The translations under genes were made by a program, and so were the position numbers. A stretch of 41,406 nucleotides of DNA, taken from the NCBI GenBank assembly GCA_030849075.1, contig JASAOO010003324.1, positions 1 to 41,406 of the forward strand, given 5' to 3'. Under the pieces are notes generated by a model that worked only from the letters and a program-made list of their open reading frames with translations, made no database searches and was not told where the DNA came from. Shown here piece after piece: positions 1-41,406 of the stretch; positions within the stretch are counted from its first letter, which is position 1, and each line of letters opens with the position of its first letter. Source of the DNA: Zelonia costaricensis (lineage: Eukaryota; Euglenozoa; Kinetoplastea; Trypanosomatida; Trypanosomatidae).

Positions 1-840
1 AGCGGGCGAGGCAGGAGTAGCAGCGTCAACGATGAGCTTCTGTTCTGTTTGGTAAAGCAGTGATGAAGGCAAGAAAACAAAGAGGGAGGGGACGGGGGGC
101 GAACCTGCGCTTGTGTAAGCCTGTGACACGTGGCGCGTAGCCACGCGGAGTTCGAATGCTGGAAAGGTGGCGAGGCAAGTGGAGTTCACCGATAGGACTC
201 CACAATCTGTTTGTGTGTGTGTGAGATGGATTTTTTTTTCCTCTTGCGTTTGAGCGATAAGTCTGCGAGCAACGCGGTATGGGGTTGTCTTTAACTGGAA
301 CAAAGTACAGCGGCCCCCGACACGGAAGAGCTACGATGAAGTCGCTTATCTTGAGGCGGGGGGGGGTGAGCGGGGCTACTCGACGACATCCGCGGCGAGG
401 TGAGGCGCGGCGCGAGCGGGGAGGCAGCGGGGGTGGGCGAGGAGCGGCGTACGGGGGGGGGGGGAAGAGCAGAAAGTGGAGGTGCAATCGGCACAGATAC
501 GAACATGCCTAGGAGAGCGCGGCGCGCTCTGAGACTTTCTTCCCGCATCCATGGTGCAAGTCCACGTGCATGATGTAAACCGTGATGTCTTTCCCGCTGC
601 TCTGGCGTTGACGCCCCCGTCGAAGCAAACTGGTCGAGTTGCTCCCAGGCGCTCCTCCGTGACCGCCTCCGCCTGCTTCCCCGCCACGCGCGTGGTGGCG
701 CGCAGTGCGCCGCCAGGTGCGCCTCGCCGCCGCCTAGCGCGGCCGCCAGGCCCGTGGCGGCGCCTCCCCGGCGGGCGACCGCGGCGCGCGGCTGCCCGAC
801 TTCGCCGCCGGCTGCCTGCGCCTCCCGCCACGGCTGGCCG

Positions 841-880
841 TGTTTGCCGGCGGCGGGGCGCGTTTGCCGGCGGCGGGGCG
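841..880. repeat. Tandem 20-bp GC-rich direct repeat
   Basis: Two adjacent 20-bp units at 841-860 and 861-880 are identical except for the first base. The core is tttgccggcggcggggcg. It lies inside the GC-rich candidate retroposon and may reflect replication slippage. Confidence 0.9.
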
Positions 881-1106
881 TGCGTGCCTGCGCCGCGGGG
901 TCTGCGGTGGCGGAGGACGCGCTGCTGGGCGTGGCGCAGTCGCGCAATCGACGACGCAACGCCTGGACAGCCGGAGGGGCGTGGGATCCATCATCCCAGC
1001 GCCGCCCCCGGGGTGCGCCCAGCAGCGGGTGGTGGTGGTGGTGGTGTGTGGCCTTGCGTTGCCTGTGGTGGCGCGCCGGCTGTTGTGCGGCGTGTCAGCT
1101 GCGCTG

Positions 1107-1132
1107 CCGGGTCGCAGGGGTGCGACACCCGG
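1107..1132. other. Hairpin in GC-rich 3' flank
   Basis: Two arms, roughly ccgggtcgca and tgcgacacccgg, are complementary around a gggg loop, with a small bulge in the second arm. It would form a stable stem in RNA of either strand. It is inside the candidate retroposon, whose family often carries structured 5' regions. A role is not shown. Confidence 0.6.
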
Positions 1133-2529
1133 TGGGGTTGCTGTGGCGTGCCTTGGGTGTTGCCTGGCGGGGCGTGGTTAGGGAGGCGGAAGGGATGGGG
1201 CGGCGGTGTTGGCGGAGGAGACCGAAGGGTGCATTGGAAAGAGGGGGAGGACGGTGCGGAGGTGGGTAGCCGCCCGACGCTGAGCATAGGTGCTGGGTCG
1301 CGTGGATGTCCCGTTGGGGTGTGCGGGAGGTGGCTCTCGTCGTGCAGCGCACGCGTACGAATAGGGGGCTTTCGTGTTTGAGGGCATGAGGAGGAGACCG
1401 ACGAGAAAAGACCTTTTTTAGTGGGGGGAGAGGGGGGGGGGGTGCGGCTGCTGTCCACGAAGCATCCGCGGCGCTCGTGACGGCGAGCCGACGTTGGTGG
1501 ACCGGGGTGCAGGGTGTGGGTGGGACACAAAGGAAAACAAAAAAAAAACCGAGGGCCTAGAGGGAGACGACTAGTGGGATGAGAGGTGGCTCGAAAGCGC
1601 CGGTCCCCGCGCTCTTCTCACTTCCACACATGACGCGCCGTGCACACACCATGAGGCAACCCTTTCTCTCTCTTGATCACCGCACGGGCGCCCACCCTGT
1701 TTGCCCCTTCACAGCCTCCCGCTCGCACCGGTCGTGACGTTCACGGCCCTTTTCCAGGATGGGCCATCCCGGCGTTGACGGGAGGGGGGAGGAGGAAGAG
1801 GGCGGAGCGGTGGGGAGTCCGCAAGAGCGACAAGTGGGGGGCTCACGTGGAAGTAAGTGTGGGGCACAAGAAAAGAAAACAGGAAGAAGGAACTGAGTCG
1901 TTCGCGTCTCGTGTGTCGCGCGCCGGGCAAGAAGGGGGGGGGCCCAGAGCTGCTCCCGCTTGTTCTGCATCCCCTCTTCGACGTGGCCCTCTTCTGCGTC
2001 GCATTCTCGCTGTTCCACCTCCTCACTGCGGCGGTTTGCAGGCGTATTAGTGGACTCGCTGCGGAGGAGTGGGGAGACTTCCAGCGGAGTGGTGCGATGG
2101 CGAGAGTGGGGGACGGCGGCGATTGAAGTCGGTCGATGTCTCCACCGCGGAGCAGGTGCGCACTACGCCGGGAGGCGCGCAAGGAGGGGGGGGGGTGAGA
2201 AACACAAGCGGCACCCAGCCTGCGTACAGCGCATCGGCACATATATACGTGTTCACAGAGACACGCACACACGCAGGTCTGTTAAACTAAAAAAAAACCA
2301 ACAGCTACGGAGAGCTAATTAAGTACGGGATTGCGCTGATGAGGCAGCAATAACAACACCGAAGGGCTGTGCACAAGGCGACTTGCCTCAGCGGACAAGA
2401 TGGGCAGGAGAGGGCAGAGGCATGCCCGTTGTCGTGACATAGGGGCCACCGTTTAGGGGACGGGTGTCACTCGTGTGGGTGGTGCGGTGCAAGCCACACC
2501 TAGTCTCCTGTAGAGTCCCTTCCTAGACG

Positions 2530-2560
2530 AACACACATACACACACACACACACACACAC
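2530..2560. repeat. CA microsatellite
   Basis: A nearly perfect (CA)n run with one T interruption, just outside the 3' end of the hydrolase gene. On the sense (minus) strand it would be (TG)n in the 3' UTR. Confidence 0.95.
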
Positions 2561-2714
2561 GCGACTACGCGCAGAGGGCAAACAACAACAACAAAAAAAG
2601 CGAGACTCCCCCGTTTGGCCACACGAGGAGCTTTGTGCGGAGGTGTGGAAAGAGGGGAAGCCCAGAGTTCAAGAGATCGGAGTGAGTATACACATGCCAC
2701 TGGCGTCCAGTCAG

Positions 2715-3773
2715 CTATGCTGCCGCCGCACTTGCCTTCTTTGCGTTGCTCATGTTGAGCAGGATCTCGTCTGCGATAGGCCGCATCAGCTCGACCGGGA
2801 AGTCGTGCCCGAGCTCCGGGAAGATGACCAGCTTTGCGTTAGGGATCAGCTCAGCCAGGCGGTAGCCGTTGGCCACCGGAATGAGCGGGTCCTTGGCGCC
2901 GTGCATCACCACTGTCGGGCAGGCCACGTTGCGCAGCTTGGCGGCGCGGCTCGGCGCTCGCATGACGGCCGCTGCCTGCCGCGGCATGCCCTCGTCATCC
3001 ATAACGCCGTTGCGCTCGTACGAGTACAGGATGTACCGCTTCACGGCGTCCATGTTGGCGTTGTAGGCGCCCTGGCTTAGGTAGTTGATGAACCACACCA
3101 TGTGCGCCGCGCGGTCCTCGGGGCTGTTGCTGCGCGGTCCCTTGAGAAAGCGCGCGTACTGCAGCAGGCTCGGCCGCACCTTGTCGGAGCCGCCAACGTC
3201 GGAGAAGAGGATGCTGAGGCTGAGGACGCGGTCGGGGTGGTCGATGGCCATGAGCTGGACCAGCATGCCGCCCATGCTCATGCCAAAGACGTGAGCCTGA
3301 CGGATGCCCAGCGCCGTCAAGAGCCCCATCGCGTCATCCTTCATGTCGTCCAGGGTGTAGGGCAGCCGCTCGCCCACCGACATCCACGCCGGCAAACCAA
3401 GTCGGAACAGCGCGGGTGCGGCGAATTCGGTAAAGCGGGTGGACAGCCCCATGTCGCGGTTGTCGTAGCGAATCACGTAGTAGCCCTGGTCGACGAAGAA
3501 CTGCACAAACATCAGCGAGTACCCGAGGAGGGAGGTGCCGAGTCCCTGCACAAGCAGCAGGCACGGGTGTTCTGGGTTCCCGAAGGTGTTGTAGCAGATC
3601 GTAACGCGCTTGCCGGTGCTGCGGCACACCCTCACATCCGCAAACTTGTCCTCAAAGTCGCCCAGCATGGCGCGCGCCTCGGTGGACAGCGTGGGCGAGG
3701 CGGGCTTCGTGGCGTCAGGGTGCGGCTCCGGCCCATTCGCCGTCCCCGACGAGGTCGGCAGCATGGTGTCCAT
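2715..3773 (-). CDS. Alpha/beta hydrolase, RdmC/esterase-like
   Basis: The 352-residue product is a serine hydrolase of the alpha/beta fold; the substrate is unknown. An oxyanion-type strand-turn (QGLGT, residues 76-80) is followed by IRYDNRDMGLS at 101-111, a nucleophile elbow GMSMGG with Ser166, an acid HGAKDP with Asp295, and a catalytic His323 in GHDFP. Order and spacing match the family, and the region around IRYDNRD and the elbow most resembles the bacterial aclacinomycin-methylesterase (RdmC)-like group. The first 30 residues are Pro/Ser/Thr-rich and poorly structured. No signal peptide or C-terminal SKL-type peroxisome signal is seen. The start is the first ATG; a second ATG lies three codons in. 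It is a complete, intact gene, the last (most 3') of the cluster here. Hydrolase class is well supported, a specific enzyme name is not. Confidence 0.95.
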   Translation of the reverse strand: MDTMLPTSSGTANGPEPHPDATKPASPTLSTEARAMLGDFEDKFADVRVCRSTGKRVTICYNTFGNPEHPCLLLVQGLGTSLLGYSLMFVQFFVDQGYYVIRYDNRDMGLSTRFTEFAAPALFRLGLPAWMSVGERLPYTLDDMKDDAMGLLTALGIRQAHVFGMSMGGMLVQLMAIDHPDRVLSLSILFSDVGGSDKVRPSLLQYARFLKGPRSNSPEDRAAHMVWFINYLSQGAYNANMDAVKRYILYSYERNGVMDDEGMPRQAAAVMRAPSRAAKLRNVACPTVVMHGAKDPLIPVANGYRLAELIPNAKLVIFPELGHDFPVELMRPIADEILLNMSNAKKASAAAA

Positions 3774-3841
3774 GGCGACGGAAGAGGGTGGAAGGGAAAG
3801 AGAGAAGAAAACAGCAGGAAGAACGAACGAGCGCCGGTTGC

Positions 3842-3886
3842 CTTGTGTGGAGGAGCGTACAGTAACGAACGAGAAAAAGCAGAAGA
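3842..3886 (-). promoter_or_regulatory. Putative spliced-leader acceptor, hydrolase gene
   Basis: On the minus strand a pyrimidine-rich stretch (ctgctttttctcgttcg and onward) ends at an AG (plus 3842-3843), about 69 bases before the ATG. Another pyrimidine tract sits between the AG and the ATG, so the true site could differ. Confidence 0.35.
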
Positions 3887-4479
3887 CCTGAGGTGAGAGA
3901 GGGTGCTTGTGGACAGCAGTGGCGAAGCTGCTGATCTCTATGGGGGCTGTAGGGTGGAAACACGCAACGTGAGGCCTTGGGCGGGGGGGGGGGCAGAGCT
4001 GTATGTGCGTCTCTGTTAGAGATATGATGGCGGTGCTCGTGCGCTGTGCGTGACGGACGCGTGGATGTCAAGCCGTTTGCACGAGGGTGGGAAGCGATGC
4101 AAGGAGGGAGGGAGGGATGCGGGTGGTGTAGTGTATAGGGGAGGAGCGTGGGAAACTGAAGACGGAGTGCACCCACTCGAGATGCAACTTGGGCATCGAG
4201 CCCTACGGGACTACTGGCAGGTCGAGGCTAAATTGACGAGAGAGAGAGAGGGAACGTGTCGTGCGTGCACTGCGCCCATCTCTTCTCTCGAAAACAGCGA
4301 GCCGTACTCCCAAAGCACGACCTCGACTTGCCCAACGCCCGGCGGGGTGGGGTGGAGGCCAAGTACAGCAGCCGCGCAGTGATGTACGACGTGGACCACT
4401 GAGCGGGTCGCCCGGCAAGACGTAGGACGAACGGAGAAAAAAAAAGCCGTTAGCAAGGGGTACAACGAGAAGCAAAGCG

Positions 4480-5212
4480 TGTCCGATCTCACTCCCACGC
4501 CACCTCGAGCATCCTCTTCGGTAACAGGAAAGAAGAGAAAAAAAAGGAAGCGAGCGAAACAAACGAGGGAAAGGCAGTGTGTCCTTCCCCTTCGACGCGG
4601 GTTCACTGAAGCGATCACTTTCCAGACACACTTTCACCTGGCGGTTAACCAAGAAGAGAGGGAGGAGAGGGTGGGAACGACATATCGCGGTGGCAGGTGG
4701 GGTGGTGGTGGTGGTGGTGGCCAAGCGAGGCAACGAGGCACCGAGGAACGCGGAGGGAGAACCAAAACAGACAAACTGCAATGAACAAAAAGCAAAGCAA
4801 AAACGCTTGACGTCGCAATCGGAGACTCACACACCCACACACACANTGTCCGATCTTACTCCCACGCCACCTCGAGCATCCTCTTCGGTAACAGGAAAGA
4901 AGAGAAAAAAAAAGAAGCGAGCGAAACAAACGAGGGAAAGGCAGTGTGTCCCTCCCCTTCGACGCGGGTTCACTGGAGCGATCACTTTCCAGACACACTT
5001 TCACCTGGCGGTTAACCAAGAAGAGGGGGAGGAGAGGGTGGGAACGACATATCGCGGTGGCAGGTGGGGTGGTGGTGGTGGTGGTGGCCAAGCGAGGCAA
5101 CGAGGCACCGAGGAACGCGGAGGGAGAACCAAAACAGACAAACTGCAATGAACAAAAAGCAAAGCAAAAACGCTTGACGTCGCAATCGGAGACTCACACA
5201 CCCACACACACA
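4480..5212. repeat. 366-bp direct duplication around an N
   Basis: Copy 1 is 4480-4845, copy 2 is 4847-5212, and the only base between them is the ambiguous N at 4846. I count five differences, all transitions, and no indel, including equal (GGT)n and poly-A lengths. Copy 1 stops inside a CA run that continues longer in copy 2. This is what two unmerged overlapping contig ends (perhaps two alleles) would give. A true recent tandem duplication is the alternative. Confidence 0.95.
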
Positions 5213-5495
5213 CACACGTTCACAGCCGTTCCGTCTACATCGAGGGGCAGAGCGGGAGTGCATTCTTGTCAACTAATCTGCCCAACACACATAAAAAGAA
5301 GAACACACACCCACCCACCCACACACACACAGAAAGACACGCGCGGATTTGCACGCCGCATCAAGGAAAGAAACAGAGGCGGGACGCTACGGGAGATAAA
5401 ACCGAGGACTTGAAAAAGAGAGCTGAAAGAAGAAGTGAGTAAAACAGCAACAGCAAAGAGAGTTTTGTGGAGAACATCTGAGGGGGTTTCCCTCG

Positions 5496-6488
5496 TCACG
5501 GGAGCTGCTGCACCTCGCGCAGCGGCAGCGGCGGCGGCATGTGCGCGACTGTTGGAATCGACGACATCGACATGCCGCTGCTATGCGAGCCGAGCTTGGC
5601 CTCGAAGCTGACCCGGGCCTGCTCGAGATCTTGATACGTGCCGGTGTTCTGCAGGTGCGGACCGGTTGCGTTCACGTAGCCGCGCTTGTACACGAGCTGC
5701 ACGGCAATCAGGACAAGCGCTCCGACGGAGGCGACGGCAGCAACAACGACACCTGCGATCCACGTCCACTCCTTCCTCGTGTTCTCCATGCTCCAGTCAT
5801 CGATGCAGAGGATGCCGGGGATGATGCCGGCGTTGGCGCCGTCGATGAGCTCCTCCAAAGTGTCCACTGACGTCGTCACAGAGAGGTAGCTTCGGTAGAA
5901 GGAGATATTGATCGAGTTGTAGTAGGTGATGTTGACGGTGGTGGTGTTTGTGGTGTTATCGAGGCTGCACGTCGGTCCCCACAGCCCGTAGCTCGGCGTC
6001 ACGAGGGTGTCTTCAATTTGGTGTGTCACCAGCGCAGGACTGCCGTGCGTCGCGCACCACAGCCCAATGGCATACGCCGAGTCATTAATAAGCTGAGACG
6101 AGTACACGAGCGTCAGCAGCTGAGTGGCGTTGGGTGCCGGCGCGCGCGTGGTCGTCGTCGTGACAGCACCTGGGCGCCACGTCGTCGAGGTGCTCACCGC
6201 GGCGCTCAACGCGGGCTCGTCCTCGGGAAGGATCACCTCGGCGTCCATCTCCGACGAGGACGCCGAGTGCGCCAGGCCGGCGGCCGGCAGCAAGGCGTGC
6301 AGCTTTGGTGGTGGTCCCGGCGTGCGCAGCGCCGTGGCGAACGGTGTCGGCTCGGTGGCTGCCCGCCCGCCTACCTCGACGCTGCACAGGAGCAGCGCGA
6401 CGATGCCGATTGCGACGAAACGGAGGGCGCAGTCTGGCAACGCCGCCGACGTGGTTCGCCGGGGGAGACGTGCAGCGCGCGGTATCAT
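5496..6488 (-). CDS. Single-pass membrane glycoprotein, hypothetical
   Basis: The 330-residue product is not recognised as a known family. A hydrophobic stretch at about 22-37 (FVAIGIVALLLCSV) after an Arg-rich N terminus looks like a signal peptide or anchor. Residues 40-240 are predicted to face the lumen or cell exterior: a Pro/Thr-rich linker with a TTTTT run near 110, then a domain with Cys145, Cys174 and Cys228 and at least six N-glycosylation sequons (near 120, 135, 178, 181, 186, 194). A strong transmembrane helix spans about 243-267, followed by basic YKRGY and a cytoplasmic tail of about 60 residues ending in a Pro-rich stretch. This is type I topology. The chosen ATG is the first that puts the hydrophobic segment near the N terminus; the longer open frame upstream reads through CA repeats as CVCVCV. 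An AG lies only 6 bases before the ATG. The function is unknown. Confidence 0.88.
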   Translation of the reverse strand: MIPRAARLPRRTTSAALPDCALRFVAIGIVALLLCSVEVGGRAATEPTPFATALRTPGPPPKLHALLPAAGLAHSASSSEMDAEVILPEDEPALSAAVSTSTTWRPGAVTTTTTRAPAPNATQLLTLVYSSQLINDSAYAIGLWCATHGSPALVTHQIEDTLVTPSYGLWGPTCSLDNTTNTTTVNITYYNSINISFYRSYLSVTTSVDTLEELIDGANAGIIPGILCIDDWSMENTRKEWTWIAGVVVAAVASVGALVLIAVQLVYKRGYVNATGPHLQNTGTYQDLEQARVSFEAKLGSHSSGMSMSSIPTVAHMPPPLPLREVQQLP

Positions 6489-7948
6489 GGCTTCTAAAGC
6501 GCGCCCGCGGGGACGCACCGACCAGCGCGTGACGATGGAAGGAGGGGAAAGCAAAACAGCACGGGTCGCCTGTGCGGGGCGGAGAACGGCGAGAAGAGGA
6601 CCTGACACACTTCTCTTCGTCACGAGCTGTTGATGCAAAGGAAGGGGGGGGGGAGGGTGCACAACAACAACAGCGCACAAGAACAGCACTGCTAAACCGC
6701 TGGGGCACACACACACACAAAAGGACAAGCGCACGCGCACAGGAAAACAGAGACGAGCACAAAGACGGCGTGAGGACGTGGCAGAGGGGGAGGGAAAGGA
6801 GGAGGAGGAGGAAGGGGAGGGGCAGCAGGGAAAGTGAGGGCAGTGGAAAAACAAAAACAACAACGAACACGGCTCACCAACAAGAACTAACAAAAAAGGC
6901 GCCGGCTTCAAACACACACACACACACAGATAAAACACAAAAGGAAGGACAGTAGAGCACGCCGTCGGGTCAAGAAGCCCCCTAGAAAAAAAAAAAAAAA
7001 AGGATTAGAGGAAACAAATACACAAGAAAGAGACCTGCGCGAGGTGTGGCGCAGCGAGAGGAAAAAAAAGCGCAGGTGCACGAGACCGAGAGTGAGGGGC
7101 TCGTGGCGGTGGCGGTGGTGGTGGTGGGAGTGGGAGTCGCTGGGAGGGCAGAGGGGACGAGAAGAAGGACCACAGGCCTACTGCAGCGGCGAGAACGGGA
7201 GGGGGAGGGTGGTGGCGCAGGTCCGAGACGGAAAGCGCTGGTGCACCTGCGTTCTTCCGCGGGCTTGGATATACGGGAGCCGCTCACGGAAGGGGTGGGG
7301 AGACACAAAAGAGTTGTGTGTGTTAAAGAGGAGGAAGAGGTTAGCGGTCGAGGGGGGGGGGGCGGCAATGGACGGGCGCGCAGAGGGTCGCGTTGGACTA
7401 CAACAGCTTCACGAATGGCGAATGGAACTGCGGAGGGGAGGCGTGAAGCGGAAAATTATGGGTAGGGCAAGTGCCGTACACGAGGGGTTGAGGGGGGGGG
7501 GGAGAGGAAGCCAAAAAACCGATGTGAGCGGGTCCTCCAGTAAGGAAAAAAAAGTGAGGCTGGTGTGCGTGATGGGTGAAGAGCGCGGGAGTGTGTGTAC
7601 GTGTGTGTTTATGGGCGAGGAGGAGAAAGTGAACATGCAGGTGAGTGGGGGAGGAGAGGAGGCAGAGATGGACGCCGAGGGAGTGCCAGCAAGGCACAGC
7701 CCGAACGTACCGTCTCTCTTTTCTTTTTTGTTTGTTTGTGTCCGCAACACGCAACGCACGTCGCCCACTGCTGCAAGCGCGTGCACGTGAGAGGAAGCTG
7801 TGAAAGCGAAGGCGCAGCAGTCTTCTTTCTAACCGTGTGAGAAATCGCAGCAGGGGTGCCACTTGAGGGCCCACGTCAACGTGCGTCGTGAAGCACACGC
7901 TTTAGCAAGCAAGCCGGCAAGCGGTTCGGGTGACGGGCTGAACATGCA
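6489..7948. other. Intergenic region, low complexity
   Basis: No gene is seen. Strongly purine-rich on plus with poly-A (about 6986-7001), CA runs (about 6707-6720, 6913-6930), and G-rich stretches. Open frames in it translate to Ser/Pro/Phe- or Arg/Gly-rich strings typical of such tracts. It should hold the 3' UTR of the 600-residue gene and the 5' UTR of the glycoprotein gene. Confidence 0.7.
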
Positions 7949-9751
7949 CTAGTAGCTGTCAGAGTCCGTGTCTGACGTCGACGTGGTTGTCGAGCGCGTT
8001 GCGCTCGTCAGCGTGGAGTCGGTGTCGTCCGTGCTGGTTGTGGTCAGGGTGCTGCTGTCACTGGAGGTCACGTGGCCGGCTGACGCTGCGACGGCGGCTG
8101 CTTCGGTTGCCGCCGCCCTCGCCGTCCGTTGGGCGCGTGCGCGGAGCGCTGCTGCCTCGCGCTGCCGGAAAAGCGCTTCGGTGCTGCTGACGCTGCTGCG
8201 CGGCACCTCCGCGCTCTCCACGCTCGTGTCCGTGCGCACGCTCGAAGGGGCCGCTGACGTCACCTCAGTGAAGTCGTCCTCGGAGTAACTCTCAGCCGCG
8301 CCGTCGCGCTCGTCCTCCACCCGCCCCGGCCCGCGGCGATGGCTCAAGTTGACGCCGCTGACGGCCCTCACGACGCCGTCGCCCCGCACCGAGGCCGCCG
8401 CGAAGTCGGCTTCACGCCACGGGCCCTTGCGGTACGGCACGGGGTCGTCCTCGTAGGCCTTCACGATCTCCACACGGAGTGGCGGTTCCGACGACCGCCG
8501 CCCTCGCTGCCCCTGCGCCGCCGCCGCTCGCAACGCGTTGACCTGGCGGACGTGCACCGACTCGTGCGCGTCGAGCTCATCGCGCAGCTGCTGCACCTGT
8601 CGCCGCAGCCCGTACAGGTGCAGCGCCATCTCCTTGCGCGCCTCGTCCGAGAGAGCCGAGTCGCCTGCGCGGTTGGCTAGCAGCGCCGGTGGCACTGGAG
8701 GAGCGCCGCTCGCGTTGAGGCGGTGCTGCTCCTGCAGCTGCTGCGGCGGTGACGCTAAGGCTGAGGCCGAGGCCGAGGCCGACGGCGCGCTCGTGGCCAC
8801 ATCCGCGCGCGCGGTTGCAGACGTCGTATGGGTGGCGGCGGCACGTGTGGGCAGCTGGAAGGCACAGAGGAGTTGCTGCCGCGCGTCGTCGAGGGCCACC
8901 GTCTTGAGCACACACTCTCGCAGGCGCCGCTCCAGGTCTGCGGCGACGTTTGCGAAAACCGCCTCGTGCGTGCCGGCCAGCTCCTCGCGCACGCGTCGCA
9001 CCTGCGCCTCGACTGCGACGTCATGGGCCACGTTCACCTGCGCGGCTGTTTCTGTGGTCGAAGGGACTGGCGGTGCCGGCGCCGATGCCGGGCGCAGCCC
9101 TGCGGCAGCATCAGCAGGACCGGCGAGGTCTTCTATGGAAGGGGAGGCCGCTGTCCGGCTCAGCGACGCGAACGACGGGAGGGACTCCTCAGGATGGGAG
9201 GCCAGGCGCCCTGGCCGGCACGTGTCCTCGCCGCGAGTGGGACTGTGCGATGTGTAGGGCATCATGGCAACCGGCTCCACAAAGCCCTCGAACAGCATCG
9301 GGAATGGCGAGGAGAGGGCTTCCGGGTCGGCAGCCTGCTGCGCGGCGGCGGGCGGCGGGAGCGGCTCCGTGGCGTCGGAGGCGGCCCATGTCGTGGCGCG
9401 CGAGCTGCCTCCTCGCGTGACAGACACGTTGACCGCCGGGTCGGCGTACCACAGAACGGCTTCCCTCTTCGTGTCGCCTACCATGTCGGTGAGAAGCGAG
9501 CTGAACCAGTGGTGCCCCTGGTGCGGCGCCGATGGGCATGGCTTTGCCGCAGCAGTCACATGTCCAGGGGTGCGTTGAGCGGCGGAGGAGGAGATGGCAC
9601 GGAGTAGTGGGGCCGCAGGAGGCGCTGGCAGCGATGGTGGCGCGGCCGTGGCTGGGACGGCGGCGGCGCGCTTGTGTGCGGTGCGTCTATCCGCGTACAC
9701 CTCGTCGAGGCTATTCGCGCACGCGAGCCGAAGGTGGAGCGGGACGTCCAT
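7949..9751 (-). CDS. Hypothetical protein, coiled-coil/low complexity
   Basis: The 600-residue protein has no domain I recognise. Residues 25-235 are Ala/Pro/Ser-rich and probably disordered. Helical, Arg/Glu-rich segments with heptad character occur at about 240-297 (VRRVREEL, ADLERRLREC), 366-412 (LRRQVQQLRDELDAHE) and 522-556. The C-terminal 40 residues are almost only Ser, Thr and Asp, ending in TDSDSY, a likely multi-phosphorylation tail. No membrane segment or signal peptide is visible. The start MDVPLHL is the first ATG in frame; the open frame continues upstream for 41 codons but only from a GTG and through pyrimidine-rich DNA. Possibly a structural or cytoskeleton-associated protein, but that is only inference. 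Confidence 0.87.
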   Translation of the reverse strand: MDVPLHLRLACANSLDEVYADRRTAHKRAAAVPATAAPPSLPAPPAAPLLRAISSSAAQRTPGHVTAAAKPCPSAPHQGHHWFSSLLTDMVGDTKREAVLWYADPAVNVSVTRGGSSRATTWAASDATEPLPPPAAAQQAADPEALSSPFPMLFEGFVEPVAMMPYTSHSPTRGEDTCRPGRLASHPEESLPSFASLSRTAASPSIEDLAGPADAAAGLRPASAPAPPVPSTTETAAQVNVAHDVAVEAQVRRVREELAGTHEAVFANVAADLERRLRECVLKTVALDDARQQLLCAFQLPTRAAATHTTSATARADVATSAPSASASASALASPPQQLQEQHRLNASGAPPVPPALLANRAGDSALSDEARKEMALHLYGLRRQVQQLRDELDAHESVHVRQVNALRAAAAQGQRGRRSSEPPLRVEIVKAYEDDPVPYRKGPWREADFAAASVRGDGVVRAVSGVNLSHRRGPGRVEDERDGAAESYSEDDFTEVTSAAPSSVRTDTSVESAEVPRSSVSSTEALFRQREAAALRARAQRTARAAATEAAAVAASAGHVTSSDSSTLTTTSTDDTDSTLTSATRSTTTSTSDTDSDSY

Positions 9752-11434
9752 GACGGGTGTGTACGAGGCGGAGAGCGCGGGGTGGGGGGGGGTAGGGAGG
9801 GAGGTTCTATGCGGGAACACGTACCTATGTAGGGAGAGACTCTCGTGTCGACTGCACTGCGCGGCTGTGTCCACTGCAAAGGTATGGGGTGGTATTACGC
9901 GTGGGGAGGCGTACGCCTACACCGCTTGTCTATGGTGCGCGTTTCAGGCCGATGCGGCGCGGCGCCCTGGCTGGGCGGCCGTTTTTTTTTTTCAAAGTGC
10001 GGTGTAGAGGCAGAAATAGTGGAAGGGCCTGGCCAAGCGGAGTCGCACCTGCACACACACACACACACACGCACTCACTTTCGGCAAGGACAAACTCATG
10101 CGGTGAGAGCGTGGAGGGCTCTATACAGTAGAACGAAGTGGCTGGGGTTCCAGCGGCACGCACACACGCGAATGGTGTGCAGTCGCCAGACAGCGTGGCG
10201 AGCGCACCTCCGAAGTCGTGGCTGGCGAGCTCGCCGCTGGCCGCTTCGATTCTCCATGAACGTGCGCGTCTGTGTGGTGTGGCATCCCGGGATGCGCTCG
10301 ATAGTCAAACACGGCGACAGAGAGGCACGTGTTTGTGTGTGAGGGGGGCAGGTACGTCGCCACGGCACCCTCCTTCATGTACCCACATACACGTACACCC
10401 CATTCATAAACACACACACACACGCACCCAGGCGTAGGCACAGAACCCTTGGCGTAAGCCAAAACAACAACAACAAAAAACGAAGACCGGGCCCCATCAC
10501 CAAGACCGTAAAGACTCGCACACACACACATAGCGAGACGCACACACCCAAGGCTATCTAGAAAACAAGGCGGTGCGTCGTTCCGCAAAATACTCGCCCC
10601 GCAGCACCTCCGCCTCCCCCATCCCTCCTTCCCTCGTCTCGCCACAACACGCCGGTGAGATTGGCGAGGCACACCTTCACAAATCTGTATCAAGGCGACA
10701 AGCCCAGCAGACATGGCGCAGGTGCAACGCTGAACTCGGCGTTAAGTAATGTCCACACCGCAGCAGGGCCCACAGACGTGAGGGAGGGCTGAGTCGTGCT
10801 GAGGTCAGACACTGCTATGCGGTGCGGAACGCCTGAGGAGAAACACAAAAGAGAGGAAAGGTATGTGAAAGGGACGGGAAGAGGGCAAACCGGTACGCCA
10901 GCGGAATACAGGCAACGAGAAGAGATCAACACGGGCAGACCCCCAAAAGGAGCCCTGCCGCGCAGGGCCAAGACAGAGGAAGAACTAAGTAGCTATGTGG
11001 GGCAGCGGCAGTGCGGGCTCGAAGAAGGGGGGGGGGGCAGCGGGCGAGGCGGGGGTAGGGAAAGGAAGGAGGGCCGGAAAGGAAAGACGCATCCAGGACA
11101 TTGTATCGAGTGAAGCATGGTGGCAAGCTTTGCGCGATGCTGAGAAGAGAGGTGAAGGGGGGGGGGAAGACTCAGAACAGTATTGCCTGAGGCAGCGCAC
11201 CCGCTCACACCTTTCCCTCAGAGAGGAGGGCAGGTCAGTGCGCGCGTGGCCGTCAAGTTGCGTGTCTTGGAGCAGCACCACCGTCCTGACACAGTGTCAC
11301 TGGCACGAGCCCGCACAGTCTCCACACCTTCCGACCTTTCGAACTCAAGGCGCGCTCCCTTCTCAGCCTGCCACACCCTCTCACCGGCAGGGCCCTCCGT
11401 CATCGCCTTTTTCGTCAACAAGAAGCAGCGATGA
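9752..11434. other. Intergenic region
   Basis: No gene is seen in 1.7 kb. It holds CA microsatellites (about 10052-10070 and 10410-10425), G-runs near 11027-11036, and purine-rich DNA. A 93-codon open frame on minus at 10690-10971 has no ATG at its start and no protein-like features. Confidence 0.7.
9825..9841 (-). promoter_or_regulatory. Putative spliced-leader acceptor, 600-residue gene
   Basis: On minus, tctctccctacatAG ends at plus 9825, about 74 bases before the ATG. A second AG at 9807-9808 is an alternative. No AG lies between it and the ATG, which supports the MDVP start. Confidence 0.3.
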
Positions 11435-12307
11435 CTAGCGGAGGATGAGGGAGCGGTAGACGACGTCCTCTGGCTTGCCAATCAAGATGATCGTCTCCGG
11501 CTCCATCTTCTTGTTCTCCGAGTAGAGGGTGATGGACAGGGACTTGTACACGTTTGTTGAGGACATGAAGCCGGTGCTCTCCTTCCGCACATCGCAGGAG
11601 ACGAGACCTTCGTTGCCGCTCGACGCGTTCTTGAGCGTGATGAGCATCTGCAGCCGCCGCGGCTTCAGCCCGAGCAGGTCTGCCAGCTCGTAGGTCCCGC
11701 TGCGGATGCGGCGCATGAGGGGCAGCTTGAAGCCGCCCGACGCGTTGTACGTGCGGAACTCGCCGGTGCGGGGGTGGGTGCCGAGGTGCTGGATAACCTT
11801 TTCGTTGTGCATCACGAGCGCGATCGACTGGTTGTACACCGTGTCGGCGTTGATGCGGTACCGCCGGACGAGCGAAAGGGCGACGGTGTAGCAGATCAGG
11901 CAGCACGCGAAGCCGCTCATGAACCCCAGCCGCGCCACTGTCTGCAGGCTGAAGCGCGAGAGGAGCACGTAGCCCTTGAAGAAGACGTACACCACCGCGA
12001 GGGTGGCGAAGGTGCCAAGGGCCACCTTGGCGTAGAAGATGACATTGTCCGCCGGGAGCCCGAAGATCGTCCCGCTATAGTGCGGCGCCGACTTGTCGTA
12101 GGCGACATCGTCAAGCTTCACCTTGGATGGCTGCCGGCCAAACACGGAGTCCATGAAGGTGCGGCGCGGCATGCGCAGCGCACACGCCGACGAGGAGGAG
12201 AGCGTGGACGGGGCCGCTCGTGCGAGTGGCATGGCCACACGACCGACGCGACGGGCCGCCATGGCCGTCCCGGCGGTGGCCTGTGCTACGTAAAGCCGGC
12301 GAAGCAT
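11435..12307 (-). CDS. Probable mitochondrial inner-membrane protein, Tim21/Coa1-like
   Basis: The 290-residue protein starts with about 50 residues rich in Arg, Ala and Ser and free of acids (first Asp at 53), a textbook mitochondrial presequence. Two hydrophobic helices follow at about 89-110 and 126-146. The C-terminal domain (about 150-290) has the pattern seen in the Tim21/Coa1 group: a helix with alternating residues (NQSIALVMHNEKVIQHLG), a Gly/basic loop, then beta strands with charged turns ending in ETIILIGKPED. That family acts at the inner membrane in protein import or cytochrome oxidase assembly. The match is by eye and modest, so function stays tentative; membrane and mitochondrial assignment is firmer. 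The start is the first ATG; an acceptor-like AG lies 18 bases upstream, which rules out the longer open frame. Confidence 0.92.
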   Translation of the reverse strand: MLRRLYVAQATAGTAMAARRVGRVAMPLARAAPSTLSSSSACALRMPRRTFMDSVFGRQPSKVKLDDVAYDKSAPHYSGTIFGLPADNVIFYAKVALGTFATLAVVYVFFKGYVLLSRFSLQTVARLGFMSGFACCLICYTVALSLVRRYRINADTVYNQSIALVMHNEKVIQHLGTHPRTGEFRTYNASGGFKLPLMRRIRSGTYELADLLGLKPRRLQMLITLKNASSGNEGLVSCDVRKESTGFMSSTNVYKSLSITLYSENKKMEPETIILIGKPEDVVYRSLILR

Positions 12308-12325
12308 GCCGGTGCGATTGCAAAG

Positions 12326-12365
12326 CTGCGCCACCGAGCGAGAGAGGGAGAGAGGGAGGGATGAG
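12326..12365 (-). promoter_or_regulatory. Putative spliced-leader acceptor, Tim21/Coa1-like gene
   Basis: On minus, catccctccctctctccc and further pyrimidines lead to ggcgcAG at plus 12326-12327, 18 bases before the ATG. It is a strong polypyrimidine tract with the first AG after it. Confidence 0.5.
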
Positions 12366-13675
12366 CTGTGTGTGTGTGCGTGTGTGTGATATGGAGAAAT
12401 AGTTGGGCTAGAGGGAAGATCGATCGAGTTAAAGGGGGGAGGGGGACGAGAAAGCTGAGTGGGGGTGGTGGTGATCCGTGGGACCTCAAGAGCTGTGGTG
12501 CTACTGGCGGCATATATGTACATGTATAGCACCATTGAACAGCGGGGGATTGAATACACAGAGACGGGGAGGGTTTCGGAACGGGGACGGCGGGACAGTT
12601 GAACAGACGAAGCAGCGACAAAGGTAGGACACCGGTCGACTGCACACGCGGGGCGAGAGTTGAGGGCCATGCGCACCGATACCACGTGACCTCTCCCCTC
12701 CACAATAAGCAATGCGCTTTGCTGCGGCAATGGTGAGGCGAGGGTGGGGGGAGGGCGGCGTCTGGCACGGTGCACGCCCCCCCCCCTTCTCCCCCTCCTC
12801 GACAGTTACCCCGCAGGGGGCAGCTGGAGGAGAGGGTGAGGGCGATGGTGGTCTTGGATAGGGGGGGGGGGAGGAGGTCCCTGCGTGCGGCGTTTCCTGT
12901 TCCTTTTTTGGTGTTTCTGATCGAGTGGCAGCGAGGTGGCGCAGGAGAAGTGCGTGAGACGAGGGGGGAAAGAGGGGAAGGGGTGGGGGTTGGCAGTGGT
13001 GTTGGTGGGGGTGACGTCCCCGCACTGTACAATAGAGTAGGAAGGAAGAGGTCCGTCACGTGCCACGCGCCTGTGCGAGGAGCACGTAAGCAGGGGGGGG
13101 GGGACCGGGCGAGTACGAGTTACGACAAATAGGGGCTCGACGGCGGCAACCAGCGTGGGGTGTAGAGGTGGGTGGGGTGCGGTCGCGAAGCATGGGGGCA
13201 GGACGAACCTGGGGCGCAGAGCAGGCCACACAGCAAAGCAAGAGAAAAAGGAAGAGACGCTGTCATAGAGAGAAAAGAAAAAGAAAGAACAAGAGAAGTA
13301 GACGACGCGAACACGCAGACACACAGCTCCTTGTTGAGCTTCGCGAACACATCCACACACGCACGCATCTTCGTTTTTTTTTTTTTTCGTTTTCGCCGTT
13401 TCGACTGCTCTCGCCCGCTTCCCTTCACCCCTTCCACGTCGCCCGCTTGTAGTTTCACGGAGGAGAAAGCGGTGTTGAGGGGGAGGGGGGCGAAGTGAGA
13501 GGCTGAGGTGCTTCATAAGGGAGGAGGCGAAGAAGGGCGTGTGTGTCTGGGCCTGCGGGGTGTGTCTCTGTCTGTGTGGATGAGTCTGTAAGTGCGCAGG
13601 GTTCAGTTTGACCCGGCGTTGGAGCTGCGGTGGGGCGCGGGGCGGAGGGTGAGAGCCGCGGAAGAGGGGACGGGA

Positions 13676-13701
13676 GGGGGGGGGGGGGGGGGGGGGGGGG
13701 G
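13676..13701. repeat. 26-base poly-G run
   Basis: An uninterrupted run of 26 G on plus (C on the sense strand). It is the longest homopolymer in the window and can form G-quadruplexes. Its exact length is unreliable in any assembly. Confidence 0.9.
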
Positions 13702-15014
13702 CCGGGCAAACCGCCCGAGAAGACAAGGAAGAAACAAACAAGAAAAAAACGCGCGCGAGGAGAACGGCAGCGGGGCAGCAGTCAAACACAGCACGGGACA
13801 ACACCGACCTCCATGCACCTTCCCGCCCTAGCCCGAGGCTGAGAGCGCCACCGGTGACAGATGTGCGGGAGTGCGGGCAGCGGGCTGGACCGCGTTACTG
13901 CGTCGTTGGTGGGGTGGGGTGGAGTGGGGGACTCCGTGTCCACATGCTGCAGGTGTGCACTCCGCACTCCCACTGCCTCGATGAAAGGGGGAGGGGGGGG
14001 GGAGATGGGGGCGGGGGCCGAGCTTGATGCGCCAGCTCAACGTGGGAAATGAGAACGCGTGAGGCGACGGCCATAGGAACGGAAACGCAAAACGGCGAAT
14101 GCTCCACAGCGGTCTCGAACAGGAAAGTGGAGGAAAGGGTCTTTGTTTTCTGTCGAGCAGAGGTCGCGAGGGGGCATGGGTCATCGCGCAGGGACGGGCG
14201 CGCGCCGGTCAAGGTGGAGGCGCGACCGCCGCGGGTCGACGACGGCACGGCGGAAGAGGGCAACAACCAAATGAAGATGAGTGCTGACAGCCTGTTCCTG
14301 ATGCTGCGTGGCGCGACTCCACGCGACGAGAGCAGCTGGGCTGCAAAACAAAACAAACAAAAAAATGGGTTCGAGGCGAGCCGCTACACCGAGAGCGAGA
14401 GGAGTGAACCCGATTCGGGTTGGGGAGCCAATCAACAACAAGCGGACGCGGTGACTCACGCGACACTCTTGACGTGGCAACAAGCACGAGGAAGCAAGTG
14501 CACAAATGTCGGCGTTCCTTGAAGACGCCGCGCGTTAGCACTGCCAAACGCGGAAAAAAGGAAGAGAAGAGCGTCATTAAAAACAAAGAAAACGGAGGGC
14601 TCGCGGACGTTCGACCCAAATACCGAAAAAACGACAACAAAAAACAAGTGAGCACAGGCGAAAAAATCCGCAACGGATTTCACGCACACAAACACACGCA
14701 GGCACATACGTACGAGCAGCACGCCGCGAGTTCACGCATGCACAGTAAGCGGGGCTCAGAGAACTGAGCAGGCGACCTTCGTTGGATCAGACGTAGGGAG
14801 GATAGAGACAAACACGCAGACACTCAAGTACTTCGTCTTTATCGTCATGATCATCGTAATCACACGTTAAGGCGCACAATACAACGCGGAAGGTGGACGC
14901 AGCAGTAGCCGCAAATGGATGCGATAGAGAAACGAGGAAGTCGCGCACGGGCAACCATCTGTGCACGGGCACGTAATGGGCCACGCCCCCCTACGACCAG
15001 TCCATGAGCGCAAC

Positions 15015-15019
<5 letters not shown>

Positions 15020-15044
<25 letters not shown>
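15020..15044. repeat. CA microsatellite
   Basis: A (CA)n run of about 25 bases followed by two CAGA units, within the 4 kb gene-free stretch. Confidence 0.9.
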
Positions 15045-15045
<1 letters not shown>

Positions 15046-16284
15046 GACAGACAACGACAAAAAAAGGAGCACTGGACTGGAGTTCTTCGTCGACGTTGTA
15101 CTAAACCTGAGCCTACTATTCGCACACCTGTTGAGGTGTGTCGACGCGGCGGAGGGGGGGGGGAGGCGGAGGAGGAGGAAAAATCAGTGCAGCACGGAGG
15201 CAACAACAGAGGCAAAACAAGCAAGCCGAGGGCTGCTGTAGAAGAGTCAAGAAGGGCGATAAGTGGAAACATAGGCAGTACAGCAACAGACCAACACACA
15301 CACACACACACAGACGCACGTACGACGCAAAGTGCAACGACGAGGCGGAGGAGTAACAACAACAAGAAGAAAACGGCCCTGCAGACGGAAAGACAAAGAG
15401 GCTAAGAAGCGAAAAACAAAACAGAGAAATAGGAACGCAGCTGTGTCACTGTGAGAATTCAAAAAAAAAAAAAGGGAAAAGAAGAAGAGAAATCAAGTTC
15501 GAGATGGAGAAGGAGGGGGGAAGAGGGAAGGAGGAAGACGGGAGCTATCTCGGGAAGAAGGAAAAAAAGGAAAAAGTCACAGTCGGTTAGCACTTGACGG
15601 TGGGGGACTAAGAAAAGGGGGTAGTGGGGATGGATGTTGTGGGCAAGCTGCCGCCATTGTCGACGGGAACGTCTTGGGTGGCATGCCGATCCGCTTCAGC
15701 GAAGACAACGTAAAAAAAAAAAAGGAACGGTGAAAGGAAAGACGCATGAATGGGGCAAAACACACACACTCACACACATCACAAAGAAGACGACGACGAA
15801 TCACACACGCTTCGGAAAAAAAAATAAAGAAAGAAGCACACACACAGACAGATATACTCAGCGGAGTGCGATGTTCTTCTCTCCTGTCCATCAATGCACA
15901 CGGCTCAGATCCGCAACGGTCAAGCATGTCAACGTCGGTGCACTACCGCCGTCAGAGAGCACAGGAAGCATGCGATTACACACACACACACACACGCACA
16001 CGTGCGGACGTCGAGGCAGTAGCGGGAGCATGAAACGGAGGAAAACTCTAGAGAGACGCCGCACAAGGAAGGTGGATCTTTGGGTGCCGATGATTCCAAG
16101 GCTCACCATATCGAGTCCGCGTGTTGATGAAGCACCTTGTGCGAAAAGGTCGGGGAAAATGCAGGGGATGGGGAGGAGTGCGCCACGGCAAACTGGTGTC
16201 TGTAGGTGCTCCCGTCCCCCGTTGCTCTCCAGCCGCGCACCACCTTGCGCATGGGCTGGGGCTTCAGGAAGAGTGTCGCACGCT

Positions 16285-18705
16285 TTACATCATGGTGCAC
16301 GTCACGCACCCGTTCTCCTTCACCTTGCGGGGGCAGCTGTGCTTCTTGGGCCGCGCGGCCCCTGGCGGTTTCAGGGGCGACGTGAGAGAGTCGACAGCGC
16401 CACGCACATTGCGGCACCGCTCCTGGTTGTCAGAGGGCACCGAGGCCAGCACGTCACCCTCCTCGACCCCGCCTTCCGTCTCGTTCTCCAAAGACGCCTG
16501 TGCACGCCACGCGGACAGTTGCGAGCGGTGCGCCTCCACCGCCTCCTGCACCATCGGCAGCGCACTCCACAGCGCTTGCTTGTCCAGACAGATCTGCTCG
16601 AGCAGCTCCACCGTCCGGCCATGTGCGCTGACCCGGGGACGGGCATCGAGCACCTCCGGCTCCAGCGCAAACGTCACGTGCCGTGAGTTGCGCCGCCGCG
16701 TCAGCGACTCGGTGGCGGACAGGGCGGAGCCCAGGAGTGGGGAGGCGACGTGGGACGGGGCGCTGTGGGGGGACAAGGAGGGGCCCTCCACCTCGTCGCG
16801 GTCGAAGGAGGCGGAGCAGATGACGTACTTGAGGCGCCTCGGCGGGACGGGCGACGCCGACGCGCTCGTGCGCTTGAGGCAGGACACGAGCGGCGACGCG
16901 GGTGCGAGGTTGGGGCTCCCACAGGCGATGGGGCGGAGGCTGGTGGGTGGCCGAGGCATCGCGGCGTCGTCGACCACACCACTCATGGCACGCGTCACCG
17001 CGCCGTCCGTGCCGTCGCTGGAGAGTGGCGACATGTTCTGCGCGGTGAGCAGCAGCGGTGTCGCGCCGCCAGCCTCACTGTCCAGCGACGGCACGGACGT
17101 GTGCGAGGACAGCGCGGAAAAGGGCAGCGCGAAGGTGGACGTGCGGGGCGGCAGCGACGCAATGAAGTGCTCCGTGTCCATGCCTGCAATCGCGAAGGTT
17201 TCGTGTGGCACCCGCGCATCCTGCTGCTCAAAGCGGCGCAGCTCTTCGCGCAGGGCGGCGTTGGCGCGCCAGCACGTCTGCATGTCGCTGCCCAGCCGGC
17301 GCAGGTGCTGCAGCTGAGCTGCGATGACGCGGTGCGAGGTGAGGAAGCGCCGCCGCTCGTCAGCCACAACCCCGCGCGGCTCAAATGTGATGGCTATGCC
17401 GTCGTCTGCGCGCGCCTGCTCCACCGCGGGGTTGACAAGCCGCAGCTCGCGCTGAAGGGTGGCAAGGAGGTGCAGGAAGTGTGACTCGAAGAGACGAAGG
17501 GTGCTAACCTTCTGACGCCAGAACTGAATTGTGTTGGCCGCCTGCACCGTGCGGGTCCAGCTGAGGTGCTGCCCCTTCCCGCGAGACCGCTGCCGCGCGT
17601 GCTGCTCGTGCGCGTAGGCGGTGCGCAAGTGCTCGGTGAGCTGCAAGAGGGTGTGCAGCTGCCGCTGCAGGCTTGCCACACCGCTCAGGAACACCTCGTA
17701 GGCGTCCAGCGACTTCAACGACGACAGGCGGCTGCGACACCGGACGGGCAACGCCGTGACGGAAGCGCTGACGCCGTCGTTCTGCGACGACGCGACGCTG
17801 TCGATGCACGGTTGTTCCACAACGGGACAGGGCCCCGCTCCGGTCAGCGAGTTGCCATCCGCGTACGATTCAACGTGGTCATCCTCGTCTTCCTGATCTT
17901 CGACTCCGTCAAAGCTCTCGACGTCGTCGTCCGGCTGGCGCAGCACGTACCCGCAGCCACACGGCGCGAAAGGGTCGGGCGTCGCCTCCAGACCCTGCGG
18001 TGGCACCTCGGCGCCGTCACGTGCGCCTCCCCTCGGCTTCGCCGTCCCCACTGCCACCCCCCGCGCCGTCGCGCTGCCACTGGTGGGCGTGCAGTTCGGC
18101 AGGGAGGAGACGGAGCGCCGCATCGAGCTCGGGAGGCCGGGTGAGATGAAGAGATCCTCTTCGAAGCCGTCGTCGTAGCGCACGCACGGCGATGTGTCGG
18201 GCGGGCTGGGCGCGGCGCTCTCGGGCGTCACCGCCGTGTAGTACGGCCGCAAACTGCTGTTGTTTGGGTCGTAGCCGTTGCGCAGGTTGTGATGCATCCA
18301 CCGGAGCTCATTCGCGAGCTGTGCGAAGAGGTGAGGGCGCTTGGCCTTGGACGTGGCCGCACTCGCGATGCTCTGCCCGCTTCCTGCGCCGCTAGCCGAC
18401 AGAGTCAGTGACACATTTCCGCCGGGCTCGCGTGCAGAGGCGAAGAAGCTGGCCGTGACGTCATCCACCTCGAAGTCGTGCAGAGAGGTAGCACTGTCAA
18501 AGCCGATCGCCGGGGGCGTCCCACGCGTGCCGGGCCGGCTCCCCGTGGCGTCCGAGACGTCCATCATACTCCCATTGCTCTGCACACGCGACAGCGAGCC
18601 GCTCGACGGGAACAGGGCGGCGCCGAGCGGGGACTTGAGGTGCCTGTGCTTGGCCTGATGCGACGCCGAGGACGATGGCAGCCGCGACGACCCTGCAAAC
18701 ACCAT
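16285..18705 (-). CDS. Hypothetical protein with RVxF-type motif and CaaX box
   Basis: The 806-residue protein is not recognised. The N-terminal 120 residues are Ser/Gly-rich. A conserved-looking block at 125-160 (LFAQLANELRWMHHNLRNGYD) follows. Acidic stretches lie at 258-282. A helical, coiled-coil-prone region runs from about 325 to 495 with LQRQLHTLLQLTEHLR and LREELRRFEQQ. At 675-679 RHVTF fits the RVxF docking pattern for protein phosphatase 1. The C terminus has a basic cluster (PKKHSCPRKVK, 786-796) and ends CVTCTMM: Cys803-Thr-Met-Met is a CaaX box predicted to be farnesylated, with Cys800 next to it as a possible palmitoylation site. Together these suggest a membrane-tethered scaffold or regulatory protein; that is inference. 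The start is the first ATG; an acceptor-like AG is 17 bases upstream, and the longer frame begins with TTG and reads CA repeat. Confidence 0.9.
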   Translation of the reverse strand: MVFAGSSRLPSSSASHQAKHRHLKSPLGAALFPSSGSLSRVQSNGSMMDVSDATGSRPGTRGTPPAIGFDSATSLHDFEVDDVTASFFASAREPGGNVSLTLSASGAGSGQSIASAATSKAKRPHLFAQLANELRWMHHNLRNGYDPNNSSLRPYYTAVTPESAAPSPPDTSPCVRYDDGFEEDLFISPGLPSSMRRSVSSLPNCTPTSGSATARGVAVGTAKPRGGARDGAEVPPQGLEATPDPFAPCGCGYVLRQPDDDVESFDGVEDQEDEDDHVESYADGNSLTGAGPCPVVEQPCIDSVASSQNDGVSASVTALPVRCRSRLSSLKSLDAYEVFLSGVASLQRQLHTLLQLTEHLRTAYAHEQHARQRSRGKGQHLSWTRTVQAANTIQFWRQKVSTLRLFESHFLHLLATLQRELRLVNPAVEQARADDGIAITFEPRGVVADERRRFLTSHRVIAAQLQHLRRLGSDMQTCWRANAALREELRRFEQQDARVPHETFAIAGMDTEHFIASLPPRTSTFALPFSALSSHTSVPSLDSEAGGATPLLLTAQNMSPLSSDGTDGAVTRAMSGVVDDAAMPRPPTSLRPIACGSPNLAPASPLVSCLKRTSASASPVPPRRLKYVICSASFDRDEVEGPSLSPHSAPSHVASPLLGSALSATESLTRRRNSRHVTFALEPEVLDARPRVSAHGRTVELLEQICLDKQALWSALPMVQEAVEAHRSQLSAWRAQASLENETEGGVEEGDVLASVPSDNQERCRNVRGAVDSLTSPLKPPGAARPKKHSCPRKVKENGCVTCTMM

Positions 18706-18722
18706 TTCACGGTGACAGAAAA

Positions 18723-18742
18723 CTGGAAACAGAAAGACAGAA
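18723..18742 (-). promoter_or_regulatory. Putative spliced-leader acceptor, 806-residue gene
   Basis: On minus, ctgtctttctgtttccAG ends at plus 18723, 17 bases before the ATG. A (TG)n run precedes the tract. Confidence 0.45.
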
Positions 18743-19173
18743 TTCGGCACGCAGACGCACACAGAAACACACACACACACACACAACCTCTCTCTGTTTC
18801 GCAAATACAGAGCACGCAGCAAAGACGAAGGGAAGAAAAAAAGAGAAAAACGAGCTTACACACTCTAATGAGCAAGCGAGCGACGTCGATCGAGTTCTAC
18901 GCGGCTCCTGTGGGCGGCGTGCAGGTCCTTGTCTGCCGGAGGACGTTGCCCTGCCGTGGTCTATCGCGTGTTGCGTCCCTCCTGGACGTTGGCCTGTTTT
19001 TTTTTTTTCTACCAAGACGCGGCACTAGCAAAGGGGACACAACAACAGCAACAACAAAAAAAGCTGGACAAGGAGAAATGTGCGGAATTCAGCTATTCAG
19101 TCAAGAAAACCACAACCAACAAGAAAGGAGGGAGCGCCGGGCACACGCCGATGGCGACGAAGCTTTCGACACG

Positions 19174-19199
19174 ACACCACCACCACCACCACCACCACA
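19174..19199. repeat. CAC trinucleotide repeat
   Basis: About eight uninterrupted CAC/ACC units in the 5 kb non-coding stretch. One frame would read polyHis, but no gene supports it. Confidence 0.9.
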
Positions 19200-21606
19200 G
19201 TCACTTCGGTAGGGGGAGGGGCGGCGCGATAGCAACGTTCGTGTGTACCCACAACGGCCGATCTACTCCGTTGCGGCAGTCGGCAAAAAACAACAACAGC
19301 AACAAAAAGAGAAACAGAAACACGCAAAGATGAGAAAAACAAAAAAAAAGAAGAAAGAAGAGGCACTCGTGTGAGGAGGAGGGGGGGGGGAGGAAGGGAG
19401 GGAGGTGGTGGGAGAGGTGGAAGTTCGGGCACAAACAATCGAGGGCTGCAAGACAGGTCGGAGGAGAGAGAGAGAGAGCACAAAAATGGGAAGAAAAAGA
19501 AAAAAACACACACACGAGGATCAGTGACGAAAACGAAAAACACACACGAGTGCAAACACAGAAGAGCGGCAGAGGGGATGGGCGACCTGCAGGACGGTGC
19601 AGACGCAGCGATGAGAGCGAGGGCACAAACGAAGGAAGGAGAAAAAAAAGACGTAAACGACGGCGTGAAAACAACAACAACAACGACAAAAACAGAAAAA
19701 AAAACCGAAAGAGAAGACACACGGTGGATGCCAGAGGTCGGAGAGGCAAGGCAGCACGTGGGTGGAAGCGCAAAGCAGCGCAGCGGAGAGACGCAGTTTC
19801 CTCGAGTACGAGGCGAAGGGAGGAGTCAGCCACAGCCAGAGCGTCGATGCAGGGCGTGTCTTGTTCAGTGAGTGTCGGATGAAGGTACAGGGAACGAAGT
19901 GGACAACAACGAAAGCAACAAATACGGTCAAGGAGAGAGAGAGAAGATCAACAAGAGCCCACGCGAACGCGAGGTATCCTAGCGGACGACTTCGAGGACT
20001 GATTCCTTTTTTTTTTTGGTTGGCGCCACCCTTTTTTTTCTCTCCTTTTTTTACTAGCGAGGCTGGTCTCGGTTACGGGCTGAAATGTTCGCCTGCGTCT
20101 CTGAATGCGTGTGTGTGTGTGTATGCGCAAGAACGTGGGTCACAGAGAAGCCGTGCGGAACAAGAAGAGGAAAAACAAAAGAAAAAAAAGCACGCAAGAG
20201 AGAATGCTGGTAACACGATAGACAGGCGCCAATGGCACTTGCTTCAAAAACGCCAGCAGCAGCCAGAGAGAGCGAAAACAAAAAAACAGTGTGAACAGAA
20301 GTGAGAAGGACGGGAGAGGGCACAGTGAGATCGAAGGCAGGCTACACGAAAGCGGAGAAAAAAAAAAAACAGATGAACCAGCCAAAAAAAAAAAAAAAAC
20401 CGTCAGGGGAAGGGGACGGAAAGAGAAACGGCGCAGCAACAACCAAAAAGAGAGGGGTCAGTGCAGAGCTGAACCAACGCACGCGTTATCCCGTATTTTT
20501 TTTTTTTTTTAGAATGTCCGTTGTCAAACCTTCACAATCGCGTCAGGACGAAGGAGGAGACGAAGAGAAACAAACAAGCCAACAAGAAAGAAAGAAGAGG
20601 GGGGCGGGCGGCGATGTAGACGACAGAGGTGGCAGGAGAAAAGAGGAGGGAAGAAGGTGCAGCAGACTGGACACTGGCACACAAGCCCAACACAAGAAAT
20701 CACACGTACCAACACGCGCGCTTATGGATGCACTAAAAAAACAAGGACAAGGGACAGACGGAAAAGAACACCAAAAGTGGGAGCTGGAAGAAGACAACAA
20801 GCGAGGGAGAGAGTTACGGTGCGAGAAGGGGTCTGGAGAAACACGGTTAGATCGTTTGTACGTGCCGCCACCTCTTACACTTAGACGGCTCTTTACTTTA
20901 TACCGAAGCTACAGCGATAGTGGGACACAGTCCCCAATAGCAGAGCAGGAGGAGAAGAGCAAAGAGGCAAGGGAAGCCTGCGGCCACGCGATGCGCACGC
21001 GCCGCCAGAGAGGTGAAAAACAGAAAACAACAAAAAAATGAAGCAAACACAAGACCCGCGCACCGAGCTCTGAGAGAGGGTAGTCGAGCGGGAAAGGACT
21101 ATGATCAAGAACAGGACGAGTCGGAGAAGTGAGGGAGGGAGAGAGGGAGGGGGGGGGGTGGGTGGGTGACGGATGCAGAGCGAGGATCAACACACGCAAT
21201 ACACGCACACCACACAAACACAGATTTGCACACACACTCAAAAGAGAAAAAAACAGAAGCGCGCTGAAGGAGAGAAGAACCGGCGTAGAGCTCAAGTGAG
21301 TCCAAGCAGCCTTTTCGTTTAGGACTCTGGTTGTGTTTTCTTTTTCTTCTCTTTTGCACTGTCGGTGTTTTCACCGTGCTCCCCGTTCCGTGACTTGGAC
21401 GGCACTTCTTTTTTGTTTTTGTTTGTGCGCCCTCCCCCCGTCAGCGGGCACGCAAGACCGGAGAGAAAAAAAGAAAGGAAAAAACACACCGACGATGCAA
21501 AAGCGGAAGTGTCCCGCCTGCACCGGTGCACACACACACACACAAACAAAAACACAATCAGCAACAGCAGGAACGCACAGAGTCACCAAGGCTGAACGAC
21601 TCAGCG

Positions 21607-21630
21607 ACACACACACACACACACACACAC
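21607..21630. repeat. CA microsatellite
   Basis: A perfect (CA)n run of about 24 bases. A shorter CA run lies about 80 bases to the left (21530-21543). Confidence 0.9.
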
Positions 21631-23674
21631 AGTTGGACACAAGTACGAGGAGGAAGCAGCCGTAGCAGTACGGGCACGGCGCTGCGAAGAGAATTCAGAG
21701 AAAAAAAAGAGAGCCGACGAAACGCAAGTAGGCTGGATGCGGGTGGCCTCGCGAGAGATAGGACGGAGCGAGCGAGAGGCGTAACAAGAGAAGAAAGAGA
21801 AGGGGGGCGATCTGACGATCTTCCGAGCTCTTCGTTCGCTGGCTTCTGGTCTGGGTGGGGTCGCACCCACTACCGCGCGTGTTGCACAAAGAGCAAAAAA
21901 GAAGGTGCGACCTAAGCTACAAAAGGCTAGTGAGCAGGCGGAGGGGGAGAGAGAAAAAAAAAACGAGAGCTGCGAAAGACCGACTCCGACGTGAAGAGCA
22001 GCACAGGGGGGGGGTCCCTACGAAGCGTGCGCGCCTGGCTCTGTTGATAGATTTTGGTTGGAGGTCAGAGGGGAGAGAGGGAGGGGAGAGTGGAGTAGAG
22101 GAGGCGAACCTAGTGCGAAGGGAGTGGGGTGGGGAATGGGGAAAGAAGAAGAGGGAGGTGCGAGTGAGAGAGAGGAGCGATTTGTGGCCCGCAACCTCCT
22201 TTGGCTTTCTAGTTTGCGGGCTTTCTAGAAAGGAGCAGAAGGCGAGGAGACGAAGGGCCACGAGGCACCTCCTCAGGAAAAAAAAAAGGTTCTGCTGTGC
22301 AGAGTCCGCGACAGCAGCGTTGCGAGGGAAGGCCGGGGAGGGGAGGGGGTGGTGGTGGTAAGAAGGCGAAATCGAGGAAGAAGCAGCAAGAGTCCTAGAG
22401 AGAGGTGAGGGCACGGCACCACGTTGGAAAGACCCGCCGTGCCTGCTATTAGGCTGGGGTACACGTGCGCGGTCAACTGACCTTCTCTCGTCGTCTGATC
22501 CTGCGGCGACACGGGCGGTGAGGCGTCCTCGTCTTTGCTGAGATTTCCGCCTGCCGTGTGCCCTGTCAGACGCAATGAAGAAGAAATAGAAGGGGGGCGG
22601 AGAGGGACGGTGGAGCGGCTACCTCGTACAGAGAAGTCAGGGGCGCAGATGCGTGCAAAAAAGGCGTAGCCCTCGGCGAGACCACAGGGGATGCAAGACT
22701 GGCTGTTCAGCCGGACAGAGAGTCGGGGGGGGGGGCGGGAAAGCAATGGAGAAGAAGGGCTGGGGGGTGGGGTGAGGGGCACGCTCACGGAGGACTGGGC
22801 GTGCGAGAGGTGAGAGGCTTTCTCGCGAACAAGAACTACTGTTGTGCGAGGTGCCAGGATTGTGTATGAACGTTGTTGGAACGGCGACTCACGCAAGCAG
22901 AAGCAGAGGGCAGGGAGTAGGAGGTAGAGGGGTGCGGGTTGGGGGGGGGGGAGGCTGCACTCGCACGGTTAGAGTAGAGCTAGGCAGCAGGGAGCATCGG
23001 CCGAGCTCTTCACTGAGGGCCTCGACGCACGCGAGAGTCTCATGCGCAAAGGAGCGCTGAAACATTACTGGCACACACACACTCACGGACCCAGGCCCAC
23101 ACCGCAGGAGAACGCGGGGCAAGAGCACCGTTGGGTGTTTGCAGTAGGTATACTCGCACTACCGCGTGGCAGCGATGGTCCTCTGTCTTCGTTCACCTTG
23201 TTCTCTTGCGGCAGTGCACATCACTCGGCGTAGCACTTTGCCGCCCACCTCCGTTTACGGTTCGCTCTGCTGCCGCTGTGAATCGCACGCATGTTTTAGA
23301 GAGAGAGGAGGAGAGTCGCGGAGGCGTGTATGTTTTCTTTTCCCTTTTCTGCATTGTTCTGCCCTTGCAGTGTTTTAAACAGGTCGAGAATCCAAGCATG
23401 GCCATACAAGCACCACGCAAACACACACACAGACCCCCCCCCCCCACACACACAAACCCCAAACAGGAAAGCGCCGAAAATGCGCTGCTCCCACAACAAA
23501 ACGGGAATAAGGTGCGCGAACGCTCCTACACAGACCCCCGCGTCGTTGAGTTGACGCGTAGGGTCATGCCTACAGTCGAGCATTGCCCACCGTCTTCAGC
23601 TGCGAGTGGAACAGCAGCCGACGCGAAACACCACCCACTGAAGCCGAGGGGGGGGGGGGGGAGAGGAGGGGACC

Positions 23675-24856
23675 CTACATCTGTTCGCCAATGTTAGCTG
23701 GCAGTTCCTCAATCTGTGTGGCGTAGAACTGCTCAATATCGCGCAGCAGGCGCAGCTCATCGCGGCGGACAAACGTGATGGCGAGCCCGGTGCGCCCCAT
23801 GCGGCCGGTGCGGCCAATGCGGTGGATGTACTGCTCGCGCGAGAGCGGCAGATCGTAATTGAGCACTAGGGAGACGCGCTCCACGTCAATGCCACGGGCC
23901 CACAGGTCTGTCGTGATAAGCACGCGGCTGTGGCCGTCGCGAAACTGCCGCATAATCTCGTCTCGCTCCGCCTGCGGCATGTCGCCGTGCATCGCGCTCA
24001 CCGTGAACTTCTCCCGCGTCATCTTCTTGGCCAGCTGCTCCACCTTCTTGCGCGTGTTGCAGAAGACGACGGCGTGGGCGATGGTGAGGCTGTCGTAGAG
24101 TTCCATCAAGACATCGAACTTGTTCTTCTCCTCATCCACGGAGACGAAGTACTGCTTGATACTGTCGACCGTGATTTCATCTCGCTTGACAAGAATGCTC
24201 GCCGGCTCCGTCATGAACTTCTCCGTCATCTCGAGCACATCGGCCGGCAGCGTGGCGGACACGAGGATGACCTGCAGTGGCGGCACCATACGGTAGATGT
24301 CGTGAATCTGTGCCTTGAAGCCCTTGCCCAGCATCTCGTCCGCCTCATCAAGCACGAGCGTCTTCAGCCCGTTCACGCGGAGGCTCTTGCGGCGGATCAT
24401 GTCGAACACGCGGCCTGGCGTGCCGGAAACGATGTGCACGCCGCTCTCGAGGCGGCGGATGTCCTCCTCGGTGCTCTTGCCGCCAATGCAGGCGTACGCC
24501 GTGAGCCCCATGTGGTGGCCGATGTTGTTGCACAGGTCCTGCGTCTGCACGGCGAGCTCGCGTGTGGGGGAGAGGATCAGCGCCTGCGTCTCGCGGGTGC
24601 GCGGCTCGCATGCTTGGAGGAGGCAGACACAGAAGGCGGACGTCTTGCCGGTACCGGAGGAGGCCTGCGCAATCACATCGCGGCCTTGCAGGAAGGGGGC
24701 AATGAAGCGTTTCTGGATGGCGGTCGGCTGCTTGTAGCCGAAGCTGTACATGCCCTTGAGAAGCGCTTCCTTAAGCCCCATCGCCTCAAATGTGGGGATA
24801 GCCAGAACGTTGGCCTGGATGTCGTCCACCTGCTCCGCGTCCATTGCTGCAGCCAT
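23675..24856 (-). CDS. FAL1: DEAD-box RNA helicase, eIF4AIII/FAL1 type
   Basis: A complete 393-residue DEAD-box ATPase, the usual size of the eIF4A group, which unwinds RNA or clamps on it. All motifs are intact: Q motif around GYKQPTAIQ (40-48), motif I ASSGTGKT (65-72, Lys71 binds ATP), Ia PTREL (97-101), GTPGR (145-149), DEAD (170-173), SAT (200-202), motif IV VVFCNTR (263-269), TDLWARGID (316-324), and HRIGRTGR (345-352). The Trp in the motif V region and the C terminus ([19 protein letters not shown]) point to eIF4AIII/FAL1 rather than translation factor eIF4A1. In other eukaryotes eIF4AIII is the exon junction complex anchor and acts in rRNA processing. I recall a Leishmania homologue on chromosome 28, which I cannot confirm. 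The first ATG lies 17 bases after a strong acceptor-like AG; a second ATG follows four codons later. Confidence 0.97.
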
Positions 24857-25470
24857 CGTCGTTTTTCCAAGAGCTGGGGTGCGGGAGAGGAAGAAAGGCG
24901 AAGTAGACAGGAAGAAAAAGGCGAGATGAGAGCTCCAGAAGAGCTGATGCAGATGGGAGGAAGGGAGGAGGGTATGGGGCGTCGTTGTAGACGCGCAACC
25001 TGCCTTTCTTGGCGATGCTCGACCTGCTGATTTCTCCATGTGTGTGTGTTTGTGTATGTGGGCGAGGGTGTGTGGCGGTTCGCGGTGCAGAAAGGGGAGG
25101 CGAAAGGGAAAGACAAAGGCTGGCGAGATAGGAGAGCGGGGCGGAGGGATAAGAAGAAGGGCATACTCGGGTCGCCAGACGCAGAACTCCCCCTTTCTGC
25201 CTTGCGACTGCGTCAGCACGTGCGCTGGGGTACCTGCAATGGGACGCTGCTGACTCATCGCGCACGTGTGTGTGTGTGTGTGTGTGAGTGTTTGCGTTTG
25301 TGTGCGCGCACGTGGTTGTAGACCGTGCTCGAAGTACAACATGAACGCAACAAGCGGCGCGTGTAGTTCGGGCTTCCCCCGCACACTGGAGAAAGGAAAA
25401 GAGAGAGAGAACGGAGGGCAAGCAGGAAGGCGGGGGCGGGCGCGTCGAATGGGATGACACGCACAGCGGG
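24857..25470. other. Short intergenic region
   Basis: Contains the helicase 5' flank, a (TG)n run at about 25266-25287 with further TG-rich sequence, and the 3' flank of the coiled-coil gene. No gene is seen. Confidence 0.75.
24874..24926 (-). promoter_or_regulatory. Putative spliced-leader acceptor, FAL1-type helicase
   Basis: On minus, a 50-base pyrimidine tract (cctttttcttcctgtctac and onward) ends in caccccAG at plus 24874-24875, 17 bases before the ATG. It is the clearest such site in the window. Confidence 0.55.
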
Positions 25471-27444
25471 CTAGCGAAGGGTCGGCGTGGTGGCGAGCGT
25501 GAGCCTTGAGTGTGTCGTGGCGGCATCCACCTCCTCCCGCAGCCGCAGCGCGCGCGACACCATCTGCTCGCGGTGAAGCGACTCTCGCAGCTGGGCCATG
25601 ACGCCAGTGCTGCGCCGGCACGCCTCCTCGAGCAGGCGGTTGCGCTGCTGCACGCTGGCGAGTCGCGTCTGCACGTCGACGAGGGCCGGCGCTCGTCGGG
25701 CCTCGTCGAGGCTGCGCTCCATCACGCTGCGAAGGACGCTCGCCTCGCTGCGGCTTTGCTCCTCCAGCACCAGCCGCGCTGCCGCTTCAGCCTCTGCCCG
25801 CGCGCGGCAGCGCGCGGCCACTTTCTTGAGCTTCTCCACCTCGGCCGCCCACGCGTCCACCTCGGCCTGCATCTTTGCCTTGTCGCTGGTCGTGGCTGCG
25901 GCGCCGTCGCGCTCGCGGGCCTCGGCCTCTGCCAGTCGACTGGCCCACGTTGCGTCGCGCTGCGCAAGAGCTTCTTCGTGGCCCTCAGCGAGTGCTGCCA
26001 TCGCCTCGGCGTGGCGGTCCTGCACGGCGCGGAGCTCGGCCTGGTGCTCCGCCTTGACCGTGTCCAGCGCCTCCTGAAAGTTGAAGGCGTGCCGCTCCGT
26101 CTCCCGCAGCTGCGCCTGCGTTGCCTGGAGCACGGCTTCCATAGCCTGCACGAACTCCTGCTGCTTGCGCAGGGCGACAACTTCTTTATGGGCCGCCTTG
26201 GCTTCGTCCTGCGAGGCGCGGAGCCGCTCCTCCAGCACGGCCTTGTGCCGCTCCGCCGCCTGCAGGCTCTCTTCCACGCCCTGCAGCTTGGCGCTGGCAG
26301 CCTCGGTGGCGGTGCCGTGCTGGTGGCGCAGGTGGCGCTCCTTATCGGCCAGGCTGATGTAGCGATCGCGCAGCGCCTGCATCTCCTCCTGCGCGGCGCT
26401 GTAGCGCTGCTGCAGCTCCGCCAGTGCCGACTGCTGCTCCCTGCCTTCCTCCACCCTTCTGCTGAGCTTCGCCAGGCGTAGGCGGTGCTGCTCCTGCTCC
26501 GTCAACAGCGCCTCGTGACGGTCGGTGAGGCGGCGCAGCTCGTCCTGCGAGGCGGCGAGGGCGCAGCCGAGACGGCGCACCTCGCGCGCCGTAGCGCGGT
26601 GAAGCCCCTCTGCCGCAGCACACCGCTCGACGAGCAGGTCCACGACGCTGTCACGCTCCTCCGACGCCAGCGAGCTGCACGCTTGTGCCTGTCGCGCCAG
26701 CTCCGCCTGTGCGGTTAGACGTTGCTGCAGCTCGTGCGCCGCGCTCTCGGCGAGGTCGGCGCGACGCGCGTGGTGCTGGGCCTCCATGCCGGTCCGGTGC
26801 AGTGCCTGGGCCTGCCTCTGCGCGCTTGCCTCGCCCTTCTGCCGTGTGGACGCATGCAGCGCCTCCCACTGGGCGACGGTGGTCGACGCCAGCGCCTCCT
26901 GCGCGGCTGCGAGGAGCCGTACACTGTGCACCTCCGACGCTGCCTCACACAGGGTCTGCAGGGACGGGAGTGCGGCCTGCTCGAGTGCGCGCCGCTCCCG
27001 GTCCTCGGAGGCGGTCAGGAAGTCCACCACGTAGCCCTCCCACTCGCTGCAGCACCACTGGGCGTACTGCATTCCCTGCCGCAGACTGCGCAGCTCTGCG
27101 GCCATGCTCCGCACGTCCTCGACCACGTCGCGCAGCCCGTGATCGAGCTCGGAGGGGCGGTCCAGCACGACACGCAGCTCCGCCATGCCCTCCCGCCACG
27201 CCGCGCTCTCGGCGTCCTGGGCCGCGATGAGAAGCTGCTTCTCACGCAGGTCCGCCTGGAGAGACGCGACGAGGACCTGCGTGGTGCGCAGCTGCGCCTC
27301 CAGCTCCTCGCGTGCCCCCAGCGCCTGCTCCACGAGCCGGCGCATGCGCTTGTTGTCCTCGAAGAGCTTCAGCGCATCGGAGTCCTTCTCCGCGATGGTG
27401 GCGAAGTAGTTCTGCAGGATGACGTCGACATCGCTGTCGGACAT
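25471..27444 (-). CDS. Coiled-coil protein, hypothetical
   Basis: The 657-residue protein is almost entirely predicted coiled coil, from about residue 25 to 640. It is rich in Ala, Glu, Gln, Arg and Leu, with continuous heptads such as [25 protein letters not shown] near the start (key Leu, Val and Ala at a/d positions) and many Ala/Gln-rich repeats. The N terminus ([32 protein letters not shown], given here only as its general acidic and helical character) is the least repetitive and may be a small capping domain. No membrane segment is seen. Such proteins in trypanosomatids are often flagellar, basal body or cytoskeletal, but nothing here proves that. The start is the first ATG after an acceptor-like AG 84 bases upstream; a longer frame through 27726 covers pyrimidine-rich UTR. 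Confidence 0.93.
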
Positions 27445-27528
27445 GGGCAGTGATGTGTGCCGACGCGGCAGCGCGGTGAAGCGAGCGGGGGGGGGGAGGT
27501 AGAGTGACGGTGGTGGAGAACACGAGTC

Positions 27529-27570
27529 CTGTGGGCGGAAGTTAGGGGTGAGGGAGTTGGGGAGGGGCAG
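27529..27570 (-). promoter_or_regulatory. Putative spliced-leader acceptor, coiled-coil gene
   Basis: On minus, a pyrimidine-rich tract (cctgcccctccccaactcc and onward) leads to cgcccacAG at plus 27529-27530, about 84 bases before the ATG. Confidence 0.45.
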
Positions 27571-27879
27571 GGCAGGTGCGCTGCCTTCTCGATGTGCACG
27601 CCTGGGCAAAAGCGAAACCAAGAGGTGCGTCGTGTCTATTGACCTGGTATGCAAGTCGCTGCGGGCACAGCTTGTCTTACACGTTGTATGAGTTCTATGA
27701 AGAATGAGACTCACGCGGACATACACGCAGTTGAGAGTGTGGGGGTGCAGTTTCAGTGTAGTCTACGCACGGCGCATGTGCGAAGAGAATCAAGATGGAG
27801 TGTGCTGATGCGTGGGAGAGAGAGAAGTGGGGAGGGGGGGGGGGCTGTCGAGCCGCCGCGTGCGCTGGACCACTATCTG

Positions 27880-27934
27880 AACGCACACACCCACGCACAC
27901 ACCCACGCACACACACACGCACACACACACACAT
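27880..27934. repeat. Interrupted CA array with acgcacacaccc units
   Basis: A (CA)n array broken by regular CG and CC, giving repeated units close to acgcacacaccc. It is on the 5' side of the coiled-coil gene. Confidence 0.85.
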
Positions 27935-28314
27935 CGACACACAGAAGAGAGGCGCAGTGATGAGAGAGGAGGAGGAGGCGCAGTAGTCGAGAGGACGAGC
28001 GTAGCGCTACGTACACGCAAGGATGCCCACAACCCGAGAAGCGGCAGATGTGCTGTTGAGCGCGTACACGCACACACACACACACAAACACGATTGTAAG
28101 AGCGCTGTTCATTTCGTCCAGCCCAAGTGGTAGGCCAACGATGTAGGCGAGGCGACGGTGCGCTGTTACCCACCCCCGGCTCTCATGCTCAGACCCCTCT
28201 CACACTTCATCAGTCACACAAGCAAACGTCTCCACGCTGCAGGGCGCCACCAAAAGGGACGGATGAAGCGCTTCTCTGTTTTAACCACACACACATCAAG
28301 GGCAGGATGGGGGA

Positions 28315-28360
28315 TGCACACACAGGCACACACCCACACCCACACACACCCACACCACAC
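28315..28360. repeat. CA-rich simple repeat
   Basis: About 45 bases of CA with interspersed CCCA interruptions, similar to the array at 27880. Confidence 0.85.
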
Positions 28361-28830
28361 GCCGGGTCGACATGCTCGCCCGCCTCACTTTTTTTCTTTT
28401 TGTGTTTTTTGTTTTATTCAATTCCGTCATCTGCTGCCGTAGTCCCCCTAGCCCTTTCCGCACCGCCACCACCCCAAAAGCGGGGAAAAGGCTGAAAAAC
28501 TCGAGCCCCCCAAAAAAACAAAACAAAAAAGAGAAAAATGGCGCCGTTCAAGAAGTTAGCGGCCGCACGCCCCTTCCATGGGAAAAAAAAACGCGGGGCG
28601 AATCAGGCACGGGCAGAGCACTATACATGGTCGAGTGCGATACGACGGTAGGTGAGAAAATCCTGGACGAGAAGAGGGGAAGGGGAGGGGGTGGAGAGAG
28701 GGGGGGGGGGCCCTAAAGAGAGGAGGACGCGGGGGGCTCAAAGTGCACAAGACACAAAGGAAAGATGGTGCAGGACGAGTGAGGATGCGGTGCAGCAGGG
28801 GGGGGGGGTGGTGGTGGGGGGTTTGGTTGG

Positions 28831-29499
28831 TTACAGGCCCATCTTCCAGCGCACCGCCGCCGCCCGGTCGGCCCTGTCGTCTTCGTCGTCGTCGCCGTCT
28901 GCACCGCCACCGAGGTGGTCGTTGAGAAGTCGAACCTCCTCGACATCCTCACGCTGCTGCAGCTGCGCGGCCTCCTCGTCCTCGGACAGTCGGCGGTCCG
29001 CCGCGCGGTGAGCGACGGCGCACGACGAGGCGGCTGACGTGGCGAGCAGCGGCGCCGGTGGAGGGGGTGCGCGGCGCGTTGCCGGCCCGTGTGCGAGGGC
29101 GGATAGGCGCCGCTGGTCGTCTGCGTGTGCCTGTCTCTGCGAGTCCTGCTGCGACTGCATTTGCCGGTGCCGCGGTGAGGCCCGCATCGCGAACAAGGAG
29201 CTGCTGCGACCAGCTGACGAGGGCGTCAAGTGGTGCTGCTGCTGCTGTGTTGGAAGTGAGGTGTGGGCGAGTCCGTTGCCGTCGCCTCGCTGTTGCTGCG
29301 TCAGACGCGCCTCGAAGGCCGCGATGGCGTCGGTGGAGGGTCCGAAGTCGGTGTCGTCATCGTCGTGCTCGTAGACGCCTTGCAGCATCGGGTCGGCCGA
29401 GCCCGTGACAGGGCTGACGGTGGAGGTGGCGAGGGGTGGCGACGCCGCGGGGGGTGCTGCTGCACCCTTCACCGGATTCGAGCGTGCCTTCGGCGGCAT
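28831..29499 (-). CDS. Acidic, Gln-rich hypothetical protein
   Basis: The 222-residue hydrophilic protein is not recognised. A basic/Ala/Pro-rich N terminus (MPPKARSNPVK) leads to an acidic patch DDDDTDF (46-52), a Q-rich part with QQQ and QQQQHH (68-90), and a basic/Gln helical stretch (107-131, MRASPRHRQMQSQQ). A Pro/Ala linker follows, then a second acidic region with SEDEE and GDDDEDD, ending in a short helix RAAAVRWKMGL. Mostly disordered by composition. The start is the first ATG; the longer frame begins with GTG. No AG lies between the ATG and an acceptor-like site about 138 bases upstream. Possibly a regulatory or RNA/DNA-binding protein, but function is unknown. It is less certain than its neighbours because of low complexity. 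Confidence 0.82.
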   Translation of the reverse strand: MPPKARSNPVKGAAAPPAASPPLATSTVSPVTGSADPMLQGVYEHDDDDTDFGPSTDAIAAFEARLTQQQRGDGNGLAHTSLPTQQQQHHLTPSSAGRSSSLFAMRASPRHRQMQSQQDSQRQAHADDQRRLSALAHGPATRRAPPPPAPLLATSAASSCAVAHRAADRRLSEDEEAAQLQQREDVEEVRLLNDHLGGGADGDDDEDDRADRAAAVRWKMGL

Positions 29500-30525
29500 C
29501 GAGGTGGGAGGAGAGAGGGGGAAGCAGGGGAGGGTTGTTAAGCAGGTATTGGAGAAGAGTGTGATGGCCGGATAGCATGGGCGTGGGTATAGCGGCACAC
29601 AGATGAAGATGCGATGGTGGTCGATGCGAGGGTGTGTCTATGGGTGAGGTGAGGATGCGAGGATGGGACGGGGACGAGGCGATTGCGTTGTCCGTTGTGG
29701 TGCAGGGGGACTGGGTGCTCCGAGATCCAAGATGGGAGGGAAGGGGGGGGGGGAGGGAGAAGTGAAAATGATGGGGGCGAAGAGTTTGAAAAGAAACGTG
29801 GAAGTGGCGCATCGCCTTGACTGCGTGCGCGGGATTCAGTTCACGTCTTTCCAAACGTGCAGCAGATGCAGCACACAGCACTTGAGCGTTTCTCCGTTCA
29901 CCACGTGCTCCAAGGCTGCACAAACGCGTGCGCATCTCGAATTCACTCGGAATGAAGAAACCCGGAGGGAAAACAGAAGCTGACGCCTGGAGGTGTTGAA
30001 GCGATGAAATTAAGAACCACATTTGTGCGATGCATACACACACACATATACACAGACTTACAAAAGAAGTAGTTGGCGACACTCCGTCTCGTGGATGCGG
30101 CGATAGGCGTCACCCTTTTCGCTCGGTGGAGGGCAGAGATCACAGAGGCAGGAGAGACAGGAAATAAGAGAGAGCAAGCTAGTGTGAAGGCGTCGCGACC
30201 CACCACACACACACACACACACAAAAGAAAAAGAGAAAGCGACGACGGCTGAATGCGTCGCGACATGCTCAAGTTGACCGTTCCGTTGATCGTACGAGTG
30301 GACCACGAGAAAGAAAAAAAAATGACAACAACACAAACCTAAAAACCGCAGGAGACAAGAGGAAGCCCGGCATGGATGTGAGTGCGTGTGCGTGTGCGTG
30401 CAGGCGGAGGCGACAGTTCTATAGCATCCAGAGTCCACACCAAACGCACACGCCTACACACACACACACAGGCCTTGGAGACGATTCTCGCACCGGGGAC
30501 AAACACGTAGTCCTCCTTCGCGTGC
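29500..30525. other. Intergenic region
   Basis: No gene is seen. It has G-rich DNA near 29744, CA runs (about 30036-30048, 30205-30222) and a TG/GC-rich tract about 30380-30400. Expected to carry the 3' UTR of the first DUF423 gene and the 5' UTR of the 222-residue gene. Confidence 0.7.
29638..29675 (-). promoter_or_regulatory. Putative spliced-leader acceptor, 222-residue gene
   Basis: On minus, ccccgtcccatcctcgcatc and more pyrimidines end in cccatAG at plus 29638-29639, about 138 bases before the ATG. No other AG lies between. Confidence 0.35.
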
Positions 30526-30912
30526 TCAGAGGGCAAAGGCTGCAAAGCTGATGGTGAACCACCCGGTTGCCATCGTGAGACCACCCACGGGCCCGAGACG
30601 GCGCATGGCCTGCGGGGCGCCGCAGGCGAGGGCGTAGCGGGTGCCGGCGGAGATTGTGATGCCAATCAAGAACAGCGAGGCCGCTACGGTCATGCGGTGT
30701 GCTGCCTTGGGCCGCGTCGGGGCCAGTACCTCCGCGAGGGTCAGCGATACGAGGGCAGCCATGCCGTGCGTAACTTGGTAGCGCGCAGTTGAGATGAAGC
30801 TCAAGCGCTCCTTTTCGTCTGCCGTCTGGAGTCTGTGGGCACCGTAGGCGCCGAGCAGCAGACCCGTGCCACTTAGAAAGCCGCTGTAGGCGAGAAGCGG
30901 CGCGTAGACCAT
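30526..30912 (-). CDS. DUF423 (YgdD/TMEM256) family membrane protein 1
   Basis: A complete 128-residue, four-helix membrane protein (approximate helices 5-24, 44-63, 72-93, 106-127), the normal size of the DUF423 family, whose function is unsettled. Family hallmarks are present: GAYGAH (21-26), ARYQVTHGMAAL (43-54), SAGTRY (88-93), and LGPVGGLTMATGW (106-118). Both conserved histidines (26 and 49) are kept. It is the leftmost of five tandem paralogues and belongs to the subgroup starting MVxxPL and ending in xAxxL. The start is the first ATG; an acceptor-like AG lies about 33 bases upstream. Confidence 0.94.
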   Translation of the reverse strand: MVYAPLLAYSGFLSGTGLLLGAYGAHRLQTADEKERLSFISTARYQVTHGMAALVSLTLAEVLAPTRPKAAHRMTVAASLFLIGITISAGTRYALACGAPQAMRRLGPVGGLTMATGWFTISFAAFAL

Positions 30913-32769
30913 CGTGACGGAAAAAAAAAGGGAGAGAGACGGAGGCTCAAGATGGATGGGAGGGGACGGGGGGGGGGTGCGAGAAGGTGACGTGGATGAC
31001 GGTGCACACGGTTGACAGAGACACGGGAGCTCAGCACAGACACGAAGCGTTGTGAAGAGGGAGGGAAGCAGCGAGCGGTGTGAATGGTAGCTGGAAGGGG
31101 GTGGCGGGTGGCGGAAGAAGTCGGGAAAAGCAGATGGCAGTGCCTGGTTTGGTGAGTTGAAGATGGGCATGCTGGAGCGGCACGGACTCCTACAGAAGCG
31201 CGTGGCTAGGTTGTGACGCGATAGCGCCTCGATTAAGGCCGGGTAGCTCTGCTGCGATGCACTTCTTTACCGCGCAAACACACACACACACACACGAGAA
31301 AGGTGTCTTCTCCAGCACCATTGCCACAGGCCCGCACACACAATTGGTTCTGTTCTCGCTATCGTGTGTGTGTGTGTGTTCTCTGTCACTTCATTTGTGT
31401 GCGCTCTTTGCTGAACGGCGCGCACAAGTCGTGGACTGCGTAGCCCCCCCTCCCCCTCCACCCCCGGGGGATACTGGAAAAGAGGGATAGTGGGATCTTC
31501 GACAAGAGAGAGAAAAGAGGGCCTGTGTGTCCTGGAAAACGGGAAGGGGACGTTGCGGCTTCGCGTGCCGAATGCGTTTGCGTGCGTGAGTGGGAGTGTG
31601 CGTGCAAGCTTCATCTGGAACACATCGAGGACCTTCGTGGGCTGCAGCTCACCTTCACCAGACGTGGACACGAACACGAGCATCAGCAGCCGCGGAGAGG
31701 CAAAAGGCCGTCGAGTCGAAACGAGATGCGAATGCGCAGAACACCGGAAAGCACAAGAGTGACACGGTGGAATCCCCAAAAATGGGAAAACAACAAGAAA
31801 AACACAAGCACAAGCACGTACAGTTGGGTGATCAAGGACGGCTTAGCTTAAAAGAGCGACGGAGAAGAGGTCGAGCACGCAACGCGGGCCGCGACAGACT
31901 TGTGTCTCACTGAGAAGAGCTGCCGCTGCGAGCCCTCTCGCGCTCGGCTGCTCCTCCGAACGCAAGGGAACGCAGAAGCGCCGCAGATGCGCTGACGATA
32001 ACCAGCTTCGCAACTCACCTTTGCCTTGCTGTCTGGCGTGGCCGAGAGTGTGCGAGCGCCTCTCGCTGCTGCTCACCAACACACAAACACAAACGGACGC
32101 GCCGTGGACGAAGACCCTTTTCTCTCCACTGCCCTTCATGAGGAGCGGAGGGCAATGAGGCCTCACTCCTCGACAGCTCCAAGGCCTTCATGAATGCGCC
32201 CCCGTGCGCGTGTGTGTGTCTGTGAGTCTCTTCTTTGGAAGACCCACGAGTGCGGCACAAGGACGGCGAGTCGGTCAGGCGCGGGGCACAAGGCGGAGTG
32301 GCCCGTCATCGCGCAGCCCGTTGTAGGCATCCGAAGACGTAGGTGTGCTATTGGGTAGTTGGAAAAGAAACGGAACGGGCTAGATATGCTGTCGAGGAGG
32401 AAAACAAAAAAAAAATGCGTGCACCTGTGTCCTTCAGGAAACAAGAAGCATGATGACACGCACGCACAGACAAGCACGATCGTGCAGGGCCCTGAACGCG
32501 AGGTACGTCTGTGTCTGTGCGTGCGTGGGTGCGGGGCAGTAATTTTGGTGTGTCAGAAAGAAAACAGCGCGCGCGAGACAGAGACAGAGAGAGAGAAGAA
32601 AGAAGAGGAAACACGAGCACAATACGCGAACGCGGTACAGCACGTGGAGTCGCCCAGCCTTGCCATCCGCAGCACACGGGCTTCTCTCCACCAGAGACAA
32701 TAATCCAAAGGAAAGGCTGAGATCGACTCATGTTCTTTTTTTTTTTTGCTTTCAGTGAGTTCTTCAGTT
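30913..32769. other. Intergenic region in the DUF423 array
   Basis: No gene is seen in 1.86 kb. The part from about 31850 to 32350 is less repetitive than most non-coding DNA here, but open frames there lack proper starts. CA and TG runs lie at about 31279-31294 and 31365-31380, poly-A at 32406-32415, poly-T at 32737-32748. Confidence 0.65.
30946..30987 (-). promoter_or_regulatory. Putative spliced-leader acceptor, DUF423 gene 1
   Basis: On minus, caccccccccgtcccctccc and following pyrimidines lead to catcttgAG at plus 30946-30947, about 33 bases before the ATG. Confidence 0.45.
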
Positions 32770-33153
32770 TCACAGGGCGAAGGCGGCTACCATCTCGCAG
32801 CACCAGCCAAGCATAATGACGAGCCCGCCGATCGGGGTCAGAATGCCGACTTGCTTCGGGACGCCCAAGGCCATGACGTAGATGGTGCCGGCAAACAGGG
32901 TCGCCCCGATGACGAGCAGCCACGCCGCAACCTTCAGGCGCTTGGCCGCCGCCGGCTTCGAAGCGCTGAGCAGCTCAGCCAACGTGATGCTGACGAGGGC
33001 GGCGAGACTCTGCACCATCTGGTAGTGCGCGGCGGTGTTGAAGGCGATGCGGGTCTTGTCGTTGGCGTCCAGGCCATGGGCACTGAAGGCGCCGGCAATG
33101 ACGCCTGTCAGGCCGAGGAAGCCGCAGTAGAAGAGGAGGGGCGCGTAGACCAT
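32770..33153 (-). CDS. DUF423 family membrane protein 2
   Basis: A complete 127-residue, four-helix protein (approximate helices 5-25, 45-63, 73-95, 105-125) and the most canonical by sequence: GAFSAHGL (21-28), FAGTIY (87-92), LTPIGGLVIMLGW (105-117). The usual YQxxH is YQMVQ here, so the second conserved histidine is Gln48. Starts MVYAPLLFYCGF and ends AAFAL, clearly close to gene 1. The acceptor-like site is about 75 bases upstream of the ATG. Confidence 0.95.
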   Translation of the reverse strand: MVYAPLLFYCGFLGLTGVIAGAFSAHGLDANDKTRIAFNTAAHYQMVQSLAALVSITLAELLSASKPAAAKRLKVAAWLLVIGATLFAGTIYVMALGVPKQVGILTPIGGLVIMLGWCCEMVAAFAL

Positions 33154-33978
33154 GGTGGGCGATGGGGGTGCGGGGGCGAGGCGAGGAGGAAGGTGAGGGA
33201 GTGGCCGGAGACGGTGCTGGTGATGTCGCTGAGGGGGGACGGCGGGCGGGGGGGGAGAGGGTGCAGATGGCGCGAGTTGGCTGGCTGTGGTGCATAAAGG
33301 CGGAAGCTGTCCCGCGGCATTGGCGGAGGCGATGCGACGGGTGTAGTGGGGGGTGCGAGCAAACATGGCTCATGCAGAGAGGGAGAGAGGTGAGGCAGAG
33401 GGGAGGGGCGGAGGGGCCAGGGCAGATGTCCGCGCAGCGGCGCGGGGCGAGAGGGTTGCGTACCGGGCGTGCGACTGGCCGCAGCTGCAACGCCAGCACC
33501 AGCAGCAGTGCGGCGATGTGGGAGTCGACGGACACGGTCACCACATCGCGTGATAAAGCGCATGGGCACCGCGCGCGTGCCTGCCGCTGCATGGCGGCTG
33601 AATTTCGCCACTCCACACGCGTGCCTGGCGCTCCGCTCGTTTCCTGTTTCCGTCTGCTGGACCAATCGTGGCAGTATCACGAATCACAAGTTTCATCCGG
33701 CAGCTGCTGCTCGTCGCGACCGCGGCCTTGACACCGCTCATGTGCGCGAGCAAGCCGGCAGAGGGGATGGGAGGGGGAGGGGAGGGCGAGAGAAGCCATC
33801 GATCGATCGGTTGCGTGCGACGTCTACAACTATCTGTTTGCTTGTTGGTCTGCTGCGCTGCCACCCCTCTGGAGTGAGGGGGGGGGGTGCGTGGCACTGT
33901 GGCGCGCATCCATAGAGAGAGGAGGGGGAGGGGGCCGGAGGGCTGCACCGGCATCCCCGCTGGCAGGGGCGGCGCGGC
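33154..33978. other. Short spacer in the DUF423 array
   Basis: Only 0.8 kb separates genes 2 and 3, the shortest spacer in the array. No gene is seen. G-rich patch near 33880-33889. Confidence 0.7.
33229..33262 (-). promoter_or_regulatory. Putative spliced-leader acceptor, DUF423 gene 2
   Basis: On minus, ctctccccccccgcccgccg plus cccccctcAG ends at plus 33229-33230, about 75 bases before the ATG. A long pyrimidine tract with the first AG after it. Confidence 0.5.
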
Positions 33979-34362
33979 TCACAGCACGAGGGCGGCCGCG
34001 AGGACGGAGAGCCAGCCACCCATCATGATGTATCCGCCCAGCGGCGCCAGCCGGCGGATGGTCTTTGGCGCGCCGAACGTGCGGGCATAGATGGTGCCGG
34101 AGAAGAGGGAGGTGCCGACGAGGAACATCCACGCGGCGAGGTGCAGCCGCCGCGCCGCCGCCGGGTTCGACGTCTGCAAGCTCTTGCTGAAGGCGGTGGC
34201 GGCGAGGGCGGCCATGCTGTGCATGAGCTGGTAGTTCGCCCCCGTCAGGAAGGCGTTGCGCTCGTCCGGCGTCCTGCTCTGCAGCGCGTGCGAGCCGACG
34301 GCGCCGGCGATGACGCCCGTGCAGCCGAGGAGGCCGCTGTACGCGAGTGGGACGTTGACCAT
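33979..34362 (-). CDS. DUF423 family membrane protein 3
   Basis: A complete 127-residue, four-helix protein with GAVGSHAL (20-27), YQLMHSMAAL (44-53), FSGTIY (87-92) and LAPLGGYIMMGGW (105-117); both conserved histidines (25 and 48) are present. It belongs with genes 1 and 2 (start MVNVPLAYSG, end AAALVL). FSGTIY and a downstream GAP are very like the bacterial family. The first ATG is about 32 bases after an acceptor-like AG. Confidence 0.95.
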   Translation of the reverse strand: MVNVPLAYSGLLGCTGVIAGAVGSHALQSRTPDERNAFLTGANYQLMHSMAALAATAFSKSLQTSNPAAARRLHLAAWMFLVGTSLFSGTIYARTFGAPKTIRRLAPLGGYIMMGGWLSVLAAALVL

Positions 34363-37196
34363 GGCTGCTGGCTGCTTCAGCGCGGCTGGGGACGCTTGTG
34401 GGAATAACGAAGGGAGGGAAGGGGAGGTTGGTGCGGTTGGGCGAAGACAGTTGATGAACGGAGGAGGGTGCCTGTGTGTGTGTGTGTCTGTGTGTGTGTG
34501 GAGGGGCTGGGGGAGGCGATGTTGTTGGGGAGGGAGTGCGAGAGAGCGATAATCTGCGCAGTGATGTGGGGAGGGTGGGGACGGAGAAGATAGGGGGGGG
34601 GAGGAGGTGACGAGGGCTCGACTCTTGACAGAAAGGGAGAGGGTGTGCCGGGGGGGGGGGGGGGGGAGGGGCTGGGTGTGTTGCACGGCTCGAGGAGAGA
34701 GTACACACGCTACACCCGACTGCAGGCACCACAGAACGCGGCTGCCAAGCGCGGCAATGCCGTCTGTGGATGCGAGGACCGACACGCTTTTCTCACGTGC
34801 GCGATGAGTTGCAGCGATGTCGCTTCCACTTTATTGCCAGGTGCTGAGAAGGAGGAGAGGTCGCGGTCGAAGAAGAAGGAAGAGGACGCCGACACACAAC
34901 CGGAGCACGCCTTGAAGTGAAGGCAGCTCCGGCGGTGACTCAATCGCGGTCTGCACTTCTGCTTAAGAAAAGAAGGCCGCTGCTGACGCGCAGTCAAACG
35001 CACAAACACACGCACACGTAGACGCAAACCCCCCGTCGCACCGCGGGTTCTCAACATCAAAAGGGAAAATTGAGAGAAAGTCGATCGAAGAGATAGAAGG
35101 GAGGGAGAGAGAAGGGGAAACAGAAAGACGTTGCGAAGGGGCGGGGGTAGAGTTGAGAAGGCGAGGGAGCAACCATCCCCAGATCTCGCCTGGGCGACAT
35201 CAAAAGCTGGGGCGTCATCGATCGGTGTTGGGGGGCGGAGAGTCGGTGCGTCGTCATGCGACCCCACGCGCGAGCCATCGAGGTCGCGTTGCGAGCAGCG
35301 GCAGCGGCAGGGCCTCCACGAAGCGAGGCGACGGGATGCTGAGAGAAGCTGGCATGCGCGCCGAACGCGCTCCGGAGACCGTCGCCGCAGGATGCACGCC
35401 TGAGATGGAGGACACTCCTACGTCAGCGGGCCCCCCAACGGAAGCTACTTGCACGTGCTTTCTGTGTGCTTCCTGCCCCCCCCCACCCTCCCTGAACGTG
35501 CATCAATGCCCGAGGGCGTAAACGCACTCTGCTATTGCCACACTCCATGCGCCCCCCTCGCTGCTGTTGTTTCTCCCTTCCGCCCTCGGCTGCCCTCCAC
35601 TGCTCCCCGCCTCTCACAGACGCTGACGGGGAAGCCGCGCTCGTACGTCACGCGTTCCCCCGCTCTTCACACGTGCTCAACAGCTTCCTCACCTCTGTTT
35701 TGATGGAAGGTCGGGTGCTGCCGCCGCAGCACACACACACACACACACGCAGTCAGGCGCCTCAGTTCAGTCGCTTCTCCCTTTTCCAACTGTCCCCCCC
35801 CCCTGCGTAGGAGCGCAGAATGGGATTGAGGGACGGCGACGGAGAACGAGCCGCTTCGCGTGTTCGCCCCCTTTTTGCGAGAGGAGGAGGGAGAGGGGAG
35901 GGGCCTATTCTTCCGTTTCTGGTGAGGCGGCACCAATCGACGCCGGGCCGCAGACAGCAACAACAACAAAAACAACCACAACAAAGAGAGACATTGCCGC
36001 TGGCGTAGACACACCGCTGCGTGTCACTTAGATGACCCCGCCGTGAACGAACCCTCCCCCCCATCTGCGACGTCGACCTTTGGTCCTCCGCTCTCATTTC
36101 CCGGTCGCAACACCGACGGGGGGGGGGCACTCGCAGTTCCCTCCACGGTTCCCTCCTCACTCTTCAAAGGCAAAAAGAGTACAACTTGTCCGACTGCGTG
36201 TTGGCGGTGACGCAAAAGAGTTGAGGAGAAGACAAGGAAAGCCGGACGACGCTGCTTGGCTGTGAAGTTGGAAAGCGTCGACACTACCGACGCACACACA
36301 GACGGAGAAGCGTAAAGACGCGGACTGAGGGAGAAGCCGGGTGCAGGTGCGGGAGGCGTGGAGGAGGAGCGCGCCGAAGGGCAGCCAGGGGTGCCACGCA
36401 AGCTTGAGAAAGGGGAAACGACACCGGAAAGAAAAAAAAACACAAAATAAAGAGAGGCGAAGCCACTGCGCCGTGCGTCACAGAGCTGGAAACGAGCGGG
36501 GGTGGGGTGGGGAGGGAGGAGGAGAGCTCGGAAAGAGACAAGAGCCGCTCAGTGGACAAACAACCGCGAGGTTGAGAGAATGAAGGGGGAGGGGAGAAGG
36601 CGGCGCAGCGGATGTAGGGAGGAGAGATGCGGCACATGACAGGCCACACGCTCGCCTCGCACTGATTCCTGTAAGTCCCCCCCTCCTGTGAAAACGTGGA
36701 GAAACACGCGAAGAGGACCAGGCGTGTGTGCGGCCCACTCTCTCCCCCGACTTCCTCGACTTGACCAGTTTCCTTTTTCCTCTACTTCATCCTCCACGCA
36801 CCCCTCAACAAGGCCACGCGCGCGGCGCCTCTCCTCAGAAACAACAGCGAACACACACACAAGAGAGAAAAAAAGGCACCAACACAGGGAAAGAACATCG
36901 AGCGCCGCACCGCAGCCACACCCACCACGGCGGTCATCAAGTCTCAACGAGGACACCCGTCAAGTCCAAAACACAAACACACACACACACATCGAGCACG
37001 AAGAAGAGGAACGCAGCGACACATGCTGCGGCGCACGTCGGCCATGTGCGTCTCTCGAAACTACGCTATGAAGCTATGAGAGTGCTTGTGTGTGTGGGGG
37101 GGGGGGGGAGGAGAAGGGTCGTCGCGACGCTCCCCATGCTCCTGCTCTTTCAAAGGTGGCCCCTGGATCTGCGCCTCTTCTCTCTTCGTCCTTGCT
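34363..37196. other. 2.8 kb spacer in the DUF423 array
   Basis: No convincing gene. Open frames at minus 34710-35267, 36024-36443 and 36549-36956 look weak; the last two begin with GTG. A 17-base G run is at 34650-34666, with CA and TG runs near 34478-34500, 35731-35748 and 36978-36990. The part about 35150-35600 is of more even composition. Confidence 0.6.
34395..34428 (-). promoter_or_regulatory. Putative spliced-leader acceptor, DUF423 gene 3
   Basis: On minus, cctccccttccctcccttcg and on to ttcccacaAG end at plus 34395-34396, about 32 bases before the ATG. Confidence 0.5.
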
Positions 37197-37595
37197 TTAC
37201 CAGTAGAGCCCGGCGAGGGCCACGTTGATCCAGCCCAGCACGAGCACCAGCCCGCTCGTTGGGGTGAGCGGGCCCATGAACTTGGGGCAGATACGGAGGC
37301 AGAGGGAGTAGATCGAGCCGGCAAACCCGAGGGAGCCGGCGAGGACGAGGTAGAAGCCCTTGTTCAGGCGCGACGCCGCCTCGGGCGACTCGACGGCCAG
37401 TGGCATCATCCACGCAATCGCGGCGAGCGCGACGGTGTGGGCGATGTGGTACTGGTTTGCCGTCAGCCACGACCGGCGCTGGCGCATGTTCAGCGTCGTC
37501 TTGAGCCGCGAGCCCAGCATGTCCATCGCGAAGCTGGACGCACCAACGCAGCCCACGATCACCATGGGCACCTGCGCGGACTTGAGCGAGGACAT
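37197..37595 (-). CDS. DUF423 family membrane protein 4 (divergent)
   Basis: A complete 132-residue protein with four hydrophobic segments (about 10-27, 49-66, 79-100, 112-131). The C-terminal half is clearly DUF423: FAGSIY (91-96) and LTPTSGLVLVLGW (110-122). The first half is divergent: the usual GAxGAH is replaced by GASSFAMDML, so the first histidine position is Asp25. NQYHIAHTVA (47-56) keeps His53. N-terminal MSSLKSAQVPM and the NQYHI motif group it with gene 5. The first ATG is 16 bases after an acceptor-like AG. Divergence may mean relaxed constraint or a new role. Confidence 0.9.
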   Translation of the reverse strand: MSSLKSAQVPMVIVGCVGASSFAMDMLGSRLKTTLNMRQRRSWLTANQYHIAHTVALAAIAWMMPLAVESPEAASRLNKGFYLVLAGSLGFAGSIYSLCLRICPKFMGPLTPTSGLVLVLGWINVALAGLYW

Positions 37596-37611
37596 GGCGC
37601 TGCAGTATGAG

Positions 37612-37692
37612 CTGAGGGACGACAGCAAAAGGCGTTGATGGATGCCAGAGGAGGGGGAGAGAGTGGGGAGGGAGGGAGCGGGGGGGGGGGGG
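37612..37692 (-). promoter_or_regulatory. Putative spliced-leader acceptor, DUF423 gene 4
   Basis: On minus, a run of about 14 C and pyrimidine-rich DNA (ctccctccctccccactctc and on) leads, through ccttttgctgtcgtccctc, to AG at plus 37612-37613, 16 bases before the ATG. Confidence 0.4.
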
Positions 37693-39261
37693 GAAGCGTA
37701 GGCTGCGGAACTGTGTAGACGCGGGGGGCGGCGGTAGAGAGTGGGGGCGAAGAGAGAGAGAGAGAGCTGATGGAGTTGAGACTTGTCTGAGCGTCGGGAG
37801 CGTGCCCGCATGTTTGTGCGTTAAGCGGGGGCGGAGGGGAAGGGGAAGAGGAGGGTGGGGCGAGAAATGAAGAGTCCGTGAAAGAGAATAGGGGAAAAGG
37901 AGGCAACTTCCTTGCGAAAAAAAAGGCAGCATCGGTGCAACCCGGCGCGATCCGGGAGCGCTAACGTGGACCGACTGACACACTGCGATGCAGTGTCCAA
38001 TAGGGTCAGGGAGGCCCGCCGCCTCTGTGCACACAGGCGGTGCATCGCCACCGTCAGCCTTCTGCCCGCGAGTGCACACGCCCGCGTAGGCTCTGCATAC
38101 ACGGACACCAAGTGAAACAGCTGCGTACCTCCTCTCAAGCTCACAACATGAAAAAGGCTCTTCGTTTTTGTTTTTTGGTTTCTCGCTTTATCAAATTCTC
38201 GTTTCACAACGTGACGACATCCCGCTTCGATCGTGTGTCGGCGCTTGCATTACTCCTCTGTCTGTCGCCGTCGTCCATCTCGCCAATTAGCTTTCCCTCC
38301 GCCTATGGAAGTCTCCAGAGGGGGAGGCGGATGGGTTGGGGTAGGGAGTGTTCCATCGGCATCTCTGGACGTGTGGCGCGCCGTAGCGTTTTGTCCCCGG
38401 TCGCAAGTGAGAGGAGGGCGGCGGGGAGCGGGGGCGGGAAGAAGATGAAAAAGGGGCCTGCTCCGTTTCACCTTGCCCATTTCTTTTTTTTTTGTGTGTG
38501 TGTTTTGATGGAGTCATTGATTGGTGTGGCGTAGAAGAAAGGAGGAGAGGGAAAAGAAAGAGAGGAGATGGGAAAAAGAGCGAAGAAGCAAGTGGAAGGT
38601 GTGTGTGTGTGTGTTTTAAAGGCTGGCTGGCGTGTGCTGACGCGCGCTCGCCGCACAAGGGTGCGGTGACGGCGAATGCGTAGTGCGGCGCTGTGTCGCA
38701 AAATGTGCGACTGGGCAATGGAAGACGCACTTGAACGCAAGGACCGCTTTTACCCATCCCCGTAACCGTCGCACGGAGAGGCATCCCCCTCCTCACCCGA
38801 CGGCACTACACAAACAAACACACACACGTACGTACCAGACGCACCCACAAATGGTGGGGGGGGGGTAAACCACTGGCGACCATGAAAATGAAAAAAAGAC
38901 CTGAAGAGGCCAGGAAGCGAGTCAGGCACGTTTAAGCCATGGGGGTGGGCAACCCACGCGCGAGCGAAAAATGGAAGAAAAACAAAGATAAGAAAGCGCA
39001 GGAAGAGAGGAGGGGACGGAGGGCAGGGGAGTGGGCCCGGGTTGTGGTGGTGTGGTTGGTGGGACTGGGGAGGAGGTTGTGGGGGGGGAAGAGGAGTCCG
39101 AGCGAATCGAAGCGTGGTGTGCACCAGCCTGGAAATGCGGCGGGAAACAGAGGAAAGGGCAAGGTGCGTGCAGCTCGGGGCTTCGGTAGCCTCGCCGCGT
39201 GGGCGGTTTTTTTTTTTTTGAACTCTTTGTTGTTGCGCGGTGGCGGCGCGTCAGCGGGGGG

Positions 39262-39325
39262 TGGGGTGGGGGGTTGAGAAGGGGGGGGGGAAACNTGGGG
39301 TGGGGGGTTGAGGGGGGGGGGAAAC
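39262..39325. repeat. 30-33 bp G-rich duplication around an N
   Basis: The sequence tggggtggggggttgag, then G-rich, then aaac, occurs at 39262-39294 and again at 39296-39325, with only the N at 39295 between. The copies differ near the G run. Same signature as the N at 4846, so probably an assembly join. Confidence 0.88.
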
Positions 39326-39866
39326 GCGAAAGAGGAAGGAGGACGCCCCTCCGGCAGGCACTGCTGCTGTCCTCAACGGCGTGCGTCCACACACGCTCCG
39401 ACAAGGAGAGAAAGAATGAAGGGAGAGATGGGGAGGGGGGGGTGAGGCGCTACACACGGGAGCAGCTCGCGGTCACTCAGCGCTAAAGACGGTACAAAAA
39501 AAAACCCAAACACGTGGCAAAGAAGGAGCAGACGTGTACGGGGGAAAAAAAAGCTAGAGGGGACCGGGCGATCGCCTGACCAGCACCGCAAGCGAACGCC
39601 AACGCACACACGCGCACGCACGCAGACTGTCAGCTGCGCTGCGCTTGCCTTCTTGTGTAGAGATGGAGGACAAGAGGCAAAACAACAACAAAAAAAAACA
39701 AGCCACACATGGACGGCGGCGAACCACCGACTCTCCGGCTTTGCAACACTCGGTGCCGCCGGCATCTTGTTCAACCGCCGTCATCGCCACGCCGCCTCAC
39801 CGCCTGTCTTCCGCCCACTGACCCGACTCGCTCGTCTGCGTCGCACGCTGCGGCACGTTTCCCTCC

Positions 39867-40283
39867 CTACGCCTTCATCTGGGAGCCGCCAAGGCCGACG
39901 CAGACCCAGCCCGCGGCGAGCAAGATGCCACCCAGCAGCGGTGTCTGCGCCAGGAAGTGCGGCTTGTGCACGGTGCTGTAGACGTACCGCGAGCCCGCGA
40001 GCACCACCGTACCGGCGGCGAAGAGAGCGTACGCGCGGCGGAAGTGCCCTGCCGCCGGCTCCGACAGACGCGGCGCAATGGAGGCAACGACGAGCATGGC
40101 GACGGAGTGGACAATGTGATACTGGTTGCCCACGTTGTACGCCTTGAACTGGTTCGTGTCCATCAGCTCGAGGAATGCGTGCGAGCCGAGGGCACCGAGC
40201 ACGACGCCGAGACCACCCGACAGGGCCGCTGCCATCATGGGCACGTTCGCGCCAGAGAGTGCCGTGCGAATGCTAGCCGACAT
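39867..40283 (-). CDS. DUF423 family membrane protein 5
   Basis: A complete 138-residue protein with four hydrophobic segments (about 15-35, 55-72, 84-102, 113-132). It has GALGSHAF (30-37), NQYHIVHSVAML (53-64), LAGSRY (95-100) and LLGGILLAAGW (116-126), and keeps both conserved histidines (35 and 59). It has an N-terminal extension (MSASIRTALSGANVP) and a short hydrophilic C-terminal end (GGSQMKA). NQYHI places it with gene 4. It is the first of the array to be transcribed in this window; more copies may lie beyond the right edge. The first ATG is used. Confidence 0.95.
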   Translation of the reverse strand: MSASIRTALSGANVPMMAAALSGGLGVVLGALGSHAFLELMDTNQFKAYNVGNQYHIVHSVAMLVVASIAPRLSEPAAGHFRRAYALFAAGTVVLAGSRYVYSTVHKPHFLAQTPLLGGILLAAGWVCVGLGGSQMKA

Positions 40284-41406
40284 TGTGGGTGGGAAGTGTG
40301 CGGATGGGGAGGGGGGGAGAGGAGGAAAGGAGAGGGGAACGGGGGTGAGGGGGAGGGGTGCTATGGGGAGTGGGGAGTGGGGTGGGGGCTTACGGAGTGG
40401 GCTGAAAGGGAAGTGAGAGAGAGAGGAAGTGTGGTGGAGGAGGCGGTTGAATTCCTGCGGCGTCAACACACGGAAGCAACAAGAAACGAAAAGGAGGGGG
40501 GGGGGGAGGTGCGGGACGAAGGAGGGAGTGTGTCAGTGCCGGTGCCAGCGGTGCCATAAACAGCAACACGTGTTTGAGCTGTTTTTTGTTTTGAAGTGCC
40601 ACGAGGGAGTGCCAAAAGGCGTCGGCCAGACACCGCATCCACGTGCGGGGGCGCTCGTGAACGCGGCGTAGGCGGCTCTCCCGGATCTCAACCCGTGACG
40701 AGCGAGGAGAGGGGGGGGGGAGGGCGGAGGGCGGTGGGTTGGCTATCGTGACAGCGCACCGCACGAGGAGCACCAACGCTGTCACCCTGTCTAGTGGCCA
40801 AGGCAGCGCCGCCTACACGGCACGTCGTGCGGTGCACGGGCCCCTTCCTCGTCTTACTCTGCACCTCGTACGTGAGTGTGTGTGCCACTTATCCCTTTTT
40901 TGTTTTGATTTTTTTTCAGCGCATGTGTTGACTCCTCACCCCTCCGCGGCGGTGGCACAAGGGCGGAAAGATGGAGGGGCCAACGCGGCACGTCATCAGA
41001 CGAGCAAGGTACAAGGGGACGGGAGGGTAAGAGAGGTGGCTGGGTGGGAGGAAAGGGAGGTGTGAGAAAGGAGAGAGCGTCAGATGGAGTGAGGGGGTGG
41101 GGATGGGAGGAGAGGAGAAACAAACAACACATGGAAGGGAACCACACACAGACAGCGTCCGGTACACACATACGAGAGAGAGGGAGAGAGAGATCGAGAG
41201 CGGCAGAGAGCGGAGGCTGAGATGCAGCCGAGGGGGGCTTCTGCTACATCGCAGCTCCCCTTCCCTCCTTCCCGTGTGCGATGGCCAACGTGGGGTCGCA
41301 CAATCGCCGAGAGGAAGAGAAGGAAGGCAAAGTGGAAGAGGAGTTGCTGTGAAAGCTGGTACGATGACATCGTGGAGCTGCCGAGCGAGAGAGGGAGCGG
41401 GGGGGG
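40284..41406. other. Right-edge non-coding region
   Basis: No gene is seen on either strand. Purine-rich on plus through most of its length, with G-runs (about 40497-40506), poly-T (about 40909-40917), and a GA-rich tract at 41173-41192. Probably the 5' flank of DUF423 gene 5 and the 3' UTR of the next gene beyond the edge. Confidence 0.65.
40402..40436 (-). promoter_or_regulatory. Putative spliced-leader acceptor, DUF423 gene 5
   Basis: On minus, cacttcctctctctctcact and tccctttcAG end at plus 40402-40403, about 118 bases before the ATG. Further AGs at about 40389 and 40361 are alternatives. Confidence 0.4.

What the first reader, a model, noticed from the sequence alone, without database searches (positions are those of the whole stretch)
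30526..40283. Tandem array of five diverged DUF423 (YgdD/TMEM256) membrane-protein genes
Five consecutive complete genes encode four-helix proteins of a small, functionally unsettled family. I know the family as usually one copy per bacterial genome and one TMEM256 in animals. Five diverged, adjacent, intact copies in a trypanosomatid-like genome suggests local expansion and possible specialisation (different organelles, life stages or hetero-oligomers). All have intact frames and probable splice acceptors. This is the best candidate for an undescribed system in the window.
Basis: partly seen in the sequence, partly recalled or inferred. Interest (0 to 1): 0.75.

Follow-up and report, generated by a model that had tools for sequence, protein, structure and literature searches.

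The report
Five-gene array of DUF423 membrane proteins
A Leishmania-like single-celled organism carries five side-by-side, diverged copies of a small four-helix membrane protein that bacteria usually have once; three of the copies are shared with its relatives and may form one mixed assembly, but that has not been tested.

Summary
Five intact minus-strand genes (30526-30912, 32770-33153, 33979-34362, 37197-37595, 39867-40283) exceed the Pfam DUF423 cut-off, and a search of the window's genome finds five DUF423 matches, all here.
"Local expansion" needs correcting. Copies 3, 4 and 5 are orthologues of three paralogues in Leishmania, Leptomonas and Novymonas, under neighbouring locus tags in four named species. 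Copies 1 and 2 form an extra clade with one Novymonas protein and unnamed ones. In one bacterial phylum (398 genomes) 213 of the 216 with a match have one copy.
Copies 4 and 5 lost residues kept in nearly all of 143 bacterial-type homologues, yet are better conserved between relatives (about 80%) than copy 3 (69%), which kept them. Models of copies 4 and 1 are confident four-helix bundles; the best, cautious fold match is haem-copper oxidase.
E. coli YgdD was modelled by others as a homotrimer. I favour three non-equivalent subunits of one heterotrimer in the mitochondrial inner membrane. Mixing, location and function are inferred. My paper searches found nothing on these genes.

The parts
39867..40283 (-). 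c5: DUF423 gene, 138 aa, first in transcription order; type 5 paralogue shared with Leishmania, Leptomonas and Novymonas
   Evidence: PF04241 59.2 bits; type 5 clade 100/99; codon score 0.51
37197..37595 (-). c4: DUF423 gene, 132 aa; type 4 paralogue, lacks the helix-1 GA..H positions of the family
   Evidence: PF04241 55.4 bits; type 4 clade 100/99; AlphaFold model pLDDT 95.8; positions; codon score 0.58
33979..34362 (-). c3: DUF423 gene, 127 aa; type 3 paralogue, keeps all 11 near-invariant family positions
   Evidence: PF04241 76.4 bits; type 3 clade; positions; codon score 0.71
32770..33153 (-). c2: DUF423 gene, 127 aa; extra clade with c1; near-invariant His of helix 2 is Gln
   Evidence: PF04241 76.9 bits; 94% identical unnamed relative P0064; codon score 0.57
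30526..30912 (-). c1: DUF423 gene, 128 aa; extra clade with c2, nearest to Novymonas NESM_000864300
   Evidence: PF04241 52.3 bits; pairs with P0008 100/99; AlphaFold model pLDDT 96.7; codon score 0.31, the weakest of the five

Best explanation
The locus is an old tandem family of DUF423 (YgdD/TMEM256) genes. Three members (c3, c4, c5) are a core set, seen one each in four named relatives; c1 and c2 are extra members that group nearest to type 3. Each product is a small membrane protein, with four helices in the two copies modelled. The most likely working is that three non-equivalent subunits (types 3, 4 and 5) make one heterotrimer in the mitochondrial inner membrane, where bacteria would use a homotrimer. 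There it would help assembly or stability of import or respiratory complexes, with c1 and c2 as alternative subunits. Shown here: family, intactness, adjacency in the contig, orthology, the pattern of kept and lost residues, predicted fold of c4 and c1. Inferred: trimer (published model of E. coli YgdD), subunit mixing, mitochondrial place, role.
Against: No oligomer was modelled or measured. That c4 and c5 lose different positions would happen by chance about 38% of the time (21/55, worked by hand), so it is no evidence in itself. One of 12 type 3 orthologues (L. seymouri) also lost His48. Helical bundles often reach high Z; unrelated bundles score 10.0-10.3 in the same lists as MAPEG rows, and Foldseek found nothing at E <= 0.001 for c4. 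The review's statement on TMEM256 silencing cites a paper whose held text does not mention TMEM256. E. coli YgdD is linked to uptake of proline-rich peptides, a different role. Complete trios were seen in only four named species; Porcisia, for example, lists types 4 and 5 only. No targeting signal was tested. c1 has weak codon bias and could be decaying.
Confidence: 0.35

Rival explanations
1. The copies work separately: each makes its own homotrimer, used in different membranes, life stages or for different partners.
For: Each type is separately conserved and forms its own clade, types 4 and 5 on long stems; both modelled copies keep the four-helix fold; shared polycistrons do not imply joint function in trypanosomatids (general knowledge).
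Against: Types 4 and 5 lost positions kept in nearly all bacterial-type and animal homologues, which is easier if a partner supplies them; the trio stays together in several genera by locus tag.
Confidence: 0.35
2. The diverged copies took a new job, for example small-molecule or peptide passage across a membrane, as suggested by the accessory role of YgdD in uptake of arthropod proline-rich peptides in E. coli.
For: YgdD accessory role in uptake of arasin and probably other proline-rich peptides (PMC8801401 and PMC11678341, passages); type 4 carries an Asp in helix 1 where the family has Gly, in c4 and 10 of 11 orthologues.
Against: Whether YgdD is itself a transporter was unsettled in the review passage read; nothing tested here bears on transport.
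Confidence: 0.12
3. Redundant duplicates under relaxed selection; the array matters only for dosage.
For: c1 has weak codon bias and lost Phe87; c2 lost His48.
Against: Types 3-5 keep 63-88% identity across six sets. The body of c2 is 94% identical to P0064 without a frame change, while the 43 residues that P0064 has upstream match the window in three different frames: insertions or deletions are tolerated before the gene but not inside it.
Confidence: 0.1
4. The family entered trypanosomatids from a bacterium and then duplicated, rather than descending from the TMEM256 of other eukaryotes.
For: In the best tree the kinetoplastid-type rows lie among bacterial-type rows, away from three animal rows; the deep trypanosomatid-like P0036 is 40-42% identical to three bacterial-type proteins and 30-34% to three animal ones.
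Against: A tree with kinetoplastids and animals together is not rejected (p-AU 0.263); few columns; only three animal rows and no other protists; kinetoplastid unity itself has support 63/78.
Confidence: 0.3
5. The adjacency is an assembly artefact.
For: The contig is one of 755 in a draft assembly, with no long reads at hand.
Against: Copies are too diverged to collapse, and the order of c3, c4, c5 agrees with locus-tag order in Novymonas, L. martiniquensis and two Leptomonas.
Confidence: 0.02

Closest known systems
DUF423 / YgdD (UPF0382) of bacteria, TMEM256 of animals (Pfam PF04241)
   Same: Same Pfam family above cut-off, 127-138 aa, four helices in the two copies modelled, most near-invariant positions kept
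   Different: Five tandem diverged copies instead of usually one; types 4 and 5 lack several near-invariant positions
Three-gene DUF423 set of Leishmania, Leptomonas and Novymonas (e.g. LSCM1_03172-03174, ABL78_7090-7092, NESM_000549900-000550100)
   Same: c5, c4 and c3 are orthologues and the tags run in the same order
   Different: Two more genes, c2 and c1, follow here; in Novymonas a c1 relative (NESM_000864300) is listed on another contig
Haem-copper oxidase subunit I (part of it) and MAPEG proteins
   Same: Four-helix arrangement aligns over most of both models; the same trimer-like topology is reported for YgdD, MAPEG and the oxidase core (PMC4602095, section 13)
   Different: No match to either family in Pfam at E <= 1 or to any solved chain at E <= 1; unrelated bundles score close to the MAPEG rows; no enzyme activity implied

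Membership tests
DUF423 (PF04241) | Score above the curated 25-bit cut-off | tested here: met
   52.3-76.9 bits for all five
DUF423 (PF04241) | Short protein of four transmembrane helices | tested here: met
   Four helices at high confidence for c4 and c1; c2, c3 and c5 were not modelled, only aligned and scanned for hydropathy, which did not resolve four segments cleanly in every copy
DUF423 (PF04241) | The 11 positions kept in at least 141 of 143 bacterial-type rows and in all 4 animal rows | tested here: inconclusive
   c3 11 of 11, c1 10, c2 10, c5 9, c4 7; the profile match stands regardless, so this bears on function more than on membership
DUF423 (PF04241) | Trimeric assembly, as modelled for YgdD | not testable with these tools
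   Only single chains can be predicted here; the published model was read in PMC4602095, section 13
NCBIfam PRK10873 (NF008125), an equivalog model for one DUF423 protein | Score above 162 bits | tested here: not met
   27.8-55.8 bits; that this model stands for enterobacterial YgdD is recalled
MAPEG | Sequence match to a MAPEG profile | tested here: not met
   No MAPEG family among Pfam matches at E <= 1; HMMER's filters drop most matches above 0.1
MAPEG | Four-helix fold | tested here: inconclusive
Haem-copper oxidase subunit I | Sequence match and fold | tested here: inconclusive
Mitochondrial TMEM256 | Mitochondrial inner-membrane location | not tested
   No localisation data or targeting-signal test for these proteins

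The most novel reading that the evidence does not exclude
Leishmania and its near relatives turned a homotrimeric DUF423 protein into an obligate heterotrimer of three non-equivalent four-helix subunits. That would be a three-gene counterpart of the three-unit core of haem-copper oxidase subunit I, with c1 and c2 as lineage-specific exchangeable subunits.
Probability: 0.25. Interest if true: 0.7.

Novelty: new variant of a known kind. Interest (0 to 1): 0.42.

Why it matters
DUF423/TMEM256 occurs from bacteria to animals but its function is unsettled. A lineage that keeps three sharply different versions side by side shows by nature which near-invariant positions can be spared in which version. 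It makes the trimer proposal testable by co-purification in a safe laboratory flagellate. If the heterotrimer is right, it would be a separate-gene parallel of the three-unit oxidase core.

Tried and rejected
Solved-structure search with the five-row profile gave nothing at E <= 1. Foldseek against the PDB with the c4 model gave nothing at E <= 0.001; the c1 model was given only to the second-look aligner. An assembly artefact was set aside on divergence and tag order. Horizontal transfer was tested and left open (p-AU 0.263). Other minus-strand genes between the copies were looked for by codon score and not found; the plus strand was not scanned that way. Splice acceptors are uninformative against random positions. 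Complementary loss looked attractive but is not significant (about 0.38, by hand). A first count on a chosen 115 of the 143 bacterial-type rows gave 12 invariant positions; with all 143 and 4 animal rows Leu27 fell out (131 of 143), so the report uses 11. Papers: none in the held library has DUF423 with Trypanosoma or with Leishmania. A six-term search asking for any four held 227 papers and listed 10, none of which mentions DUF423 or TMEM256; TMEM256 with Leishmania was not searched as a pair. The general listings showed 25 of 70 papers with TMEM256 and 30 of 39 with DUF423. No listed protein hit is named Trypanosoma or Bodo; these searches need shared words, one search scored only the 7996 candidates sharing most words, and one search listed 120 of 241, so absence is not shown. 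One search was a wrongly guessed DOI that fetched an unrelated paper. One search ended in a script error and was finished.

Full report
What was checked. The window is positions 1-41406 of contig C514 of a 28.67 Mb assembly in 755 contigs. The genes recognised here all lie on the minus strand, as in a trypanosomatid polycistron. An eIF4A-III-like gene at 23675-24862 matches solved eIF4A chains over its length, human eIF4A-III among the best. The five genes of the finding are c1 30526-30912, c2 32770-33153, c3 33979-34362, c4 37197-37595 and c5 39867-40283, transcribed in the order c5, c4, c3, c2, c1. Each passes the curated DUF423 cut-off, and a search of the own genome gives five matches, all here.

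Are they genes? A codon score trained on eight other genes of the window gives 0.31 for c1 and 0.51-0.71 for c2-c5. The 15 other minus-strand ORFs tested in or beside the array score below zero. A minus-strand scan in 150-nt pieces marks the five genes plus one marginal piece at 33455-33604. Antisense frames of c2-c5 score up to 0.34-0.54, so the score separates strands less well than frames (all). c1 is the weakest. Protein P0064 is 94% identical to c2 over its 127 residues. The 43 residues upstream of that start in P0064 match the window in three different frames, so frame-breaking insertions or deletions occurred before the gene but not inside it. Candidate splice acceptors precede all five, but such sites are also found at 66% of random minus-strand positions.

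Relatives. Three protein searches and two trees place c3, c4 and c5 in three clades that each hold Leishmania, Leptomonas and Novymonas proteins. Complete trios were seen for L. martiniquensis (LSCM1_03172-03174), L. seymouri (ABL78_7090-7092) and Novymonas (NESM_000549900, 000550000, 000550100), and for L. pyrrhocoris with one tag between (ABB37_01657, 01659, 01660). Three proteins on an unnamed contig of 12,866 bases also make a trio, if equal contig length means one contig. Other named species appear with one or two types only (for example Porcisia with types 4 and 5). The database is clustered at 90% identity and the lists are capped, so this does not show loss. c1 and c2 form a further clade (bootstrap 99 and 98 for c1, P0008, c2 and P0064), with P0065 beside it at 96 and 93. 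P0008 is Novymonas NESM_000864300, listed on another contig than the Novymonas trio. Two pairs of unnamed, deeper proteins (P0036 and P0084; P0038 and P0083) stand by types 3 and 5. If they come from other trypanosomatids, the split of types 3 and 5 is older than the named group.

Copy number elsewhere. In 398 genomes of the phylum of the Methylobacter genome G006 (Pseudomonadota, by general knowledge), 216 have a DUF423 match at E <= 0.001, and 211 of the 398 have one over the family cut-off: 213 of the 216 have one match, two have two, and one has three, on three contigs with one copy interrupted by a stop (counts are lower bounds by the tool's note). In 27 genomes picked because they hold the gene, 25 have one and two have two. 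So no genome of these two sets shows a tandem array of three or more.

Residues. In all 143 bacterial-type rows held, 11 positions are kept in at least 141, and all 4 animal rows keep them. Numbered on c3 they are Gly20, Ala21, His25, His48, Gly83, Phe87, Gly89, Pro107, Gly109, Gly110 and Trp117. c3 keeps all. c1 loses Phe87, c2 loses His48, c5 loses Phe87 and Pro107, and c4 loses Gly20, Ala21, His25 and Gly109. Of 11 type 4 orthologues, all lack Gly20 (10 have Asp) and Gly109; 2 keep Ala21 and 2 keep His25. Of 12 type 5 orthologues, all lack Phe87 and Pro107. Of 12 type 3 orthologues, 11 keep all 11 positions; the L. seymouri one has Asn for His48. An earlier count on 115 chosen rows also listed Leu27, which does not hold in the full set. 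Types 4 and 5 are nevertheless better conserved across six sets (means 80.2% and 79.1%) than type 3 (68.9%). The derived copies c4 and c5 are therefore not decaying. That c4 and c5 lose different positions has a chance probability of about 0.38 (hand calculation) and is not evidence by itself.

How it may work. Published hints on function diverge. One review passage reports human TMEM256 with TIM23, OXPHOS complexes and prohibitins (PMC13267168), but the paper it cites for silencing does not mention TMEM256 in its held text (PMC11672691, term search and passages). Passages of two reviews report YgdD as an accessory or secondary factor in uptake of proline-rich peptides in E. coli (PMC8801401 and PMC11678341). 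Taking the trimer as the working unit, the simplest reading of three conserved, unequal paralogues is a heterotrimer of types 3, 4 and 5 in the mitochondrial inner membrane that supports import or respiratory complexes. I give this 0.35. Separate homotrimers with separate roles are as likely on present evidence. The identity, intactness and orthology statements are far firmer than the mechanism.

Origin. In the best tree the kinetoplastid-type rows lie among bacterial-type rows and apart from three animal TMEM256 rows, but a tree joining kinetoplastids and animals is not rejected (p-AU 0.263). Horizontal transfer remains an open option.

Verdict. A real and old gene array of a known family, shared in part with named relatives, on which my searches found no paper. 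Its reading as a local expansion is only partly right, and the proposed hetero-oligomer is a fair, testable idea without direct evidence.

Noticed in passing
window 11435-12670 (-): A gene whose only Pfam match is Coa1 (cytochrome oxidase assembly) at E 0.05-0.1, below the cut-off. If real, an oxidase-assembly-like gene sits in the same polycistron as the DUF423 array, though shared polycistrons mean little in trypanosomatids.
   Followed up: partly
window 23675-24862 (-): eIF4A-III-like DEAD-box helicase; best solved match 9if7_L7 'Probable eukaryotic initiation factor 4A', then human eIF4A-III. A possible synteny anchor for the array.
   Followed up: partly
window 2715-3773 (-): Alpha/beta hydrolase (PF00561, E 1.2e-20).
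   Followed up: no
window 5496-6488, 7949-9751, 16285-18705, 25471-27444, 28831-29499 (-): Five ORFs with no Pfam match at E <= 0.01; they were among the training genes of the codon score, so their high scores are not independent.
   Followed up: no
Novymonas NESM_000864300 (P0008): The c1 relative in Novymonas is listed on a different contig from its c3-c5 trio: either dispersed or split by the assembly.
   Followed up: no
Leptomonas pyrrhocoris ABB37_01658: By number this tag lies between the type 3 and type 4 genes; it was not in the hit lists, so what it encodes is unknown to me.
   Followed up: no
genome G124 (unnamed): The only bacterial genome of the 398 with three DUF423 matches, on three contigs, one with an internal TGA.
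   Followed up: no
type 4 orthologues, position 20 of c3: A charged Asp replaces the family Gly in helix 1 in c4 and 10 of 11 type 4 orthologues, unusual inside a membrane helix.
   Followed up: partly
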